A DNA stretch of 64,000 bases from contig CALZGM010000001.1 of the NCBI GenBank assembly GCA_945787015.1, positions 124,001-188,000 of the forward strand, read 5' to 3'. Shown in pieces: positions 1-64,000 of this stretch. Under the pieces are notes generated by a model. That model did no database searches. It was not told where the DNA came from and worked only from the letters and a program-made list of their open reading frames with translations. Within the stretch, counting starts at the first letter, position 1, and every line of letters starts with the position of its first letter. Position numbers and translations under genes: made by a program. This DNA comes from an uncultured Roseburia sp. GTDB lineage: Bacteria; Bacillota; Clostridia; Lachnospirales; Lachnospiraceae.

Positions 1-1
1 T

Positions 2-535
2 ATGAATCAGTGGTTTGTGTTGGACTATGAGAAGACAGAGTATGAAATGGGAGTAGTTGATGAAATTGCAGCAGAACTTGAATCGGGGAAATACGATATA
101 AAGGAAAAGCCTCTTGTTTTTGTAGGTGATTTTGAACTGCCTGAAGAAATATACGATAGATATTGCATTAAGAATACCGATTTTGGATGGAATATTGTTG
201 AAACTGCGGCGAAAGCTGCTGATAGAGATTTTGGTGAGAAATATTGTTATGGACAGAATGACAGGTCTATCATAGACTGGAGCGTGAAGGCTTTTGCAAT
301 GCATTGTGGCTATAATGTACCAATAAGACAGCTTTTTGAATATAGAGGATATGAATTCTTATGGGCAGATAATGAAGTGGTAAAAAGTGTTTTTAATACC
401 TATTATCCGTTGGATTGGGATTATTATTCTTACACATATATTGAGAACTATACCGAAAATTATGGCGGTGCAGCCCAGTATCCTGAAAATGGATATATAG
501 AGGAGACCCAGGATTGCATTATTATTCGCCTGTAG
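2..535 (+). CDS. GtrII-type membrane glucosyltransferase, C-terminal fragment (partial)
   Basis: This is the 3' end of a gene that begins before the window. The reading frame is open to the first base, so the in-frame ATG at 2 is internal. The 177 visible residues match in layout the last third of the GtrII-type enzyme at 3037-4668: an FVGDF segment corresponds to FVGEY there, and both end with a YP..GYI.E..D.I..R pattern. By that comparison it is the soluble tail that follows the polytopic membrane part of a Glucos_trans_II family enzyme, which adds glucose to surface polymers from a lipid-linked donor. The next gene is a GtrA flippase, which fits this role. The family call rests on similarity to the neighbour, since the membrane part is not visible. 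Confidence 0.7.
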   Translation: MNQWFVLDYEKTEYEMGVVDEIAAELESGKYDIKEKPLVFVGDFELPEEIYDRYCIKNTDFGWNIVETAAKAADRDFGEKYCYGQNDRSIIDWSVKAFAMHCGYNVPIRQLFEYRGYEFLWADNEVVKSVFNTYYPLDWDYYSYTYIENYTENYGGAAQYPENGYIEETQDCIIIRL

Positions 536-571
536 TACAAGCGGAAATTGAGATGGAAAGCGGGAAATAGA

Positions 572-1012
572 ATGAGAAAAATAGTTGATTTTATTAAAAA
601 ACTGATACTGTGGTGCTGGAATAATTCCGTTATGCGCTATATTTTCTTTGGCGGATGCGCTACACTGGTGAATTTAGGAACATACTATATTTTAAGACTG
701 TTCACGAATTTAAATATGAATGTGGCAAATACCATATCCGTTGTAACCGCGATTATCTTTGCCTACTTTACAAATTCCAGATTTGTATTTGCATCAAAGG
801 CTTCTAATTTGAAAGAACATTTTATTGAATTTGTGAAGTTTGTAAGTGCCAGATTAACGACCATGGTGATTGAGGTAGGGGGCGTATGGCTGATGGCTGA
901 TATCATACATATGAATGATTATATTGCAAAATTCCTAATTCAATTTATCGTGTTGGCATTGAACTACGTGTTTAGTAAATTTTTAATTTTTACGAAAAAG
1001 AAAGAAAAATAG
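572..1012 (+). CDS. gtrA: GtrA family flippase-like membrane protein
   Basis: A small (146 aa) polytopic protein with four predicted membrane segments. It carries the GtrA-family pattern FGGCATLVNLGTYY near residue 30, an FAYFTNSRFVF motif near residue 65 and a closing NYVFSKFLIF segment. GtrA proteins are thought to flip polyprenyl-phosphate-linked sugars across the membrane for extracellular glycosylation. ATG 572 was chosen over the upstream in-frame TTG at 548 because a GGAAAGCGGG stretch lies just before it. It is followed 13 bases later by a GtrB-like enzyme, giving the classical gtrA-gtrB-gtrII order of a polymer-glucosylation module. Function is inferred from the family. Confidence 0.88.
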   Translation: MRKIVDFIKKLILWCWNNSVMRYIFFGGCATLVNLGTYYILRLFTNLNMNVANTISVVTAIIFAYFTNSRFVFASKASNLKEHFIEFVKFVSARLTTMVIEVGGVWLMADIIHMNDYIAKFLIQFIVLALNYVFSKFLIFTKKKEK

Positions 1013-1025
1013 AGGTGGAATTCAA

Positions 1026-1964
1026 ATGAAATTATCTTTGGTGGTACCTTGCTATAATGAGGAAGAGAATGTGAAGGTTTTCACAGAGCAGGCAAGGAAA
1101 ATATTGCAGGGAATAGAGTATGAAATTGTATTTATCAATGATGGAAGCAAAGATCATACGATTCAGAAACTGAAAGAGATAAAGAAAGAAGAAAAAGAGA
1201 ATCTGGTCATTATTAATTTTTCTCGGAATTTTGGTAAAGAAGCAGGTCTATATGCAGGGCTACAGCATGCAGCAGGCGAGTATGTAGTCATTATAGATGC
1301 AGATTTGCAGCAGCCTATAGCAGTAGCACGGGAAATGTATGAGTTTTTAGAAGCAAATGAGGACTATGACGAGGTGGCGGCTTATCAGGAAGAGAGAAAA
1401 GAAGGAAAAATTTTAACTGGGTTTAAAACAGCCTTTTATGCACTGATCAATAAGATGTCGGATGTAGAATTATATAAAAATGCCAGCGATTTCCGCTGTA
1501 TGCGTCGAAATGTTGTGGATGCAATTTTAAGTATGTCAGAATATCATCGATTCTCGAAAGGAATTTTTGCGTGGGTTGGCTTTAACACATATTATCGTCC
1601 GTATCAGGTGCAGGAACGGAATGCAGGAACTACTTCATGGTCATTTTGGAAGCTGTTTAATTATGCGATAGAAGGTATGATTTCTTTTTCCACAAAACCC
1701 TTACGTGTAGTCACCACTTTAGGAATCGCGACTTCTACAATAGCGGTTTTGTACATGCTGGTGGTAATTCTGCAAACATTAATTCTTGGTAATGATGTTC
1801 CGGGATATCCTACAATCATTGTGTTAATCTTATTTTTGGGAGGAATCCAGCTTACAGTAATGGGAATTATCGGAGAATATTTGGCAAAGGTTCACATTGA
1901 GGTAAAGAACAGGCCGATTTATATTGCAAAAGAGATTATTCACAGTAACAAAACCGGAGAATAA
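1026..1964 (+). CDS. GtrB/DPM1-like polyprenyl-phosphate glycosyltransferase (GT2)
   Basis: 312 aa family-2 glycosyltransferase. The N-terminus opens with VVPCYNEEENV, followed by FINDGSKD and a DADLQQP metal/nucleotide-binding motif near residue 95. The C-terminus has two hydrophobic segments (about 230-255 and 262-290), the usual architecture of GtrB/DPM1 enzymes that load a hexose onto undecaprenyl phosphate at the cytoplasmic face. GtrA upstream would flip the product, and the GtrII-type enzymes at 3037 and 4692 would use it outside. AGGTGG precedes ATG 1026. Two further paralogues of this architecture (20342, 24490) sit in the next operon, so several lipid-linked donors are probably made. 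The sugar cannot be read from the sequence. Confidence 0.88.
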   Translation: MKLSLVVPCYNEEENVKVFTEQARKILQGIEYEIVFINDGSKDHTIQKLKEIKKEEKENLVIINFSRNFGKEAGLYAGLQHAAGEYVVIIDADLQQPIAVAREMYEFLEANEDYDEVAAYQEERKEGKILTGFKTAFYALINKMSDVELYKNASDFRCMRRNVVDAILSMSEYHRFSKGIFAWVGFNTYYRPYQVQERNAGTTSWSFWKLFNYAIEGMISFSTKPLRVVTTLGIATSTIAVLYMLVVILQTLILGNDVPGYPTIIVLILFLGGIQLTVMGIIGEYLAKVHIEVKNRPIYIAKEIIHSNKTGE

Positions 1965-1968
1965 AGAT

Positions 1969-3024
1969 ATGGCAGGTGAGAACAATTATTATCTGTCAGA
2001 TAAGAAGGAATATGTTGCAGTCGATGCTATGAAGCTGGTTGCCGCATATTTGAACATGAGTGTTCATTTCCTGATTTTTGAGGATATAAATAAAGAACTG
2101 AATTTTTGGTTTACACAGATTCTTTGCAGGCTGATGATTCCATTTTTCTTTTTGGCATCCGGCTACTTTGCGGCAAACAAACTGAATGACAAAGCGAAGA
2201 CAGGCACATATTTAAAGCGTATTCTTTTGATGTACCTTATCTATACGGTTATTTTTTTCCCGTTTGTGGTGCAGGAATACCAAAAGGCAGAGTACTCACT
2301 GGTGCAGGGAATTATTTTTTTCCTTAGAGATTTTTTCCTGGTGGGTTCTTATTTTCACTTATGGTATTTTTTGGCATTAATGGTCGCAGTAGCGTTTTTA
2401 TATGTAATGATAAATTGCTGGAAATTACAGGATAAGACGATTTTACTCATAACCGGTGTATTGTATTGTATCGGTACAATGGGGAATGCATACCGCAACG
2501 TCTGGGTACATATTCCGTTCATAAATGCTATTTTTTCTGCATATGAGACGGTATTCAAAACCACGGTAAATGGTATTTTCTTTGGCTCATTTTTGGTGGC
2601 AATTGGTTATTATGTACGTAAAAATAGTGATAAAATAAAATACAAAAGATATTGGGCATATGCGATTTTGTTTTTTCTACTTATGAATGTAGAGGAATAT
2701 TTTGCAAGAGCAATTACGCATCATAGTGGGCAGTCTATGTTGTTTAGTACACCGTTCGCTGCAACGGCGTTGTTTTTGATGGTCTGTTTTATTCGTCTTC
2801 CGAAAAAGCTTATCCCGGCAGGAGTCTTTTTGAGGAATATGTCGGTAATTGTGTATGGCTTCCATCTTTTTATCCACCTAAAATACGGGGCAGAGCTTTC
2901 CGGCTATGTTATGTATGGATTTGCATATTACCTGATGATGGCGAAGCGGGTTACGATATTAGCGGTTGCTATTGTAGGATTATCAAGACTAAAGCTCTTT
3001 TCGTGGCTGAAGTATTTATATTAA
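1969..3024 (+). CDS. Membrane acyltransferase, acyltransferase-3 family
   Basis: 351 aa, highly hydrophobic with about ten membrane segments. The N-terminal pattern DAMKLVAAYLNMSVHF aligns with the acyltransferase-3 motif (D..R..A...V...H), and IPFFFLASGYF follows near residue 75, typical of OatA-like O-acyltransferases that modify sugars on surface polymers. The conserved motif Arg is replaced by Lys. ATG 1969 was chosen because GGAGA lies just upstream; an ATG at 1924 would overlap the preceding gene. The gene sits between a GtrB-like transferase and a GtrII-type enzyme, so it probably O-acylates the same glycan. The acyl group and acceptor are unknown. Confidence 0.8.
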   Translation: MAGENNYYLSDKKEYVAVDAMKLVAAYLNMSVHFLIFEDINKELNFWFTQILCRLMIPFFFLASGYFAANKLNDKAKTGTYLKRILLMYLIYTVIFFPFVVQEYQKAEYSLVQGIIFFLRDFFLVGSYFHLWYFLALMVAVAFLYVMINCWKLQDKTILLITGVLYCIGTMGNAYRNVWVHIPFINAIFSAYETVFKTTVNGIFFGSFLVAIGYYVRKNSDKIKYKRYWAYAILFFLLMNVEEYFARAITHHSGQSMLFSTPFAATALFLMVCFIRLPKKLIPAGVFLRNMSVIVYGFHLFIHLKYGAELSGYVMYGFAYYLMMAKRVTILAVAIVGLSRLKLFSWLKYLY

Positions 3025-3036
3025 GGGAGAAAATAA

Positions 3037-4668
3037 GTGATTCGTGAGTTGAAAAAGCAGATTTATTATTTTATGAAACATAAAGTTTATATGGTTTCTT
3101 TGATTCTGGCTGCAATTGCCGGATATGGGTTTGAGATTACGCACACATCAATGGGAATTGATGATGTCTGTATTGAGAGCTATTTTGATGGCGGCTTGGG
3201 AGTTGCAATCGGAAGATGGCCTTTTTTCTTAATTAACAAATTATTTCATATAACGGATTTTGAACCATTTATCTTAGAACTAGCTGCAGTTTTGCTTATG
3301 GTGTTTGCTGCTATTCTTTGGTCGTCCCTTATCCGCACGATACTTCCAATAGAACTGCCTGTGATTTGTTATATTGTATTTTCGGCAATGTTTGTGGACT
3401 ATTCCCTAATAGCAGAGGTATTTGTTTATTATCTGCAGAATGGTGTGGGGATTATTTATTGCCTGACGGCAGTTTCGCTGTTTATTTTTTATAATGTTCA
3501 GATAAGGAATTTGAGAGGAAAGCAGAAACTTCCCTATGTGGCTGCCATGAGTGGGATGATGTGTGTGGCAATCAGCTTTTATGAGTCTGCTGCACCGCTC
3601 TTTTTGCTTGGAGTGTGTCTGGTCATGCTGACAGACGCAGTGACAGCGAACCGCATGGGGCTGAAGAAATTCCAAGGATGTTTTAACTCTTTGTTTTTAG
3701 CGGCACGCGTTTTGGTTTATAGCATTGTGGGCAGGACGATGATTACCAGAATCTGTATGCTTGTATTCGGAATTGAAGCATATAATTACCGTAGCATTAG
3801 TAGTGCCTTTTGGATATTTGAGTATCCGGGGCGTCTGATTACTTTACTGAAGCAGATAGTAAGAGATTATGTGCTTGTGGGACTGGAATATTATCCAATT
3901 GGTTTATTTGTTGCAGCAGCACTTGTTTTTATTGCGGCAGTAGTTGTTTTTTGTGTCAGGAAAAAGAATATTTATGTGGTACTGCTGGGGGCTGCTGCGA
4001 TAGGTTCTATTTTTGTTTTAAGCATTGCGCAGGGAGATGCCATACCTTATCGTGCAAACCAGATGCTGTCTGTTTTTGTGGCATATGTTTTACTTTTTGC
4101 CTGCTATTGTGTAACAAAATTGTCGCACATAACCACCAGAGTGGTGGGACTGATGCTGATAATTTCCGTAGTGTATAATTCTGCATTTGACTTAAACCAT
4201 TGGTTTTCATACGAATATAAAAGGAATCAGCTTGAATTGGAAGAGGTTCATCACATTGCATATGAACTTCGAAGCGGCGGTTATGCAATCGATGAAAAGC
4301 CGGTAGTGTTCGTTGGTGAATACCGACTGGATTCTGCTATTTTAAAGGAGTGCGCGATGGATGCCAAATCGCCGGCTTATGCACTGGTACAGAAAATCAA
4401 TGCGAGTATGGATGAGACGACGCCGGAGCTATATCCTTATACGCAGGTATTATCTTGCTCCTTTTTAAATTGGACAATTACAAGCTTTTCGGAATATGAA
4501 GGCTATAACAGAGAAATTGTTCGGCTGTTTGAAAAGGAAGGACTCTCGCTGATCTGGGGTGGGGATGAATTGTATCAAAAGGGAGTAAGCAGGATGACAG
4601 ATTTGAACCGCTATCCGGTGGAGGGATATATAAAGGAATATCACGATATGATTTTGGTGAGATTTTAA
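3037..4668 (+). CDS. GtrII-type (Glucos_trans_II) membrane glucosyltransferase
   Basis: 543 aa polytopic protein with about eleven membrane segments and a soluble C-terminal tail (about 390-543). The first extracellular loop carries GIDDVCIESYFDGGLGVAIGRWP. Its acidic pair and GRW match the glucosyltransferase (GtrII) family, whose members transfer glucose from a polyprenyl-phosphate donor to surface polymers outside the cell. The start is GTG 3037, with AAGGGAG twelve bases before it. The tail resembles the end of the partial gene at 2-535, showing tandem paralogues. It lies in one transcription unit with gtrA and the gtrB-like gene. The acceptor polymer is unknown. Confidence 0.82.
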   Translation: MIRELKKQIYYFMKHKVYMVSLILAAIAGYGFEITHTSMGIDDVCIESYFDGGLGVAIGRWPFFLINKLFHITDFEPFILELAAVLLMVFAAILWSSLIRTILPIELPVICYIVFSAMFVDYSLIAEVFVYYLQNGVGIIYCLTAVSLFIFYNVQIRNLRGKQKLPYVAAMSGMMCVAISFYESAAPLFLLGVCLVMLTDAVTANRMGLKKFQGCFNSLFLAARVLVYSIVGRTMITRICMLVFGIEAYNYRSISSAFWIFEYPGRLITLLKQIVRDYVLVGLEYYPIGLFVAAALVFIAAVVVFCVRKKNIYVVLLGAAAIGSIFVLSIAQGDAIPYRANQMLSVFVAYVLLFACYCVTKLSHITTRVVGLMLIISVVYNSAFDLNHWFSYEYKRNQLELEEVHHIAYELRSGGYAIDEKPVVFVGEYRLDSAILKECAMDAKSPAYALVQKINASMDETTPELYPYTQVLSCSFLNWTITSFSEYEGYNREIVRLFEKEGLSLIWGGDELYQKGVSRMTDLNRYPVEGYIKEYHDMILVRF

Positions 4669-4691
4669 CTGAGAAACAATTGGGAGAAAAA

Positions 4692-6275
4692 ATGGATTCG
4701 GCAATTGAAACAAACATATTAAAATTAAGAAAAAAAATAAGCGTGCCGATGCAAGGGGCATTTTGGTCTGTGATTGTGACGGGCTTTTTGACGCACGGAT
4801 TTATCTTTTATAACAAGATGAGTTATTTGGATGACAGTACCTATTATTTTGAGTTGGGGGCTACTTTTGCTTCGGGACGCTGGGGATTAGGAATCATTGA
4901 GACGGTGAAGAATTGGCTAGGATTTGGAAGCTATAGTATGCCGGTTATAAATGGATTTCTTACGATTATCTTTATTGCGATTATGGCAATGTTTCTTGTT
5001 TTTATGCTACATATTAAAAGCCGCTTATTTGCAGTTTTAATTGGGGCGTATATGGTAATATTTCCGGTTGTTACATCTACTTTTGCATATATGTTTACTG
5101 CACCATGGTATTTTCTTTCGAATGCTATGATGGTACTGGCTGTTTATCTGGTGCGCAAATCCAAAGGCGGCTTTGTGGCAGCAACACTTTTGATTGCGTT
5201 TGGCATGGGAATTTATCAGGCTAATATAGGAGTTGCGACAGCTGCTTTTGTAATGACCTTATTGTGTGATGCCAAAAGTAAGAATTTTTTGGAAAATATT
5301 TCAACGGCAATAAGATGCTTTTTATCGCTTTTGGCAGGCATTGCACTCTATTTTTTGTTTAATAAGATGTTTCTCTATATTACGGATACACAGTTAAGTG
5401 ATTATCAGGGAATAAGCGGGATGAGCAATTTGTCTCTTTCACACCTGTTAAGTGGTATCGCAGATGCATATAAGCTTTGGCCGCAACTGACACGCTGGAG
5501 CATTTTGGGAATTTCCAATGCAGGGCTGATTCGAATGATGTATGCAGTAAGTCTGGGATTGTTTCTTATCCTGGGGGTTGTATATTTATTTATGCTAGGA
5601 AAAAAGAAAGAGATTTGGAATATGCTGTATAGCGCTGTTTTGATAGGTCTGGTTCCTCTGTCAATAGGCGTAATATTTGTGATGGCCTCGTCGCCGGATA
5701 CCAATATTCATACACTTATGGTTTATAGCTTTGTAGTGATGCCAATATACCCTCTTGTGCTGTTGCAGAACCTGGAGACGGAGACCTTTGGAAATGTGGG
5801 TAAGAATGTGCTTCGTCAGCTTGGGAATGTTGCAGTTATTGTGATTTCTGTTATGATTGTGTTTTATTTTAAACTGGATAATACGGCTTACCTGAAAGCG
5901 AATTATCAGCAGGAAAATGCGATTGCCTATTATACGATATTAATAGGGCAGATAAAATCTACAGATCACTATTCCGATAAACTGCCGGTTCTGTTTTTGG
6001 GAAATGTGGATGGACAGGATTGGTCGATTAAGAGTCCAAAAGCTTTTGATGAGATTAAGATACAGGGATATCATGCAAATATGAATGACTTTATTGCATA
6101 TTATGTAAATTCAGAGTTTTTAGAGATTCATTGCGGATATCGTTTTGAAAAACCGGATAAGCCGGAAAAGATTTATGAATCTGGGTACGTAAAAATGATG
6201 CCGTGTTATCCGGAGGATGGCTCTATACAGGTTGTGGATGATGTGGTAGTTGTGAAACTGTCGGATAATTATTAA
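4692..6275 (+). CDS. GtrII-type membrane glucosyltransferase, second full copy
   Basis: 527 aa, roughly eleven membrane segments. It has the family signature MSYLDDSTYYFELG followed by ASGRWGLG near residues 45-72, and ends in a soluble domain (about 405-527) closing with a YPEDG.I....DVVVVKL pattern similar to its two relatives upstream. ATG 4692 is preferred over TTG 4680 because the GGGAGA overlapping the TTG would serve as its ribosome-binding site. Three related copies in tandem suggest that several different glucosyl additions are made to the same surface polymer. Substrate and position are not predictable. Confidence 0.8.
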   Translation: MDSAIETNILKLRKKISVPMQGAFWSVIVTGFLTHGFIFYNKMSYLDDSTYYFELGATFASGRWGLGIIETVKNWLGFGSYSMPVINGFLTIIFIAIMAMFLVFMLHIKSRLFAVLIGAYMVIFPVVTSTFAYMFTAPWYFLSNAMMVLAVYLVRKSKGGFVAATLLIAFGMGIYQANIGVATAAFVMTLLCDAKSKNFLENISTAIRCFLSLLAGIALYFLFNKMFLYITDTQLSDYQGISGMSNLSLSHLLSGIADAYKLWPQLTRWSILGISNAGLIRMMYAVSLGLFLILGVVYLFMLGKKKEIWNMLYSAVLIGLVPLSIGVIFVMASSPDTNIHTLMVYSFVVMPIYPLVLLQNLETETFGNVGKNVLRQLGNVAVIVISVMIVFYFKLDNTAYLKANYQQENAIAYYTILIGQIKSTDHYSDKLPVLFLGNVDGQDWSIKSPKAFDEIKIQGYHANMNDFIAYYVNSEFLEIHCGYRFEKPDKPEKIYESGYVKMMPCYPEDGSIQVVDDVVVVKLSDNY

Positions 6276-6297
6276 TTGGGGGAGAGAATAGAAGGCA

Positions 6298-8391
6298 ATG
6301 AACATCATTAACACATTACTCGGCATTCCACTTGGCTATGTCATGTGGGCATGCTATCAGTTATTACAAAACTATGGACTGGCTATTATTTTATTTACGT
6401 TTATTAGTAAAGTTTTTATGTGGCCGGTATCTGTTATGGTGCAGAAAAACAGTATCAAGATGATTCAGATTCAGCCCCAGGTGAATCAGATTAAGCATAA
6501 ATATGCAGGGGACAAAGATAAAATCGCGGATGAACAAATGGCTTTATTTAAAGAGGCACATTACAGTCCGATGCTTGGCGTCGTTCCAATGCTGCTTCAG
6601 ATTCCGCTGGTGCTGGGATTAATCAATGTGATTTATAACCCAATGCAGCATTTGATGCATATTAGTGCTGACATCTGCGATAAGATTGTAGCTGCAACTT
6701 GTACGTTAAAAGGTGTGGAGCATCTTGGAAGCGGTGCACAGTTACAGGCGATGGCAGCGATGCAGCAGGCAGAAAACCTTAGTTATTTCCAAAATGCATT
6801 TGCCGGAACTGGGATTGATATTGAGCTCATTATCGCGCAGGCATCTGCGATTGATACACATTTTCTAATTTGGGATTTGGCACAGGTACCGCAGATTACA
6901 GTAATGTCGGCGTTGTTATTGATTCCGCTATTTAGCTGTTTGTCAACAGTACTTATGTGTGTCTGCCAGAACCTTGAAAATGTATTGCAGAAAGAGCAGG
7001 GAGCAGCAGGACAGTGGGGTGTTACCTTATTTACAGTTGCATTTTCAACTTATTTTACATTTCTGGTACCGGGTGGTGTCGGCTTATACTGGATTTTTAG
7101 TAATTTATTTGCGACAGTTCAGATTTATTTGTTGAATGCAATCTATAATCCAAAGAAATATATTGATTATGAAGCATTAGAAGAGAGTAAGCGTCTTTTG
7201 GCAGAGCAGAAGGCTGCGGAAGAAGCCTATAAGAAAAAGATGGCTCCGTATAAGAAGAAGGAAAAGACGGATTATAAGCGTTTCTTCTCAAAAGAAAATG
7301 AAAATAAAAAAATTGTCTTTTATTCGGAGCAGTCCGGCTTCTACAAATACTTTGGAAATATTATTGAAGAGTTACTGGCAACAACCGATGTTGTGATTCA
7401 TTATGTGACGAGTGACCCGGAGGATCAGGTTTTTGCAAAGCAGAGTGATCGACTACAGGTATATTATATTGGCGAGATAAAACTTATTACTTTAATGATG
7501 AAGCTGGATGCGGATATCGTTGTAATGACGATGCCGGATTTGGAAACCTATCATATCAAGCGTAGCTATGTAAGAAAAGATATTGAATATATTTACATAC
7601 CGCATGGAATGGACAGCCTAAATCTGACGATGAGAACCGGAAGTATGGACCACTTCGATACTGTATTCTGTGTAGGACCTCATCAAAAGGAAGAGATTGA
7701 AAAAACAGAAGAAGTATATCATCTCCCGAAAAAAGTCTTACTTCAGTGGGGCTATTCTTTGCTGGATGATATGAGACGTGAATATGATGCGAAGGAAAAA
7801 GTGGAAAATGAGCAGAAGACGATTCTGATTGCTCCTTCCTGGCAGGATGGCAATATTGTAGAATCTTGCTTGGATGATGTGTTAGAGGAATTGAAAACAA
7901 CCGGATATAAAGTAATTGTAAGGCCGCATCCGCAGCATGTAAGACATATGCCGGAGAAGATGGAAGCATTAAAGCAGAAGTTTGCAGAGGATGAGAATAT
8001 TGAAATTCAGACAGACTTCTCTTCCAATGATACGGTATTCAATGCGGATTTGATGATTACGGACTGGAGCGGTATTGCTTACGAGTATGCTTATACGACG
8101 CGAAAACCGGTATTATTTATTAATACACCGATGAAGGTTATGAACCCGGAATATGAGAAAATCGGAGTAGAGCCACTGAATATTTTCATGAGGGATAGCA
8201 TCGGAAGCAGCTTGAATTTAGATGAGATTCATAAGATATCTGCTGTTGCAACAGATTTAATTAGACGACAGGATACTTATTATGATAAAATAGAAGCGTT
8301 TGTAAAACAGTATGTATACCATCTTGGCACAAGTGCAAAGGTGGGGGCAAATTATATCAAAGTTCGATTGAAACAAATATATGGAGAATAA
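6298..8391 (+). CDS. YidC/Oxa1 insertase domain fused to a TagF-like (CDP-glycerol glycerophosphotransferase family) domain
   Basis: 697 aa with two modules. Residues 1-290 follow YidC/Oxa1: a first membrane segment, an amphipathic IQPQVNQIKHKY stretch, PMLLQIPLVLGL, FLIWDLAQVP and GLYWIFSNL. The Arg normally in the hydrophilic groove is Lys38 here. A charged, Lys/Glu-rich linker (about 285-335) follows. Residues 338-697 match the teichoic-acid polymerase/primase family: PHGM near 434, RPHPQH near 542 and DWSGIAYEYA near 588, the conserved histidines and phosphate-binding Ser of TagB/TagF enzymes. The C-terminal half should be cytoplasmic at the membrane and transfer a CDP-linked alcohol phosphate. 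The fusion may tether the transferase or be a specialised insertase. A nucleotidyltransferase-aminotransferase fusion two genes downstream could supply the CDP substrate. Confidence 0.88.
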   Translation: MNIINTLLGIPLGYVMWACYQLLQNYGLAIILFTFISKVFMWPVSVMVQKNSIKMIQIQPQVNQIKHKYAGDKDKIADEQMALFKEAHYSPMLGVVPMLLQIPLVLGLINVIYNPMQHLMHISADICDKIVAATCTLKGVEHLGSGAQLQAMAAMQQAENLSYFQNAFAGTGIDIELIIAQASAIDTHFLIWDLAQVPQITVMSALLLIPLFSCLSTVLMCVCQNLENVLQKEQGAAGQWGVTLFTVAFSTYFTFLVPGGVGLYWIFSNLFATVQIYLLNAIYNPKKYIDYEALEESKRLLAEQKAAEEAYKKKMAPYKKKEKTDYKRFFSKENENKKIVFYSEQSGFYKYFGNIIEELLATTDVVIHYVTSDPEDQVFAKQSDRLQVYYIGEIKLITLMMKLDADIVVMTMPDLETYHIKRSYVRKDIEYIYIPHGMDSLNLTMRTGSMDHFDTVFCVGPHQKEEIEKTEEVYHLPKKVLLQWGYSLLDDMRREYDAKEKVENEQKTILIAPSWQDGNIVESCLDDVLEELKTTGYKVIVRPHPQHVRHMPEKMEALKQKFAEDENIEIQTDFSSNDTVFNADLMITDWSGIAYEYAYTTRKPVLFINTPMKVMNPEYEKIGVEPLNIFMRDSIGSSLNLDEIHKISAVATDLIRRQDTYYDKIEAFVKQYVYHLGTSAKVGANYIKVRLKQIYGE

Positions 8392-8405
8392 AAGGGGACA
8401 AAAGA

Positions 8406-8633
8406 ATGCATAATTTAGTAGGTGTTTACGCTTATGTTGATCCGGCTACATTGACATATGTCATTCAGATTGTAGCAGGTGTATTTATCGCGGGTGGTGT
8501 AGCAGTCGGTGTATACTGGAGAAAAATTAAGAAGTTTTTCACAAAGGATAAAACAGTAACAAAACATGAAGCTGCCAGTGAAGCAGATAGAAACGCAGCG
8601 GCAGTAGCAGCAGAAGAAGATATAGAGGCATAA
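8406..8633 (+). CDS. Small single-pass membrane protein, unknown function
   Basis: 75 aa. Residues 9-35 read VDPATLTYVIQIVAGVFIAGG, one membrane span, followed by YWRKIKKFF and an Ala/Glu-rich cytoplasmic tail. Tiny proteins with a DP(G/A)T...Y..Q....G pattern followed by YW.KIK.FF recur near surface-polysaccharide genes in many bacteria as far as I recall, but no function is known to me. It begins 14 bases after the YidC-TagF fusion, behind AAAAGGGGAC, and ends one base before the next gene, so it is translated with them. It may be an accessory subunit of one of the neighbouring enzymes; that is inference. Confidence 0.75.
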   Translation: MHNLVGVYAYVDPATLTYVIQIVAGVFIAGGVAVGVYWRKIKKFFTKDKTVTKHEAASEADRNAAAVAAEEDIEA

Positions 8634-8634
8634 T

Positions 8635-10452
8635 ATGCAGGCGGTTATATTAGCGGCAGGTATGGGGAAGCGTTTAAAGGATTTAACAAAAAATAACGCG
8701 AAATGTATGGTGGAAGTAAATGGGATCTCGCTGATAGAGAGAGCATTACATATTTTGGACAAAAAGAGTCTGACCAAAATTGTGATTGTAGTGGGATATG
8801 AAGCAGCACATCTAATGCAGTTTATTGAGAACCTTCATATTCAGACTCCGATTGTATTTATTAATAACGAAATATATGAAAAAACAAATAATATTTATTC
8901 TTTATTGATGGCAAAAGAGTATCTGATTGCAGAAGATACACTGCTGTTAGAATCCGACTTGATATTCGAAGAAAGTCTGATTGACTGTCTGTTGGAAGAT
9001 GAGCGTCCGACTTTAGCTTTGGTAGATAAGTTCGCAAGCTGGATGGATGGAACCTGTATGGAACTGGATGATGATGATTCTATCCATGATTTTATTCCGG
9101 GTAAGTATTTGAAGTTTGAAGAAAAAGAGCATTATTATAAGACGGTTAACATTTATAAGTTTAGTCGGAATTTCTCCGCAAACACCTATATTCCATTTCT
9201 GGAAGCGTATTTGAAAGCAATGGGTGTTAATGAGTATTATGAGTCCGTGATTAAACTGATTGCTTTGTTGGAAAACAGCGAAATTCGCGCAAAACGTTTG
9301 AATGGGCAGGTATGGTATGAAATTGATGATGTGCAGGACTTGGACATTGCCTCTACCTTGTTCCCAAATTCAAAGGAAGAACGCTATCAGGCATTAACTG
9401 CCCGTTATGGTGGATACTGGAGATATCCGAAAATGTTGGATTACTGCTATCTGGTAAACCCGTATTTTCCACCAAAGAAGATGCTGGATGAAATAAAATC
9501 AAATTTTGACGTGCTGATTGCACAATATCCATCCGGAATGAAGGTAAATTCACTTCTGGCTGCCAAAAATTTCTCGGTGAAGCAGGAACACATTTTGGTT
9601 GGAAATGGTGCAGCAGAGCTTATTAAAGGATTGGTAGAAAGTTTCGAAGGGAAAATGGGTATTATTACGCCAACCTTCGAAGAGTATCATCACAGATATC
9701 AAGGCGAAATCGTTGCATTTGACAGTGCAATGCAGGATTTTACATATACAGCAAAGGACTTGATGGACTTCTATACTTCCAATCCGGTGAATCAGCTGGT
9801 TATCATTAACCCGGACAACCCTTCCGGCAATTTCATGAGTCGTACAGAATTACTCGAATTGATTAACTGGTGTAAGGGAAAACAGATTCAGCTTATCATT
9901 GACGAAAGCTTTGTAGATTTTTCTGAAGATAATGCAGATTTAAAGAATACAGTTCTGACAGAAGAAATTTTAGCGTTGTATGATCAACTGTATGTTGTAA
10001 AGAGTATTTCTAAGTCATATGGTGTACCTGGGCTTCGCTTAGGAGTGCTTGCAAGCAGTAATGAGAAAATGATTGCAAGACTGAAAAAAGAGGTGGCTAT
10101 TTGGAATATCAATTCCTTTGGTGAATTTTATATGCAGATTGCAGAAAAGTACAAAAAGAATTATGTAAAGTCTTTGGAAAAGATTTGCGCAGCGCGAGCT
10201 GTTTTTATGGAGGAACTGCAGGAAATCCCGTTTATAAAAGTCTTTCCTTCACAGGCTAATTATGTCATGTGCGAACTGTTAAATGGCTATGAAAGCAGAA
10301 AAGTGGCAGAGGACTTGCTGGAACAGAATATTTTAATTAAGGATTTGACTTCAAAAATTGGAAACGGAAAGCAATATATCAGACTGGCGGTAAGAACTGT
10401 AGAGGATAACCGGATTTTAGTAGAAAAGCTAAAGAGAATGAAAACATTGTAG
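8635..10452 (+). CDS. Nucleotidyltransferase (LicC/PntC-like) fused to PLP aminotransferase (HisC-like)
   Basis: 605 aa bifunctional protein. Residues 1-240 are a sugar/alcohol-phosphate nucleotidyltransferase: AVILAAGMGKRL at the start, then LLLESDLIFEE, similar to choline-phosphate and aminoethylphosphonate cytidylyltransferases. Residues 255-605 are a fold-type-I aminotransferase of the HisC/CobD branch: NPYFPP at the start, GNGAAELI, INPDNPSGN, and SISKSYG with the PLP lysine at 460, then PGLRLGVL. One polypeptide could therefore make an amino-alcohol phosphate or phosphonate and activate it as a CDP ester. Such fusions are known for phosphonate (PntC-type) and related pathways, but no PEP mutase is visible here. 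The TagF-like domain at 6298 is a plausible user of the product. The true substrate is open. Confidence 0.85.
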   Translation: MQAVILAAGMGKRLKDLTKNNAKCMVEVNGISLIERALHILDKKSLTKIVIVVGYEAAHLMQFIENLHIQTPIVFINNEIYEKTNNIYSLLMAKEYLIAEDTLLLESDLIFEESLIDCLLEDERPTLALVDKFASWMDGTCMELDDDDSIHDFIPGKYLKFEEKEHYYKTVNIYKFSRNFSANTYIPFLEAYLKAMGVNEYYESVIKLIALLENSEIRAKRLNGQVWYEIDDVQDLDIASTLFPNSKEERYQALTARYGGYWRYPKMLDYCYLVNPYFPPKKMLDEIKSNFDVLIAQYPSGMKVNSLLAAKNFSVKQEHILVGNGAAELIKGLVESFEGKMGIITPTFEEYHHRYQGEIVAFDSAMQDFTYTAKDLMDFYTSNPVNQLVIINPDNPSGNFMSRTELLELINWCKGKQIQLIIDESFVDFSEDNADLKNTVLTEEILALYDQLYVVKSISKSYGVPGLRLGVLASSNEKMIARLKKEVAIWNINSFGEFYMQIAEKYKKNYVKSLEKICAARAVFMEELQEIPFIKVFPSQANYVMCELLNGYESRKVAEDLLEQNILIKDLTSKIGNGKQYIRLAVRTVEDNRILVEKLKRMKTL

Positions 10453-10460
10453 AAAAAGAA

Positions 10461-10494
10461 AGGGTGTAAAAGTTTTGCTATACACCCTTTTTTT
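10461..10494 (+). terminator. Rho-independent terminator between convergent genes
   Basis: AGGGTGTA (10461-10468) pairs with TACACCCT (10481-10488) and is followed by a run of seven Ts. It lies nine bases after the nucleotidyltransferase-aminotransferase stop and just before the stop of the convergent sulfatase gene. It ends the first envelope operon; the A-rich left side could also serve the opposite strand. Confidence 0.85.
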
Positions 10495-10497
10495 CAT

Positions 10498-12237
10498 TTA
10501 GAAATAAGAATCCACAAGTGGAACAGTTGTAAAAATATCATTCCAATAAAGTTCTAGATAAGCATCATAATTACCTGTGTAGGTATAGAGCCGGTAAACA
10601 TTGCTTCCCGCGATGTCTTTGCCGTCATAGCGCTTGACGGAAGGATAATTTTCATCAAATGCGCGGATATATAGTGTACGTTCACGCTGTTCATCCTCTG
10701 CAAAATCATAAATCGTTTGACCAAGATAGTTGCTTTCACCTGTAGTAATCTGTGCTATCGTTGGTGCTAACTCATGCAATGAAATAGGTGCATTTGTCAT
10801 CTGCATCTGCTCGTGATGTTCATCGGGTTCTTTAATAAAGAAAATGCTTTGTGGATGTGCAATGGCTCCATGATCGGAGGTAATAATAATGGTTGAATTA
10901 TCATATGCTCCACAAGCTTTTAACTGTTGCAGGTATTCCTGTAGCATTTCCCAAATTCCCTTCATAGTAACGGTAAAGTCACCTGCATCAGCTACAGGCA
11001 GACAGTTTTCATCGTTGATTAATTCGTGAATCCCGTTTAGATGATAGAAGGAGACATATTTTTCTTCTTCGTTGACAGTAAGCCCTTTTTCAAGTAAATC
11101 GGCATAGAAATCCGGATTGGTGTAATTAATGGTATTGTCCGGATAGGTTACAATCGTGGCATACTGTGTATTGGGCACATCAAAGAATGGCTTAAAATAA
11201 TTTGGCATAAAGCGATAACAGGACATGGAGAGAAGCGTCGCATACAATTTTTCATAATGAATGTGGCGCTCATAAGATTGCGTTGTTAAGTTATCTATGC
11301 GGCCTCTTAAAAGAGACATGGGATGGCCTGCAGTAAAAAGCACAGGTTCTACAGCAAACAAATTTACTTGATATCCTGCTTCATGCAGAGAATCATAATA
11401 ATGAGTAGTGGCATCATTTGTCCAGCAATCAGAAATCCAATCATTAATGGAAAGAGTGTGATCATAGGCGTGCCCGGTTAAAATGTGGGCGATGGATGGA
11501 AAGGTGCCATAATAGTTACAGTCATTATTGTTGTAATAGGTAAAGTCAGATAAATAAGAAGCCATCTCCGGATAAACTTCTACAGCCGATTGGTAATGGA
11601 CATTTGAAACGGTATCAAGAATAAATACAATGACATTACTTTGCGAGGAAACGGTATATTGTTTCTCGCCGGATAAATAGTAATCCGATTCTACATATTC
11701 TGTTGCTTCCTTTGGGGCCGATAGCAATAAAGTGCTATAAGCAGTACCCTGCATGCCAATAAGAATAAGAGCAGTGAGAGAAAGCGTTTTTTTCCAGTTT
11801 GATTTACTTTTGATAATAATAGCTAGTGCGATTACCACAATCAGCAGCCAAATAAGGCTGTTTTTTAGAATCACTTCAAGAGAGGGTATATAGCCATCAG
11901 TAGTAGCACCAATCTGGTCTAAATTTTTGTTTAAAAACATGGTTTGGATATAGCCACAGATAGAAAGAATCCAAATAAGAGATAAAAACACTTTTTGTAC
12001 TAATTTTGGCAAAAAAAGAGCTAATAGTGTCATGATAACGGCAAACAAGGTGCCATATCCTAAGAATTTCCATCCGAATTCATCGAAAATCACACCAAAA
12101 GCCGTATAATTTGCAAAGAAAATTTCTGAGGGGGCAAAAATTCCAAACGAGAAAATGGGAAGATAAACGATGATAAATGTTAAAATAATGTTGAGAAAAG
12201 AAAAATTTTTTCTTAAATATAAAAAATAATTAGACAT
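10498..12237 (-). CDS. Membrane sulfatase / LTA-synthase-like phosphotransferase
   Basis: 579 aa. An N-terminal region of about five membrane segments (to about residue 165) is followed by an extracellular alkaline-phosphatase-superfamily domain. Visible features are FILDTVSNVHY (metal Asp) near 206, YYGTFPSIAHILTG near 240 with the catalytic Thr/Ser position, and TSDHGA near 460. LTA synthases and phosphoethanolamine or phosphoglycerol transferases share this layout and move alcohol phosphates from lipids to polymers or glycans outside the cell. It is the only reverse-strand gene in the first 37 kb and is divergent from the Dlt-like operon, suggesting co-regulation. Substrate is not determined. 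Confidence 0.82.
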   Translation of the reverse strand: MSNYFLYLRKNFSFLNIILTFIIVYLPIFSFGIFAPSEIFFANYTAFGVIFDEFGWKFLGYGTLFAVIMTLLALFLPKLVQKVFLSLIWILSICGYIQTMFLNKNLDQIGATTDGYIPSLEVILKNSLIWLLIVVIALAIIIKSKSNWKKTLSLTALILIGMQGTAYSTLLLSAPKEATEYVESDYYLSGEKQYTVSSQSNVIVFILDTVSNVHYQSAVEVYPEMASYLSDFTYYNNNDCNYYGTFPSIAHILTGHAYDHTLSINDWISDCWTNDATTHYYDSLHEAGYQVNLFAVEPVLFTAGHPMSLLRGRIDNLTTQSYERHIHYEKLYATLLSMSCYRFMPNYFKPFFDVPNTQYATIVTYPDNTINYTNPDFYADLLEKGLTVNEEEKYVSFYHLNGIHELINDENCLPVADAGDFTVTMKGIWEMLQEYLQQLKACGAYDNSTIIITSDHGAIAHPQSIFFIKEPDEHHEQMQMTNAPISLHELAPTIAQITTGESNYLGQTIYDFAEDEQRERTLYIRAFDENYPSVKRYDGKDIAGSNVYRLYTYTGNYDAYLELYWNDIFTTVPLVDSYF

Positions 12238-12325
12238 ATTTTTCTCCTGTGTTATAGTATAGCTATAGCTATTATAACATAAACAGAAAGGTTAGTGAGA
12301 ATTAATTTTACAGGGAAGGTTTTGT
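12238..12325. promoter_or_regulatory. Divergent promoter region with dyad TGTTATA/TATAACA
   Basis: An 88-bp gap between divergent genes contains TGTTATA (12250-12256) and TATAACA (12273-12279) as inverted repeats around an ATAGCTATAGCTAT core. The arms overlap plausible -10 hexamers for both directions: rc of AGTATA at 12257-12262 for the sulfatase, and TATAAC at 12273 for the operon. One regulator binding the dyad could control both units. No clear -35 boxes are seen. Confidence 0.5.
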
Positions 12326-13852
12326 ATGTATACAAATATTTTAGATATGTTAGAGGCATCATCAAAGCAGTATCCGGAACGGTTGGCATTTGGGGATGCA
12401 GAAAAGGACATTACATTTTGGGATTTAGAAACGAAGGCAAAGTCAGTAGGAACCTTATTAGCCGATGAGATTAAGATAGCAGAGCCGGTGGCTTTTTATA
12501 TGGATAAAAGTGTAGATGCGGTTTGTGGTATGTTTGGCGCGGTCTATGCCGGTGGCTTTTACTCGTTTTTAGATGTAAAGCAGCCACAGGCAAGAACAGA
12601 GAGCGTTTTAAGTATTCTGGAGCCGAAGGTAATTTTTACAGATGCGGAAAATTATGAAAAAGTCTCTCATTATGCAACCGACGCAAAAATTCTTATTTTA
12701 GCAGATACATTGGCAGAGAATATAACGGTGGATGAAGGAAAACTCCAAAAGATACGCAGGGAATTTGTAGATGTGAATCCGCTTTATGTGAATTTTACAA
12801 GCGGAAGTACCGGAGTGCCGAAAGGAGTTGTGGTAAGCCATCGTTCTGTGATTGAGTTTATCAGCTGCTTTACAAAAATCTTTGGAATTCGGGAAACAGA
12901 TATAATCGGAAATCAGGCGCCATTTGACTTCGACGTATCGGTTAAGGATATTTACAGCGGATTAATGACCGGAGCAAAGGTGCAGCTGATTCCAAAGAAG
13001 TATTTTAGTATGCCGACACAGCTGATGGATTATCTGACAGATAAAGAGGTTACGACTCTGATATGGGCAGTAAGTGCAATGTGTTTTGTTTCCGTCATGA
13101 AGGGATTTGAATATCGCCTGCCGGAAAAAATCCATACAGTTATGTTTAGTGGAGAGGTACTGCCAATTAAGCATTACAAAATCTGGAAACATTTTTTGCC
13201 GGCTGCAAAGTTTGTAAATTTGTATGGACCGACAGAGATTACCTGCAATTGCACGTATTATGTGCTGGATAGGGAATTCGAAGATACGGATGTGATTCCG
13301 ATGGGAAAAGCATTCCCAAACGAAAAGGTATTTTTGCTGGATGAAAATGATCAACTGGTAACAGAAAAGGACGTTCAGGGAGAAATCTGTGTGGGGGGTA
13401 CTGCACTTGCACTTGGTTACTACAAGGACAGAGAACGAACCAATCAGGTTTTTGTTCAGAATCCGCTGAATATGTCCTATAATGAGCCGATTTACCGTAC
13501 CGGAGATTTAGGAAAATATAATGAGGACGGGGATTTGGTATATGTATCCAGAAAGGACTTCCAGATTAAGCATTTAGGACACCGTATCGAGCTGGGAGAG
13601 ATTGAAGCGGTTGCGATGGCAAGGGAAGGCGTAACAAGAACCTGTTGTATTTATGACAGGGAAAAACAGCGGCTAATTCTTTTCTATACCGGAGAACGGG
13701 AAAAAATCAGCCTGATGAAGGAGTTGCGTACGGTTTTGGCTCCGTTTATGCTGCCGAATGCACTTGTTCCGGTAGAGGAAATGCCGCTTAATAAGAACGG
13801 AAAAATTGATAGAAATAAACTGCTGAGTGATTTCTTAAACGATAAAAAGTAA
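12326..13852 (+). CDS. DltA-like amino acid adenylation enzyme (carrier protein ligase)
   Basis: 508 aa adenylate-forming enzyme with the amino-acid adenylation core motifs: FTSGSTGVPKG near 158 (ATP loop), FDFDVSVKDIY (A4) near 197, NLYGPTEITC (A5) near 296, YRTGDLG (A7) near 391, FQIKHLGHRIELGEIE (A8) near 411, and NKNGKIDR with the catalytic Lys near 495. It has DltA length and lacks a fused carrier or condensation domain. It should activate an amino acid and load it on the carrier protein encoded at 15169. Unlike a standard dlt operon, a PLP decarboxylase follows, so D-alanine need not be the substrate. First gene of a long operon; GGGAAGG lies upstream of the ATG. Confidence 0.85.
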   Translation: MYTNILDMLEASSKQYPERLAFGDAEKDITFWDLETKAKSVGTLLADEIKIAEPVAFYMDKSVDAVCGMFGAVYAGGFYSFLDVKQPQARTESVLSILEPKVIFTDAENYEKVSHYATDAKILILADTLAENITVDEGKLQKIRREFVDVNPLYVNFTSGSTGVPKGVVVSHRSVIEFISCFTKIFGIRETDIIGNQAPFDFDVSVKDIYSGLMTGAKVQLIPKKYFSMPTQLMDYLTDKEVTTLIWAVSAMCFVSVMKGFEYRLPEKIHTVMFSGEVLPIKHYKIWKHFLPAAKFVNLYGPTEITCNCTYYVLDREFEDTDVIPMGKAFPNEKVFLLDENDQLVTEKDVQGEICVGGTALALGYYKDRERTNQVFVQNPLNMSYNEPIYRTGDLGKYNEDGDLVYVSRKDFQIKHLGHRIELGEIEAVAMAREGVTRTCCIYDREKQRLILFYTGEREKISLMKELRTVLAPFMLPNALVPVEEMPLNKNGKIDRNKLLSDFLNDKK

Positions 13853-13874
13853 GGATATAGAATAAGAGGGAAAG

Positions 13875-15110
13875 ATGACAGAGAAAGAGTTACAAACGAT
13901 TGCAGAGGAATATGGGACACCTTCCTTTGTGTTTGATACGCAGAGCCTGAAAAAACGTATGGCATCCATTCGGGAGATTGTAGGAGATACGGTGCACTTG
14001 TGCTATTCCATTAAGGCAAATCCGTTTTTGATTCCTGCAATGTTGCAATGTGTGGAAAAGCTGGAAGTCTGCAGCCCGGGAGAGTTAGACATCTGTAAAC
14101 AACAGAAGGTGGCAGGAGAGAGAATTATTTATTCCGGTGTGCAAAAAAATGAAATTGATATTAAGGCAGCAGTAGAATACAGTGCCGGAATTTATACGGC
14201 TGAATCCGTGTTGCAGTTTGAATTGCTGAATAAATGCGCAATTGCGCATGGAAAAGTCATTCCGGTGTTGCTTCGATTAAATGCCGGCAGCCAGTTTGGA
14301 ATGTCAAAGGAAGATTTCTGTTATTTGGTAGAAAACAGAGAGCAGTTTTTCGGAATTAAGATTATTGGCATTCATTATTTTGCAGGGACACAGAGAAAGA
14401 AGCTGGCAGAACAGGAAAAAGAATTAGAGATGCTTTTGCAATTGATTGCTGAGCTAAAAGAAAAGTATGGTTTCGAAGTAGAAAATCTGGAATATGGTCC
14501 GGGACTTCCTGTTCCTTATTTTTCAACGGATGATTTTGCCGATACCCTAAAGCCTGTAAAAGAATTGGCACCGATGTTACGAAAAGTGGCGGGACAAGTA
14601 CATCTGACGGTAGAAATGGGACGTTTTTATGTGTCTGAATGTGGATATTATCTGACAAAGGTAATGGATGTAAAAGCGAATAAAGGAACCAATTATGCCA
14701 TTGTGGATGGTGGTATGAATCATTTGAATTATTTGGGGCAGATGATGGGAATGAAGGTCCCGGTGATAAAACACCTTGCAATGGAAGAATCCAAAGCGGG
14801 CTTATTTAAGGATGCAACGGCAATTGGTCAGATTTCTGCGGAATGTGAAGCAAACTGGAGCCTTTGCGGAAGCTTATGTACCACAGCGGATGTGATTGTA
14901 AGACAAGCAGAATTTACTAATTTACAAATTGGGGATGTTTTGGCATTTTCCAATATTGGAGCATATTCTGTAACGGAGGGAATTCATTTGTTCTTAAGCA
15001 GAACTATGCCTAGAATTCTTTTGTATCATGGCGAAGGAAAGGCTCAGCTGGTTAGAGATTTTATGGAAGCAAGCAGCTTAAACTGCATACAGGAAATGCC
15101 TATTTACTAG
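13875..15110 (+). CDS. Fold-type-III PLP-dependent decarboxylase (LysA/BtrK-like)
   Basis: 411 aa alanine-racemase-fold decarboxylase. Visible are YSIKANP with the PLP lysine at residue 47, an EVCSPGEL strand, GIHYFAGTQ near 165 (family HxxSG-like loop), a Gly-rich LEYGPGLPVPYF segment, TVEMGRFYV, and CGSLCTTADV, equivalent to the active-site Cys..D motif of diaminopimelate and ornithine decarboxylases. Between an adenylation enzyme and a carrier protein, the closest functional parallel I know is BtrK, which decarboxylates a glutamyl group held on a carrier protein; related ligase/decarboxylase/carrier trios occur in exosortase-linked polysaccharide loci. It could instead make a free amino acid for the DltA-like enzyme. 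The lysine-biosynthesis role is unlikely here. Confidence 0.82.
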   Translation: MTEKELQTIAEEYGTPSFVFDTQSLKKRMASIREIVGDTVHLCYSIKANPFLIPAMLQCVEKLEVCSPGELDICKQQKVAGERIIYSGVQKNEIDIKAAVEYSAGIYTAESVLQFELLNKCAIAHGKVIPVLLRLNAGSQFGMSKEDFCYLVENREQFFGIKIIGIHYFAGTQRKKLAEQEKELEMLLQLIAELKEKYGFEVENLEYGPGLPVPYFSTDDFADTLKPVKELAPMLRKVAGQVHLTVEMGRFYVSECGYYLTKVMDVKANKGTNYAIVDGGMNHLNYLGQMMGMKVPVIKHLAMEESKAGLFKDATAIGQISAECEANWSLCGSLCTTADVIVRQAEFTNLQIGDVLAFSNIGAYSVTEGIHLFLSRTMPRILLYHGEGKAQLVRDFMEASSLNCIQEMPIY

Positions 15111-15168
15111 AAGTGTTTTTTGCGGTAGAATACATTTAGCACATAACTATGGGAGGATGAATAAAATT

Positions 15169-15393
15169 ATGGAACGATTGATTGAATTATTAATGGAAAT
15201 TAAGGAAGACATTGATTATGAAAATGAAACAGCGCTTATTGATGACGAGTTACTGGATTCATTTGATATTTTACAGATTATCAGTGCCATTGATGATGAA
15301 TTTGATGTTGCGATTCCGGCAGCAATGATTATCCCGCAGAATTTTAATAGTGTAGAAGCGTTGTGGAATATGGTGCAGGAGTTAATGGAATGA
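15169..15393 (+). CDS. Acyl/peptidyl carrier protein (DltC-like)
   Basis: 74 aa acidic helical protein with the phosphopantetheine site DELLDSFDILQI; the Ser is at about residue 30. The in-frame ATG at 15157 directly abuts GGGAGG, leaving no spacing, so ATG 15169 twelve bases after GGGAGG is the likelier start. The stop overlaps the MBOAT start in an ATGA, indicating translational coupling. It should carry the aminoacyl group made by the DltA-like enzyme and deliver it to the membrane acyltransferase. It may also be the platform on which the adjacent decarboxylase acts. Confidence 0.88.
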   Translation: MERLIELLMEIKEDIDYENETALIDDELLDSFDILQIISAIDDEFDVAIPAAMIIPQNFNSVEALWNMVQELME

Positions 15394-16964
15394 TAAATTT
15401 TTACTCAATTCAGTTTGTTACGTTTTTAGTTATTGCGTTAGCATGCTATTATACAATTAGCAAAAAGAAACAGTGGATATGTTTGTTAGTTGCAAGTGCT
15501 GTGTTCTATTATTATACAGGTGTAACAAATTTTGCTTTTTTGCTGGTTACAGGATTTACAACATGGATTGGAGCAAAACAATTATCGCTTGAATCACAGA
15601 GAATTGCAGAACTTCGTAATGATAAGACCATTGATAAAGAAGAAAAGAAAGTAAAAAAAGAAGTAATCTTAAAAAAACGCCGCACAATTATGTGGGGCGT
15701 TCTTTTGGTGAATTTCGGAGTGCTGGCATGCCTGAAGTATTTAGAACCGATTCTCAAAGGACTTGGAGTGATTGATGATAAGAATGTACTGGGATTATTG
15801 CTGCCTCTTGGAATTTCGTTCTATACCTTTCAGTCTGTGGGATATTTACTGGATATTTATTTTGAAAAATATGAAGCAGAGCATAATTTTGCGAAATATA
15901 TGTTGTTTGTGTCCTATTTCCCTCAGATGATTCAGGGACCGATTAACCGTTATGATGCACTTGGAACCCAGTTTAAAGAGCAGCATGTCTGGAAGGATGA
16001 AGCTGCAACAAAGGCGTTGTATCGAATCGGGTACGGACTGATGAAAAAGTATGCGATTGCTAATATTTTAGCAGTTGCGATTGCAAAAACGTTTGATACT
16101 CCCGCAACGGATTTTTCGGGAGTAATTGTTGTGTTTGCAATATTATTGTATTCCGCCCAACAGTATGCGGATTTTTCCGGTGGAATTGACATGGTTTTAG
16201 GTGTATCCGAACTGTTTGGAATAAAAATGGCGGAAAACTTTAGGCAACCTTATTTTTCAACCTCTCTGGCCGACTTTTGGCGTAGATGGCATATCTCTTT
16301 GGGAAAATGGATGAGAGATTATGTGTTTTATCCGTTCGCACTTACAAAACCAATGAAAAAATTTGGAAAATGGGCAAATCAGAAGCTTGGAAAACATCTG
16401 GGAAGAGTCCTGCCTGCAGCAATTGGCAATCTTGTGGTATTTTTCATCGTAGGTATTTGGCATGGAGCAGAATGGCATTATGTGGTATGGGGACTGTACA
16501 ACGGCATGGTAATTGCGTTAAGTGATATTTTAACACCGGTATATGAGAAGATGATAAAACTGTGCCATATTAATAAAAATGCAGCATGGTATCATGTATT
16601 TCAGATTATCCGTACCTTTATTGTGGTGAATATCGGCTGGTATTTTGACCGAATTACAAACGTGGTAGTAGCCTGCTATAGTCTGAAGAAATCCATTTTT
16701 AAATTTAATCCGGGAGCATTTTCACAGGAATATGCGATTATTTTTGATGGTGTGAAAGAGTATGCAGGACTAATGGCGATTATTGGATGTCTGATCGTTC
16801 TGTTTGTAAGCATTCTGGAAGAGAATAAAATCAGTGTAAGAGATAGGCTTTATAAGTCACCTTTATTGATTCGATGGGGTGTATATACATTTGTGATAGT
16901 TCTAATTCTGTTTTCTTGTACCAGAGTAGGAGAAACGGGAGGTTTTATGTATGCGAATTTTTAG
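15390..16964 (+). CDS. MBOAT O-acyltransferase, DltB-like, first copy
   Basis: 524 aa polytopic membrane acyltransferase. It has the MBOAT hallmarks FYTFQSVGYLLDIYF, FPQMIQGPI, FWRRWHISLGKWMRDYV and GIWHGAEWHYVVWGLYNG with the catalytic His. The start at 15390 overlaps the carrier-protein stop. The extreme C-terminus is FMYANF, fitting an FxYxxF pattern; in the Dlt pathway the separate DltX peptide ends with such a motif and is reported to act as acyl relay through the Tyr, so here the relay may be built into the MBOAT (Tyr521). It should move the acyl group from the carrier protein across the membrane to the SGNH partners encoded next. Confidence 0.87.
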   Translation: MINFYSIQFVTFLVIALACYYTISKKKQWICLLVASAVFYYYTGVTNFAFLLVTGFTTWIGAKQLSLESQRIAELRNDKTIDKEEKKVKKEVILKKRRTIMWGVLLVNFGVLACLKYLEPILKGLGVIDDKNVLGLLLPLGISFYTFQSVGYLLDIYFEKYEAEHNFAKYMLFVSYFPQMIQGPINRYDALGTQFKEQHVWKDEAATKALYRIGYGLMKKYAIANILAVAIAKTFDTPATDFSGVIVVFAILLYSAQQYADFSGGIDMVLGVSELFGIKMAENFRQPYFSTSLADFWRRWHISLGKWMRDYVFYPFALTKPMKKFGKWANQKLGKHLGRVLPAAIGNLVVFFIVGIWHGAEWHYVVWGLYNGMVIALSDILTPVYEKMIKLCHINKNAAWYHVFQIIRTFIVVNIGWYFDRITNVVVACYSLKKSIFKFNPGAFSQEYAIIFDGVKEYAGLMAIIGCLIVLFVSILEENKISVRDRLYKSPLLIRWGVYTFVIVLILFSCTRVGETGGFMYANF

Positions 16965-18051
16965 TTGGATTAAAAAACTAAGATATTTGCTGGTTTTAGT
17001 GGCAGTGAATATGCTACTCTCCTTTCTGATTGAACCTGCAAGCGGTGCGAGTGGAAGAATGTGGAGTGGGTATTATGATGAGCAAAATCTGGATATGATT
17101 TTTGTGGGCAATTCTGTGTGCCAGCAGGGGTTTATTCCGGATATTTTTAATGAAAAACTGAGTGTGAAAGCTTATAATATGGGAACGCCTTCACAGGCAG
17201 TACCACAAAGTATGAGGGCAATCGAGGTAGCATTGGAGGAACATGATATCAAAACGGTTGTATACGCAATGGGATTTTCCAGTTTGAAATATGAACCGAT
17301 ACCGGAAGCGGAATTGACCTTTGAGAGTGCCAGAGCACGCCAAAAAGGAGGCATTCAGGGAGCTCTTGCAACTCTATCTTACATTTATTCTCCGGATGTG
17401 GTTGCGAAAGAAAACTCTGTCAACTTTTTATTCCCATGGCTGTATAACTATGAAGACTATTTCACGTCAACTATGTTAAAAAATGCAACAGAGAAATTAT
17501 GCAAATGGGAGAAGCGCCTGAGATTAGGTGATTATGATGAAACAGAGGGATTAAAAAAGGGCTTTCGAAATGATGACACAAGAGTTATAAATTATGACAA
17601 TATTTGGGAAGATAATTCTTATAGTCGTTACGAGCCATATTTTAATGCTGAAATGCTAGCTGATTTTGAAGAACTTTTGGCTTTTTGCAAAGAACGGGAT
17701 GTTGACTTAATCGTATTGAATACACCGCATCCGGCTTTTGATGTGGTTAGCTGCTATGAATACTATGAAAAAAATCAGGAGCAGCTAACAGAGATTTGTG
17801 ACAGATACGGCGTAGACTATTACGATTTTAGTCTGATAAAACCTGAGATTTATGAAGTGCAGGATAAGAACTTTGTTGATTATGAGCACTTAAACAGGGC
17901 AGGCGCCAAAGAATTTTGCGAAAAATTGTGTGATTTTCTAAAACTAAGAGCAAGTGGTGAAGATATGAGTCAATATTTTTACTCTGTAGAAGAATTTTTA
18001 GAGATTCACGAAGATTTGCTGAATGAGTGGAAACAATATGAGAATTTTTAA
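16951..18051 (+). CDS. DltD-like SGNH acyltransferase/esterase, paralogue 1
   Basis: 366 aa with one N-terminal membrane anchor (about residues 10-30) and an extracellular SGNH-type domain. FVGNSVCQQGF near residue 50 supplies the nucleophile Ser block, YNMGTPSQAVPQS near 72 the Gly/Asn blocks, VLNTPHP near 255 and DYEHLNRAGA near 310 the Asp..His pair. The gene starts inside the end of the MBOAT gene. By analogy with DltD it should pass the acyl group from the MBOAT to the extracellular polymer. About half of its residues match the next gene, so the pair is a tandem duplication, not one split gene. Confidence 0.83.
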   Translation: MRIFSWIKKLRYLLVLVAVNMLLSFLIEPASGASGRMWSGYYDEQNLDMIFVGNSVCQQGFIPDIFNEKLSVKAYNMGTPSQAVPQSMRAIEVALEEHDIKTVVYAMGFSSLKYEPIPEAELTFESARARQKGGIQGALATLSYIYSPDVVAKENSVNFLFPWLYNYEDYFTSTMLKNATEKLCKWEKRLRLGDYDETEGLKKGFRNDDTRVINYDNIWEDNSYSRYEPYFNAEMLADFEELLAFCKERDVDLIVLNTPHPAFDVVSCYEYYEKNQEQLTEICDRYGVDYYDFSLIKPEIYEVQDKNFVDYEHLNRAGAKEFCEKLCDFLKLRASGEDMSQYFYSVEEFLEIHEDLLNEWKQYENF

Positions 18052-19132
18052 ACGGCTAAAGAAAGGCAGATATTTTTTATTTTTTTTGTTGATTAATATT
18101 ATGTTGAGCGTTTTGCTTGAACCGGCAAGAGGTGCCAGTCAGATTATGTGGCGAGGATATTACGCAGAAGAAGAACTGGACACCATTTTTGTTGGTTCTT
18201 CGTTGTGCCAGGGAACTTTTGACCCATCTATATTTAATGAGTGTATGGGAGTAAAATCTTATAATATGGGAACACCTTTGCAGGCAATGCCCCAGACCAT
18301 ACGGGCAGTAGAAGAGGCATTAGAAGATCATGAAATAAAAACCGTTATTTTTGGAATGGGATTTTCTACATTAAAGCAGAATGTGGTAGAGGAAGCGGAG
18401 TTAACTTTTGAAAAAGCAAGAATCCGGGAGAAAGATGGGATAAAAGGAGTTCTTGAAAGTATTTCTTATTTATATTCAGACAAAGTGAGAGAAGAAGAAA
18501 AGTCAATAAATTATTTCTTTTCGTGGCTATATAATCGGGGGGAACTGTCAAGTGCCGATATTATGGAGAATATTTCTTTAAAAATCTGGCAGATGAAGGA
18601 AAAGTTTTTTTATAAAAATGATACGATTATGCCAACAGAAAAAGGGTATCAGAACCATGAAGGAGATGTTTTAAACTATGATAATCGTTGGGAATTGAAT
18701 ACCTATCGATATTATGAAGCGGATTTTAATGAGGAAATACTGGGTGCCTTTGAAAAACTATTGCAATTATGCAGTCAGCGGGGGATTGATTTTATTGTTA
18801 TAAATACACCACATCCATATTTTGATGTTGTGGTTTGTTATGAATTCTATGAGAGAAATCAGAATGAGGTAAAAGCACTTTGTCAGAAGTATGGAGCTGA
18901 TTATTATGATTTTAATCTGGCAAAACCGGAAATTTTTGAAACCAGACCGGAATACTATAGTGACTATGAACACATGAATAAAGAAGGATCTCAAGTATTT
19001 TGCAAGGAGTTGTGCAATTTCCTGCTTCAGAGAGAGGCGGGAGTGAATGTAGAAGAATGTTTTTACTCAGTAAGCGAGTTTTTGGAATTACATGCGGATG
19101 AATTAGAGGCATGGAAGTCATATTATTGGTAA
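18038..19132 (+). CDS. DltD-like SGNH acyltransferase/esterase, paralogue 2
   Basis: 364 aa. Same layout as its neighbour: membrane anchor, then FVGSSLCQGTF with the catalytic Ser, YNMGTPLQAMPQT, VINTPHP and DYEHMNKEGS with the Asp..His pair. ATG 18038 lies within the last codons of paralogue 1, indicating coupled translation. Both copies keep all catalytic blocks, so both are probably active and may act on different acceptor positions or polymers. No signal for secretion other than the uncleaved anchor is seen. Confidence 0.82.
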   Translation: MRIFKRLKKGRYFLFFLLINIMLSVLLEPARGASQIMWRGYYAEEELDTIFVGSSLCQGTFDPSIFNECMGVKSYNMGTPLQAMPQTIRAVEEALEDHEIKTVIFGMGFSTLKQNVVEEAELTFEKARIREKDGIKGVLESISYLYSDKVREEEKSINYFFSWLYNRGELSSADIMENISLKIWQMKEKFFYKNDTIMPTEKGYQNHEGDVLNYDNRWELNTYRYYEADFNEEILGAFEKLLQLCSQRGIDFIVINTPHPYFDVVVCYEFYERNQNEVKALCQKYGADYYDFNLAKPEIFETRPEYYSDYEHMNKEGSQVFCKELCNFLLQREAGVNVEECFYSVSEFLELHADELEAWKSYYW

Positions 19133-19142
19133 GAGAGGGACA

Positions 19143-20111
19143 ATGAACACATACATCGTAAAACAAAAAGATATGAATAGCAGAATGAAATCACGTTCCG
19201 GTGGAGTTTTTGCAGCAATTTCGGATGCGGTTTTAGAAGCAGGTGGAGTTGTTTATGGCTGCGCTTTGGATGAGGAGTTTCATGCCTATCATCGTAAAGC
19301 CGAGACAAAGGAAGAACGAGACCTTTTTCGTGGCTCGAAGTATGTGCAGAGCGATATGAAGGATGCCATGAAGCAGGCAATGGAGGATTTAAAAGACGGA
19401 AGAACGGTTCTTTTTTCCGGAACACCCTGCCAAATTGCCGGAATGAAAGCAATCTGCCCGGCGGCATATCAGGACAAGTTGTTATGTATAGACATTGTGT
19501 GTCACGGCGTGCCAAGCCCGGCTGTCTGGGATTCTTATAAAGAATACATGCAAAAAAAGTATCATGGGAAAATCACAGCGGTCGACTTTCGAAATAAACG
19601 TAATCACGGCTGGTGGGAGCATATTGAATCGGTAAAGATTCATGGAATCGAGGTGGATAGCCAGATTTATAAGAATCTTTTTTACGAGCATAATGTCCTC
19701 AGAGAATGTTGTTACGAATGCCCATATAAGAGTCTTGAGAGACAGGGAGATATTACGATTGCGGATGCTTGGGGCATTGCAAAGGCTGCACCGGATTTTG
19801 ATGATAATCACGGTGTGTCGTTGGTACTGTCAAATACCTGCAAAGGCCAGGAATGGCTTGAAAAAGCATTTGAGGACTGTGATTACAGAGAGTGCGATAT
19901 TGCGGACTACATGCAGGAACCTTTTATCCGAAGTTTTCCGAAACCGGATAATTATGAGGAATTCTGGCAGGATTATTTTTCAAAGGATTTCGATAAAATT
20001 GTGAAGGATAAATATGAGGATTCTTTGAAAATGCATTTGAAATGGCGGATAAAACGTATGGTAAAGGCAGTCGTACCGCAGACACTGATTAATAAGCTAC
20101 GTGGACGTTAA
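19143..20111 (+). CDS. FrhB-like (coenzyme F420 hydrogenase beta subunit family) oxidoreductase
   Basis: 322 aa protein of the FrhB/FdhB-C family often seen in polysaccharide clusters of anaerobes. Motifs: RSGGVFAAISDA near 20, GCALDEEF, FSGTPCQIAGMK near 97, CIDIVCHGVPSP near 118, DFRNKRNHGWW near 143, CCYECPYKS near 187 and GDITIADAWG near 200; the cysteines could hold an iron-sulfur cluster with flavin. The family usually carries a two-cluster ferredoxin domain at its own N-terminus, which is missing here and is encoded instead by the next gene. It presumably reduces or oxidises a sugar or acyl intermediate; the reaction is unknown. Confidence 0.8.
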   Translation: MNTYIVKQKDMNSRMKSRSGGVFAAISDAVLEAGGVVYGCALDEEFHAYHRKAETKEERDLFRGSKYVQSDMKDAMKQAMEDLKDGRTVLFSGTPCQIAGMKAICPAAYQDKLLCIDIVCHGVPSPAVWDSYKEYMQKKYHGKITAVDFRNKRNHGWWEHIESVKIHGIEVDSQIYKNLFYEHNVLRECCYECPYKSLERQGDITIADAWGIAKAAPDFDDNHGVSLVLSNTCKGQEWLEKAFEDCDYRECDIADYMQEPFIRSFPKPDNYEEFWQDYFSKDFDKIVKDKYEDSLKMHLKWRIKRMVKAVVPQTLINKLRGR

Positions 20112-20129
20112 AGGCTGGAGGATTCAGAC

Positions 20130-20339
20130 ATGGAACAGAAAAATATTCCGGATTTATGTAGTGATAAAAGAACTTGCTGCGGTTGCGCGGCATGTTATTC
20201 GGTATGCCCGGTAGGGGCGATTACGATGAAACCGGATGAAAAGGGATTTCCATACCCTGTAATTGAAGAAGAAATATGTATTCGGTGTCAGAAGTGTATT
20301 CTGATTTGCGCGTTTAAAAAGGATAAAAGTGAGGAGTAA
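20130..20339 (+). CDS. Small 2[4Fe-4S] ferredoxin
   Basis: 69 aa with two cluster motifs: CCGCAACYSVCP (residues 16-27) and CIRCQKCILIC (about 50-60). It looks like the N-terminal domain normally fused to FrhB-like proteins, but here it is a separate gene placed after its likely partner. It is flanked by short gaps (18 and 2 bases) and therefore part of the same operon. It probably feeds electrons to the enzyme at 19143. Confidence 0.85.
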   Translation: MEQKNIPDLCSDKRTCCGCAACYSVCPVGAITMKPDEKGFPYPVIEEEICIRCQKCILICAFKKDKSEE

Positions 20340-20341
20340 GA

Positions 20342-21295
20342 ATGGGGAAGAAGATTAGTATTATTATTCCATGCTACAATGAGGAAGAAGCATTGAGTAT
20401 CGTATATGGTGCAGTTGTTACAGAGATGAATCAATTGGCGGATTATGATTATGAACTGTTACTCGTAAACGATGGTTCTTCGGACAATACTTTGGAGAAA
20501 ATGAAAGAGCTTGCTAATCAGAATGTACATGTAAAATACTACTCTTTTTCCAGAAATTTCGGAAAAGAAGCTGCCATTTATGCCGGACTTAGTAATGCAA
20601 CGGGAGATTATATTGTAATGATGGATGCGGATATGCAGGACCCACCGGCTTTATTGCCCAAAATGGTTGCGATGTTAGAAACCGGTGAGTATGACTGTGT
20701 GGCTACACGACGTGTGACACGTACCGGCGAAGGCGTTATACGTTCTTTTGGTGCAAGAATGTTTTATAAAGTGATTCGAAAAATGACGAATATTAATATT
20801 GCAGACGGTGCCAGAGATTATCAGATGATGACCAGACAGATGGTGGACAGTGTGCTGGCGTTGACAGAATATAACCGGTTTTCAAAAGGCATCTTTGAAT
20901 GGGTAGGTTACCGTAAGACCTGGCTGGAGTTTGAAAATGTGGAGCGTGCAGCAGGTGAGACAAAGTGGAGTTTTTGGAAGTTGCTTTTATATTCATTGGA
21001 AGGAATCATTAATTTTTCCAATGTGCCATTAAATGTATCCTCTTATCTGGGAATGGGGATGACAGGAGTATCATTCTTAGCCATTCTGTTTATTATTGTG
21101 CGCAAACTGATTTTTGGTGATCCGGTGGACGGCTGGGCATCTACGGTTTGTATCATTACGTTTGTCGGAGGCATCCAGCTATTTTGCATGGGAATTATGG
21201 GACAGTATTTGTCTAAGATGTATTCCGAAGTGAAAAACAGACCGCACTATATCATTCAGGAGACAAATACAGTGGAAACAAAGCTAAACAATTAG
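20342..21295 (+). CDS. GtrB/DPM1-like GT2 glycosyltransferase with C-terminal membrane segments
   Basis: 317 aa. Opens with IIPCYNEEEA, then LLVNDGSSDNT and MDADMQDPP near residue 97, and a GARDYQMM segment; two hydrophobic helices close the protein. This is the architecture of enzymes that make undecaprenyl-phosphate hexoses. It starts two bases after the ferredoxin stop. It is paralogous to 1026 and 24490. A donor made by it could serve the polytopic enzyme at 26527 after flipping by the SMR pair at 23769/24125; this assignment is inference. Confidence 0.85.
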   Translation: MGKKISIIIPCYNEEEALSIVYGAVVTEMNQLADYDYELLLVNDGSSDNTLEKMKELANQNVHVKYYSFSRNFGKEAAIYAGLSNATGDYIVMMDADMQDPPALLPKMVAMLETGEYDCVATRRVTRTGEGVIRSFGARMFYKVIRKMTNINIADGARDYQMMTRQMVDSVLALTEYNRFSKGIFEWVGYRKTWLEFENVERAAGETKWSFWKLLLYSLEGIINFSNVPLNVSSYLGMGMTGVSFLAILFIIVRKLIFGDPVDGWASTVCIITFVGGIQLFCMGIMGQYLSKMYSEVKNRPHYIIQETNTVETKLNN

Positions 21296-21313
21296 ATACT
21301 TTAGGAGAAGGGA

Positions 21314-22795
21314 ATGTTATTCAATTCATATAGTTTTTTAGTGTTTTTCCCCATTGTAGTGTTTGCTTATTTTCTGATACCAAAGAAAGTTCGATACATT
21401 TGGTTGTTAGTAGCAAGCTATTATTTTTACATGGGATGGAATGCAAAGTATGCATTGCTTTTATTTGCATCTACAATTATTACATATTTAAGCGGACTTC
21501 TTCTGTCAGCAAAGAAAATAAGACACGTAACGAAATGGAAAAAGTGCATTGTGGCGGTTAGTTTTATTTCAAATCTGTCTATCTTATTTTTCTTTAAATA
21601 CTTTGATTTTATGATTGTAAATATCAATCGTATTTTAGGTGCTTTACATATTAAGATGTTGACACCGCAGTTTGATGTGTTACTTCCGGTTGGAATTTCG
21701 TTTTATATTTTTCAGGCACTGAGTTATACCATGGATGTATATCGTGGAGAGGTAGAAGCAGAAAAAAATGTGCTGAAATATGCGCTTTTTGTTTCTTTTT
21801 TTCCACAGTTGGTGGCCGGGCCGATTGAACGTTCGAAGAATCTGTTAAAACAGGTAAATGAAGAACATAATTTTAGTTATGAGCGCATGTGTCAGGGCCT
21901 TATGCTCATGACATGGGGTTATTTTTTAAAGCTTGTGATAGCAGACCGAATCGCCATTTTTGTAGACCATGCTTATAGTACGCAAACGCTGTATGATGGT
22001 CGATACGTGCTGCTTGCAAGTATCCTGTTTGCGATTCAGATATATTGTGATTTTGCAGGGTATTCTACTATTGCCATAGGTGCGGCAAAAGTGCTTGGGT
22101 TTGAACTCATGGAGAATTTTAACTGTCCGTACTTTGCGACTACCGTAGCGGAGTTTTGGCGGAGGTGGCATATATCTTTATCAACGTGGTTTCGAGATTA
22201 TCTTTATATTCCACTGGGCGGAAATCGAAAGGGTACAATCAGAAAGTATGTTAACACAATGGTTGTGTTTTTGGTAAGCGGTTTATGGCATGGAGCAAGC
22301 TGGACTTATGTAGTCTGGGGCGGATTGAATGGTCTTTATCAGGTGATTGGCAGCATACTGGCACCAATGAAGAAGAAAATTGCAGTACGGTTTCCAAAAC
22401 TGGATAGAAGTTATGGTATAAGAGCGGTTCGTATGGCAGTTACTTTTGTATTGGTTGATTTCACATGGATTTTTTTCAGGGCAGATAATTTTGCACAGGT
22501 GAAAAGTGTGCTGTCCAGAATGATTCATATGAATCAGCCGGATTTACTTGCAAACGGTACGCTTTTTGATTTGGGCCTAAATAAACAGAACTTTATTGTG
22601 CTTGGAATTGCATTATTGATTCTGCTTGGAGCAGATATCGCAAAGTACCACCAGATAAAACTGCATGAGGTAATTTTAGGCTGGAATATCGTACTTCGAT
22701 GGAGTACGATTATGGCAGCCATAACGGGAATTCTCGTGTTTGGTATCTGGGGAAGCGGTTATCAGGCAACAAACTTTATTTATTTTCAGTTTTGA
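21314..22795 (+). CDS. MBOAT O-acyltransferase, second copy
   Basis: 493 aa polytopic protein resembling AlgI/DltB: FYIFQALSYTMDVYRG, FFPQLVAGPIER, FWRRWHISLSTWFRDYLYIPLGGNR split by a loop, then SGLWHGASWTYVVWGGLNG with the catalytic His. It ends in FIYFQF, again an FxYxxF pattern with Tyr490. The immediately following SGNH protein makes an MBOAT/SGNH pair such as those that O-acetylate alginate, peptidoglycan or teichoic acid. No second carrier protein is encoded, so it may use acetyl-CoA or share the carrier at 15169. GGAGAAGG precedes the ATG. Confidence 0.86.
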   Translation: MLFNSYSFLVFFPIVVFAYFLIPKKVRYIWLLVASYYFYMGWNAKYALLLFASTIITYLSGLLLSAKKIRHVTKWKKCIVAVSFISNLSILFFFKYFDFMIVNINRILGALHIKMLTPQFDVLLPVGISFYIFQALSYTMDVYRGEVEAEKNVLKYALFVSFFPQLVAGPIERSKNLLKQVNEEHNFSYERMCQGLMLMTWGYFLKLVIADRIAIFVDHAYSTQTLYDGRYVLLASILFAIQIYCDFAGYSTIAIGAAKVLGFELMENFNCPYFATTVAEFWRRWHISLSTWFRDYLYIPLGGNRKGTIRKYVNTMVVFLVSGLWHGASWTYVVWGGLNGLYQVIGSILAPMKKKIAVRFPKLDRSYGIRAVRMAVTFVLVDFTWIFFRADNFAQVKSVLSRMIHMNQPDLLANGTLFDLGLNKQNFIVLGIALLILLGADIAKYHQIKLHEVILGWNIVLRWSTIMAAITGILVFGIWGSGYQATNFIYFQF

Positions 22796-22810
22796 CCTAG
22801 GAGGAGCATT

Positions 22811-23752
22811 TTGAACATACATATACAAAGGATAACCAAAGTAATTGCTTTTTTGGGTTTACTATGCATATTAGTATATGGGTTAACAATAGCATTATTG
22901 CCAAAGATACCGGATTTTTATCAGGAGGATGAATGGGATGTGGTGTTTTTTGGGACAAGTGCAAGTTACTGCTCTTTTAATCCGGCAGTTTTTGATGAGT
23001 ATGGTTTGAAATCCTATAATAGGGGACGCCAACAGCAGCCAATCAATTATACTTATTATTATATAAAAGATGCATTGGAAACAAGTGATATTGACGTAGT
23101 AGTGTTGGAAACCCTTGCACTTACCTATTGGGAAGGGTATGAAGTGTTTACAGAAGAAGGTGTGCGGGACAGTTCTTTAAATGATATGCGTTATTCAAAG
23201 ACAAAGGTGGAGGCAATCCTGGATTGCGTACCGAGAGAAAAGCAGATTGGATATTTATTTCCATTAGATAAGTATCATTCAAATTGGGAGAAATTGGATG
23301 ATCAGTCATTTCCAACTTTATGGGAAGCACTCTGTTCGCGATATGATAAAGAAAGTTCTGAAAGAGGATTTTTCCCATGGGATTCTATCCAAGAGTGTTT
23401 TTATTTATCAAAAGAGGCACTTGATAGTGAGGTAAGACGATATATATATGATTTCAATATGAAATATTTGAATCTTATCAAAGAGGAGTGCAAAGAGCAG
23501 GGAGCAAAGCTGGTACTTGTACGTACCCCGCTGCCATGCGAAGACTATATCGTAGAAATAATGAATACTCTTGAAGAATGGGCTAAGGCAAATGACGTTG
23601 AATTTATTAATTATATGGATATGACAGAAGAAATAGGAATGAATTGGAAACAGGACAGTCTTGATGGAGGAAGCCACCTGAATGTATATGGGGCAGAGAA
23701 GGTATCGGGGCATCTTGCAAAACATCTGAAAGAACAATATTTCAATCAATAA
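22811..23752 (+). CDS. SGNH/DltD-like extracellular acyltransferase partner of the second MBOAT
   Basis: 313 aa. One N-terminal membrane segment (about 10-30), then FFGTSASYCSFNP near 53 with the nucleophile Ser, YNRGRQQQPINY, VLVRTPLP near 235 and DGGSHLNVYGAEK near 288 giving the Asp..His pair. The start is TTG 22811, nine bases after AGGAGGAG. It is only distantly similar to the SGNH pair at 16951 and 18038, so the two MBOAT/SGNH modules were probably acquired separately and modify different groups. Confidence 0.8.
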   Translation: MNIHIQRITKVIAFLGLLCILVYGLTIALLPKIPDFYQEDEWDVVFFGTSASYCSFNPAVFDEYGLKSYNRGRQQQPINYTYYYIKDALETSDIDVVVLETLALTYWEGYEVFTEEGVRDSSLNDMRYSKTKVEAILDCVPREKQIGYLFPLDKYHSNWEKLDDQSFPTLWEALCSRYDKESSERGFFPWDSIQECFYLSKEALDSEVRRYIYDFNMKYLNLIKEECKEQGAKLVLVRTPLPCEDYIVEIMNTLEEWAKANDVEFINYMDMTEEIGMNWKQDSLDGGSHLNVYGAEKVSGHLAKHLKEQYFNQ

Positions 23753-23768
23753 TCATGTGAGGTGTGGT

Positions 23769-24128
23769 GTGAAAAGTTTATTTAATAGGGCAATATGGCT
23801 TGTGTTGTTACATTGCCTGTTGCTGATATATTCATTTAGCGATATTGCTTCGAAATTAGCATCAGGAAAAGATTTTCTATCATTAGAGTTTGTGATTCTT
23901 TATGGAATAGTAATACTTTTACTGGGAATATACGCTATTTTTTGGCAGCAAATTTTAAAAAAGATACCACTGATTACGGCCTATGCAAATAAATCAGTAA
24001 CCATCATTTGGGGAATGGTGTTTGGTTCCCTGCTTTTCAAAGAACAAATCAGCTGGAATCAGATTCTGGGGGCAATAGTTATCATCATAGGCGTATATTT
24101 TGTCGTATTGGAGGATGCAAAAGAATGA
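23769..24128 (+). CDS. SMR/EamA-type small membrane transporter subunit A (ArnE/F-like)
   Basis: 119 aa with four membrane segments. The last two, including FKEQISWNQILGAIVIIIGVYFV, match the small multidrug resistance/EamA pattern. GTG 23769 was chosen because GAGGTG lies six bases before it; an in-frame GTG at 23757 would have no ribosome-binding site. The stop overlaps the next gene in ATGA, so the two are coupled and probably form a heterodimer. Paired SMR proteins such as ArnE/ArnF flip undecaprenyl-phosphate sugars; the neighbouring polyprenyl-phosphate glycosyltransferases support the same role here. Confidence 0.75.
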   Translation: MKSLFNRAIWLVLLHCLLLIYSFSDIASKLASGKDFLSLEFVILYGIVILLLGIYAIFWQQILKKIPLITAYANKSVTIIWGMVFGSLLFKEQISWNQILGAIVIIIGVYFVVLEDAKE

Positions 24129-24457
24129 AATATGTGATTTTGTTTTTAAGCGCAGTTTTTATATCTTCCGTATCTCAGATAATGCTTAAAAAAAGTGCAG
24201 ATATAAGCTATGATAATAAGATAAAAGAGTATTTAAATCCATGGGTAGTGATTGCATATATACTTTTTTTTGGAGCAACACTTGTAAACGTGATTGCGTA
24301 TAAGTATGTTCCGCTATCGTTAGGACCGATATTGGAATCCAACGGATATTTTTTTGTTACAATTTTGGGAATGATTTTCCTAAAAGAAAAGGTTGGAAAG
24401 AAGAAAGCCATGGGGCTTTTGATTATTTTTGCTGGTATTGTGATTTTTAATTTATAA
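24125..24457 (+). CDS. SMR-type small membrane transporter subunit B (ArnE/F-like)
   Basis: 110 aa, four membrane segments. SSVSQIMLKKSAD at residues 14-26 is the usual first-helix end of SMR/EamA half-transporters, and LGPILESNGYFFVTILGMIFLKEKV is the typical third/fourth helix pattern. ATG 24125 overlaps the stop of its partner; an upstream in-frame ATG would lie deep inside the partner gene. Presumed function: flipping of a lipid-linked sugar together with the product of 23769. Confidence 0.78.
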   Translation: MKYVILFLSAVFISSVSQIMLKKSADISYDNKIKEYLNPWVVIAYILFFGATLVNVIAYKYVPLSLGPILESNGYFFVTILGMIFLKEKVGKKKAMGLLIIFAGIVIFNL

Positions 24458-24489
24458 ATTTAATCCGATGGATAGAAAGAAGTGGAAGA

Positions 24490-25419
24490 ATGAAGTTATC
24501 AGTAGTGGTGCCGGTATATGGATGTCCGGGTGCGGTTGAACCATTGTATCGTCGCTTGACAGAAACATTGGTACAGATTACAGAAGATTATGAAATCATT
24601 TTGGTAAATGATGGATGCCCTAAAAATTCATGGTCTAAAGTAGAAGAGGTATGCAAAATTGATAAGAAGGTTGTGGGAATTAATTTGTCCAGAAATTTCG
24701 GACAAGTGAATGCAACAAACGCCGGAATTGAATATTCTACGGGTGAATATGTGGTTCTTCTGGATTGCGATTTGCAGGATCCACCGGAAGCTATTTTACA
24801 GATATATCGTGAGATTCAGAGAGGATATGATATTGTTTTTGTCGGGCGTAAAGATCGGAAGGATAATCCGATTGTAAAGTTTCTTTCCAAACAGTTCTAT
24901 CATGTATATAATTATATGGTAGAAGGATATTATAATTCGGACATAGGGAATTTCTGCATTGTACGTCGAAAGGTTGTAGATGAATATTGCTCATTACCGG
25001 AACATAATAAATGTTTTACAACTACTTTAAGCTGGATGGGATATCGCTCAACCGTCGTGATGATAGAGGCAGAAGAACGCTTAGAAGGAAAGTCCTCTTA
25101 TAATTTGAGAAAAAAGATTGATTTGGCAATTGATATGATTACATTTCAATCAAATAAACCGCTATTGTTTTTTATCAAACTGGGATTAACAATAGGTATT
25201 TTAGCCGTTATGTATATTATTTACCAATTCATTGTTTACTTCGTTGTAGGAGGTGCGCCAAGCGGCTGGATGAGCCTTATTGCAGTAGTAAGTCTGCTGG
25301 GAGGAATTCAATTGGTATCTATGGGTGTAATCGGAATTTATATTGGTAATATTTTTAATGAAACGAAGAACCGAAAGTCATATTTTATACAGGAAATTTT
25401 GAATGGACATGAGAAATAA
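24490..25419 (+). CDS. GtrB/ArnC-like GT2 polyprenyl-phosphate glycosyltransferase
   Basis: 309 aa. VVPVYGCPGAV at the start, ILVNDGCPKNSW, then LDCDLQDPPE near residue 95 and two C-terminal membrane segments. It diverges from the paralogues at 1026 and 20342 (for example VPVYGCPG in place of PCYNEEE), so it may use another sugar. Adjacent SMR flippase genes and the WecE-like aminotransferase at 28025 make an amino-sugar substrate, as with ArnC, attractive but unproven. Its end overlaps the ATP-grasp gene. Confidence 0.83.
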   Translation: MKLSVVVPVYGCPGAVEPLYRRLTETLVQITEDYEIILVNDGCPKNSWSKVEEVCKIDKKVVGINLSRNFGQVNATNAGIEYSTGEYVVLLDCDLQDPPEAILQIYREIQRGYDIVFVGRKDRKDNPIVKFLSKQFYHVYNYMVEGYYNSDIGNFCIVRRKVVDEYCSLPEHNKCFTTTLSWMGYRSTVVMIEAEERLEGKSSYNLRKKIDLAIDMITFQSNKPLLFFIKLGLTIGILAVMYIIYQFIVYFVVGGAPSGWMSLIAVVSLLGGIQLVSMGVIGIYIGNIFNETKNRKSYFIQEILNGHEK

Positions 25420-26533
25420 AAAGAAGCTGGTAGTAATCGGAGCAAATGATTTTCAAAATCAATTAATTTTAAAAGCAAAAGAGAGGGACTTTGAAACCCA
25501 TGTGTTTGCGTGGAAAGACGGGGCAGTGGGAGAAAAAACAGCAGATTTCTTTTACCCGATTAGCATTGTAGAGAAAGAAAAAATCTTAGAAGTATGTAAA
25601 ACAATACAACCGGATGGTGTGGTTTCGATTGCATCAGACCTTGCGGCAATCACTGTAAATTATATTGCTGAGAAGCTGGGGCTGGTAGGTAACGGGATCG
25701 AGAGTTCTTTGCTGGCAACGAATAAGTATCTGATGCGAAAAGCATTTGAACAAAATGGAGATCCATCTCCTAAAAATTATTGTTCTGACGAATTATCGGA
25801 GAAAATAATAGAAACAATGAGATTTCCCCTGATTGTTAAGCCTGTGGATCGTTCAGGCAGCAGGGGAATTACTAAAATATTACATAAAGAGGAATTAGAA
25901 AAGGCGATTGAAACCGCAAAAGAAGTTTCCTTTGACAAAAAAGCGATGGTAGAAGAATTTGTCGAAGGACAGGAGTATAGTGTAGAATATATCTCATATC
26001 AGGGAAAACATACCTTTTTGGCATTGACACAAAAATTTACGACAGGTGCACCACATTTTATTGAAACAGGACATTTACAGCCTGCACCTGTAGACGATAG
26101 AACGATAGAGAATGTGAAACGGGTTGTTGAGCATGCTCTTGATACGCTAAAAATTGAAAATGGTGCATCACATTCGGAAATTAAAATAGATGAATATGGC
26201 AATATTATGATAATTGAAATAGGAGGAAGGATGGGAGGAGACTGCATCGGTTCAGATCTGGTGCAGATATCTACCGGATATGACTTTGTAAACATGGTAA
26301 TTGACGTTGCCTGTGGAATGGCCCCATCTTTTCAGAAAGTCTGCAGACCGGCTGAAGCGAGAATTGATTTCATTTTTGGACCGGAAGATATGAAAAAAAT
26401 TGCGAAAATAGAAAAAGAATGTCCGGAGAGAATCTATCGCATTAGTGATATAGAAGAATTTGACGGACATCAGGTAGTGGACAGCGGATCCAGATATGGT
26501 TATATCATTACGCGGGGGAATTTTTTATGCTAG
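25409..26533 (+). CDS. ATP-grasp ligase (PylC/carbamoyl-phosphate-synthase-like)
   Basis: 374 aa. An N-terminal Rossmann-like preATP-grasp part (VVIGANDFQ) is followed by the ATP-grasp core: LIVKPVDRSGSRGITK near 145, VEEFVEGQEYSVEYIS near 180 and MIIEIGGRMGGDCIGSD near 270 with the metal-binding Glu. Such enzymes join a carboxylate to an amine or another nucleophile with ATP. Next to an amino-sugar aminotransferase it could couple an amino acid to the amino sugar. ATG 25403 or 25409 are both possible; either overlaps the preceding gene. The exact substrates are unknown. Confidence 0.78.
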   Translation: MRNKKKLVVIGANDFQNQLILKAKERDFETHVFAWKDGAVGEKTADFFYPISIVEKEKILEVCKTIQPDGVVSIASDLAAITVNYIAEKLGLVGNGIESSLLATNKYLMRKAFEQNGDPSPKNYCSDELSEKIIETMRFPLIVKPVDRSGSRGITKILHKEELEKAIETAKEVSFDKKAMVEEFVEGQEYSVEYISYQGKHTFLALTQKFTTGAPHFIETGHLQPAPVDDRTIENVKRVVEHALDTLKIENGASHSEIKIDEYGNIMIIEIGGRMGGDCIGSDLVQISTGYDFVNMVIDVACGMAPSFQKVCRPAEARIDFIFGPEDMKKIAKIEKECPERIYRISDIEEFDGHQVVDSGSRYGYIITRGNFLC

Positions 26534-28020
26534 AACGTTTAAATGAAAAGTTTTTCTCATGGTTTATGCTTGCCATAATTATAATCTGTTTTATACCAAT
26601 ATACTTATATGCATACTATACGGTTCCGCTGGCAGACGATTTTTGTATGGCAGGTCCGTCTTATAGAGCATGGATTGAGACCGGAAGTATGTGGCAGGTG
26701 ATTGCAGTGGCATGGAAAGAGTCTGTATATCAGTATATGACATGGGCCGGTGAGTATATATGTATGTTTTTGCAGGCTTTACCAATTGGATTGGGTGATT
26801 ACAGACTATACTTTTTGTCTTCCTGGGTTATCGTAAGTATTTTCATATTTTCAGTATACTACGCAGGAAAAGTCTTTTTGAAAGATTACCTGAAAGCAAG
26901 TACTCAAAAGAGCTTTATCATTACCTCTATTTTACTTCTTTATATGGTGACTTTTTTGCCTGAGGTTTATGATGCATTTTATTGGTATACAACGTCAGTG
27001 TCTTATACGCTTTCATTTGCTGTGAAATTAATGCTGGTAGCAGGAATATTTAAAAGCCTTTTTGTTACTGAAAAAGTCTCTAAAACGAAAATTGTGCTTT
27101 TCATCCTACTTGCATTTGCATCCGCAGGATTTGAATGCAGTTTTTCACAGACTAGCTTCTTTTTGGTAATGAGTGCTTTCATGGTGATTTCTTTCTGCAA
27201 GAAAAGAAAAAAGCAATTGGCGGTTATGTACTGGATAGCAACGACCGTAGGCTGGGGTGTTGCATTGCTTGCACCGGGGAATATGGCACGTCAGAATAGT
27301 AATTATGGCGGGACTACCGGCGTTGTTTCTGTCATATGGGAATCTTTACATAGAGGTATTGACGGAATCAGTGATAATATGAATATTGTGCTGCTATTGG
27401 TAACGTTATTGATTTTGCCGATTACTTATAGAATTGTGAAGGAATATGAGGGTGAATTCCGACTTCCCGGTTTACTTAGTTTATATTCTATTGCAGTATA
27501 TGCATCTATATACGCACCATGGGTTTTTTCGAGAGGAATTGAAGCACCGAGTCCATATGGTGGAGATTCGGGTTATGTAAGAAATGTTTTTTGGATGACG
27601 TTTGTCCTATTATGGTTTATAAACATAATTTATTGGACCGGTTGGTTTACAAAAACTTTTCGTGTGAAGCTGCGGGAGGAAAAGGTTGAAAGAAGGATAA
27701 GCATAAATGTGGTATATTATGGTGTATTACTGTTATTGCTATCATTTTGGAGTGTAAAGCTGGAGCATATCATGGAATATACAAGTCCGCGATTATTGTG
27801 GCATATTGCAAATGGAAATGCAAAGGCATATTACACGGCAATGGAAGGAAGAGAGGAACTTTTACTCGACAATCCGGAAGAAGTTATCATAGTGCCGAAG
27901 ATAGAAATGCCAATTCCGACCAGAGGTGCCGGAGATATTTCAGCAGATGAGACTTACTGGGTGAACGAAGGAGTAAAAGCATACTACAAACTAAAATACG
28001 GAGTTAAGACTGAGGAGTAA
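26527..28020 (+). CDS. Polytopic membrane protein, DUF6056/GT-C-like
   Basis: 497 aa with about ten to eleven membrane segments and a short soluble C-terminal tail. The first extracellular loop contains VPLADDFCMAG followed by a WAGEY..MF pattern, recalling the acidic-pair loop of GT-C and GtrII-type glycosyltransferases; I associate this layout with the DUF6056 family. Its start overlaps the ATP-grasp stop. Likely role: transfer of a sugar from a polyprenyl-phosphate donor outside the cell, using donors made and flipped by neighbouring gene products. This is inference from topology and context. Confidence 0.65.
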   Translation: MLERLNEKFFSWFMLAIIIICFIPIYLYAYYTVPLADDFCMAGPSYRAWIETGSMWQVIAVAWKESVYQYMTWAGEYICMFLQALPIGLGDYRLYFLSSWVIVSIFIFSVYYAGKVFLKDYLKASTQKSFIITSILLLYMVTFLPEVYDAFYWYTTSVSYTLSFAVKLMLVAGIFKSLFVTEKVSKTKIVLFILLAFASAGFECSFSQTSFFLVMSAFMVISFCKKRKKQLAVMYWIATTVGWGVALLAPGNMARQNSNYGGTTGVVSVIWESLHRGIDGISDNMNIVLLLVTLLILPITYRIVKEYEGEFRLPGLLSLYSIAVYASIYAPWVFSRGIEAPSPYGGDSGYVRNVFWMTFVLLWFINIIYWTGWFTKTFRVKLREEKVERRISINVVYYGVLLLLLSFWSVKLEHIMEYTSPRLLWHIANGNAKAYYTAMEGREELLLDNPEEVIIVPKIEMPIPTRGAGDISADETYWVNEGVKAYYKLKYGVKTEE

Positions 28021-28024
28021 GATC

Positions 28025-29152
28025 ATGATCGATTTTAATGTGCCTCCATGTGTAGGTACTGAGATGGACTATATTAAAGATGCAATAGCAAAAAGAAAAA
28101 TTTGTGGGGATGGTGAATACACAAAAAAATGTTCTGTATGGTTGGAGGAAAAAACCAAATCACCCAAAGTACTATTGACAACATCTTGTACGCATGCCAC
28201 AGAGATGGCTGCCTTATTATGCGAAATTGAGCCGGGAGACGAGGTGATTATGCCTTCTTTTACCTTTGTTTCAACCGCGGACGCCTTTGTACTACGCGGA
28301 GCGAAGGTTGTATTTGTAGATATCAGACCGGATACAATGAATATTGATGAAAAGCTGATTGAAGCAGCGATTACTCCTAAAACAAAGGCGATTGTACCGG
28401 TGCACTATGCCGGGGTAGCCTGTGAAATGGATACAATTATGGATATTGCAAGGCGGTACCAATTGTATGTAGTGGAGGATGCCGCACAGGGTTTGATGAG
28501 TTCTTATAAGGGCAAAGCGTTGGGTACCATCGGTGACTTTGGATGCATTAGTTTTCATGAGACCAAAAATTACTCCATGGGAGAAGGAGGAGCTCTTTTG
28601 ATTGCGGACAAGAACAAAGTGGAAGATGCGGAAATTTTACGCGAAAAAGGAACAAATCGAAGTAAATTCTTTCGAGGTCAAATTGATAAATATACTTGGA
28701 TGAATTATGGATCATCTTATTTGCCGAGCGAATTAAATGCAGCGTATTTATGGGGACAATTAGAAGTAGCAGATAAAATAAATGATAACCGTATGACTGC
28801 ATGGAACTACTATTATAGTGAACTGGAAGAATTACAGAAACGTGGGACAATAGAACTACCGGTTGTTCCAAAAGAATGTATACACAATGCCCACATGTTT
28901 TATATCAAAGCAGGAAACTTAGAGGAACGAAGCAGATTGATTCAGTATATGAATGAGCGGGATGTGAATTGTGTGTTTCATTATATACCATTACATTCGT
29001 CACCGGCAGGGAGAAAGTTTGGAAGATTTGAAGGAGAAGACGTATATACAACAAAAGAGAGCGAAAGGTTAATGCGTCTTCCGATGTATTATGGAATTAC
29101 AGAAAAAGAAACGGAAAAAGTTGTAAAGACACTTAAAGATTTTTATAAATAA
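28025..29152 (+). CDS. DegT/DnrJ/EryC1 sugar aminotransferase (WecE/RffA-like)
   Basis: 375 aa. It begins FNVPPCVGTEMDYI, has SCTHATEMAALL, MPSFTFVSTADAFVLRG, VVEDAAQG and FHETKNYSMGEGGA with the PLP lysine at 181, all characteristic of the WecE/RffA branch that makes dTDP-4-amino-4,6-dideoxygalactose from the 4-keto sugar. No dTDP-glucose synthesis genes lie nearby, so the 4-keto precursor must be made elsewhere. Last gene of the operon; five bases separate it from the previous stop. The amino group could be the target of the ATP-grasp ligase. Confidence 0.87.
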   Translation: MIDFNVPPCVGTEMDYIKDAIAKRKICGDGEYTKKCSVWLEEKTKSPKVLLTTSCTHATEMAALLCEIEPGDEVIMPSFTFVSTADAFVLRGAKVVFVDIRPDTMNIDEKLIEAAITPKTKAIVPVHYAGVACEMDTIMDIARRYQLYVVEDAAQGLMSSYKGKALGTIGDFGCISFHETKNYSMGEGGALLIADKNKVEDAEILREKGTNRSKFFRGQIDKYTWMNYGSSYLPSELNAAYLWGQLEVADKINDNRMTAWNYYYSELEELQKRGTIELPVVPKECIHNAHMFYIKAGNLEERSRLIQYMNERDVNCVFHYIPLHSSPAGRKFGRFEGEDVYTTKESERLMRLPMYYGITEKETEKVVKTLKDFYK

Positions 29153-29261
29153 GAAGAGTTGTCATGAATGATTCCAACAAAGAAGCATATATTTCTTCCC
29201 ATATTCACCATAATATGGTAAGATAAATTTATGAATAAAAAATAATTGAGAGGTACAAATC

Positions 29262-30395
29262 GTGAAGAAAAGAAGTTTAGTTATTGGGTTATTACTGATG
29301 TGTACACTTACGCTTGGCGCATGTGGTAAAGAAGATACCAAGCAGCCGGTGTCATCGAACACAGAAGTATCCTCAGAGGGAGCATCTACGGAAACTGGTA
29401 CAGAGATCTCTACAGAGGGATCAATATCAGCAGAAGTAATCAAAGAGGACGAGATTCCATCAGGAATGGTAGTTAGTGATTTGACGGGTGAGTTCATCGC
29501 TGCAGATTTGGAAAAACAGAGACCAGTCGCTGTTATGATTGATAACGAGAAGACAGCATTGCCGCATTATGGACTGACCAAAGCAGATATTGTTTATGAG
29601 ATGATAAACAGTACCGAGAATAACCGTGTAACCCGTTTTATGGCGCTAGTAAAGGACTGGGATGCAATCGAACAGCTTGGAAATGTACGTAGTGCCAGAG
29701 CAACAAACTGTAAGCTTGCCATGGAGTGGAATGCAATCCTTTGCCATGATGGAGGTCCATTCTATATTAATGAATACACATCATTACCGAGCTTGGACAA
29801 CCTTAGCGGCGGCTTCAGTCGTATTCCTAACGGAAAAGCATATGAGTTTACAGAATATATCAGCACGGGCGAGGTCGCTAAGAGATTAAAAGCAAATAAT
29901 ATTGAAGTCGAATATAATAACCATTATGAGGGTACCCATTTCTTATGGTCAAATGAAGTAGAGTTTAAAGATGCAGAGGATGCGACCAGTGTTGCACTTC
30001 CGTTCCCGCATAACTCTTCTGAATTAAAATACAGCGAAGAAGACCAGTTATATTACTACTCTGAGTATGGTGCACCACACTTAGATCCGGGAAATGGAAA
30101 TGCTCAGCTTTGCTTTAAGAATGTGCTTATTCAGGAAGCAGACATGTTTACACATTTGGTTGATGGCGAAAACCCTGATCAGAATGGTTATATGTATTAT
30201 CAGTTAGAGAATTCTTCCGGAGAGGGTTACTATTTGCTGAATGGTAAAGTGGTTCCTATCACATGGAAGAAGGGAAGCCTTACCAGCCCGACACAGTATT
30301 TTGATGCATATGGAAATGAGTTGGTATTGAATGTTGGTAAAACCTATATTGCAATTGTTCCTTCTGATTCCTGGAGAGATGTAGAAATTAAATAA
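29262..30395 (+). CDS. DUF3048 domain lipoprotein (YerB-like)
   Basis: 377 aa. A lipoprotein signal peptide ends in LTLGAC with the lipid-attachment Cys at 21, followed by a Ser/Thr/Glu-rich linker (22-75). The DUF3048 domain starts at RPVAVMIDNEKTALPHYGL and includes GNVRSARATNC and LCHDGGP. Members of this family are surface lipoproteins of Gram-positive bacteria with no settled function. The start is GTG 29262, with GAGAGG eight bases upstream. A strong terminator follows, so it forms a single-gene unit after the envelope operon. Confidence 0.87.
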   Translation: MKKRSLVIGLLLMCTLTLGACGKEDTKQPVSSNTEVSSEGASTETGTEISTEGSISAEVIKEDEIPSGMVVSDLTGEFIAADLEKQRPVAVMIDNEKTALPHYGLTKADIVYEMINSTENNRVTRFMALVKDWDAIEQLGNVRSARATNCKLAMEWNAILCHDGGPFYINEYTSLPSLDNLSGGFSRIPNGKAYEFTEYISTGEVAKRLKANNIEVEYNNHYEGTHFLWSNEVEFKDAEDATSVALPFPHNSSELKYSEEDQLYYYSEYGAPHLDPGNGNAQLCFKNVLIQEADMFTHLVDGENPDQNGYMYYQLENSSGEGYYLLNGKVVPITWKKGSLTSPTQYFDAYGNELVLNVGKTYIAIVPSDSWRDVEIK

Positions 30396-30404
30396 AGCAG
30401 TTAT

Positions 30405-30447
30405 AAGAACCTTTGGCGCAGAAGTAAGTGTCAAAGGTTCTTTTTTT
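30405..30447 (+). terminator. Rho-independent terminator after the DUF3048 gene
   Basis: AAGAACCTTTG (30405-30415) pairs with CAAAGGTTCTT (30432-30442), followed by a T run to 30447. The stem is perfect over 11 bp and the loop is 16 nt. Confidence 0.92.
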
Positions 30448-30529
30448 ACAAAAAATGCTCGGAAACTAAGAAAAAATTGTAAAAAGTTCTTGAAAAATAA
30501 GGGAAAATGTTAGATTATATTATAAAGAA

Positions 30530-30639
30530 CGCGAAAATTATTGCATTTGTAGAACAAAAGTGGTAAATTGTATATACATACGTAGTACTACTACAATTAT
30601 AATTTTGCAATATTTTCGCGCGAAAAAGAATGTTATAAT
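30530..30639 (+). promoter_or_regulatory. Candidate BlaI operator/promoter region with nested inverted repeats
   Basis: Upstream of the BlaI-like gene lies an inverted repeat whose arms are 30530-30545 (CGCGAAAATTATTGCA) and 30606-30620 (TGCAATATTTTCGCG), differing by one extra T. Between them sits the perfect 10-bp palindrome GTAGTACTAC (30582-30591), which resembles BlaI/MecI half-sites (ACTAC/GTAGT). The right arm also overlaps the 14-bp palindrome TTTTCGCGCGAAAA (30613-30626). A TATAAT at 30634-30639 is a possible -10 box, though no -35 box stands at the right distance. The arrangement suggests autoregulation by the BlaI-like protein. Confidence 0.5.
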
Positions 30640-30657
30640 TGTGGGAGGAAATTTATA

Positions 30658-31035
30658 ATGGATCCAAATGAAATTTCAGTATGTGAGAAAATGATAATGA
30701 AGGTAATCTGGGACGCGGATAATGATTTAGACCTGATGACAGTAACGGCAAGGGTGAACGAAGAGTTCGGAAAGACCTGGAAGATTCAGACGGTTGCTAC
30801 CTTCCTGACCCGTTTACAGAAGAAGGGCTTTATTGATATTTATCGTATTGGCAGATATTCTCATTATCATCCGATTGTGGAGAAGAACGATTTCAAAATG
30901 AGCACAGTAAAAGAGAATATCAAGTTTTTTGACAAAGGAAGTATCAGCGCATTTGTCTGCGGTTTATTCGACAATGTGAAGTTAACAGAAAAGGATAAGG
31001 AATTGATTCGTAAGAAGATAGATGAATTGGACTAG
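30658..31035 (+). CDS. BlaI/MecI/CopY-family transcriptional repressor
   Basis: 125 aa winged-helix repressor. ISVCEKMIMKVIWDAD starts the first helix, and WKIQTVATFLTRLQKKGFI is the recognition-helix region usual for BlaI/MecI, followed by an IGRYSHYHPIV wing and a C-terminal dimerisation helix. GGAGG stands nine bases before the ATG. The last codons overlap the BlaR1-like gene, so the two form a sensor-repressor pair. By family precedent, proteolysis set off by the membrane partner releases DNA binding. Target genes other than its own are not apparent. Confidence 0.88.
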   Translation: MDPNEISVCEKMIMKVIWDADNDLDLMTVTARVNEEFGKTWKIQTVATFLTRLQKKGFIDIYRIGRYSHYHPIVEKNDFKMSTVKENIKFFDKGSISAFVCGLFDNVKLTEKDKELIRKKIDELD

Positions 31036-32431
31036 TATCTTAAGTCAGATATTTTTCTGTGTACTCGTTACCACTGCAACCGGTAGCGTGATGCTTGTGA
31101 TATGGTTTTTCTGTAGCTTATTTTTACGTAAATGGAATCCGGACCTAGTTTATTACATGCTTCGTTGGGTAGTAATTATGTTTTTGCTACCCATTACCTA
31201 TGTGGCAATCATGCAAAACTACAACAGGAGTTATGTACGAGAGGTGAATGGAGTTCCCAGAATGATGTATGTGCTGAATACGAATACAGACGTCTACCAT
31301 GGGATTGCGATTCTATGGATACTGACAATGCTGTTCGTAGCAGCTATCTTCTTAAAAAGTAAAGTGACACAGCATCTTGTTTGTAAAATGAACTTCGATG
31401 ATGGCGATTCTTTTACACAGTCGGAATTTGATCGTATTAAAGAAGTATTAGGGATAAAAGGCCGTGTGGAATTACTTTGTAATGATAGCGCAAGAGCGAA
31501 GTCTCCGTTTGTATATGGTATATGGAAGCGGAAGGTGGTTCTGCCCTATATGGATTATACACCGGAACAGGTGAAAGTAGTATTTTATCACGAACTGAGC
31601 CATATCAAGAAGAGCGATATTGTATTCCGTTATCTGATGATGCTGGCAGTTGCTGTAAACAGTCTCAATCCTTTGGCGTATGTGCTGCTCTATGTAGTCA
31701 CGGAATGGAGTGAAAGAGACTGCGATGCAAAAGCGATTGAAGCCTTGGAAAAGGAAGACATTCATACGAAGCAGTATTACGATATCATCTGGCAGCTGAT
31801 GGAGACCGATCCGCAAAAACACATGATGGTTACCTTCCCTATGCTTCATGGAAAGAGAAATGTCATGTATAGGAGGATGGACTTTATGGAAAAGTACAGA
31901 AAAAACGTAAAAAAGATTACAAAACCATTAACCATGGCTTTAGTCATGGTGTTTGCACTGCTTAGCACGGTGACTGCGTATGGAGCAGGTCTGGAAATTG
32001 CGAAGGCTAGTGATGATGAATTGAAGAAGACACAGAATGTAAGTCAGTATGGTGTGTTTGAAAAAACCGAAGGCTGGTCAGAGGAAATGTTCATTCCGGC
32101 GAGTGATGTTCCGAATATAGTTTACATTAATGATGGAATTATGACACTTAGTGGAGGAAGTATTGATTGGAACGTTCCTACAGGAACCAGATATGTGACC
32201 ACCTCTATATACATGGCGAAAGGAACAAAAGTACAGATTGCATGCACTGCGACACCAGATGATTGTACCTATTGGTTTGGCATAATGCATGCAAACAGCG
32301 ATTGCGACGTTGTGGAAGGTAGTGGTTCGGGTGCACATGATTTTACGATTTCATCAAGTGGCTATTACCGCATTATGGTAGAAAACAGAAGCTCACAGCA
32401 GATTCATGTAATGGGAAACTATCAATATTAA
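31022..32431 (+). CDS. BlaR1/M56-family membrane metalloprotease sensor with non-penicillin-binding C-terminus
   Basis: 469 aa. Membrane segments lie near 8-35, 45-65 and 95-112, a cytoplasmic M56 protease domain carries HELSH at 190-194, and a further membrane segment lies around 300-325. In BlaR1/MecR1 a penicillin-binding domain of about 250 residues would follow. Here the exterior part is only about 145 residues, rich in Ser, Gly, Thr and aromatic residues, with no SxxK motif, so it is unlikely to sense beta-lactams covalently. It should cleave or trigger cleavage of the BlaI-like repressor on sensing another envelope signal. Confidence 0.85.
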   Translation: MNWTSILSQIFFCVLVTTATGSVMLVIWFFCSLFLRKWNPDLVYYMLRWVVIMFLLPITYVAIMQNYNRSYVREVNGVPRMMYVLNTNTDVYHGIAILWILTMLFVAAIFLKSKVTQHLVCKMNFDDGDSFTQSEFDRIKEVLGIKGRVELLCNDSARAKSPFVYGIWKRKVVLPYMDYTPEQVKVVFYHELSHIKKSDIVFRYLMMLAVAVNSLNPLAYVLLYVVTEWSERDCDAKAIEALEKEDIHTKQYYDIIWQLMETDPQKHMMVTFPMLHGKRNVMYRRMDFMEKYRKNVKKITKPLTMALVMVFALLSTVTAYGAGLEIAKASDDELKKTQNVSQYGVFEKTEGWSEEMFIPASDVPNIVYINDGIMTLSGGSIDWNVPTGTRYVTTSIYMAKGTKVQIACTATPDDCTYWFGIMHANSDCDVVEGSGSGAHDFTISSSGYYRIMVENRSSQQIHVMGNYQY

Positions 32432-32455
32432 TTATTAAGTACGATTTTTATAAGA

Positions 32456-32501
32456 AACGTCATTAAAATGAACTCTTCATTCATTTTAATGACGTTTTTT
32501 T
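32456..32501 (+). terminator. Rho-independent terminator after the BlaR1-like gene
   Basis: AACGTCATTAAAATGA (32456-32471) pairs with TCATTTTAATGACGTT (32481-32496), a perfect 16-bp stem, followed by a T run. Confidence 0.93.
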
Positions 32502-32531
32502 CACTTTTTTATTTCTATATCTATTTTCCTA

Positions 32532-32630
32532 TTTACAATTTTCTACACGCGTAATATAGTAGATATGTCCGTTTTATCAATAAAACTGTATGAAGCAGCA
32601 GAGGCAGTATTTTTTTATTGTTTCTGCTGC
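32532..32630 (+). promoter_or_regulatory. Promoter and leader hairpin of the zinc-ribbon gene
   Basis: TTTACA (32532-32537) and TATAGT (32555-32560) are separated by 17 bp, a good housekeeping-sigma promoter. The about 95-nt leader contains GCAGCAGA (32595-32602) pairing with TCTGCTGC (32623-32630), a stable hairpin without a following T run, so it is more likely structural or stabilising than a terminator. Confidence 0.6.
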
Positions 32631-32663
32631 AAAATGCAAATGGCAGGAAGTAGAGGATAGGAT

Positions 32664-32882
32664 ATGCTGAAAGTGTTTATATGTCCGAATTGCGGATGGA
32701 TGCGTGTGGTATCCAGAAGAAAACAGGTGGAATGCTTTAAGTGCGGGCAGTGGCAGATGACAATGTCGCGCATTGATTTTGTGCAATATACTTCCATGAC
32801 AGAGCAGGAACGCAAGGATTATGCGGAGGGATGGCTATATATACATAATAAGGAATATAGAAGGAATAGTCTAAAGAAATAA
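32664..32882 (+). CDS. Small zinc-ribbon protein, unknown function
   Basis: 72 aa. Two Cys pairs, CPNC (residues 7-10) and CFKC (24-27), form a zinc ribbon; between them is an RRKQVE stretch. The C-terminal half (SMTEQERKDYAEGWLYIHNKEY) is helical and charged. AGAGGATAGG precedes the ATG. It stands alone with its own promoter between the BlaR1-like and LCP genes, and no partner is apparent. Confidence 0.7.
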   Translation: MLKVFICPNCGWMRVVSRRKQVECFKCGQWQMTMSRIDFVQYTSMTEQERKDYAEGWLYIHNKEYRRNSLKK

Positions 32883-32919
32883 TTAAGATTTGTGATAGGG
32901 GCTTTTTAAGAAAAACAAG

Positions 32920-32948
32920 TTGTGCTTTCTATGGTTTTGTTGTATTAT
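32920..32948 (+). promoter_or_regulatory. Promoter of the LCP-family gene
   Basis: TTGTGC (32920-32925) and TATTAT (32943-32948) with a 17-bp spacer, about 60 bases before the start codon at 33011; TTAGGAGATGG serves as the ribosome-binding site. Confidence 0.6.
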
Positions 32949-33010
32949 TATATTTATGATGTAGTTGGTTTCAAGTAGAAATCAAAAGAAAAATCATTAG
33001 GAGATGGAAA

Positions 33011-34087
33011 ATGAGTAGTGGACAACGAAGAAGAAATACAAAATCAGGAAAGAACAGACAACGGAATAAAATTATCCTGATTATTGTCGAATTAATTGTA
33101 TTGGTGGTTTTGGCAGTTGTATTGTATGCAGTATCAAAGCTTAGCAAGATTGAGAAAACAGAGATTAAACAGGAAGATGTTATTGTAAATGAGGATATTG
33201 AGTCCGAAACCGTAGAAGTAATGAACAACTTTAGAACCATTGCTGTATTCGGTCTGGATAATCGTTCAAACGGTAATTTAAGTTCCGGTAACAGTGATGT
33301 CATTATTTTAGTTTCAATTAATAACGATACACAGGAAGTAAAGATGTGCTCTGTATATCGTGACACATATTTAGACGTTGGAAGCGGTAAGTTTAGAAAA
33401 TGTAATGCAGCTTATACAAAGGGACCGGAAGTAGCCATTTCCATGCTGAATAAGAATTTAGATTTAAATATTACGGACTATGTAACGGTTGACTTTAATG
33501 CAGTTGTTAACTGCGTTGATTTGTTGGGAGGCATTGAACTTACAATTACAGATGAAGAAGCAGAACTTATGTATGGATACATGTATGAGATTAATAAGCT
33601 GACCGGTCACAACTCTGAAGTGCCGAAAAAAGGCGGAACTTATCTCATGGATGGTGTACAGGCGACTGCATATGCGCGTATTCGTTATACAGCCGGTGAT
33701 GATTATAAGAGAACAGAACGTCAGCGTACGGTTATCATGAAGATGGCTGAAAAAGCACAGAAATCCAGTCTGACTACTATTAATAAGGTGATTGATGAAG
33801 TATTCGGAGATATTGAGACAAGCTTTAGCAATGCGGATTTAATTTCATTGGCAGCAGAAGTGTTTAATTATAAGATTACAGGAAGTGCAGGATTCCCGTT
33901 TACAAAGAATACGATTACACTGGGATCAAAGGGCAATGTCGTTGCGCCATGTACCTTAGAGTCCAATGTTACTGAGTTACACAAGTTCTTATTTGATAAT
34001 AATGAATATGTACCATCTGCGACAGTAAAAGCAAATAGTAAGAAGATTGAAAGCGATACCGGTTACGGTGAATCAGATGGGTATTAA
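33011..34087 (+). CDS. LytR-CpsA-Psr (LCP) family cell-wall polymer ligase
   Basis: 358 aa. A basic N-terminus and one membrane anchor (about 20-43) are followed by the extracellular LCP domain: FGLDNRSNG near 82, NSDVIILVSIN, SVYRDTYLDVG near 118 with the Arg/Asp pair, KCNAAYTKGP, VTVDFNAVVNCVDLLGGIEL near 159 and YARIRYTAGDDYKRTERQR near 222. LCP enzymes attach undecaprenyl-linked polymers (teichoic acids, capsule) to peptidoglycan. It is a single-gene unit with its own promoter and terminator and is a plausible final step for the polymers made in this window. Confidence 0.92.
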   Translation: MSSGQRRRNTKSGKNRQRNKIILIIVELIVLVVLAVVLYAVSKLSKIEKTEIKQEDVIVNEDIESETVEVMNNFRTIAVFGLDNRSNGNLSSGNSDVIILVSINNDTQEVKMCSVYRDTYLDVGSGKFRKCNAAYTKGPEVAISMLNKNLDLNITDYVTVDFNAVVNCVDLLGGIELTITDEEAELMYGYMYEINKLTGHNSEVPKKGGTYLMDGVQATAYARIRYTAGDDYKRTERQRTVIMKMAEKAQKSSLTTINKVIDEVFGDIETSFSNADLISLAAEVFNYKITGSAGFPFTKNTITLGSKGNVVAPCTLESNVTELHKFLFDNNEYVPSATVKANSKKIESDTGYGESDGY

Positions 34088-34105
34088 AAGATAGAAGTTA
34101 TGATG

Positions 34106-34136
34106 AGCTGAGCACAGAATGTGCTCAGCTTTTTTT
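34106..34136 (+). terminator. Rho-independent terminator after the LCP gene
   Basis: AGCTGAGCACA (34106-34116) and TGTGCTCAGCT (34120-34130) form a perfect 11-bp stem with a 3-nt loop and a T run. Confidence 0.93.
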
Positions 34137-34141
34137 ATCAG

Positions 34142-34170
34142 TTGAAGAAATAAGTACGCGGAATTATAAT
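34142..34170 (+). promoter_or_regulatory. Promoter of the STAND-like gene
   Basis: TTGAAG (34142-34147) and TATAAT (34165-34170), spacer 17 bp, directly after the LCP terminator and about 30 bases before the start codon. AAAAGGAG is the ribosome-binding site. The gene therefore has an independent, apparently constitutive promoter. Confidence 0.7.
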
Positions 34171-34200
34171 TACATTAGTAGAGAAAAAGGAGCGTTACCT

Positions 34201-37200
34201 ATGAACCCAGAATTCTTATCACTTATTATAAATCTTTTATCTTCTTTCATTTATGATGGAATGAAATATGGAGCTACATATATTCTTCCGGATGTGAAGA
34301 GTAAAATAACCGAAAGGCATGTAAAAGATGCAGTTAGCAATGCGGTTATAAAAGAATTAGAAAACAAAGTAAGCAAAAGTACAATCTTAGATTGTGATGC
34401 GATGCATGATTATATAGAGCATATGCAGCCAATTCAAAAGATTTATCAGAAGGTATTTTGTCCGGAGAAATACATTGAAGTTTCAACGGAGGAGTTGCTT
34501 GGCACATTACAGGCGGAAACAAGTGAATATTTGAAGGATAGAGGGAAGAACATCAATCCATTAGATGAAAGTGAGATCAAAGAATTTTATCGTTCTATTT
34601 TGAGAATATGTGATGCGGTATCCGTTTCGTTACTAACGCCTGAAGATAACGCATTGGCGAGACTACTGTCTATAGAAAGTGAAAATAGTAAAAAAACAAT
34701 TGTCTCAGAAATTAGTTCTCAAGGGAATAAGATTGAACAGTCATTACAAAAAATAAGTGGATTCCTTACCAATAGAAATGAAACATATACAATGGCAATG
34801 CCGAAGCAAACGATGTTAGAGGTAATGCCATATAAATATATTGGAGGAAGTGAAAAAGACCGGTATGTGAAAAAGCTAACCTCTGATTTGAGAAACTGTC
34901 ATTGGGTTCATATTTATGGAAAAATGTTTACAGGGAAAACACAAACGTTAATTCGCGTTGCAGAGCATGTAGCTTCTTACATGTGGATAATGGTAAAAGA
35001 GGAGGAGTTTCAGAATGTAAGTATAAAGGAGATAGACTTACCGGAAGATACAGTAGTGATTATTGATGGAATTCCCAATGTGGCAAAGCCGGGAATCAAA
35101 GAAAAGTGTATACAGATTTTATCAGAATGCAAAGAGAAAAAATGCAAATTGATTACATCCGGTTATGAGGATGCAGTAGTTTTTACAAAAGGCTATGTGT
35201 TACCAAATGAACTGATTTCGATTGAGTTGAACGGATTCACAGAAGATGAAGTAGAAGAAATTATGAGAAATCATAACGCACCGGAGGGATTATTCCGTAC
35301 AAAGGGGTATCACAATTTTGTAGAGCTATGTAAAGGGTTACCACCGGTAGTTATGGAAGTGGTACATCGGATGGAAATGAATGGCTGGAAATATGATGAC
35401 GAGGTATTTATGACCATCTTGACCAGAAGAACGGAATCCATCGAGGAACAGATGAAGCACTTGTTTTTGGATGCGGTCGAGGAGGAAGAAGCAAGGAGAT
35501 TATACTACCGTATCTTGTATGCAAATCGTGCCATAGAGAAAAAATGGCTACAGCCTATTGCTGCGATACCGGAGAAAATATCCAATCCCGACAAAAACAT
35601 GGAAGTATTAAGAAATCGGTGGATCTATACGGATGGACAACTGTATCAATGTCCAAATAAGATTCTGCAGAATTATGCAGAGGAACAGCTGAGCCTTGAC
35701 GAGAAAAAGGCGATAAACGAGTTTTTGGTTAACGAAATTAAAGAACATTCCTTGGAACCGTTGGATGTTTCTGATTTGCTTCTATACTATAGCCGCTTAG
35801 AAGATTTTGATGCACAAGGCTTGTTGTGTTATCAGATTATGGAGCAAATGATAGAAAATGATGTGAAAGAATATCCGGTAAGTGTTGAAATGTTTTGGCA
35901 GGGAATGCCGCTTCCTAAAAAGATGTCTCCATTTATAAAGGTAGTCGTTCGGGCACAGCAATTGTTTTATAGGATTTGGCGCGGTGATGTTATAAATGAT
36001 TATGAGGCGAAAAGGAAGGAATTGTGGAAGCTTGCTTCTGATGACGAGTGTAAATTATTAGTGATTGTGCACGGAATGAAATTAGCTTTGACAGATGTTG
36101 CGTTTTCTTTAGACTTTTTTAAAGATTTTCTGGTGCTATGCGATGGTGTCTTAAATGTTCCTGAATTTCTGCAGAAGGATTTACCGGAAATTTTATGTGA
36201 GCCTTCCGCATTTTCCGCTTATAATACTACGCTTGGATTACAAATTAGCGAATTGGCGGATTTGGAACAGTATATAGATATGATGGAGCAATGTTTCACA
36301 AAAGAGCACTGGAGTGAAATAGAAAATATCGAGGATATCGATGCAATCGTTTTATGTATGTTGGATAGGGTGTGGAATAATATGGGAGACAATTCTAAGC
36401 AGTATATGAAGGCGGTACAAAGACTTTATTCGATGCTGGACAAAGATGAAACTCCTATTCTTTGGAAAAGTGTTTTACATTCCTATCTGCTCGGATATCA
36501 AAAGGTTCATGATTATGAAGGAGCAAAAAAGCTATATGTGTCTGTAGAACTGATTTTGAAAGCAAATCCGATTGCATATTTGGAGATTGTGGATGAAATG
36601 GCTCGTATTGCCCATGATAATAATGATTATGGGTTGGAAAAGCAACTGTTCCGGTGGGAAATGCAGGTAATACGACAAGACAAAAAAATCGTTTCCAATA
36701 GGGTGATGTTGGATTCCTGTTTGCTCTATTTAGATAAGCTGAGTGCAGAGGAACGACAGGAAATAGAGAATGTGCATGAAACCATGATATATATTGCAAA
36801 TAACATGGATCTCACGGAATATCCGCGTCTTCCGGAAAGAGTTGAGGCAGAATACTGGATGAAACTGTATCTGATAGGTGCTTTAGAAACAGAAATGTCC
36901 GGTTTTTTACTTTTTGTAGAAAAACTTCTGGAAGAGTTTCAAAAGCATGAAGATATAGCCATAAAGAGTATACTTACGAAAATGTGTCACGTGCTTGGTT
37001 ACATAAGTGGTAAGTTGTTACGAAACTACGCTCCCGATAAATTCCCGGATGGAAGTAATTACGCCAGTCCAAAGCTCAGAATGTTTTTGAATGATGTTAA
37101 GGACACAGAAGTTGTTTCGTATTGGAAAACAGAAAAGGTAGAATTGATGTATTATATCTGTGCAGCCTTAGCAGATAAATATGATTTGCATGAAATTGGG

Positions 37201-37794
37201 AATAGGGCATTTCAGAAAATGATTTCCAATCCGGAGTTTTGGAGTAAGACACTTGAATACATGTATCGGGCAGAATCATACCTGCAAATGAAATTCCTGG
37301 AACAAAATGAAGTGTCAAAACTGGCCTATTTTATGCAGAAATCTTATGAGCCTCAAGAGCGTAATCAAATAGAGATAGATAGCGAATATTTTTGGGTGGT
37401 ACGGGAGCAGGCGATCTTTTCCATTTATATTTTGCAGGTATACCATAAGAGTGCTGCTTCTGCAATGACCTTGTGTGAGCAATTATTGGAAGTGATTGAC
37501 GAAAATCAGTACAGTGAATTGGGACAACGATATTACAGAGAGTATAAGAAAATTCTGAGGCTTATCATTGAGGAGGAGGCGGATTTTGATTTGTTGAAAG
37601 AAGCATTTTTCCTCGTTCAAAAGAAACCTGAATTGGTAAACATGGATTCAGGTGTGTTTCCCTTATTACTACTTCAAGCCCAAGCATCGCGAAAGCAGGA
37701 GCTAAAAAGCAATGTAATACGTTGCTTGAAAAACTTACGGTTTGAGAACGATTTTGTGATGGAGAAGTATATCGAGATGATGAAGGGGATTTAA
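34201..37794 (+). CDS. Large STAND/NACHT-like P-loop NTPase with helical C-terminal repeats
   Basis: 1197 aa, single-gene unit. The N-terminal about 200 residues (hydrophobic start, then mostly helical) match nothing I recognise. A P-loop domain follows: Walker A GKMFTGKT at 240-247, Walker B VVIIDG with Asp289, a sensor-like CKLITSG near 316, and ISIELNGFTEDEVEEI followed by a KGLPPVV segment near 390 as in the winged-helix junction of STAND ATPases. Residues from about 450 to the end are Leu/Glu-rich and helical with repeated EA..L and Y..M patterns, compatible with TPR-like or armadillo-like repeats. Such proteins often act as signal or phage sensors with an N-terminal effector. No known defence neighbour is present except the Rpn nuclease downstream. 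Confidence 0.65.
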   Translation: MNPEFLSLIINLLSSFIYDGMKYGATYILPDVKSKITERHVKDAVSNAVIKELENKVSKSTILDCDAMHDYIEHMQPIQKIYQKVFCPEKYIEVSTEELLGTLQAETSEYLKDRGKNINPLDESEIKEFYRSILRICDAVSVSLLTPEDNALARLLSIESENSKKTIVSEISSQGNKIEQSLQKISGFLTNRNETYTMAMPKQTMLEVMPYKYIGGSEKDRYVKKLTSDLRNCHWVHIYGKMFTGKTQTLIRVAEHVASYMWIMVKEEEFQNVSIKEIDLPEDTVVIIDGIPNVAKPGIKEKCIQILSECKEKKCKLITSGYEDAVVFTKGYVLPNELISIELNGFTEDEVEEIMRNHNAPEGLFRTKGYHNFVELCKGLPPVVMEVVHRMEMNGWKYDDEVFMTILTRRTESIEEQMKHLFLDAVEEEEARRLYYRILYANRAIEKKWLQPIAAIPEKISNPDKNMEVLRNRWIYTDGQLYQCPNKILQNYAEEQLSLDEKKAINEFLVNEIKEHSLEPLDVSDLLLYYSRLEDFDAQGLLCYQIMEQMIENDVKEYPVSVEMFWQGMPLPKKMSPFIKVVVRAQQLFYRIWRGDVINDYEAKRKELWKLASDDECKLLVIVHGMKLALTDVAFSLDFFKDFLVLCDGVLNVPEFLQKDLPEILCEPSAFSAYNTTLGLQISELADLEQYIDMMEQCFTKEHWSEIENIEDIDAIVLCMLDRVWNNMGDNSKQYMKAVQRLYSMLDKDETPILWKSVLHSYLLGYQKVHDYEGAKKLYVSVELILKANPIAYLEIVDEMARIAHDNNDYGLEKQLFRWEMQVIRQDKKIVSNRVMLDSCLLYLDKLSAEERQEIENVHETMIYIANNMDLTEYPRLPERVEAEYWMKLYLIGALETEMSGFLLFVEKLLEEFQKHEDIAIKSILTKMCHVLGYISGKLLRNYAPDKFPDGSNYASPKLRMFLNDVKDTEVVSYWKTEKVELMYYICAALADKYDLHEIGNRAFQKMISNPEFWSKTLEYMYRAESYLQMKFLEQNEVSKLAYFMQKSYEPQERNQIEIDSEYFWVVREQAIFSIYILQVYHKSAASAMTLCEQLLEVIDENQYSELGQRYYREYKKILRLIIEEEADFDLLKEAFFLVQKKPELVNMDSGVFPLLLLQAQASRKQELKSNVIRCLKNLRFENDFVMEKYIEMMKGI

Positions 37795-37811
37795 GCTCAT
37801 AGTACATGAAA

Positions 37812-37847
37812 ACAGCTCTCGTTCATCAGAAAATGAGAGTTGTCTTT
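37812..37847. terminator. Hairpin between convergent STAND and Rpn genes
   Basis: ACAGCTCTC (37812-37820) pairs with GAGAGTTGT (37835-37843) with one G-U pair, followed by CTTTATG. The T run is short, so it is a moderate terminator candidate for the STAND gene, lying 15 bases past its stop. Confidence 0.5.
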
Positions 37848-37865
37848 ATGAGTATGTTAACTTAA

Positions 37866-38738
37866 TTATTTTGCATGAGCATTCTTTTCTTTTAAGGATT
37901 TAATAAGCGCTTCTTGTTCTTCAAGGAGTTTTCGCTGTTCTTCAATGATAGCTTCTTTTTCTCTTAAAGCGACTTCTTGCTCCTTAATAGTAGCTTCGTC
38001 CCGGGCAAATTTTTCCTTCACATATTGCTGATGACGCTCATAATCCTCTCGTGCACGGCACCGTTCACGTACAATCCAGTCGGAGTTATATTGATATAAG
38101 GATTCTGCTGCAGATGTAAGAATTTCATTGTTTTCGGCAATCATTTTTATATCCCTCCAGGTTTTTGCGGAAAAGAGTCTGGACCATTTATCAATTTCCC
38201 AGGCTTTATCTTCCTCGGTTGCAAGTTCTATCTGCTTTAAGGATAGCACACTTAGGATGAATTTGTCATTATAAACTTCGTGATTTTTAATATTTAAAAG
38301 CTTATAAGTGGCGTAAAATTCCGGGCTTTTGGGGAAAAGAGTAAAATCTAAAATGCCAATATGAATGACAGGACGGGTAAGCGTATAATCCTGTCCGCTG
38401 CACAACTGATCGAAAGTTCTGCAAAGATAGCTTAGAGAACGATCCGGCCAGTTGTATTCGTTGAGAACCTGCATTTCGAGGTTAATTGTGGTATGGTTAT
38501 TAAGCTTAACACGAATATCGAGGATAAAGTCTTTTTGGTCGATTTCTTTTCCAAGTTCAATGGGATTCTCAATTACGACGGAAGCAATTTCTTCAAGAGG
38601 AAGATGCAGTAGAGAACTGATAAGTCCTTTTAGTACAAGGTTGTTTTCGTTTAGAATTATTTGAAACATAAAATTGTTGGTAAAGGTGTAATCGATATTG
38701 CCGGTGGCTTCCATAAAGCTGTTACCTGTGTTGTTCAT
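37866..38738 (-). CDS. Rpn family PD-(D/E)XK nuclease (recombination-promoting nuclease / transposase-like)
   Basis: 290 aa. NIDYTFTNNFMFQIIL near residue 13 and FILDIRVKLNNHTTINLEMQV near 72-92 carry the Asp...Glu-x-Gln core typical of the Rpn/PD-(D/E)XK transposase-like family, followed by RSLSYLCRTFDQL. The last 60 residues are a charged coiled coil (EKEAIIEEQRKLLEEQEAL). Such genes are common in gut Clostridia, are often annotated as transposases, and in E. coli their relatives promote RecA-independent recombination. AAAGGCG precedes the start. It faces the STAND gene and is divergent from glmS. Confidence 0.82.
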   Translation of the reverse strand: MNNTGNSFMEATGNIDYTFTNNFMFQIILNENNLVLKGLISSLLHLPLEEIASVVIENPIELGKEIDQKDFILDIRVKLNNHTTINLEMQVLNEYNWPDRSLSYLCRTFDQLCSGQDYTLTRPVIHIGILDFTLFPKSPEFYATYKLLNIKNHEVYNDKFILSVLSLKQIELATEEDKAWEIDKWSRLFSAKTWRDIKMIAENNEILTSAAESLYQYNSDWIVRERCRAREDYERHQQYVKEKFARDEATIKEQEVALREKEAIIEEQRKLLEEQEALIKSLKEKNAHAK

Positions 38739-39000
38739 AGAATCGCCTTTCTTTTGTAAGTAGATTTTATTTGGTTGAAAAATACTTGGAAACGGGTGAC
38801 GATGATGTCAGATTTGTCCAAGCAGATACCGAAGGGTTCGGTAATAGAATTTTATTTTCATGATATAAACTATGGGAATCTCATTTTATAGCAGAAAGTG
38901 ACGAGTGTCAAGGGGAGAGAAGCTAATGTTAAATGTCAAGTGTGTGTAGGAAGTGCTTTTGGAGGAACAATTAATTTGAGCCTTTTATTTGTCAAAAAAG
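38739..39000 (-). promoter_or_regulatory. Promoter and structured leader of the Rpn gene
   Basis: On the reverse strand, TTGACA (complement of 38906-38911) and TAAAAT (38883-38888) are 17 bp apart. The roughly 140-nt leader contains a perfect 7-bp hairpin (38827-38843, TACCGAA with TTCGGTA) and then a stem of CTTGGA/TCCAAG (38785-38790 with 38817-38822) holding an inner GAC/GTC stem and followed, in reverse-strand sense, by TATTTTT. The second structure could act as an attenuator. I recognise no riboswitch class, and on the forward strand no glmS ribozyme core is visible. Confidence 0.4.
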
Positions 39001-39029
39001 TTGACGAATCAGCCAATGAAAGGTATTAT
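39001..39029 (+). promoter_or_regulatory. Promoter of glmS
   Basis: TTGACG (39001-39006) and TATTAT (39024-39029) with a 17-bp spacer, about 60 bases before the GlmS start. Confidence 0.7.
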
Positions 39030-39089
39030 AAATAAATTTTCTTATGGAAGATAAAATATTTATATACGAAAAGGTAAGTGAATAAGAGT

Positions 39090-40872
39090 ATGTGTGGAAT
39101 AGTAGGATTTACGGGAAAACATCAGGCAGCACCGATTCTGTTGGATGGACTTTCAAAATTAGAATATAGAGGATATGATTCAGCAGGAATTGCTGTACGG
39201 GATGGGGAGAAACTTGCGGAAGTCGTGAAGTCGACAGGAAAGCTTGTAAATCTTTATGAAAAGACAGATGGAGGCAAGGCTATCCATGGTACCTGTGGTA
39301 TTGGACATACCCGTTGGGCAACGCATGGCGTACCATCTCAGACCAATGCCCATCCGCATGTTTCAGGTAACTGCACCGGATCAGGGTCAGGAACGGTAGA
39401 GTCAGATGTAGTCGGTGTCCATAATGGTATTATAGAAAATTATGTGGAATTAAAAGAAAAATTAATGAAACACGGCTATCAATTTTACAGCCAGACGGAT
39501 ACGGAAGTGGTAGTGAAATTGGTGGATTACTATTATAAAAAGTATAAAATGGGACCGGTAGATGCAATTGCCAAGACAATGGTTCGTGTACGTGGCTCTT
39601 ATGCATTGGAATTGATGTTTAAGGATTATCCGGGTGAAATCTGGGCAGCCAGAAAAGACAGCCCGATGATTATTGGTATTGCTGACGGTGAGACCTATGT
39701 AGCTTCCGATGTTCCGACTATCTTAAAATATACAAAAAATGTGTATTATATTGGAAATTGTGAAATGGCCAGACTCGTTCCCGGACAGGCAACTTTTTAT
39801 AACCTGGATGGCGATGAAGTGGAAAAGGAAATGACAGAGAATACCTTTTCTGCGGAAGCGGCAGAAAAGGGTGGCTTTGAACACTTCATGATGAAAGAAA
39901 TCCATGAACAGCCGAGGGTTGCTCTGGATACCATTAATTCTGTGGTAAAAGGTGACAGAATCGATCTTTCCAATGTGGGATTAAGTGACGAAGAGATTAA
40001 AAATATTTCTCAGATTTACATTGTCGCATGTGGATCTGCATGGCATGTCGGCATGGCTACACAGTATGTAATGGAAGACCTGGCAAAGATTCCGGTGAGA
40101 GTGGAGCTGGCCTCAGAATTTCGATACAGAAAACCTCTGCTGGATAAAAACGCTTTCTATTGTAAATGTGGTTGGAAGCAGTATCGCGAGAGAGGCGGAT
40201 CATGTTTTTTATACTCTGGCAGGACCTGAAATTGCGGTTGCGACAACGAAGGCTTATTCTACACAGCTTATAGCAGGATATCTTCTTGCTTTGCAGTTTG
40301 CGCTTTTAAGAGGGGAGCTTACAGAAAAGGATTATAAGCATTATATTTCGGAAATCAAGACGATTCCGGAAAAGATACAAAAGATTTTAGATGATAAAGA
40401 AAGATTACAGTGGTTTGCATCGAAATTTGCAAATGTAAGAGATATTTTCTTTGTGGGCAGAGGAATTGATTATGCCATCAGCTTAGAAGGAAGTCTTAAG
40501 ATGAAGGAGATTTCTTATATTCATTCAGAAGCATATGCAGCCGGCGAATTAAAGCACGGAACCATCAGTCTGATTGAAGATGGAACGCTGGTGATTGGAG
40601 TACTTACCCAGAGTGATCTTTATGAAAAGACTGTTTCCAATATGGTAGAGTGCAAGAGCCGCGGAGCGTATCTGATGGGACTTACTTCATATGGACATTA
40701 TGAACTTGAGGATACGGTGAATTTTGTGACTTATATTCCTCGTGTGGATGAACACTTTATCGGAAGTCTTGCGGTTATTCCGCTGCAGTTATTGGGATAT
40801 TATGTATCCGTATCAAGAGGATTGGATGTGGACAAACAGAGAAATCTGGCAAAATCTGTTACAGTAGAATAA
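39090..40872 (+). pseudogene. glmS: glmS, glutamine-fructose-6-phosphate aminotransferase, broken by internal deletion and frameshift
   Basis: GlmS makes glucosamine-6-phosphate for cell-wall synthesis. The glutaminase half is intact: MCGIVGFTG with the nucleophile Cys after the start Met (so ATG 39090, not GTG 39078), RGYDSAGIAV, GHTRWATHG, HNGIIENY. The first SIS domain begins (YIVACGSAWHVG, ELASEFRYRKPLLDKN), then the frame runs into out-of-frame residues and stops at 40229. The rest of the protein continues in another frame from about 40147 (KTLSIVNVVGSSIAREAD onward) to 40872, with LAGPEIAVATTKAY and the C-terminal DKQRNLAKSVTVE intact. About 27 residues, including the expected SQSGETADT sugar-phosphate loop, are missing, which corresponds to roughly 80 bases. 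The breakpoint lies at AAAAC around 40147-40151. Genuine mutation or assembly error are both possible. Confidence 0.85.
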
Positions 40873-40974
40873 ACTTCTGACTTTTCATAAAGTTTTGATA
40901 ATTTCATCACATTTTGAACACAATTACGGGTTAAACTCTGAGTATAAAATGAAAACAGGAAGGAAGTAGGAATC

Positions 40975-42348
40975 ATGGAATACCAGAATAACATATATGG
41001 TCAGAATCCGGACCAGCAAAATCAGCAGAGCCAAACCGGACAGAATAGTTATGGTCAGCCAAATTTTACGTATTATAATGGCAATGCGTACCAGAATTAC
41101 ACACCTTATCAGGAACCTCAGAAAGAAAAGAAAAAACGGGAACGTAAGTCAAACGGCTTTGGGAAAAAGCTGATGAAATGTGCAGCGTTAGCACTTGTAT
41201 TTGGATTGGTAGCAGGAGGCGTCATGGTAGGCGTTCAATATGCAGCTGCTCCACTGCTTCAGACGAGCAATAATGGAGGCTCATCGGGACAGCCTGTATT
41301 GTCTAATTCGGACAAGAACATTACTTCTACCTCAGTATCTAACACCTATGTAGCAGTCGATGTATCAGATATTGTTGAAGAGGTTATGCCTTCTATCGTA
41401 GCGATTACCAATATCAGTGAGACAGAGTATCGAAGCTTCTGGGGCGGTTCCCAGACATACGAAAGCACGAGCTGTGGATCCGGTATCATCATCAGTAATG
41501 ATGGGAATTATCTGTATATTGTAACCAATAACCATGTGATTAACGGGGCAAAGACCTTGACAGTTACTTTCGCAGACAATGCAACCGTGAGTGCAGAAGT
41601 AAAGGGTACAGATCCATCTATGGACCTTGCAGTCGTAAAGGTGGCATTAAGCAGTATTCAAAGCAGTACCATGGATGCAATTAAGATTGCAACGATTGGC
41701 AGTTCAGATGAACTCCGCGTTGGTGAAGCAAGCATTGCAATCGGGAATGCTTTAGGATATGGGCAGTCTGTGACAATGGGTGTCATCAGTGCATTAAATC
41801 GTACAGTAACAGTATCTGATTCCAGCAGTGGTACCAGCTATACCGCAGAACTGATTCAGACAGATGCTGCAATTAACCCTGGTAACAGTGGCGGTGCATT
41901 ATTAAATTCAAAAGGCGAAGTAATCGGTATTAACTCTGTGAAATACTCAGATACGGATGTGGAAGGTATTGGTTATGCAATTCCGATTGACAAAGCAGCA
42001 CCGATTATTGAAGAACTGATTACAAAAGAAAAAGTAGATAAATCTGACAGCTCTTATTTAGGAATTGCCGGTGTAGATGTGACAAATGATGTGGCAGGCA
42101 CCTATAACATGCCTACCGGTGTTTTCGTTGCACAGGTATTAGAAAACTCAGCGGCGGAACAGTATGGTATTTTACCGGGCGATATTATTGTCGCATTTGA
42201 GGGAAAGACAATCACAACCATGGAGTCTTTGACCGATACGTTAGAGTACTATGCGGCAGGAACTAAGGTTGAGATCACGGTAATGCGGTCTAACAACGGA
42301 CAATACGAGGAAAAAGTGGTTGAAGTCGTATTGGGGCGGAAAAATTAA
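40975..42348 (+). CDS. HtrA/DegP-like serine protease with PDZ domain
   Basis: 457 aa. A Gln/Asn/Tyr-rich cytoplasmic N-terminus (1-50), basic stretch and one membrane anchor (about 67-90) precede the extracellular trypsin-like domain with catalytic His187 (TNNHVI), Asp217 (SMDLAVV) and Ser305 (NPGNSGG). A C-terminal PDZ domain runs from about 360 to 455 (GVFVAQVLENSAAEQYGILPGDIIVAFEG). It should degrade or refold misfolded exported proteins at the membrane surface. AGGAAGG precedes the ATG. Single-gene unit ended by a bidirectional hairpin. Confidence 0.92.
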   Translation: MEYQNNIYGQNPDQQNQQSQTGQNSYGQPNFTYYNGNAYQNYTPYQEPQKEKKKRERKSNGFGKKLMKCAALALVFGLVAGGVMVGVQYAAAPLLQTSNNGGSSGQPVLSNSDKNITSTSVSNTYVAVDVSDIVEEVMPSIVAITNISETEYRSFWGGSQTYESTSCGSGIIISNDGNYLYIVTNNHVINGAKTLTVTFADNATVSAEVKGTDPSMDLAVVKVALSSIQSSTMDAIKIATIGSSDELRVGEASIAIGNALGYGQSVTMGVISALNRTVTVSDSSSGTSYTAELIQTDAAINPGNSGGALLNSKGEVIGINSVKYSDTDVEGIGYAIPIDKAAPIIEELITKEKVDKSDSSYLGIAGVDVTNDVAGTYNMPTGVFVAQVLENSAAEQYGILPGDIIVAFEGKTITTMESLTDTLEYYAAGTKVEITVMRSNNGQYEEKVVEVVLGRKN

Positions 42349-42360
42349 AAAGTAAGAAAA

Positions 42361-42392
42361 TGGCGTCACGCAATTGAGGTGACGCCACTTTT
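42361..42392. terminator. Bidirectional terminator between the HtrA-like and amylase genes
   Basis: TGGCGTCAC (42361-42369) pairs with GTGACGCCA (42379-42387); A-rich DNA before and CTTTTA after the stem allow function on both strands for the two convergent genes. Confidence 0.85.
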
Positions 42393-43716
42393 ATGCAATG
42401 GTTTTTTTGGATTCCATCTTCCAATATGCAACGCTGTATGGTGCCAATTCACTTCCACCGCCGAAATCATGTGATTCTCCGGTTAACAGATCAACTGCCC
42501 TGCCACAGCCTGCATCAAAGTGAGCAGTATAAGCTTCACTGTCTGCATTGATAGCAACAAGCACACGCTCATGTTCGCTCTTACGTTCAAAAATACACTG
42601 TTTATTGGTTAAGACGATGGAACGGAAAGAGCCGTAGTTTAAGGCTTCTGATTCTTTCTTTGCTTTTGCCAATACAGCGATAGCATCAGTTAATGCGTTC
42701 CATTCCGGAGCGTCAAAGCTTGCACGAAGTGCCGGGTCACCCTCTGATTTCTGAGCTTTTGCACCCCATTCACTACCATAGTAGACGCAAGGGATTCCAG
42801 GCATGCCAAATGCCATGCCATAAATTAATGGCAGGTGTTTTTCGTTGGTTAAGATGCTGGCAACACGGGTTACATCGTGATTATCTACGAAGGTAAGCAG
42901 GTGTTTGCCACGGTATAAGGTCCAGTTTTCCGGTCCGAACTGACGAAGCAGAGAATGGACGATTTCAAACATGTTCATGCTGTTAAAGCTGGAGTAAAGC
43001 CCCTTGTAGCATTCGTAGTTGGTGACAGAATGCAGCATGGAGTCATTCATCCACTGGTTGTAATCACCATGCAAGGTTTCTCCTACTAAGAAGAAATCCG
43101 GTTTTAAGCTGTCACAGAAGCTTCTTAATCTGCGAAGGAAATCCTTGTCTAAGCAGTAGGCAACGTCCAAACGGAGCCCGTCAATGTCAAATTCTTCTAC
43201 CCAGCCTTTGATGGCAGAGAAGATATGCTGAACGACTTCTTCATTGCGAAGGTTTAATTTTACCAGGTCGTAGTTTCCTTCCCAGCCTTCATACCACAAG
43301 CCGTCATTGTAATTGGAATTGCCGTCAAAATTGATATGGAACCAGTCTTTGTAAGGTGAATTCCATCTTTTTTCTAATACATCCTGAAATGCCCAGAACC
43401 CACGTCCAACATGATTGAATACACCATCTAATACGACACGGATTCCTTCCGCATGAAGATTGTCACAAATTTCCTTGAAATCTGCGTTGTCGCCGAGACG
43501 GGTATCGATTTTGGTATAGTCTCTGGTGTTATATCCATGGGTGTCGGATTCAAAAAGCGGAGAGAAGTAAATCGCATTTGCTCCTAGTTTTTTGATGTGT
43601 GGAATCCAATCGTTTATTTTGGTAATCCGGTGCATCGGAACACCATCGTTTTCAAAAGGTGCACCACAAAATCCCAATGGATAAATTTGATAAAATACAC
43701 TTTCATAAGCCCACAT
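42391..43716 (-). CDS. GH13 alpha-amylase family glycosidase
   Basis: 441 aa cytoplasmic enzyme (no signal peptide). GH13 regions: VVLDGVFNHVG (95-104), GLRLDVAY with nucleophile Asp184, LVGETLHG with acid/base Glu213, and FVDNHD with Asp278. Length and the lack of an N-terminal carbohydrate-binding domain suggest a small intracellular amylase or cyclomaltodextrinase-like enzyme acting on imported malto-oligosaccharides or glycogen. A short beta-sandwich-like C-terminus (about 355-441) is present. It precedes no other carbohydrate gene; proC lies upstream on the same strand. Confidence 0.9.
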   Translation of the reverse strand: MWAYESVFYQIYPLGFCGAPFENDGVPMHRITKINDWIPHIKKLGANAIYFSPLFESDTHGYNTRDYTKIDTRLGDNADFKEICDNLHAEGIRVVLDGVFNHVGRGFWAFQDVLEKRWNSPYKDWFHINFDGNSNYNDGLWYEGWEGNYDLVKLNLRNEEVVQHIFSAIKGWVEEFDIDGLRLDVAYCLDKDFLRRLRSFCDSLKPDFFLVGETLHGDYNQWMNDSMLHSVTNYECYKGLYSSFNSMNMFEIVHSLLRQFGPENWTLYRGKHLLTFVDNHDVTRVASILTNEKHLPLIYGMAFGMPGIPCVYYGSEWGAKAQKSEGDPALRASFDAPEWNALTDAIAVLAKAKKESEALNYGSFRSIVLTNKQCIFERKSEHERVLVAINADSEAYTAHFDAGCGRAVDLLTGESHDFGGGSELAPYSVAYWKMESKKTIA

Positions 43717-43737
43717 ATAATTATGCCCTCCTTGTAG

Positions 43738-44559
43738 TTAAGTTTTTGAATTGGAAATCATGTTTTTGGATTTCTGTACACAGGCTCTTTGTGCAGTAAT
43801 GACTGTATTTCTAAGTCCTCCGGCTTCTAATGCGGCTACGGCTTCAATGGTAGTACCGCCCGGTGAACATACAGCGTCTTTTAACTCGCCCGGATGCTTG
43901 CCGGTGTCTAAGACCATTTTTGCGGCTCCGAGTACAGACTGGGCAGCAAATTTGTAGGCCATAGAGCGGGGCATTCCATCCGCTACAGCAGCATCTGCCA
44001 TTGCCTCAATAAACAGATAGACATAGGCAGGAGAAGAACCGGAAACACCGATTACGGTGTCTATTAGATTTTCTGCCACGATTTCTGCTTTGCCGAAGCA
44101 CTCAAACAGCTGCTTCACATAGGTTAATTCTTCCTCTGTAACATGTGAATTTGCACAGAGTGCGCTCATTGCTTCCCCTACGAGAGCAGGAGTGTTTGGC
44201 ATGGCACGGATGATTTTTGCCTCTTTGCCAATCATTGCTTCGATGGCAGGAATAGTTTGCCCGGCAGCAATCGAAATAATCACACAATCCGGTTTTAAGG
44301 AAGGTGCAATAGCCGGAAGAACTTCTGCAAATTTATTTGGCTTTACTGCTAAAAATAAAAGATTGCTTGCAGCTGCCACTTCTTCATTACAAAGAGTTGT
44401 CTTAATTTCATAAGCTGCTTCTAACTTTTCAAGAGTAGCAGGGGTATGGGCACTTGCGAAAATCTGTGCCGGAGTAAGAAAACCGGACTTTAAGATACCG
44501 CCAATCATGGCACTGCCCATATTGCCTGCGCCGATAAATCCAATTGTGTCTGCTGTCAT
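43738..44559 (-). CDS. proC: Pyrroline-5-carboxylate reductase
   Basis: 273 aa. It starts TIGFIGAGNMGSAMIGG (NADPH-binding Rossmann motif), has FLAVKPNKF, ISIAAGQTIPAIE, RAMPNTPALVGE near 120, and the C-terminal substrate region SGSSPAYVYLFIEAMADAAVADGMPR plus DAVCSPGGTTIEAVA, all diagnostic of ProC. It catalyses the last step of proline synthesis. The start at 44559 follows GGAAAGGACG; a longer in-frame upstream extension would run through the terminator hairpin. Its stop is 21 bases from the amylase start, so the two are likely cotranscribed. Confidence 0.95.
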   Translation of the reverse strand: MTADTIGFIGAGNMGSAMIGGILKSGFLTPAQIFASAHTPATLEKLEAAYEIKTTLCNEEVAAASNLLFLAVKPNKFAEVLPAIAPSLKPDCVIISIAAGQTIPAIEAMIGKEAKIIRAMPNTPALVGEAMSALCANSHVTEEELTYVKQLFECFGKAEIVAENLIDTVIGVSGSSPAYVYLFIEAMADAAVADGMPRSMAYKFAAQSVLGAAKMVLDTGKHPGELKDAVCSPGGTTIEAVAALEAGGLRNTVITAQRACVQKSKNMISNSKT

Positions 44560-44593
44560 AAAATCGTCCTTTCCGTTGATGAAATACAGAATG

Positions 44594-44619
44594 AAAAAGC
44601 CGGCTGGTTTCAGCCGGCT
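44594..44619 (-). terminator. Rho-independent terminator after the crotonase gene
   Basis: AGCCGGCTG (44598-44606) and CAGCCGGCT (44611-44619) form a perfect 9-bp stem; in reverse-strand sense it is followed by a T run. It separates the crotonase gene from proC. Confidence 0.85.
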
Positions 44620-44662
44620 CACATTTATAATTGTACCATATGTAATGAGATGTCACAAGCCC

Positions 44663-45466
44663 TTAAAAATCAGTAAGATTTGCAGCACGTTTCTCAAGGA
44701 ATGCGGTCATACCTTCTGCCTTGTCATGAGTAGAGCAGGTAACGCCAAACAGATTTGCTTCCATTTCAACTGCATTCTTAATGTCCATGTCGTAACCATT
44801 GTTAATAGCTGCCTTTGCGATAGAAACTGCGTAGCTTCCTTTTGATGCAATCTTAGCTGCCATTGCCTTTGCGGTAGCCATTAATTCTTCTGCAGGAACA
44901 ACTTTGTTTACAAGACCGATACGGTAAGCTTCTTCTGCATTGATGTTATCACAGGTGAAGATCATCTCTTTTGCACGTCCCATACCAACTAAGCGGGCAA
45001 GTCTCTGTGTACCGCCGAAACCAGGGATGATACCAAGTCCGCATTCCGGCTGGGCAAAGATTGCATTTTCAGAAGCGATACGGATATCACATGCCATAGA
45101 GATTTCGCAACCGCCGCCAAGTGCAAATCCGTTTACAGCACAGATGGTAGCCTGACGCATATTCTGTAATTTAAAGAATGGAGCGGAAGCCTTCATACCA
45201 AAAGCTCTTGCTTCTGCCGCGGTAAAGTTTACCATTTCTGCAATGTCAGCACCTGCAACGAAGGATTTGAATGGGTTACCCTTCTTGTCAGGACCGCCTG
45301 TTAAAATCAAAACCTTTACATCATCTCTTGCTTCGATTTCGGTTAAAGCAACGTTTAATTCATCCAGAGTCTCGCTGTTTAAAGCGTTTAATGCTGCAGG
45401 TCTGGAAATCGTAAGAACAGCAATTTCGTTCTCAACTTCTAATAACAAATTCTTGAATTCGCTCAC
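44663..45466 (-). CDS. crt: Enoyl-CoA hydratase / 3-hydroxybutyryl-CoA dehydratase (crotonase)
   Basis: 267 aa crotonase-fold enzyme. The oxyanion-hole segments are SFVAGADIAEM near 68 and CAVNGFALGGGCEISMACD near 110, with the catalytic Glu in GCEIS, and QPECGLGIIPGFGGTQRL near 140 with the second Glu. Length and pattern match short-chain crotonases that hydrate crotonyl-CoA in butyrate fermentation. In butyrate producers crt usually sits with thl, hbd, bcd and etf genes, but here it stands alone with its own promoter and terminator, so it could also be a spare copy or serve another acyl-CoA route. Confidence 0.88.
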   Translation of the reverse strand: MSEFKNLLLEVENEIAVLTISRPAALNALNSETLDELNVALTEIEARDDVKVLILTGGPDKKGNPFKSFVAGADIAEMVNFTAAEARAFGMKASAPFFKLQNMRQATICAVNGFALGGGCEISMACDIRIASENAIFAQPECGLGIIPGFGGTQRLARLVGMGRAKEMIFTCDNINAEEAYRIGLVNKVVPAEELMATAKAMAAKIASKGSYAVSIAKAAINNGYDMDIKNAVEMEANLFGVTCSTHDKAEGMTAFLEKRAANLTDF

Positions 45467-45519
45467 GGTAAATTCCTCCTAAATACTTTGATAAAAAATT
45501 AACAATTAACACTAATATT

Positions 45520-45567
45520 AGAGTACTATTTTTATACCTGTTTGTCAACAGAAAAATAGTGTATAAT
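45520..45567. promoter_or_regulatory. Overlapping divergent promoters of crotonase gene and mutY
   Basis: Reverse strand: TTGACA (45543-45548) and TACTCT (45520-45525), 17-bp spacer, for crt. Forward strand: TATAAT at 45562-45567 is a good -10 box for mutY, with TTGTCA 14 bp upstream, closer than usual. The -35 sequences overlap, so the two genes may compete for polymerase. Confidence 0.5.
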
Positions 45568-45612
45568 AGGGACGTGTGAACAGTAACAATGTAAGAAGAA
45601 AGAGAGCAATTT

Positions 45613-46725
45613 ATGATACAGGATTTTGATTTGGCGGTCTTAACAGAACCCCTTTTAATATGGTATGAAAAAAACAGACGCATGCTGCCGTGGAGGGAAG
45701 AAGCGACACCTTATAGGGTATGGGTGTCTGAAATTATGTTGCAGCAGACAAGGGTAGAAGCGGTGAAGCCCTTTTTTGAGCGTTTTACAAAACGGCTGCC
45801 CGATGTGGCGGCGTTGGCAGCATGCCCGGAGGATGAATTACTAAAGTTATGGGAAGGTCTGGGTTACTATAACCGCGTGCGAAATATGCAAAAGGCTGCC
45901 ATTTCTGTAATGGAAGAGTATGGAGGTATCCTGCCGGCTGATTATGAGGCATTATTGAAATTAAAGGGGATTGGAAGTTACACGGCAGGAGCGATTGCTT
46001 CGATTGCATACGGGATACCGGTGCCTGCGGTGGATGGAAATGTACTTCGTATTTTAACCAGGGTAGCAGCAGATGATACGGATATTATGAAAGCAGCCTT
46101 TCGTAAACAGGTGGAGGAGCGGCTGACCTCCTATATGCAAAGCGATGCCTTTGATGCGGATTGGTCCGGAACTTATAATCAGGCTCTGATGGAACTGGGG
46201 GCGACCGTCTGTGTGCCAAATGGGGCACCAAATTGTGAAGCTTGCCCCTGGAATGCATACTGTCTGGCGAGAAAGAATGGAACAATGATGGATTATCCGG
46301 TGAAAAGTAAGGCAAAAGCCAGACGTATCGAGAAAAGGACGGTTTTTGTCATTCGGGACGGAGAACGGGTGGCAATTCGAAAACGTCCGCTGAAAGGTCT
46401 TTTGGCAGGACTTTATGAGCTGCCGAATGTGGAAGGAGAGCTATCACAGGATGAGGCACTTGCGCTGGTGAAGGACATGAAGCTTTCACCGCTTCGAATT
46501 CAAAAATTAGGGGAAGCGAAGCATATTTTTTCCCATGTGGAATGGCAGATGAACGGCTATGCGATTCTGGTGGAAGAACCGGACGGGGAAGCGGAAAGGA
46601 AAGAATTACTTTTTGTGGAAGCGGAGGATTCAAAAGAACACTATGCGATTCCGGCAGCCTTTGCAGCTTATGCGGAATATATGGGAATCAAAATCGGGCA
46701 GGAAAAATTTTTGGAAGAGCGCTAA
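45613..46725 (+). CDS. mutY: A/G-specific adenine glycosylase
   Basis: 370 aa. MutY signature RMLPWREEATPYRVWVSEIMLQQTRVE with the catalytic Glu is broken over residues 20-45; the helix-hairpin-helix LKGIGSYTAGAIASIAYG and the VDGNV catalytic Asp follow near 118-140. Iron-sulfur cysteines are in CVPNGAPNCEACPWNAYC (about 197-214). A NUDIX-like C-terminal domain (about 240-365) recognises 8-oxoguanine. It removes adenine mispaired with 8-oxoG. Full length, AAGAAGAAAGAGAG stretch upstream of the ATG. Confidence 0.94.
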   Translation: MIQDFDLAVLTEPLLIWYEKNRRMLPWREEATPYRVWVSEIMLQQTRVEAVKPFFERFTKRLPDVAALAACPEDELLKLWEGLGYYNRVRNMQKAAISVMEEYGGILPADYEALLKLKGIGSYTAGAIASIAYGIPVPAVDGNVLRILTRVAADDTDIMKAAFRKQVEERLTSYMQSDAFDADWSGTYNQALMELGATVCVPNGAPNCEACPWNAYCLARKNGTMMDYPVKSKAKARRIEKRTVFVIRDGERVAIRKRPLKGLLAGLYELPNVEGELSQDEALALVKDMKLSPLRIQKLGEAKHIFSHVEWQMNGYAILVEEPDGEAERKELLFVEAEDSKEHYAIPAAFAAYAEYMGIKIGQEKFLEER

Positions 46726-46736
46726 AGAAAGAGGGA

Positions 46737-46853
46737 GCCGGTGTACGATACACCGGCCATTCATATGAAAAAGATTATGTATTGAAAGTGAAGTAGTTCA
46801 CTATTTCTTGGGAGGAACCTTGCCTGTTCGGCAAGGCAGCCTGCTTAAGCAGG
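46737..46853. terminator. Cluster of three hairpins in the gap between mutY and glf
   Basis: The gap 46726-47084 has no gene. It holds GCCGGTGTA/TACACCGGC (46737-46757) just after mutY, CCTTGCC/GGCAAGG (46818-46836), and the perfect palindrome CCTGCTTAAGCAGG (46840-46853), followed a few bases later by GTTTT. Together they probably end mutY transcription, although none has a long T run. The remainder (46860-47084) is A/T-rich promoter-type DNA. Confidence 0.55.
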
Positions 46854-47034
46854 TTTGAAAAAAGTTTTATTCATTCATTAATTTAATTAGAGTATAATGG
46901 GAAATTGTGACTCACGTATGATTGCTTTGTGAGAATTTTGTAAATAAAATATGAACAAAAGGAGTGATTTTGTTCAAAAAGTCGTGACTATGGTACTAGA
47001 AAAATGGTTTTGAAAGTCTTAAGAAAAAAATAAA

Positions 47035-47063
47035 TTGGCTTATATTGGGAAAGAGTGTATAAT
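47035..47063 (+). promoter_or_regulatory. Promoter of glf and the polysaccharide cluster
   Basis: TTGGCT (47035-47040) and TATAAT (47058-47063) with a 17-bp spacer; ATGGAGGATT is the ribosome-binding site ahead of ATG 47085. Confidence 0.65.
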
Positions 47064-47084
47064 TAAACAGATGGAGGATTAGAT

Positions 47085-48233
47085 ATGTACGATTGTATAG
47101 TAATAGGTGCCGGCGTTGCCGGTGCAGTAGCAGCGAGAAAGCTGGCAGAGGAAGCAGATAAAAAGGTTTTGATTGTAGAACGCAGAAAGCATATTGCAGG
47201 GAACTGTTATGATGTTGCGGACGACTATGGTATTTTGATTCATGAGTATGGTCCACATATTTTCCATACGAATCTGGAAGAGGTGTATGAATTTTTTTCC
47301 AGATTTACGGATTGGTATGCGTTTGGGCATGAAGTTGTGGCAAAGGTTGGAGAGGAACTGATTCCGGTTCCGTTTAATTTAAACACCTTACATATGGTTT
47401 ATGACAAGGAAAAGGCAGACCGGTTAGAGCAGAAGCTGATTGTAACATATGGTGAGGGAAGCCGTGTGCCGATTATGAAGCTTCGTGAGAATGAAGACGC
47501 AGATGTACGTGAAATTGCTCAGTATGTATATGAAAATGTATTTTTGAAATATACGATGAAGCAGTGGGGGCAGAAGCCGGAGGAGATTAGTCCGGAGGTA
47601 ACCGGAAGAGTGCCGGTGCTGATTTCTTATGATAACCGCTATTTCCAGGATAAATATCAGGGGGTACCGAAGGATGGTTTTACCCCGATGTTTGAAAAAA
47701 TGTTGGATCATAAGAACATCGAAGTGATGTTGGATACCGACTGCAGAGAACTTCTAAGTTTTGCAGAGAATCAGATTTATTTTAAAGGCGAGCCTTTTAA
47801 TGGAGAGGTAATTTATACCGGTGCTTTAGATGAGTTGTTTGACTGTCGATTTGGAAGGCTCCCATACCGCTCACTGGATTTCCATTTTGAACATCTGGAT
47901 GAGGATTCTTATCAGGGACATTCAGTGGTAAATTATACCGTGAGCGAGGATTTTACCCGAATCACTGAGTTTAAATATCTGACCGGTCAGTTAGATGCAA
48001 AGGGTACTACGATTGTGAAGGAATATCCGTTTGCATATACAGGAGCAGAAGGGGAAATTCCTTATTATGCCATTTTGAATGAGGAAAATGAGGCGCTGTA
48101 TCAGCGCTATAAGGAATTGGTGTCCGGTATGAAAAATTTCCATTTGCTGGGCCGACTGGCGGAATACAAATATTACAATATTGATGCAATGGCAAAGAAA
48201 GCAATGGAGCTTGCCGAAGAATTACAAAAATAA
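47085..48233 (+). CDS. glf: UDP-galactopyranose mutase
   Basis: 382 aa flavoprotein. N-terminal FAD motif CIVIGAGVAGAVAARKL, then RKHIAGNCYD, EYGPHIFHTN and, later, YTGALDELFD and EYPFAYTG, all characteristic of Glf. It turns UDP-galactopyranose into UDP-galactofuranose, so the downstream polysaccharide probably contains Galf. First gene of a five-gene unit running to 52187 with short gaps. Confidence 0.95.
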   Translation: MYDCIVIGAGVAGAVAARKLAEEADKKVLIVERRKHIAGNCYDVADDYGILIHEYGPHIFHTNLEEVYEFFSRFTDWYAFGHEVVAKVGEELIPVPFNLNTLHMVYDKEKADRLEQKLIVTYGEGSRVPIMKLRENEDADVREIAQYVYENVFLKYTMKQWGQKPEEISPEVTGRVPVLISYDNRYFQDKYQGVPKDGFTPMFEKMLDHKNIEVMLDTDCRELLSFAENQIYFKGEPFNGEVIYTGALDELFDCRFGRLPYRSLDFHFEHLDEDSYQGHSVVNYTVSEDFTRITEFKYLTGQLDAKGTTIVKEYPFAYTGAEGEIPYYAILNEENEALYQRYKELVSGMKNFHLLGRLAEYKYYNIDAMAKKAMELAEELQK

Positions 48234-48254
48234 GAGAAATGATGGAGAGAGAAG

Positions 48255-49268
48255 ATGAAACTGTTAACATTTGCAATTCCATGCTATAATTCAGCAGCAT
48301 ATATGGAAAAGTGTATTGACTCCTTACTTCCGGGTGGAGAGGATGTTGAGATTATTATTATAAACGATGGCTCTACAAAGGATAATACCGCAGAGATTGC
48401 GGATGCTTATGCGGCAAAATATCCGACGATTGTAAAAGCTGTACATCAGGAAAACGGCGGTCACGGAGAAGCAGTAAATGCGGGCTTACGGAATGCTACC
48501 GGTCTTTATTTTAAGGTAGTAGACAGTGATGACTGGGTAGATGCAGATGCGTATGCGAAGGTTTTAGCAAAATTAAAGGAACTGGTAGCCGGTGAGACGA
48601 CGTTAGATATGCTGATTTCGAACTATGTTTATGAAAAGGAAGGCGCAAAACATAAAAAAGTGATGCGCTATACCGCACTTCCGAAGGACCAGATGATGAC
48701 CTGGAAGGATACCAAATTCCATAAGGGACAGTACATATTGATGCATTCTGTCATATATCGTACCCAGCTGCTACGCGATTGTGGATTAGAACTGCCAAAG
48801 CACACCTTCTATGTGGATAACATTTATGTATACAAACCACTTCCAAGTGTGAAGAATATGTATTATCTGGATGTGGATTTTTATCGTTATTTCATCGGAA
48901 GAGATGACCAGTCTGTCAATGAAAAGGTGATGATTGGACGTATCGACCAGCAGATTAAGGTGAATAAGATTATGATTGAGGCGTTTGACCTTTGGAAGCT
49001 GAACGATAAAAAGCTCCGCAAGTATATGTTTAATTATCTGGAGATTATCACCGTGGTTTCCACTATCATGCTGATTCGTTCCGGCACGGAAGAAAATCTG
49101 CAGAAAAAACGTGATTTGTGGAAATATATTAAGGAGTATGATCTCCGTCTGTTCCATAAGTTAAGACGGGGAATTATGGGAAATGCGATGAATCTTCCAG
49201 GAAAAGGCGGAAGAAAGATTTCTGTCGCAGCTTACAAAATCTCACAGAAGGTAGTGGGATTTAATTAG
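48255..49268 (+). CDS. GT2 family glycosyltransferase
   Basis: 337 aa. FAIPCYNSAAYMEKCIDSLL at the start, IIINDGSTKDNTAE, NGGHGEAVNAGL and VVDSDDWVD near 95 (DxD-type metal site). The C-terminal half is helical and basic with no membrane segments. It should add a sugar to a lipid-linked intermediate on the cytoplasmic side. Donor and acceptor are not predictable; position next to glf makes Galf transfer possible. A GAGAGAAG stretch precedes the start. Confidence 0.85.
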   Translation: MKLLTFAIPCYNSAAYMEKCIDSLLPGGEDVEIIIINDGSTKDNTAEIADAYAAKYPTIVKAVHQENGGHGEAVNAGLRNATGLYFKVVDSDDWVDADAYAKVLAKLKELVAGETTLDMLISNYVYEKEGAKHKKVMRYTALPKDQMMTWKDTKFHKGQYILMHSVIYRTQLLRDCGLELPKHTFYVDNIYVYKPLPSVKNMYYLDVDFYRYFIGRDDQSVNEKVMIGRIDQQIKVNKIMIEAFDLWKLNDKKLRKYMFNYLEIITVVSTIMLIRSGTEENLQKKRDLWKYIKEYDLRLFHKLRRGIMGNAMNLPGKGGRKISVAAYKISQKVVGFN

Positions 49269-49307
49269 TCTGTAGAATGCAAATGACAGATTTGTAAGGA
49301 GAAGACA

Positions 49308-50717
49308 ATGTATAAAAGAGAAAAGAGAAGCTGGATGAAGCATCTGGATTTCACGCTGATGGACATCATCCTGCTACAGGCGGCTTATTTATTGTCCTAT
49401 GCGATTCGTTTCGGATGGAAATGGGCATATAACGAAGATCTTTACCGAGATTTGGCCGTTATGGTAATATTGCTTCATATTTGTATTATCTTTTTTACAG
49501 AACCATATAAGAATATACTGCGCAGGGACAAGGTGCAGGAATTTAAGGCTGTGGTAGGGCAGTGTACCATGGTATTTCTTGGCGTCGTTCTTGTGATGTA
49601 TATGACAAAGCAGTCAATCGCGTATTCCAGACAGATGCTGTTTGGATTTTGGGGACTGGCAATCGCACTTTCTTATGGAGGCCATATTATATTGAAAATG
49701 TGGGTACGTATGAGGCTGTGTGACGAAAAGAATCGCTCTGTGATGCTGCTTATCACAACAAATGATTTAGTGGAACAGTGTATTATTAATTTCGAGCATA
49801 TGCTGTACCGGAACTATGTAATTAAAGGAATTGTAATTTTGGATAAGGACAGACAGGGGGAGGAAATCCGTCTGGTTCCGGTTGTTGCAAATGCGGACAA
49901 CTTTATGGATTACATCCGTACCAATGTGGTGGATGAAGTGTTTATCAATGGCAATAATATCAGCAGCAGTGAGGAGCTTGCTGGGCAGCTGCTTGAAATG
50001 GGGGTAACGGTTCATTTTAAACTGGCTCATGAAGCGAACCTGATGCCAAACCGGGTAGTTGAAAAATGCGGTCCGTATATGGTACTGACCTCAAGTATGT
50101 GTATTGCTTCACCGAGACAGCTGTTTGTGAAGCGCTGTATGGATATTGCAGGCGGTTTGGTTGGACTGTTGATTACCGGAATTGCTTACCTGATTTTTGC
50201 TCCAATGATTAAGAAACAGTCACCGGGTCCGGTCTTTTTTGCTCAGACCCGTGTAGGAAAAAACGGCCGCCCGTTCAAACTGTATAAATTCCGTTCTATG
50301 TATCTGGATGCAGAGGAACGAAAGGCAGAGCTGATGGCAAAGAATGAGATGCAGGGCTTCATGTTTAAGATGGAGGATGATCCGCGTATTTTCCCAATTG
50401 GCAGGTTTATGCGTAAGTATTCCATTGATGAGCTCCCACAGTTCTGGAATGTGTTAAAGGGTGAGATGAGTCTGGTGGGAACCAGACCGCCGACAATGGA
50501 CGAGTTTGAGCAGTATGAAGCACATCATCGCGCAAGGCTTGGCAATAAACCGGGGCTGACCGGCATGTGGCAGGTAAGCGGCAGAAATAAGATTACGGAT
50601 TTTGAAGAGGTTGTAGCGTTGGATACCTACTATATCTCGAATTGGAATCTGGCTATGGATGTGCGGATTTTATTTAAAACAATAAAGGTGGTCCTCTTAG
50701 GCAGGGGAGCAAAATAG
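49308..50717 (+). CDS. Polyprenyl glycosylphosphotransferase (CpsE/WbaP-like)
   Basis: 469 aa. Four to five membrane segments in the first 130 residues, a Rossmann-like middle domain (about 140-255), another membrane segment near 285-300, and the catalytic Bac_transf domain: KRCMDIAGGLVGLL, SPGPVFFAQTRVGKNGRPF, KLYKFRSMYLDAE, YSIDELPQFWNVLKGEMSLVGTRPP near 375, GLTGMWQVSGRN near 425. It transfers the first sugar-1-phosphate to undecaprenyl phosphate and so starts repeat-unit assembly for the polysaccharide of this cluster. No Wzx/Wzy-type flippase or polymerase follows within the window. Confidence 0.92.
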   Translation: MYKREKRSWMKHLDFTLMDIILLQAAYLLSYAIRFGWKWAYNEDLYRDLAVMVILLHICIIFFTEPYKNILRRDKVQEFKAVVGQCTMVFLGVVLVMYMTKQSIAYSRQMLFGFWGLAIALSYGGHIILKMWVRMRLCDEKNRSVMLLITTNDLVEQCIINFEHMLYRNYVIKGIVILDKDRQGEEIRLVPVVANADNFMDYIRTNVVDEVFINGNNISSSEELAGQLLEMGVTVHFKLAHEANLMPNRVVEKCGPYMVLTSSMCIASPRQLFVKRCMDIAGGLVGLLITGIAYLIFAPMIKKQSPGPVFFAQTRVGKNGRPFKLYKFRSMYLDAEERKAELMAKNEMQGFMFKMEDDPRIFPIGRFMRKYSIDELPQFWNVLKGEMSLVGTRPPTMDEFEQYEAHHRARLGNKPGLTGMWQVSGRNKITDFEEVVALDTYYISNWNLAMDVRILFKTIKVVLLGRGAK

Positions 50718-50721
50718 CAGT

Positions 50722-51480
50722 ATGGTTGATTTATCAGTTACGATTGTATCGTATCACAACGAAGAAGATGTGAAGGCGGCGGTGGATTCTATCGAGGCTT
50801 TTACACCGGATACGATGACAAAACAAATATATATTGTGGACAATGCAGGAGAGAAGCTTGCAGGATTGGAAACACAGTACGGGGATGTGACCTACCTTCC
50901 CACAGGAAAAAATCTTGGTTTTGGTGCCGGTCATAATTATGTAAAAGACAGACTGGACTCTAAGTTTCATGCAATTGTAAATCCCGATATTATCCTTAAG
51001 ACGGATGTGTTTTCAAAGCTGCTTGCGTTTATGCAGGATGAGAGCATTGGGATGTGTGTGCCACGACTTGTGAATGAAGAAGGAGAATTACTGGCAGTAT
51101 ATCGCAGAGAACTGACGGTTTGGGACATGTTTATTCGTATGTTTATAAAGGGCGGTTTTAAAAAGAGACAGGCTTATCATACCATGCAGGATGCAGACTT
51201 TTCTAAACCGTTTGACGTACCATTTGCACAGGGGAGCTTTTTGGTGGTTCGAACAGAGTTATTCAAGAGACTGGGTGGATTTGATGAACGATTCTTCTTG
51301 TACATGGAGGATGCGGATTTGTGTAAACGCGTGAATGAGGTGTCACGTTTTTGTTATTGTCCGGATGCATCGGTGATTCACAAATGGGAGAAGGGTTCCC
51401 ATAAAAGCGGGAAACTTTTTAAACTGCATTTGCAGTCCATGTTTTTGTATTTCTGTAAGTGGGGATGGAAAATCGTATGA
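50722..51480 (+). CDS. GT2 glycosyltransferase, rhamnosyltransferase-like
   Basis: 252 aa. VTIVSYHNEEDVKAAVDSI, IYIVDNAG, LPTGKNLGFGAGHNY, VNPDIIL and GSFLVVRTELFKRLGGFDERFFLYMEDADLCKR (here shown as consecutive motifs from residue 172 on) are typical of WbbL-type rhamnosyltransferases. It should extend the lipid-linked oligosaccharide started by the preceding enzyme. Starts four bases after that gene and overlaps the next by ATGA. Confidence 0.85.
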   Translation: MVDLSVTIVSYHNEEDVKAAVDSIEAFTPDTMTKQIYIVDNAGEKLAGLETQYGDVTYLPTGKNLGFGAGHNYVKDRLDSKFHAIVNPDIILKTDVFSKLLAFMQDESIGMCVPRLVNEEGELLAVYRRELTVWDMFIRMFIKGGFKKRQAYHTMQDADFSKPFDVPFAQGSFLVVRTELFKRLGGFDERFFLYMEDADLCKRVNEVSRFCYCPDASVIHKWEKGSHKSGKLFKLHLQSMFLYFCKWGWKIV

Positions 51481-52187
51481 TTCGAATATCGGTTGCCATG
51501 GTTACCTATCAGGGCGAAAAGTATATAAAAGAACAGCTGGATTCCATTTTGGAGCAGCTTGGACCGGAGGATGAGGTCGTGATATCAGACGATGGTTCTA
51601 CAGATGGAACGATTGAAATTATAAAAGCCTACTGTAAATCGGATGAGCGGATTCATTTGCTTTCCGGACCAGGAATTGGTGTTAAGGCAAATGTGGAGAA
51701 TGCCTTACGCGCATGCAATGGCGCCTATATTTTCCTCGCAGACCAGGATGACATTTGGATGCCGGAGAAGGTTTCTTGTGTAATGGAGACCTTCGCTCGG
51801 GAAGACGCTGTGGTAGTGGTGCATGATGCGGTTGTCATGGACGGCGACTGTAAGGAAGTGGTTTTGGATTCTTTTTATAGTTTAAAGGGCTCCGGCTCCG
51901 GAGTGGTGAAAAACATCTGGCGCAATACCTACATCGGTTGCTGCATGGCGTTTAAGCGGGAATTATTAGAGGCTGTCCTACCGATTCCATCTTATATTGA
52001 AATGCATGACCAGTGGATTGGTGTGATCAATGATTTGTTGAAAAATAAAACCTGCTTTATTCCTGACAGGCTGCTTTGCTATCGCAGACATGGAAATAAT
52101 GCGTCGGGGATGACGCACTATGGAGTGGGGCGGATGATTAAAAACAGAGTGTGCTTTGTGTGGGCACTGCTAAGGAGAAAGAGTTGA
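51477..52187 (+). CDS. GT2 family glycosyltransferase
   Basis: 236 aa. VAMVTYQGEKYIKEQLDSI, VVISDDGSTDGT, FLADQDDIWMPEK near 85 and the C-terminal MHDQWIGV and CYRRHGNNASG are typical of small rhamnosyl- or galactosyltransferases of this group. ATG 51477 overlaps the stop of the preceding gene (ATGA); GTG 51459 and ATG 51465 lie further inside that gene. Last gene of the polysaccharide unit. Its stop codon lies inside the left end of the giant inverted repeat. Confidence 0.82.
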   Translation: MIRISVAMVTYQGEKYIKEQLDSILEQLGPEDEVVISDDGSTDGTIEIIKAYCKSDERIHLLSGPGIGVKANVENALRACNGAYIFLADQDDIWMPEKVSCVMETFAREDAVVVVHDAVVMDGDCKEVVLDSFYSLKGSGSGVVKNIWRNTYIGCCMAFKRELLEAVLPIPSYIEMHDQWIGVINDLLKNKTCFIPDRLLCYRRHGNNASGMTHYGVGRMIKNRVCFVWALLRRKS

Positions 52188-52735
52188 GGCGTTGGAACTG
52201 TTTTATTTGTGGTTTGTTTTTTATACTATAAGAATTCTTGAGAGAAAAATATAGTTTCTCTTTAAAAAGAGTTTGTGTCCGAGAAGAAAAGCTTGAAATA
52301 CTGCTTCTCTTTCTCTGAAAATTTAATAATTTGTCTCCGCTAAAGGTTTAACAAAAATAAAAAATCGTCCGCATAGACACGGACATTTCCTCTTACATCT
52401 TTCTTAGAACATCTTACAGGCTCGGTTTGATAAAACGTAATCCGGCGGACGACTCCATTTTCGGGAGCCGGATTTTATAAAGACTTTGTCAAACCGAGCC
52501 TGTTAGATGTTCTTAGGAAGGTGTAACGGAATGTTCGTGCTATGTCGGACGATTTTTTATTTCTGTTAAAGCCAATAGCGGACACAAAACTATATTTCAG
52601 AGAAAGAGAATTGTATTTCTAAGCTTTTCTTCAAAGGAGCACAAACTTTCTTTTCAAAAAGAAACTATATTTTCTCAAGAATTCATAGAATATAAAAAGC
52701 AAACCACAAATACAAGTCGTTCTAACACCTCAACT
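52182..52735. repeat. Giant 554-bp imperfect inverted repeat between convergent genes
   Basis: The whole gap between two convergent genes is one long palindrome with arms of about 250-275 bp. AGTTGAGG at 52182 matches the complement of CCTCAACT ending at 52735. Further matching blocks include TATTTGTGGTTTG, GAATTCTTGAGA, ATATAGTTTCT, GAAGAAAAGCTT, TTCTCTTTCTCTGAAA, AATAAAAAATCGTCCG, AGAACATCT and CAGGCTCGGTTTGA. The centre is an AATCCGGC...GCCGGATT hairpin around 52460. Arm identity by eye is roughly four in five. Each outer end runs into the stop codon of its flanking gene (TGA at 52185, TAG complement at 52734). No coding frame of note and no convincing target-site duplication were seen. 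Confidence 0.9.
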
Positions 52736-53183
52736 ATTTCTTAGTACGGTGCCCTAGCTGTGGCAATGCATTGAACATTCGCTGCGGAAGTGCAAAACCG
52801 AATACAATCCCAAGGGCAATGGAACCCGCAATGATAATGGTTTCCGAACCATAGCGGGTGAAGTTTTCGATATCATGCATGATAAAGTAGTAAGAGGTAT
52901 AGTAAATGCCTGCACCGGGAACTAAAGGAAAGATTCCGGACAGGAGATAAACAGTAACCGGATGGCGTTCTATTGCTGCGAAAATGCGTGCCATTAAAGT
53001 GAGCATGATAGTGGCAGCCAGATTTGCAAGGGCGATTCCGGAGTCATTTTGGGTTAATAGTAAATAAACAATCCAACCTGCAGCACCGGTCAGACCGCAG
53101 AAAATAAGCTGCCGTTTTGGGGCAGAAAAAAGAATCGCAAAGGAAAGTGTGGCAAAAAAGCCAACAATAAACTGAATCATCAT
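52734..53183 (-). CDS. Threonine/serine exporter, small subunit (ThrE_2/DUF3815)
   Basis: 149 aa with four to five membrane segments. FIVGFFATLSFAILF at the start, IYLLLTQ, LSGIFPLVPGAGIYYT near 92 (PLVPG loop) and a C-terminal GSIALGIVFG match the small half of split ThrE transporters. GGGAGGTG stands upstream and the start overlaps the large-subunit stop in ATGA, so the two are coupled. Together they would export threonine, serine or related small amino acids or peptides. Confidence 0.88.
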   Translation of the reverse strand: MMIQFIVGFFATLSFAILFSAPKRQLIFCGLTGAAGWIVYLLLTQNDSGIALANLAATIMLTLMARIFAAIERHPVTVYLLSGIFPLVPGAGIYYTSYYFIMHDIENFTRYGSETIIIAGSIALGIVFGFALPQRMFNALPQLGHRTKK

Positions 53184-53959
53184 GGCAATAATACACCTCC
53201 CGGCAGAAACTGATAAATAGTAATTATGGTACCGACACCGACTGCAATACAAAAAGCAGTAAGCACAGCATCCATCAAATGAATGACACCGGATAAGTAA
53301 TCTCCATTGAACAGGTCACGAATAGAGGTGGTCAATGCAATTCCGGGTACCAATGGCATGATGGAGCCGATGATGACTTTGTCATGCAGAACCGGAAGAC
53401 CGAAGTTTAAAGCTAACAGACTCAGGGTGGTGGCAATGGCACTGCCTAAAATATTGATGATAAATTTTGAACTTTTGCTTTTGCCGGTGGTAAGAAGGAA
53501 AGATTCCAGTACGACACCCACAAAGAAAGCAACAAGGCCGTCTGTCACAGTTCCGCCAAATAAGTAGGCAAAGCATCCGCAGCCTAAGCCACAGAAAAAC
53601 AGTTTGACAGAATCCGGTGCCAGCGGAAGATTTTTACATTCCTTAAGCCTTTCCCATGCATCTGACAAAGAACATTCATGAGCACAAATCTCGCGGGAAA
53701 GCTGATTTAAGGCAGCAATTCTATTCAGATGTACAGAACCTAAGGGTACGTGGCGAATCATACTGCAGGCGTCTTCCTCATCTTCATTGGCACTGGCAAA
53801 GATACCATTTGATAAAACGTATACATCATAATCTTTTATTTCATAAGCTTCTAAAATATGGAGCACGGTATCCTCTACACGATATACCTCAGCTCCGTTT
53901 CTCAAAAGCAGGTCTCCGATTTCAACTGCTAAGGTCAGAACCTCTCTTGCTGTAGCCAT
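53180..53959 (-). CDS. Threonine/serine exporter, large subunit (ThrE/DUF1212)
   Basis: 259 aa. The cytoplasmic N-terminal half carries ALTLAVEIGDLLLRNGAEVYRVEDT-type sequence (GAEVYRVED at about 22-30) and VHLNRIAALNQLSRE; the rest has five membrane segments with IIGSIMPLVPGIALTTSIRD near 206, the second PLVPG loop. This is the DUF1212 half of ThrE. ATG 53959 follows GAGAGG; an upstream extension has no ribosome-binding site. Transcribed towards the small subunit and the giant inverted repeat. Confidence 0.88.
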   Translation of the reverse strand: MATAREVLTLAVEIGDLLLRNGAEVYRVEDTVLHILEAYEIKDYDVYVLSNGIFASANEDEEDACSMIRHVPLGSVHLNRIAALNQLSREICAHECSLSDAWERLKECKNLPLAPDSVKLFFCGLGCGCFAYLFGGTVTDGLVAFFVGVVLESFLLTTGKSKSSKFIINILGSAIATTLSLLALNFGLPVLHDKVIIGSIMPLVPGIALTTSIRDLFNGDYLSGVIHLMDAVLTAFCIAVGVGTIITIYQFLPGGVLLP

Positions 53960-54090
53960 AATAAACCTCTCATAGTTAGAATTTGTTACCAAAAAAGTAA
54001 CATGTTTTTGGGTAAAAAGCAATCAATACAAGGATATTTTTACTGATTTTGAGAATAATAATACAAAAATTGAGAGGAAGGAAAAGAAAA

Positions 54091-54249
54091 ATGAATGTAA
54101 AAAAATATCGTTTTTGTCTTGTCCTGTTTATGATTGCAGTCTTAGTCTGTGGTGCAATTTCTATTTTTTATTATATGGAAAAAGAAAATACGAATCAGGA
54201 TGGAATGCTGGTTCAAAATGAGTATGTCATTGAGGAGGAAGCGGCGTGA
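54091..54249 (+). CDS. Small single-pass membrane protein ahead of spoVAA
   Basis: 52 aa: short basic start (MNVKKYRFC), one membrane span (about residues 8-28), then an acidic tail ending EEEAA. AGGAAGG lies upstream of ATG 54091. Its stop overlaps the GTG start of spoVAA (GTGA), so it is probably translated with the spoVA genes. I recognise no family; a sporulation-linked role is inferred from the overlap only. Confidence 0.6.
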   Translation: MNVKKYRFCLVLFMIAVLVCGAISIFYYMEKENTNQDGMLVQNEYVIEEEAA

Positions 54250-54887
54250 GAGAGAATGGGGGGATACTCTACATTAAGATAGACCAGAACTGTCTGATTA
54301 AACAGCCGAAAGTCATTCTTTCAGATATTGCAAAGCTGGAATGTGAGGATGAACCCCTGCTACGAAAAATAAAGGCAATTGAGATACATCGGTTTCGGGA
54401 CGATCCGAAGGATCATAAAACCGTTTCTATGTCGATTTTAAAGGTAATTGAACTGATTCATAAGATAAAGCCGGGGCTTCTTGTGGTGAATGAAGGAGAG
54501 TCGGATTTTATTCTGGAATATAAGGAAAATAAGGAACAGAATGGCTGGCTGGAGAAGCTTAAGACAGTGGTTTTATGTATTGTGATTTTCTTTGGTTCAG
54601 CCTATACCATTATGGCGTTTAATAATGACGTTGGAATTCTGGAAATGTTTGATAAGTTTTACCAGCAGGTGATGGGGGTGCCATTAGAAGGAGTGACTGA
54701 ATTGCAGGTTTGTTATTGCATTGGGCTTGCGGTAGGAATTACGGTCTTTTTTAACCATATCGGTTCGAAGAAAATCACGCCGGACCCGACACCGATTCAG
54801 GTTTCCATGCGTAAATATGAAAAGGATGTGGATACGACATTTATTGAGAATGCAAGTAGAAAGGAACACAATATCGATGTGGAGTAG
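54246..54887 (+). CDS. spoVAA: Stage V sporulation protein AA
   Basis: 213 aa. A soluble N-terminal half (about 1-95) starting LYIKIDQNCLI and containing LSDIAKLECED is followed by two membrane segments (about 105-125 and 155-172), as in SpoVAA. SpoVA proteins move dipicolinic acid into the forespore and out at germination. Starts at GTG 54246, overlapping the small gene upstream, and overlaps spoVAB downstream. Its presence indicates a spore former or a recent descendant of one. Confidence 0.85.
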   Translation: MRENGGILYIKIDQNCLIKQPKVILSDIAKLECEDEPLLRKIKAIEIHRFRDDPKDHKTVSMSILKVIELIHKIKPGLLVVNEGESDFILEYKENKEQNGWLEKLKTVVLCIVIFFGSAYTIMAFNNDVGILEMFDKFYQQVMGVPLEGVTELQVCYCIGLAVGITVFFNHIGSKKITPDPTPIQVSMRKYEKDVDTTFIENASRKEHNIDVE

Positions 54888-55305
54888 TCATTTGCTTTTA
54901 GGATTGGCCGGAGCAGTGGCGGGAGGTGCTACTGCTGCCGGTACATTTGCGTTCGTCATTATTATTGGTGTCATTCCAAGACTGATTGGAAAACTTAGGC
55001 GGGCAGTAGAGAAGATGCGAGTTGGAACAACGATTATTATTGGCGGTTTTGTGGGTGCAATTCTGTCTCTGTTTCCGGAAATTCGGATTCCATTGGGGGC
55101 GCCGCTACTTATGGTGTATGGACTGTGTGCGGGCATTTTTGTTGGATGTATTTCCGTTGCGCTGGCGGAGATTCTAAATACATTTCCGATTCTGTTTCGT
55201 AGACTGAAAATAAAAAATGGCTTGTTTTGGGTAATGCTATCCATTGCGCTTGGTAAAATGGCAGGCTCTTTTTACTTTTTCCTCGTGGATATGACAGCAA
55301 AGTAG
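54877..55305 (+). CDS. spoVAB: Stage V sporulation protein AB
   Basis: 142 aa integral membrane protein with four to five segments. LLLGLAGAVAGGATAAGTFAF, VIPRLIGK, and LPLGAPLLMVYG-like RIPLGAPLLMVYGLCAGIFVGC match SpoVAB. ATG 54877 is inside the end of spoVAA, giving coupled translation. Works with SpoVAA and SpoVAC in dipicolinate transport across the inner forespore membrane. Confidence 0.85.
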   Translation: MWSSHLLLGLAGAVAGGATAAGTFAFVIIIGVIPRLIGKLRRAVEKMRVGTTIIIGGFVGAILSLFPEIRIPLGAPLLMVYGLCAGIFVGCISVALAEILNTFPILFRRLKIKNGLFWVMLSIALGKMAGSFYFFLVDMTAK

Positions 55306-55366
55306 ATTTGACTTAAAGGTGGATGTGGAATAAAATAGGTGCAAGAATGATTTGTGAGGTATTTTT

Positions 55367-55696
55367 ATGGTAACATCCATTGCAAGACAAAGTGTCATTA
55401 TAAAATGTAATATGAAACGGGCAGGACTTCTGGGCAACTATGAGTTTTATTATGCAGCAGGGCTGGCAGCAAAGCTGTTTGATATTGAAGTAGACAGTGA
55501 CAGCAGGCCGGAGGAATTGGCGGAACATTTGCAGGCAAAGCTACAGCAAAAAGAAGGAAAGAATGAGCAGGAAGCGTATCTTTTGTCAATGTTAAAAGAG
55601 TATACACCGGAGGAGCGCTATGATGAGCAGATGAAGGAATTACTTCTCTGGGGCAAAAAAGAAACCTGCCTGTGGCAGGTTTCCATTACTCGTTAG
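55367..55696 (+). CDS. Hypothetical protein, unknown
   Basis: 109 aa, no recognised family and no membrane segment. The middle (GLAAKLFDIEVDSD, then RPEELAEHLQAKLQQKEG) looks helical and charged. AGGTATTTTT gives only a weak ribosome-binding site. The last dozen codons coincide with the terminator hairpin of the convergent diguanylate cyclase gene and the stop overlaps that gene's end. It follows spoVAB by 61 bases. It could be a real small gene of the spoVA unit, but support is modest. Confidence 0.45.
   Translation: MVTSIARQSVIIKCNMKRAGLLGNYEFYYAAGLAAKLFDIEVDSDSRPEELAEHLQAKLQQKEGKNEQEAYLLSMLKEYTPEERYDEQMKELLLWGKKETCLWQVSITR
55661..55683 (-). terminator. Terminator of the diguanylate cyclase gene
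   Basis: GAAACCTGCC (55661-55670) and GGCAGGTTTC (55674-55683) form a perfect 10-bp stem with a 3-nt loop; AAAAAA just before it is a T run on the reverse strand. It lies two bases past the reverse-strand stop. Confidence 0.9.
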
Positions 55697-57806
55697 AATC
55701 TGAATAAACACAATATCGATTTTTCCCTTTTTCTTTTGCATCATAGAGTGCACGGTCCGCATGGTTGTATAGGGTATCCCAGTTCATGTCGGGGCTTGCA
55801 AAAGCGATACCGAAACTTCCGGTGATTTCGCTCCACTCTTCTTTTTCCAAAGAAAGGGCAGAAACTGCGGTACAGAGCTTTGCGGCTACTTTTTCCGCAG
55901 TTTTTTTTGTGCTGACATTTGTCAGATACACAATAAATTCATCACCACCGAGACGCCCTACAATATCGGTCTGGCGAACGGCATTCTTCAACGTTTTTGC
56001 AACTGCTTTTAAAAGAAGGTCTCCTTCCATGTGCCCATAGGTATCATTGATGAATTTGAAGTTGTCCAAATCTATGGCAATCAATGGACAGACGCGGTCA
56101 GGCAGCTGTTTTTCTCTATCCAGTGCAGCGGTAATCTGCGACTGAACAGCACCACGGTTTAAAATGCCGGTTAAGGCATCTGTCTGAGAAGCAGTTTCTA
56201 TGACATGTGCCTTGCGGTAGTGAAGCAGGAAGGCAATCAGTAAAGCCGTTACAAGCAAAAGAGAGATGAAAGCAATAACAGCGATAAAGACTTCCGGATA
56301 AGCGTATAGCAGCATCCGCAGGTTTAAATCATTCTGCGAAAGGGTGTAGGACAAAATGAGAGCATCAATTTTTTCGGTAGGAATACACTGAAGACCTTTA
56401 TTAAGAATGCTTAATAGTCTGGGGTCACTATCTTTTGAAACGGCTATGGCAAGGTTCTCATTGATGCCCGAAATTTTGATGGCGCTTAAATTACGGTAGG
56501 TCATGTTGGATAAATGGTAGTTGGCAACATAATTATTCGTAAAGGTGCAGTCTGCCTTTCCATTTGCAATCGCATCAATACATTCCTCAGTGGTATCAAA
56601 ATAAAGGATGTTTTCAAAACCCTGTGTATCCAGGATCTTATTGGTGACATTGAAGTCGCGTGGAAGGGCGGCTGTCGTAAGGTCGGTGTTTTTGGTATGG
56701 TTGTAAATCATGACAATATAACTGTTCAGATAGGATGTGGTAAGATTTACATGATTTTTTTCTGCCCATGCATAGTCATGGGATAAGGCGGTCAGCATCT
56801 CCACTTCGCCGGTACTTAATTTTTCCAGTGCTTCTGTAAAATTTTCTGAGCCGCAATACACAAACTGAAGTCCGGTGTATTCTTCCAATAAGTTCAGAAT
56901 TCCAGCGGAAAATCCAACCAGCTCACCGGTTACGGGATCGGTGTATTCAATCGGGTCCCACGAAGGGTCGGCACTTATCGTTACGGTCGGATGTTCTGCG
57001 ATATATGCAATTTCTTCTCTGGTAAAGTAAGGCAGCAGGTCTTGCTGGCTTCCGATATTGTTCTGAAATAAATCGTACTCAAAGTAAGGGAGTACGGTTC
57101 GAATCTGCCCCTGTGCCAAATTCACTTCGTCCATGAGTTCATTTCCTTTCCAGGTCGCAAGATACAGAATGGTAGATGGAAAATGGTGGGCAATTCGAAA
57201 CTTTGTACTGTCAGAAACGGACATGGCATAAAGGGCATCAATCCTTCCTTCCGACAAAGCGTTTTCCATTTCTTCTGCTGAATCAAAAAAAACTTTCTTT
57301 AGAGTAATGTGCTGTGTGGTACAAAGGTCATCGATAGCAGCGGCCTGTCCACAAGAGTTTAAAATACCCACAGTAATGCCGTCAAAGTGTTCATAATCGT
57401 CATAGTAAAAGGAATCATTGTCGGCAGTTGTATATAGTTTATGCTTTGTATTCATCACATAAGAAGCAGAATAATCAAGCCATTCACTGCCGGCTTCTGT
57501 TTTATCAATTCCACATATCAAATCAATTTCATGGTTTTTCAGCATGGAAATGCAGTCCTCGTAGCTGGCATCCACATATTCGTAGCTCCAGCCGGTATAC
57601 TGGCTTAATTCCTGAAGATAATCATAATAGTAACTGTGATAGATATGTGCTTCATGCTGCGAAGAAGTAGTTTCTAACGGATAATAGCAGACACGGATGA
57701 TGCGTTCACTTTCATGTGCAAAAACACGACACGGATCAAAAACAGATAATGTAATAACAGATAACGCAATAAAACATGCGGTTAAAAAGCAAGTTTGTTT
57801 TTTCAT
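55686..57806 (-). CDS. Membrane diguanylate cyclase with two extracellular solute-binding (SBP_bac_3-like) domains
   Basis: 706 aa. Signal-like N-terminus (1-30), then two periplasmic-binding-protein-type domains: about 35-260 (RVCYYPLE start) and about 275-500 (VTISADPSWDPIEYTD start, GLQFVYCGS). A membrane span lies near 512-535, followed by a GGDEF domain (about 550-700): ALTGILNRGA, IDLDNFKFINDTYGH, and an intact GGDEF preceded by RQTD as the RxxD inhibitory site. It should make cyclic di-GMP in response to an amino acid or similar ligand outside. ATG 57806 follows GGAGA. It is inverted between spoVAB and spoVAC. Confidence 0.9.
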   Translation of the reverse strand: MKKQTCFLTACFIALSVITLSVFDPCRVFAHESERIIRVCYYPLETTSSQHEAHIYHSYYYDYLQELSQYTGWSYEYVDASYEDCISMLKNHEIDLICGIDKTEAGSEWLDYSASYVMNTKHKLYTTADNDSFYYDDYEHFDGITVGILNSCGQAAAIDDLCTTQHITLKKVFFDSAEEMENALSEGRIDALYAMSVSDSTKFRIAHHFPSTILYLATWKGNELMDEVNLAQGQIRTVLPYFEYDLFQNNIGSQQDLLPYFTREEIAYIAEHPTVTISADPSWDPIEYTDPVTGELVGFSAGILNLLEEYTGLQFVYCGSENFTEALEKLSTGEVEMLTALSHDYAWAEKNHVNLTTSYLNSYIVMIYNHTKNTDLTTAALPRDFNVTNKILDTQGFENILYFDTTEECIDAIANGKADCTFTNNYVANYHLSNMTYRNLSAIKISGINENLAIAVSKDSDPRLLSILNKGLQCIPTEKIDALILSYTLSQNDLNLRMLLYAYPEVFIAVIAFISLLLVTALLIAFLLHYRKAHVIETASQTDALTGILNRGAVQSQITAALDREKQLPDRVCPLIAIDLDNFKFINDTYGHMEGDLLLKAVAKTLKNAVRQTDIVGRLGGDEFIVYLTNVSTKKTAEKVAAKLCTAVSALSLEKEEWSEITGSFGIAFASPDMNWDTLYNHADRALYDAKEKGKNRYCVYSDSNE

Positions 57807-57954
57807 AAGTATGGTCTCCATAAGTTGTACTGCGGGTTTTCCCGCCACTTATCATTATACTATATTTATGAGCAGAATAGAATGTAATATTGAATAAAAA
57901 TTTTAGAAAAAGAGCATACTTGTGACAAAAGGAAGCACAGAAAGGAGAAGCAGG

Positions 57955-58431
57955 ATGAGTGGGCAGACACAGGAGCAAAAACAGCAACAGCAGAAGGAAT
58001 ATAATGAGTATGTGAAACAGGTGACACCAACGCATAATTTGTGGGCAAACATGGGAAAAGCATTTGTAACAGGAGGAATCATTTGTACAATCGGACAATT
58101 TATTTTGAATACCTGTTCCAATTACGGACTGGATAAGACAACCTCAGGAAGCTGGTGCAGCCTGATTTTGATATTGTGCAGTGTGATTTTGACAGGCCTT
58201 AATATTTATCCGTCCATTGCAAACTGGGGTGGCGCAGGAGCGTTGGTGCCGATTACCGGATTTGCAAATGGTGTAGCAGCACCGGCAATTGAATTCCAAA
58301 AGGAAGGTCAGGTTTTTGGGATTGGCTGTAAGATTTTTACGATTGCAGGACCGGTGATTTTATATGGTATTTTTTCAAGCTGGGTGTTGGGGCTGATTTA
58401 CTGGATACTTAAATTATGGGGGATTGTGTAA
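57955..58431 (+). CDS. spoVAC: Stage V sporulation protein AC
   Basis: 158 aa. A Gln-rich cytoplasmic N-terminus is followed by EYVKQVTPTHNLWANMGKAF, then GGIICTIGQFIL and ITGFANGVAAPAIEFQKEGQ, characteristic of SpoVAC, with four membrane segments. SpoVAC forms a mechanosensitive channel used in dipicolinate movement. ATG 57955 follows AAAGGAGAAGCAGG. SpoVAD and SpoVAE genes, which usually come next, are not in the window. Confidence 0.87.
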   Translation: MSGQTQEQKQQQQKEYNEYVKQVTPTHNLWANMGKAFVTGGIICTIGQFILNTCSNYGLDKTTSGSWCSLILILCSVILTGLNIYPSIANWGGAGALVPITGFANGVAAPAIEFQKEGQVFGIGCKIFTIAGPVILYGIFSSWVLGLIYWILKLWGIV

Positions 58432-58432
58432 A

Positions 58433-58615
58433 ATGGAAAATAAATATGATATTCCGATGGGCTTGGCATTTCAGATGTCAATGAACGAACGGGCAATGGA
58501 GAATTTTGCAAGAATGACAGAGGAAGAAAAGAGGCAGGTGTTGGAGGCTGCAAGAAATACTTCCACGAAGGAGCAGATACGGGGAATCGTGTCGGATTTG
58601 TCGAACTTGGAATAG
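58433..58615 (+). CDS. Small conserved-looking helical protein, unknown function
   Basis: 60 aa. IPMGLAFQMSMNERAMENFARMTEEEKRQV is broken here as IPMGLAFQMSMNERAM (residues 6-21) and ENFARMTEEEKRQV (22-35), followed by ISTKEQIRGIV-type sequence. Small proteins with this (P)MG.....N..AM..F....E..K pattern are familiar in Clostridia, but I know no function. It starts one base after the spoVAC stop, so it is probably cotranscribed. The stop codon touches the palindromic repeat. Confidence 0.65.
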   Translation: MENKYDIPMGLAFQMSMNERAMENFARMTEEEKRQVLEAARNTSTKEQIRGIVSDLSNLE

Positions 58616-58667
58616 GAGGGACGGTTCTTTTGTCACGCGCAGCGCGTGACAAAAGAACCGTTCCTCC
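58615..58667. repeat. 53-bp palindromic repeat, left of the flagellin gene
   Basis: A hairpin with 26-bp arms around a single central A (58641): the inner part GTCACGCGC/GCGCGTGAC and the outer GGACGG-type arm pair with one mismatch only. The same sequence recurs at 63555-63601 on the other side of the flagellin gene. Such GGGACGGTTCTTTTG palindromes are scattered in Clostridia genomes and look like REP-type elements; it may also stop transcription of the spoVAC unit. Confidence 0.88.
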
Positions 58668-58736
58668 ATTGTAATATGAAGATATTTTTGCTATTATGGA
58701 TGTAAAGTATTATTTCGGAGGATATTTTTCCTATCT

Positions 58737-61700
58737 ATGAATACAGGAATCCATAATAACCTCGCATTATTAAATGCAGATAATCAGTATAAAGTTAATA
58801 CAGGAAACAGAGCAAAGTCATCAGAAAGACTTGCAACCGGATATCGGATTAACAGAGCCGCGGATGATGCAGCGGGACTTACAATATCTGAAAAAATGCG
58901 TGCTCAGATTCGTGCATTGAATAGGGGATCTGAGAATGCACAGGATGGCATTTCATGGGTGCAAATCGGTGATGGTGCATTGGATGAAGTACATGCTCTT
59001 TTGCACCGTATGCGAGAACTTACCATACAGTCACTAAATGATACGAATACAGAGCTGGACCGTGCGGCATGTCAGGCAGAGTTTGATGCTTTGCAATCAG
59101 AAATTGATCGAATTACCGGTACAACAGAATTTAACACGCAGAATGTTTTTGATGAACATGAACTTCCTTATTATCAGTGCGAGGGTAATGTAAAGTGGGA
59201 TCAGTCTCAAAAGCATATTATAGGAAGTGACACAAATGAATTGATTATTCAGTACCGTTCGAGTGCCGGTGATGCCACAAAAGAGGTAAAGATTCAGGTA
59301 CCGGCCGGTGTCTACACTACTCAGGAGTTGATGGATGAGATTGAAGACGCTGCAATTGCAAACGGTATAGAAAAAGAAGGCTTTATGCTGGAATATACAC
59401 AGTTTGGGACTTGTAATTTGAACCTTGAGGGTGGAGAAGTGATCGACTCCATTGAGGGAGGACTTTCTTATTTATTTTATGATATGTATGAGGGCGGCGG
59501 ATTTGGCGCCTTAGTTGGTACAACAGTTTTTATCAATGAAAATGTGAAACTGGAAATTTCAGATCAAAATAATCATCTTTCTTTTACAATAGAGGATTTT
59601 GCGGGAGCAAAATCGCAGATAGATATTACAATTCCGGATGGAAAGTATACGAAGCAGGAACTGATTGACATTTTAAATGCCAAGTTAGCAGGAACAGATG
59701 TTACTGCAACAGAGTATGGAACAGGTATCAAGCTGGCCGGAGCAAACAGTATTGTCAGCGGTTTTAAGGGCAATATGTTTAAAATTGACGAAGGGAGCAA
59801 AGTTTATCATTCCATTTTTTACGATAATGTAAAATACGGAACAATCAGTATGGAACCGGCTTCTTTTAAAGGCGGTGCCATAAAACCTACGAACATCAAT
59901 AGTGAAGAGTATCAGAATTACATCATTGACAGCACTAATAATGAGCTGACATTACAGCCAAATGGGGCGTCACAGTCGGTTACATTAACAATTCCGGAAG
60001 GCACTTATACGGTAACAGAGATGAAAAATAAGCTAAACGAGCTCTTTACGCAAAATGGCTTTGAACTGGATGTGACGGAATTTGCTGAGAGTGGTTATAA
60101 AGGTCTTATGATTACGTCCCGTGTAGAAGGAATAACGAGTTCCATTGGAATGGATGCTTCAAGCAGTGCGTATAAAACCTTATTTACACAACGTGTTTAC
60201 AACTCTATTAGTACGGTTTCGCCTCAGAGGGATGCTACTACAGACAGAGATGCTTATGTGTTAGGTGCAAAGACAATCACTTCTCCTTTTGAGATAACAG
60301 CGGATAACAATCAGTTTGTGCTGGCAATCGAAAAGACAGACGGAACAAAGACAAATGTAACATTGACGCTGGATTCAAAGATTTATAATTCGGCTGCCGA
60401 ATTAGCAGAGCAGATTAGTACAAAATTAACCCAAGCGGGTATTGATGCGACAACAACGGTAGCATCAAATCGTATAAAAATAACCGGAGATTCCGGCAGT
60501 GGTATTCAAAAACTGACTGCCAGTGCTGTTATCGGAAATGCCGGCTATGAAGATATTTTTGTAAAGAAAACCATTACATATACGCAGAAAACGCAGACCG
60601 GAGAAACGGTTACTTTACCGAATGTATATCCGGCACAGGGATTTGACAATACGAATAATAAATTGACTATTTCAGTAGATGGAACCAAGTATACGGTAAC
60701 ATTGCCAACCGGAACACCAACGCAGGATGAAATTGTAAATGCAATCGAAACTGCCATTCCGGAGCAGACGATTGTAACGAATAATACGTTTCAAAGAGTG
60801 AGTGCAACCGGAAGTTCTACAGATCGTAATTTTACGGTATCGGACTATGGTGCAACAAATGTATATACGAAATCCTATAGTAATACAGGCTCATCCGCAG
60901 AGATAGAAGGTGCTCCCGGTGTATATGACAATAATACGCCTGCTACGATTACATTGGATTATGCATTGCCGTCATCCATGGTGATAGATAGTTCATGCAA
61001 TAATCTTCAAATCAAGATTAATGGAGTGGAAAAAAGTCTTGTGATTGACAGTGGGACCTATACACCAAGCCAACTTGCAAATAAACTGCAAGCAGCAATT
61101 GATGCAGCGTTTGGCAAGTATTTGGGAGGGGCAACTGTTTCATTAGACAGTAATAATAAGTTGGTATTTACTGCGAGATTGAAGGACGATAAAAACTGGG
61201 AAGGCCCCGGTGCGGATACAAGTATTTCTTTTAGTACCGCGACCAGTAATTTTTTGGAAAAATTACATACGAAGGAAGAGGCGGCAACAGTAGTAAGCAG
61301 TAGTAGCCTGCAATCCAATGTTGCGATTACAGACCAAAATAATACGTTTACCTTTAATCTAAACGGTCAGATTACATCTGTGCAATTGCCAAATGGAATT
61401 TATTATACACCGGCATCCATTATAACTGAGTTAAATAAGAAGTTTGATGCGGCGGGATATGCAGTAACAGCAAGTCTTGATAACGGAAGACTGCGTCTGA
61501 CGACGGATGATGTTGGAAAAAATACGTATATTTCTTATAGTTCAAAAAATGGTGGTACATCTGCAACAGCCCTGTTTGGAGATTTGACAAAGGAGGCTCC
61601 GGCGTCAGCTACTGCAAATCAGGTGATTAAGGACAGTATTACGATTGACAGTAGCAGCAATCAGTTCAATATAACGGTAAACGGAACTGCATATACGTTG

Positions 61701-63554
61701 ACTTTAGATAACGGAACCTATAGCAGAAGTGCGTTTGTGGCGATGCTAAATCAGAAATTTGCAGATAATAATATAGGCGTGAAAGCAGAACTTACATCCA
61801 ACAAGATTAAGTATACGACGGATAAGACCGGAAGCAGTGCCAGTCTTGTTGTGGATTACAGTAGTGGCGGAAATTCGATGCTTGCAATCTATGGACAGAC
61901 CACAACTATTAAGCCCGGAGTGGACGCTGAGTTTAATGCAGATGGAAAATTGGTACTGAAAGGGACACAGAGCGGAACAAAGATTTCCGTAACTTCTTCG
62001 ACAGATAACGCGTTTTTTCAACCGGAAGAAAACGTGAGTACTACAAATCCAACAAGTGTTACAGGATATTCGTCAACGATGAAAAGTTATATTGACGGAC
62101 GCAATCTGACAGAACCAATTACAATTGATGAATATAGCAATAATTTATCTTTTACCTATTATGAAAATGGTGTAGGAACACCGGTATCCTTTGCGGTCCC
62201 GCAGCAGACCTATGCTACTTATGCGGATTTACAGACTGCGTTGCAAAACGGAATAGATAGCAGCATTGGCGCAGGTAAATTGAATGTATTCGTAACTGCG
62301 GGAGGCGTTCGAATCGAAGCAGTCAATACAGGCAATCAGTATTATATGAGCGGGTTCTCCGGAGATTTTTATAATAAGATGATTTGTACTTGTACAACGT
62401 ATACACGTACGGTGAATCCGACGATAAAGAACGGTGCACAGACAAATGACCTGGCCTATACAGTCGGACGTAAGGATATCAGAAATAAGGAGACGCTCAT
62501 CCGTAATAATGTGAATGATACGCTATCTCTGGACTTTACTTATGGCGGAGGAACAAAGACACTAAGCTTTACACTGAATGCCGGTGAGTATTCCGGGGAT
62601 GCACTGGTTTTGGAGATTCAGAAAAAATTAAATGAACAACTTAAGGCAGAAGGACTAGAGGAGAACCTTATCGAAGTAGGAATTGGTGGCGTCAGCACCG
62701 GAGTAACAGGCTCAAATGATAACAATGCACTTGTATTTAAATTGTCGAAGACGGTAAAGCTTCCGGCTGAGGGCGAATATATTATTGACGGTGTCAGCGG
62801 AAATGCGGCATTTAGCGTTTTTTATCAGACAGAAGGAGAATTAGAACCGGCATATCTGGGCGGAACGAAGGACCTTTTTGAAGGTGTAACCATAAAGGAT
62901 GGAGAAAATGAACTGGCCTTTATGATAGACGGTGTGAAGTATTCCGTCAATATTCCGTCCGGAGATTACACCGAGGACGAAATAATTGATAAATTGAATG
63001 AACTTTTATCTGCCCAAAGTGTTCCTGCCGTCGCAGAAAATTATGAGCATACTGTGCGTCTGGTATATCCATCACTTGGAAAACATAAGATTACGTCGGT
63101 AAGCGGTGATGCAAAAGATGAAATCTTTTTCCAGGAGAACAGTGAAACCGGAGACCGTAAGGGGGTTATGATACAACTTAGCGGTAACACGGATGACAGT
63201 GTGGAAATAGAGCGTCCAATTGTAAATACCTGCTTCTTAAAGATTAATTCAATTGCAATTACGCAGCCAAAGTATGCCAATAAGGCATTGGAGCGCTTGG
63301 ATGATGCAATTAATCGTGTTTCAGAAATCCGGAGCATGTTTGGAAGTATGCAAAACCGGTTAGAGCATGCAGTTGCGAACAATGAGAATACTTCTGAAAA
63401 TACGCAGGCTGCGGAATCAAGAATCAGAGATACGGATATGGCGGATGAAATGGTAAAAAATGCAAAAGATACAATTTTGCAACAGGCTACAGAAGCGATT
63501 ATGACACATGCCAGAGTTCAGGCAGAAAACATGATTCGATTGCTACAGATATAA
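58737..63554 (+). CDS. Giant flagellin with eleven internal repeats
   Basis: 1605 aa, several times the usual flagellin length. Residues 1-145 are the conserved flagellin N-terminus (NLALLNADNQYKVNTGN, SSERLATGYRINRAADDAAG, AQDGISWVQIGDGALDEV), and the last 100 are the conserved C-terminus (ANKALERLDDAINRVSEIRS, GSMQNRLEHA, ILQQATEAIMTHARVQAENM). The centre has about eleven degenerate modules of roughly 70-130 residues: D..NN.L......G....V.L..G.Y....L...LN..., resembling flagellin-IN motifs and probably surface-exposed beta-domains. It would assemble into the filament as a minor or decorated subunit. GGAGG lies 15 bases before the ATG, a long spacing. No other flagellar gene is nearby. Confidence 0.92.
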   Translation: MNTGIHNNLALLNADNQYKVNTGNRAKSSERLATGYRINRAADDAAGLTISEKMRAQIRALNRGSENAQDGISWVQIGDGALDEVHALLHRMRELTIQSLNDTNTELDRAACQAEFDALQSEIDRITGTTEFNTQNVFDEHELPYYQCEGNVKWDQSQKHIIGSDTNELIIQYRSSAGDATKEVKIQVPAGVYTTQELMDEIEDAAIANGIEKEGFMLEYTQFGTCNLNLEGGEVIDSIEGGLSYLFYDMYEGGGFGALVGTTVFINENVKLEISDQNNHLSFTIEDFAGAKSQIDITIPDGKYTKQELIDILNAKLAGTDVTATEYGTGIKLAGANSIVSGFKGNMFKIDEGSKVYHSIFYDNVKYGTISMEPASFKGGAIKPTNINSEEYQNYIIDSTNNELTLQPNGASQSVTLTIPEGTYTVTEMKNKLNELFTQNGFELDVTEFAESGYKGLMITSRVEGITSSIGMDASSSAYKTLFTQRVYNSISTVSPQRDATTDRDAYVLGAKTITSPFEITADNNQFVLAIEKTDGTKTNVTLTLDSKIYNSAAELAEQISTKLTQAGIDATTTVASNRIKITGDSGSGIQKLTASAVIGNAGYEDIFVKKTITYTQKTQTGETVTLPNVYPAQGFDNTNNKLTISVDGTKYTVTLPTGTPTQDEIVNAIETAIPEQTIVTNNTFQRVSATGSSTDRNFTVSDYGATNVYTKSYSNTGSSAEIEGAPGVYDNNTPATITLDYALPSSMVIDSSCNNLQIKINGVEKSLVIDSGTYTPSQLANKLQAAIDAAFGKYLGGATVSLDSNNKLVFTARLKDDKNWEGPGADTSISFSTATSNFLEKLHTKEEAATVVSSSSLQSNVAITDQNNTFTFNLNGQITSVQLPNGIYYTPASIITELNKKFDAAGYAVTASLDNGRLRLTTDDVGKNTYISYSSKNGGTSATALFGDLTKEAPASATANQVIKDSITIDSSSNQFNITVNGTAYTLTLDNGTYSRSAFVAMLNQKFADNNIGVKAELTSNKIKYTTDKTGSSASLVVDYSSGGNSMLAIYGQTTTIKPGVDAEFNADGKLVLKGTQSGTKISVTSSTDNAFFQPEENVSTTNPTSVTGYSSTMKSYIDGRNLTEPITIDEYSNNLSFTYYENGVGTPVSFAVPQQTYATYADLQTALQNGIDSSIGAGKLNVFVTAGGVRIEAVNTGNQYYMSGFSGDFYNKMICTCTTYTRTVNPTIKNGAQTNDLAYTVGRKDIRNKETLIRNNVNDTLSLDFTYGGGTKTLSFTLNAGEYSGDALVLEIQKKLNEQLKAEGLEENLIEVGIGGVSTGVTGSNDNNALVFKLSKTVKLPAEGEYIIDGVSGNAAFSVFYQTEGELEPAYLGGTKDLFEGVTIKDGENELAFMIDGVKYSVNIPSGDYTEDEIIDKLNELLSAQSVPAVAENYEHTVRLVYPSLGKHKITSVSGDAKDEIFFQENSETGDRKGVMIQLSGNTDDSVEIERPIVNTCFLKINSIAITQPKYANKALERLDDAINRVSEIRSMFGSMQNRLEHAVANNENTSENTQAAESRIRDTDMADEMVKNAKDTILQQATEAIMTHARVQAENMIRLLQI

Positions 63555-63601
63555 GGGACGGTTCTTTTGCCACGCGCTGCGCGTGACAAAAGAACCGTCC
63601 C
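63555..63601. repeat. 47-bp palindromic repeat, right of the flagellin gene
   Basis: Second copy of the palindrome at 58615-58667: GGGACGG arm starting right after the flagellin TAA, central T at 63578, and one mismatch (GCCACGC against GTCACGC). Its outer right flank reads CCTCCTATTCC, the complement of the outer left flank of the first copy, so the two copies face outward as inverted repeats. It can also act as terminator for the flagellin gene and for the convergent DUF1622 gene. Confidence 0.88.
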
Positions 63602-63603
63602 TC

Positions 63604-63945
63604 CTATTCCTGCTTTTTCAAGTCCTCTTTTTCGTTCTTGATTTCCCAATGAATCAGGAAGGTCAACAGTCCTCGCAATAAAATAACTGAACCTAAGATA
63701 CCGAGCTCTGCCCACTGGCGGACGACTACGGTACGAAGTACCTCACTGCCCATCTTAAATTCCAAAGAAAGTGCGATACCCTGTGCTAAGTCAAGGCGAA
63801 GCTTGGAATCGTGATGAATCCATTGAATGAAGCATTTAACTGCGGTGTAGACTAAGACGATGACACCGAACAGTTCCAGAAGTATCGTGCACAGTTCTAC
63901 GATATAGGTCAAAATCAGTTCCACATTTTCAATAAAAAGATGCAT
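63604..63945 (-). CDS. DUF1622 family membrane protein
   Basis: 113 aa with three hydrophobic segments (about 10-38, 55-70 weakly, 80-98). LELFGVIVLVYTAVKCF, LRLDLAQGIALSLEFKMGSEVLRTV (from residue 50, shown as LRLDLAQGIALSLEF and KMGSEVLRTV) and LLRGLLTFLIHWEI are the DUF1622 pattern. Function unknown. The last four codons precede a TAG that abuts the right palindromic repeat. The start at 63945 follows a GAGGGGG stretch. Confidence 0.85.
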   Translation of the reverse strand: MHLFIENVELILTYIVELCTILLELFGVIVLVYTAVKCFIQWIHHDSKLRLDLAQGIALSLEFKMGSEVLRTVVVRQWAELGILGSVILLRGLLTFLIHWEIKNEKEDLKKQE

Positions 63946-64000
63946 GCTAAAACCCCCTCATATGTAGTTACAAGTAGTAATAACTTTATTATAATAATTT

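Follow-up and report, generated by a model that had tools for sequence, protein, structure and literature searches.

A Dlt-like gene cassette with a BtrK-like decarboxylase in a Roseburia genome may make and export an omega-amino acyl decoration

In the window, the 64,000-nucleotide stretch of an uncultured Roseburia sp. contig analysed here, six genes on the forward strand at 12326-19132 encode an adenylation enzyme (A), a fold-type-III PLP decarboxylase (DC), a carrier protein (CP), an MBOAT acyltransferase and two SGNH-type proteins (SGNH-1 and SGNH-2), and on balance we consider it probable that this cassette produces an omega-amino acyl decoration and exports it. Beside the gene content, motifs and co-occurrence laid out below, from relatives of the encoded proteins we infer the steps of loading, decarboxylation, transfer and esterification. 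A would adenylate an acidic amino acid through its side-chain carboxyl, L-Asp most likely and L-Glu less so, with Lys207 holding the alpha-carboxylate of the substrate, and would load it onto the phosphopantetheine of CP; DC would then bind the free alpha-amine as an external aldimine and remove the alpha-carboxyl on the carrier, giving beta-alanyl-CP (or GABA-CP). The MBOAT would move the acyl group from CP to the outside, onto the tyrosine in its C-terminal FMYANF, and the SGNH serine would take it over and link it by an ester bond to a hydroxyl group on a phospho- or glycopolymer of the envelope, which would gain positive charge as with D-alanylation.

As listed in Table 1, the genes follow one another in the tight order and on the strand that the preliminary description had claimed, the largest gap between them being at most 46 bases. 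Pfam matches were obtained to AMP-binding for A, to Orn_Arg_deC_N and the C-terminal sheet domain for DC, to PP-binding for CP and to MBOAT. The MBOAT start was moved from the listed GTG at 15363 to the ATG at 15390, which overlaps the CP stop as ATGA, and SGNH-2 is 51% identical to SGNH-1, forming a tandem duplicate with it. The promoter scan was uninformative, with 39 sites of the listed kind in the region against 26.2 expected.

Table 1. Coordinates of the cassette and its features in the window
Feature	Position	Strand	Remarks
Promoter-like site	12231..12258	+	TAGACA-16-TATAGT with TG, upstream of cassette; consensus match, weak evidence
A, adenylation (AMP-forming) enzyme	12326..13852	+	DltA/NRPS side, 508 aa
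Codons of DFDVSVKD in A	12926..12949	+	K207, 12944-12946
DC, BtrK-like fold-type-III PLP decarboxylase	13875..15110	+	411 aa; K47 (14013-14015), C335 (14877-14879)
CP, acyl/peptidyl carrier protein	15157..15393	+	78 aa; Ser35 (15259-15261), likely 4'-phosphopantetheine site
MBOAT acyltransferase	15390..16964	+	524 aa; DltB-like core with extra C-terminal part
MBOAT C-terminal FMYANF	16944..16961	+	Tyr521; FXYXXF acyl-shuttle hexapeptide
SGNH-1, putative membrane-anchored SGNH-type acyltransferase	16951..18051	+	Ser55, Asp310, His313
SGNH-2, putative SGNH-type acyltransferase	18023..19132	+	

The same description had proposed searching other genomes for this gene order and asking whether the decarboxylase co-occurs with the carrier and the MBOAT. 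To this end, we assembled 27 DC loci, namely the window, 23 loci found by DC peptide patterns and 3 selected on the A motif, leaving out L066 and L067 as second copies of contigs already in the set; because the first set was found with six short peptides taken from the window DC, it favours close relatives. A adjoins DC in 26 of the 27 loci, the exception (L006) being cut by a contig end, and selection on the A motif alone recovered an adjoining DC in all three further genomes. CP is present in 25 loci (none was found beside L007 and L008) and an MBOAT together with an SGNH gene in 23 (not found beside L004, L006, L020 and L063), every locus with an MBOAT having an SGNH gene as well (23/23). 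Such counts show that the association is not due to chance. We count the two loci with no CP found and the four with no MBOAT alongside against our preferred explanation. The L004 genome carries an MBOAT 68% identical and an SGNH gene outside the flank examined, and the L020 genome has a single MBOAT (31% identity), accompanied by an SGNH gene. The gene order takes several forms among the loci, and the hosts belong to the Lachnospiraceae, the Erysipelotrichaceae and two more families from the phylum of the Roseburia host, and also to Treponema (L021, L024, L026). With the own genome included both times, 3 of the 397 genomes scanned in the family had the strict DC pattern and 4 of the 398 scanned in the phylum had the A pattern; the cassette thus appears sporadic, with exact patterns undercounting its occurrences. 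The peptide GQMMGMKVP was rejected as a mark of the DC family: it is found in 24 of the 27 proteins, but it was itself one of the six scan patterns and is absent from the three loci chosen on A, so its invariance is a selection effect.

Judged by tree and motifs, A sits on the DltA/NRPS side, apart from the VinN-type and exosortase ligases, from which its family separates at 100/99. Because DltA, an NRPS-like row and the A family are joined over long branches in this tree, the placement rests also on shared motifs, such as the NQAPF-FD-SV-D that A has in common with the DltA-like protein L073. The beta13-beta14 loop, YGP[TS]EITCNC, is full length in all 26 A proteins, whereas the VinN-type rows are gapped with K/R, and we rejected a VinN-type or exosortase ligase for A by lineage and loop. 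The absence of VinN-type loop shortening also means that a mark of beta-amino-acid activation is missing, a point against our preferred explanation.

DFDVSVKD is present in all 26 A proteins (three of them selected by this motif), and the pocket reads D V K [IVT] [MIL] S [LV] C N against D L L I L C L V A in L073, which has Leu at the position of the invariant Lys207. The D-Ala pocket of DltA consists of Leu198, Met200 and Cys268/269 according to the available text of PMC11253843, and the corresponding columns hold V, K and S in the A family and L, L and C in L073, so that Ser replaces the D-Ala-selecting Cys and the published Met200 would fall in the column of Lys207; the DltA reference here is one sequence, L073 (544.7 bits, slightly below the DltA cut-off of 559.85), with a published review, a single one of 41 genomes having reached E 1e-120 in the DltA search. 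At the listed positions there is no charged residue besides D203, the catalytic A10 lysine and Lys207, and Lys207 therefore suits a substrate carboxylate; we take this pocket to be analogous to Glu and aminoadipate pockets, and no paper came up in a literature search for DAKDLGVVDK and DPRHFVMRAK as residue codes. The window A scores 261.7 and 271.4 bits with the DltA models (cut-offs 559.85 and 476), and plain DltA was rejected for it by pocket residues and model scores. No DltA match above cut-off was found elsewhere in the host genome when a canonical dlt operon was sought; the best other A-domain there scores 296.2 bits, and the ORFs adjoining it resemble FkbH, an acyl-CoA dehydrogenase and a transporter, as read from sequence.

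It counts against our preferred explanation that a lysine at position 207 would also fit Glu activated through its alpha-carboxyl, which would leave DC without a free alpha-carboxyl to remove. On such a reading A loads an acidic residue (Glu, for example) by the alpha-carboxyl, the PLP protein may for instance racemise it on the carrier, and an alpha-linked acidic residue ends up on the polymer. We regard this as improbable: A does keep D203, the alpha-amine ligand in DltA, and the full-length loop, both as in alpha-activating enzymes, but DC keeps both decarboxylase domains and C335, and the alanine racemase model is reached at 1e-3 by just 3 of 23 DC members, weakly, although Pfam Ala_racemase_N also matches the window DC with 35.4 bits.

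Searched against the PDB, the DC family profile matched BtrK best (217.6 bits, the best DAP decarboxylase reaching 169.5). As a single sequence the window DC scores alike with a DAP decarboxylase (108.1 bits) and BtrK (107.1), and in three DC proteins (L063-L065) the PLP-stacking His167 is replaced by Gln; both observations count against our preferred explanation. K47, the PLP lysine, and C335, which we take to be the catalytic cysteine of a decarboxylase, are invariant (24/24). C[TS]xxD occurs in all 27 DC proteins and RPxxY at the corresponding place in none, while the host LysA carries RPAVY and CENCD; we assume that the RPxxY and CE motifs of LysA bind DAP. Since C[TS]xxD is also found in 6knh, presumably SbnH, an enzyme acting on an N-citryl substrate, the motif is not carrier-specific, which likewise weighs against our preferred explanation. 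Another point against it is that the top NCBIfam model for the window DC is LysA (TIGR01048) with 187.7 bits, under the cut-off of 297.9, followed by TIGR03099; a far better LysA match elsewhere in the host genome reaches 294.9 bits, narrowly under the same cut-off. Plain LysA was rejected for DC by its score, the lost RPxxY and CE motifs and this better match. It is highly improbable that the cassette simply serves D-alanylation and that an unrelated decarboxylase of lysine biosynthesis lies in the operon by chance, for although models for DltA and DltB rank among the top family matches and LysA heads those of DC, the pocket residues for D-Ala are changed in A, DC has neither LysA motif, the genome holds that better LysA candidate, and A and DC stay linked across loci of varied order. 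The interpretation in the preliminary description is partly supported, and as far as alignment can show, neither of the two findings that it named as refuting it came out: the pocket of A differs from a strict D-Ala pocket, its invariant Lys suiting an acidic substrate, and DC lacks the DAP motifs of a decarboxylase confined to DAP, being BtrK-like and not LysA-like by profile search and motifs.

It is unlikely that DC makes free beta-Ala (from Asp) or GABA (from Glu) in solution and that A then loads this compound, a route to the same end product. A and DC are separate proteins, and other decarboxylases of the DC fold use free amino acids according to the accessible part of PMC7857480; however, BtrK, the nearest solved relative of DC, decarboxylates Glu on a carrier, as BtrI-S-Glu (same part of that source), and beta-Ala or GABA would offer no carboxylate to the invariant Lys207, for which D203 is the only acidic partner at the listed positions. 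Between the two products of on-carrier decarboxylation, beta-alanine from Asp looks likelier than GABA from Glu on a chemical argument. A protecting group against cyclisation has been proposed for a macrolactam precursor (available text of PMC10662134), and the flanks of the loci hold no other recurring ligase, which suits beta-alanine better than GABA.

The remaining proteins support the earlier view of a Dlt-like transfer cassette with acyl-transfer hardware to the outside. The PP-binding match of CP is marginal (21.2 bits against 20.8), and its Ser35 is invariant in 22 of 22. From the PDB, the MBOAT profile retrieved no chains but those of DltB (138 bits, at E 0.01), the protein scores 176.1 bits with TIGR04091, below the cut-off of 375, and H301, H358 and Y521 are invariant in all 16 aligned. 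A clade of 19 MBOATs contains 18 that adjoin the trio and a 19th (L044) from a trio-bearing genome. All 29 MBOATs of at least 400 aa end in Y-x-x-[F/Y], 18 of them in strict FxYxxF, and an acyl-Tyr shuttle is described for MBOAT-SGNH transferases in the available text of PMC12148441; within the window cassette, whose gaps are no longer than 46 bases, the putative shuttle tyrosine is fused to the MBOAT and not carried by a separate DltX microprotein. SGNH-1 and SGNH-2 gave no Pfam match at 1e-3, none to DltD, and the SGNH profile gave chance-level matches only against the PDB; their assignment is based on Ser55 and Asp310xxHis313, invariant in 14 of 14 aligned, hand-chosen relatives, and on weak Lipase_GDSL_2 matches in 4 of these 14 (E up to 0.1).

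The presence of the cassette in Treponema, a genus not known to have classical wall teichoic acid, means that its acceptor could be something other than a wall polymer of Gram-positive bacteria. The decarboxylated acyl group might even go to a glycolipid or protein in place of a polymer, or leave as a small molecule. We hold this to be decidedly improbable, since the window locus also carries GT2, GtrII, YidC-TagF and an LCP-family gene, and relatives of all or part of the YidC-TagF protein lie near 6 of 24 loci, two of the six in Treponema. More specifically, we tentatively propose a 'beta-alanylation', possible though somewhat short of probable, in which carrier-bound Asp would become beta-alanine in situ and an MBOAT with its own acyl shuttle would esterify this to a phosphopolymer made by TagF.

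Compared with Dlt (DltA, DltC, DltB, DltX, DltD), the cassette has in common a DltA-side ligase, a free carrier, a DltB-like MBOAT core and an SGNH-type transferase, but it has an extra decarboxylase, Lys for the pocket Leu (L073) or Met (published DltA) and Ser for Cys, its SGNH proteins are not recognised as DltD by Pfam, and its shuttle tyrosine is on the MBOAT and not on a DltX microprotein. With the butirosin pair BtrK/BtrI it shares the carrier partner, CTxxD, GTQ and QFGM, whereas the DC family lacks about 14 residues before QFGM and the butirosin loading enzyme is an ATP-grasp ligase. BtrK also differs in serving antibiotic biosynthesis (PMC7857480, part available). VinN/VinO/VinL and FlvO likewise combine adenylation enzyme, carrier and decarboxylase to make a beta-amino acyl starter, VinO and FlvO yielding 3-Amp and beta-Ala starters (available text of PMC10662134), but their product passes to a polyketide synthase, and VinN is of another ligase lineage with a shortened beta13-beta14 loop bearing K330/R331. 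The exosortase-linked ligase/decarboxylase/carrier trio named in the preliminary description is real and has the same gene kinds, ligase, decarboxylase and ACP; its ligase, however, is of a different lineage, the cassette falls far under the cut-offs (184.9 against 592.35 bits for TIGR03098, 173 against 478.45 for TIGR03099), and in one Sphingomonas example no MBOAT is annotated within 7 kb of the trio. PatA/PatB-type pairs resemble the cassette in the C-terminal FXYXXF of the MBOAT and the SGNH partner, but have no carrier and evidently use acyl-CoA (PMC12148441, part available), where the cassette adds a carrier trio.

A decarboxylase in a Dlt-like cassette was not found described, nor was such a product, in the literature covered, which lies outside most subscription journals and preprints. 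The proposed beta-alanylation may be a previously undescribed counterpart of D-alanylation, combining a DltA-side ligase with a BtrK-side decarboxylase in gut and rumen Bacillota and in Treponema. Chemically, an ester of a beta- or gamma-amino acid is expected to be less labile than one of D-alanine. If true, the cassette would provide a second bacterial route to amine charge on surface polymers, by way of a non-alpha amino acid, would represent a carrier-fed MBOAT needing no DltX, and would carry decarboxylation on a carrier protein beyond antibiotic biosynthesis into the cell envelope.

The cassette joins a trio of adenylation enzyme (A), fold-type-III PLP decarboxylase (DC) and carrier protein (CP) to an MBOAT acyltransferase and two SGNH-type proteins. 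The window that holds it belongs to contig C1 of a 3.3-Mb host genome in 59 contigs; the intergenic gaps of the cassette are 22 and 46 bases, with overlaps thereafter, and the domain families matched in it were AMP-binding, Orn/DAP/Arg decarboxylase, PP-binding and MBOAT. The closest relative found was a Roseburia MAG locus (L004; identity 84% for A and 71% for DC). A relative of the FrhB/FdhB-like protein that starts 10 bases past the cassette end also comes after the trio of L004, a locus lacking MBOAT and SGNH.

Features of the cassette and its surroundings (window coordinates)
Feature	Position	Strand	Remarks
AT3 acyltransferase	1924-3024		
YidC/60KD_IMP domain fused to CDP-glycerol glycerophosphotransferase (TagF-like) domain	6298-8391		
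Nucleotidyltransferase fused to class I/II aminotransferase-like domain	8635-10452		
Cassette	12326-19132	+	six genes, order A, DC, CP, MBOAT, SGNH-1, SGNH-2
Most likely MBOAT start	15390		ATG, its ATGA overlapping the CP stop
FrhB/FdhB-like protein	19143-20111		
Second MBOAT	21314-23752		ends FIYFQF; another MBOAT class, without carrier trio; own SGNH-like gene directly downstream
LCP gene	33011-34087		
1197-aa protein	34201-37794		weak HetE-N domain match alone, 25.8 bits
PD-(D/E)XK transposase-like gene	37866-38738		adjoins the 1197-aa protein

Scanning with DC added 23 loci; in profile searches of the ORFs there, A adjoined DC in 22, CP was found in 21 and MBOAT with SGNH in 20. As sampling independent of DC, we searched 398 genomes of the host's phylum for the A motif DFDVSVKD, which occurred in three besides the host; DC and CP lay beside A in all three, and MBOAT and SGNH were also present in two. 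The preliminary description had proposed checking that the decarboxylase travels with carrier and MBOAT in other genomes, and the gene-order check bore this out: over 27 loci, which are not independent (L011 nearly duplicates L012, and there are several closely related MAGs), A was present in 26, CP in 25, and MBOAT and SGNH in 23 each. Gene orders vary, from A-DC-CP-MBOAT-SGNH and MBOAT-SGNH-A-DC-CP to SGNH-MBOAT-A-DC-CP (L009, L018), DC-MBOAT-SGNH-CP-A (L013-L016) and A-DC-CP-SGNH-MBOAT (L021), while L024 has A-DC-CP with the MBOAT/SGNH pair on the opposite strand. The loci come from Treponema as well as from Lachnospiraceae, Erysipelotrichaceae and another two families in the phylum of the host (G469, G430). 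By arithmetic, the stretches within 6 kb of any of the six MBOAT genes make up about 2.5% of the host genome, so an adjacency repeated across families is not due to chance.

In the NCBIfam ranking, the window A matched the amino-acid adenylation domain (317 bits) ahead of DltA (271.4 and 261.7 bits, below cut-off). In an 18-row tree, A split (100/99) from the VinN-type and exosortase ligases; it grouped, over long branches, with an NRPS-like enzyme and the DltA-like reference L073, itself slightly below the DltA cut-off (544.7 against 559.85 bits); A and L073 have NQAPF-FD-SV-D and GEVLP-like motifs in common. With pocket positions taken in GrsA numbering via alignment, the 11 family rows compared read D V K [IVT] [MIL] S [LV] C N, L073 reads D L L I L C L V A, and VinN-type enzymes, whose loop is shorter by one residue, read D Y Y P T T Q K R. 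According to PMC11253843, DltA contacts D-Ala through Leu198, Met200 and Cys268/269, and VinN is marked by K330/R331 and a shortened loop. The Lys motif and FSGE, with Ser in place of Cys, occur in 26/26 A proteins, three of which were chosen through the Lys motif and 23 independently of it. Thus the family retains the DltA layout, but with a Lys motif and Ser for Cys. Because the listed positions hold no other charged residue but D203 and the catalytic A10 lysine, a substrate carboxylate is the most likely partner of the pocket Lys, which would fit equally the alpha-carboxylate of a side-chain-activated acid, as proposed, or, in an alpha-activated acid, its side chain.

For DC, a 23-member profile scored BtrK highest among solved structures (217.6 bits), followed by 6knh (180.9) and a DAP decarboxylase (169.5). 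As a single sequence, the window DC scored about equally against BtrK (107.1 bits) and a DAP decarboxylase (108.1 bits). The entry 6knh is presumably SbnH, labelled probable DAP decarboxylase in its structure file. PLP Lys47, His167, Glu247 and Cys335 are conserved in 24/24 of the first DC set; the PLP-stacking His167 is Gln in L063, L064 and L065, the three loci picked through A. The DC family forms a single clade (97/100) among 20 rows. The host's own LysA (294.9 bits, slightly below the 297.9 cut-off) carries NLMRPAVYG and CENCD; RP is missing and CTxxD or CSxxD present in the family DCs, BtrK, two VinO-type enzymes (VinN/VinO labels of L069 and L072 were assigned from adjoining methylaspartate mutase and polyketide synthase genes), the exosortase-type enzyme and two further plasmid-borne trio rows. 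Since 6knh likewise carries this type of motif, it marks decarboxylases of acyl-modified substrates, not of carriers alone. The family DCs also lack about 14 residues ahead of QFGM, close to the active site, a gap that could open it for the carrier arm.

Among the plasmid loci, L071 (Paracoccus aminophilus pAMI5) has a ligase-carrier-decarboxylase trio adjoining GT61 glycosyltransferases, a serine acetyltransferase and an SGNH hydrolase, and is maybe an independent surface-polymer version. On a Streptomyces sp. NBC_01208 plasmid (L070), decarboxylase, holo-ACP synthase, hotdog protein, ligase and carrier form one run adjoined by ectoine genes.

According to PMC12148441, an MBOAT passes the acyl group to the Tyr of a C-terminal FXYXXF and then to the Ser of its SGNH partner; Dlt has the shuttle motif on DltX and draws on a carrier as donor, and other MBOAT-SGNH pathways place the motif on MBOAT and have no carrier. 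The window MBOAT ends in FMYANF, and a Y-x-x-[F/Y] end was found in 29/29 MBOATs of at least 400 aa (those of these loci plus L044 and L047, non-cassette MBOATs included), strict FxYxxF in 18. The alignment of the cassette MBOAT profile to DltB stops at position 407 of 519, as would be expected if helices had been added at the C-terminus. Read against the published arrangements, the motif on MBOAT suggests that the cassette combines a carrier donor with a shuttle fused to MBOAT. A 33-row tree placed 19 MBOATs in one clade (100/98), 18 beside a trio and the 19th, L044, from the trio-bearing genome of L004; a second class lies beside trios in L005, L009, L017, L018 and L064, and away from the trio in the host genome (C2) and that of L020 (L047). 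As trios adjoin both classes, they seem to be paired with two kinds of MBOAT; in the tree-label test 48 of 500 shuffles came out as low, a weak outcome due in part to 'near' being set by distance alone and second MBOATs being counted in. With the second MBOAT/SGNH pair and AT3, the window locus therefore holds three acylation systems.

On-carrier decarboxylation has precedents: BtrK decarboxylates BtrI-S-Glu (PMC7857480), and the decarboxylases VinO/FlvO serve macrolactams that start from 3-Amp or beta-alanine; for one of these macrolactams, stand-alone ACP loading and decarboxylation, followed by an L-Ala group that protects against cyclisation, are proposed (PMC10662134). No further ligase was found recurring in the cassette flanks of the 24 loci compared, and for this reason we consider Asp to beta-alanine perhaps twice as likely as Glu to GABA as the putative conversion. 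GABA thioesters close to pyrrolidone.

GtrA, GT2 and GtrII genes surround the window cassette, and the nucleotidyltransferase fusion possibly makes a CDP-activated amino-alcohol. When flanks of 24 loci were compared, near-copies L011, L012 and L023 left out, six, including two from Treponema, had a relative of the YidC-TagF fusion nearby and five had one of the nucleotidyltransferase fusion, linked by BLAST whichever domain matched. A reasonable guess for the acceptor is a polyol-phosphate polymer; neighbours of this type were not evident within the flanks covered for most loci.

Searches for the combination of a decarboxylase with a Dlt-like cassette, and for its separate parts, brought up no description of it in an open-access collection that lacks most subscription journals. 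Unlike Dlt, the cassette has neither a D-Ala pocket in A nor a separate DltX, both of which were looked for, and it is thus of the Dlt-like, carrier-fed MBOAT-SGNH kind and not Dlt itself. Every module is of a known kind.
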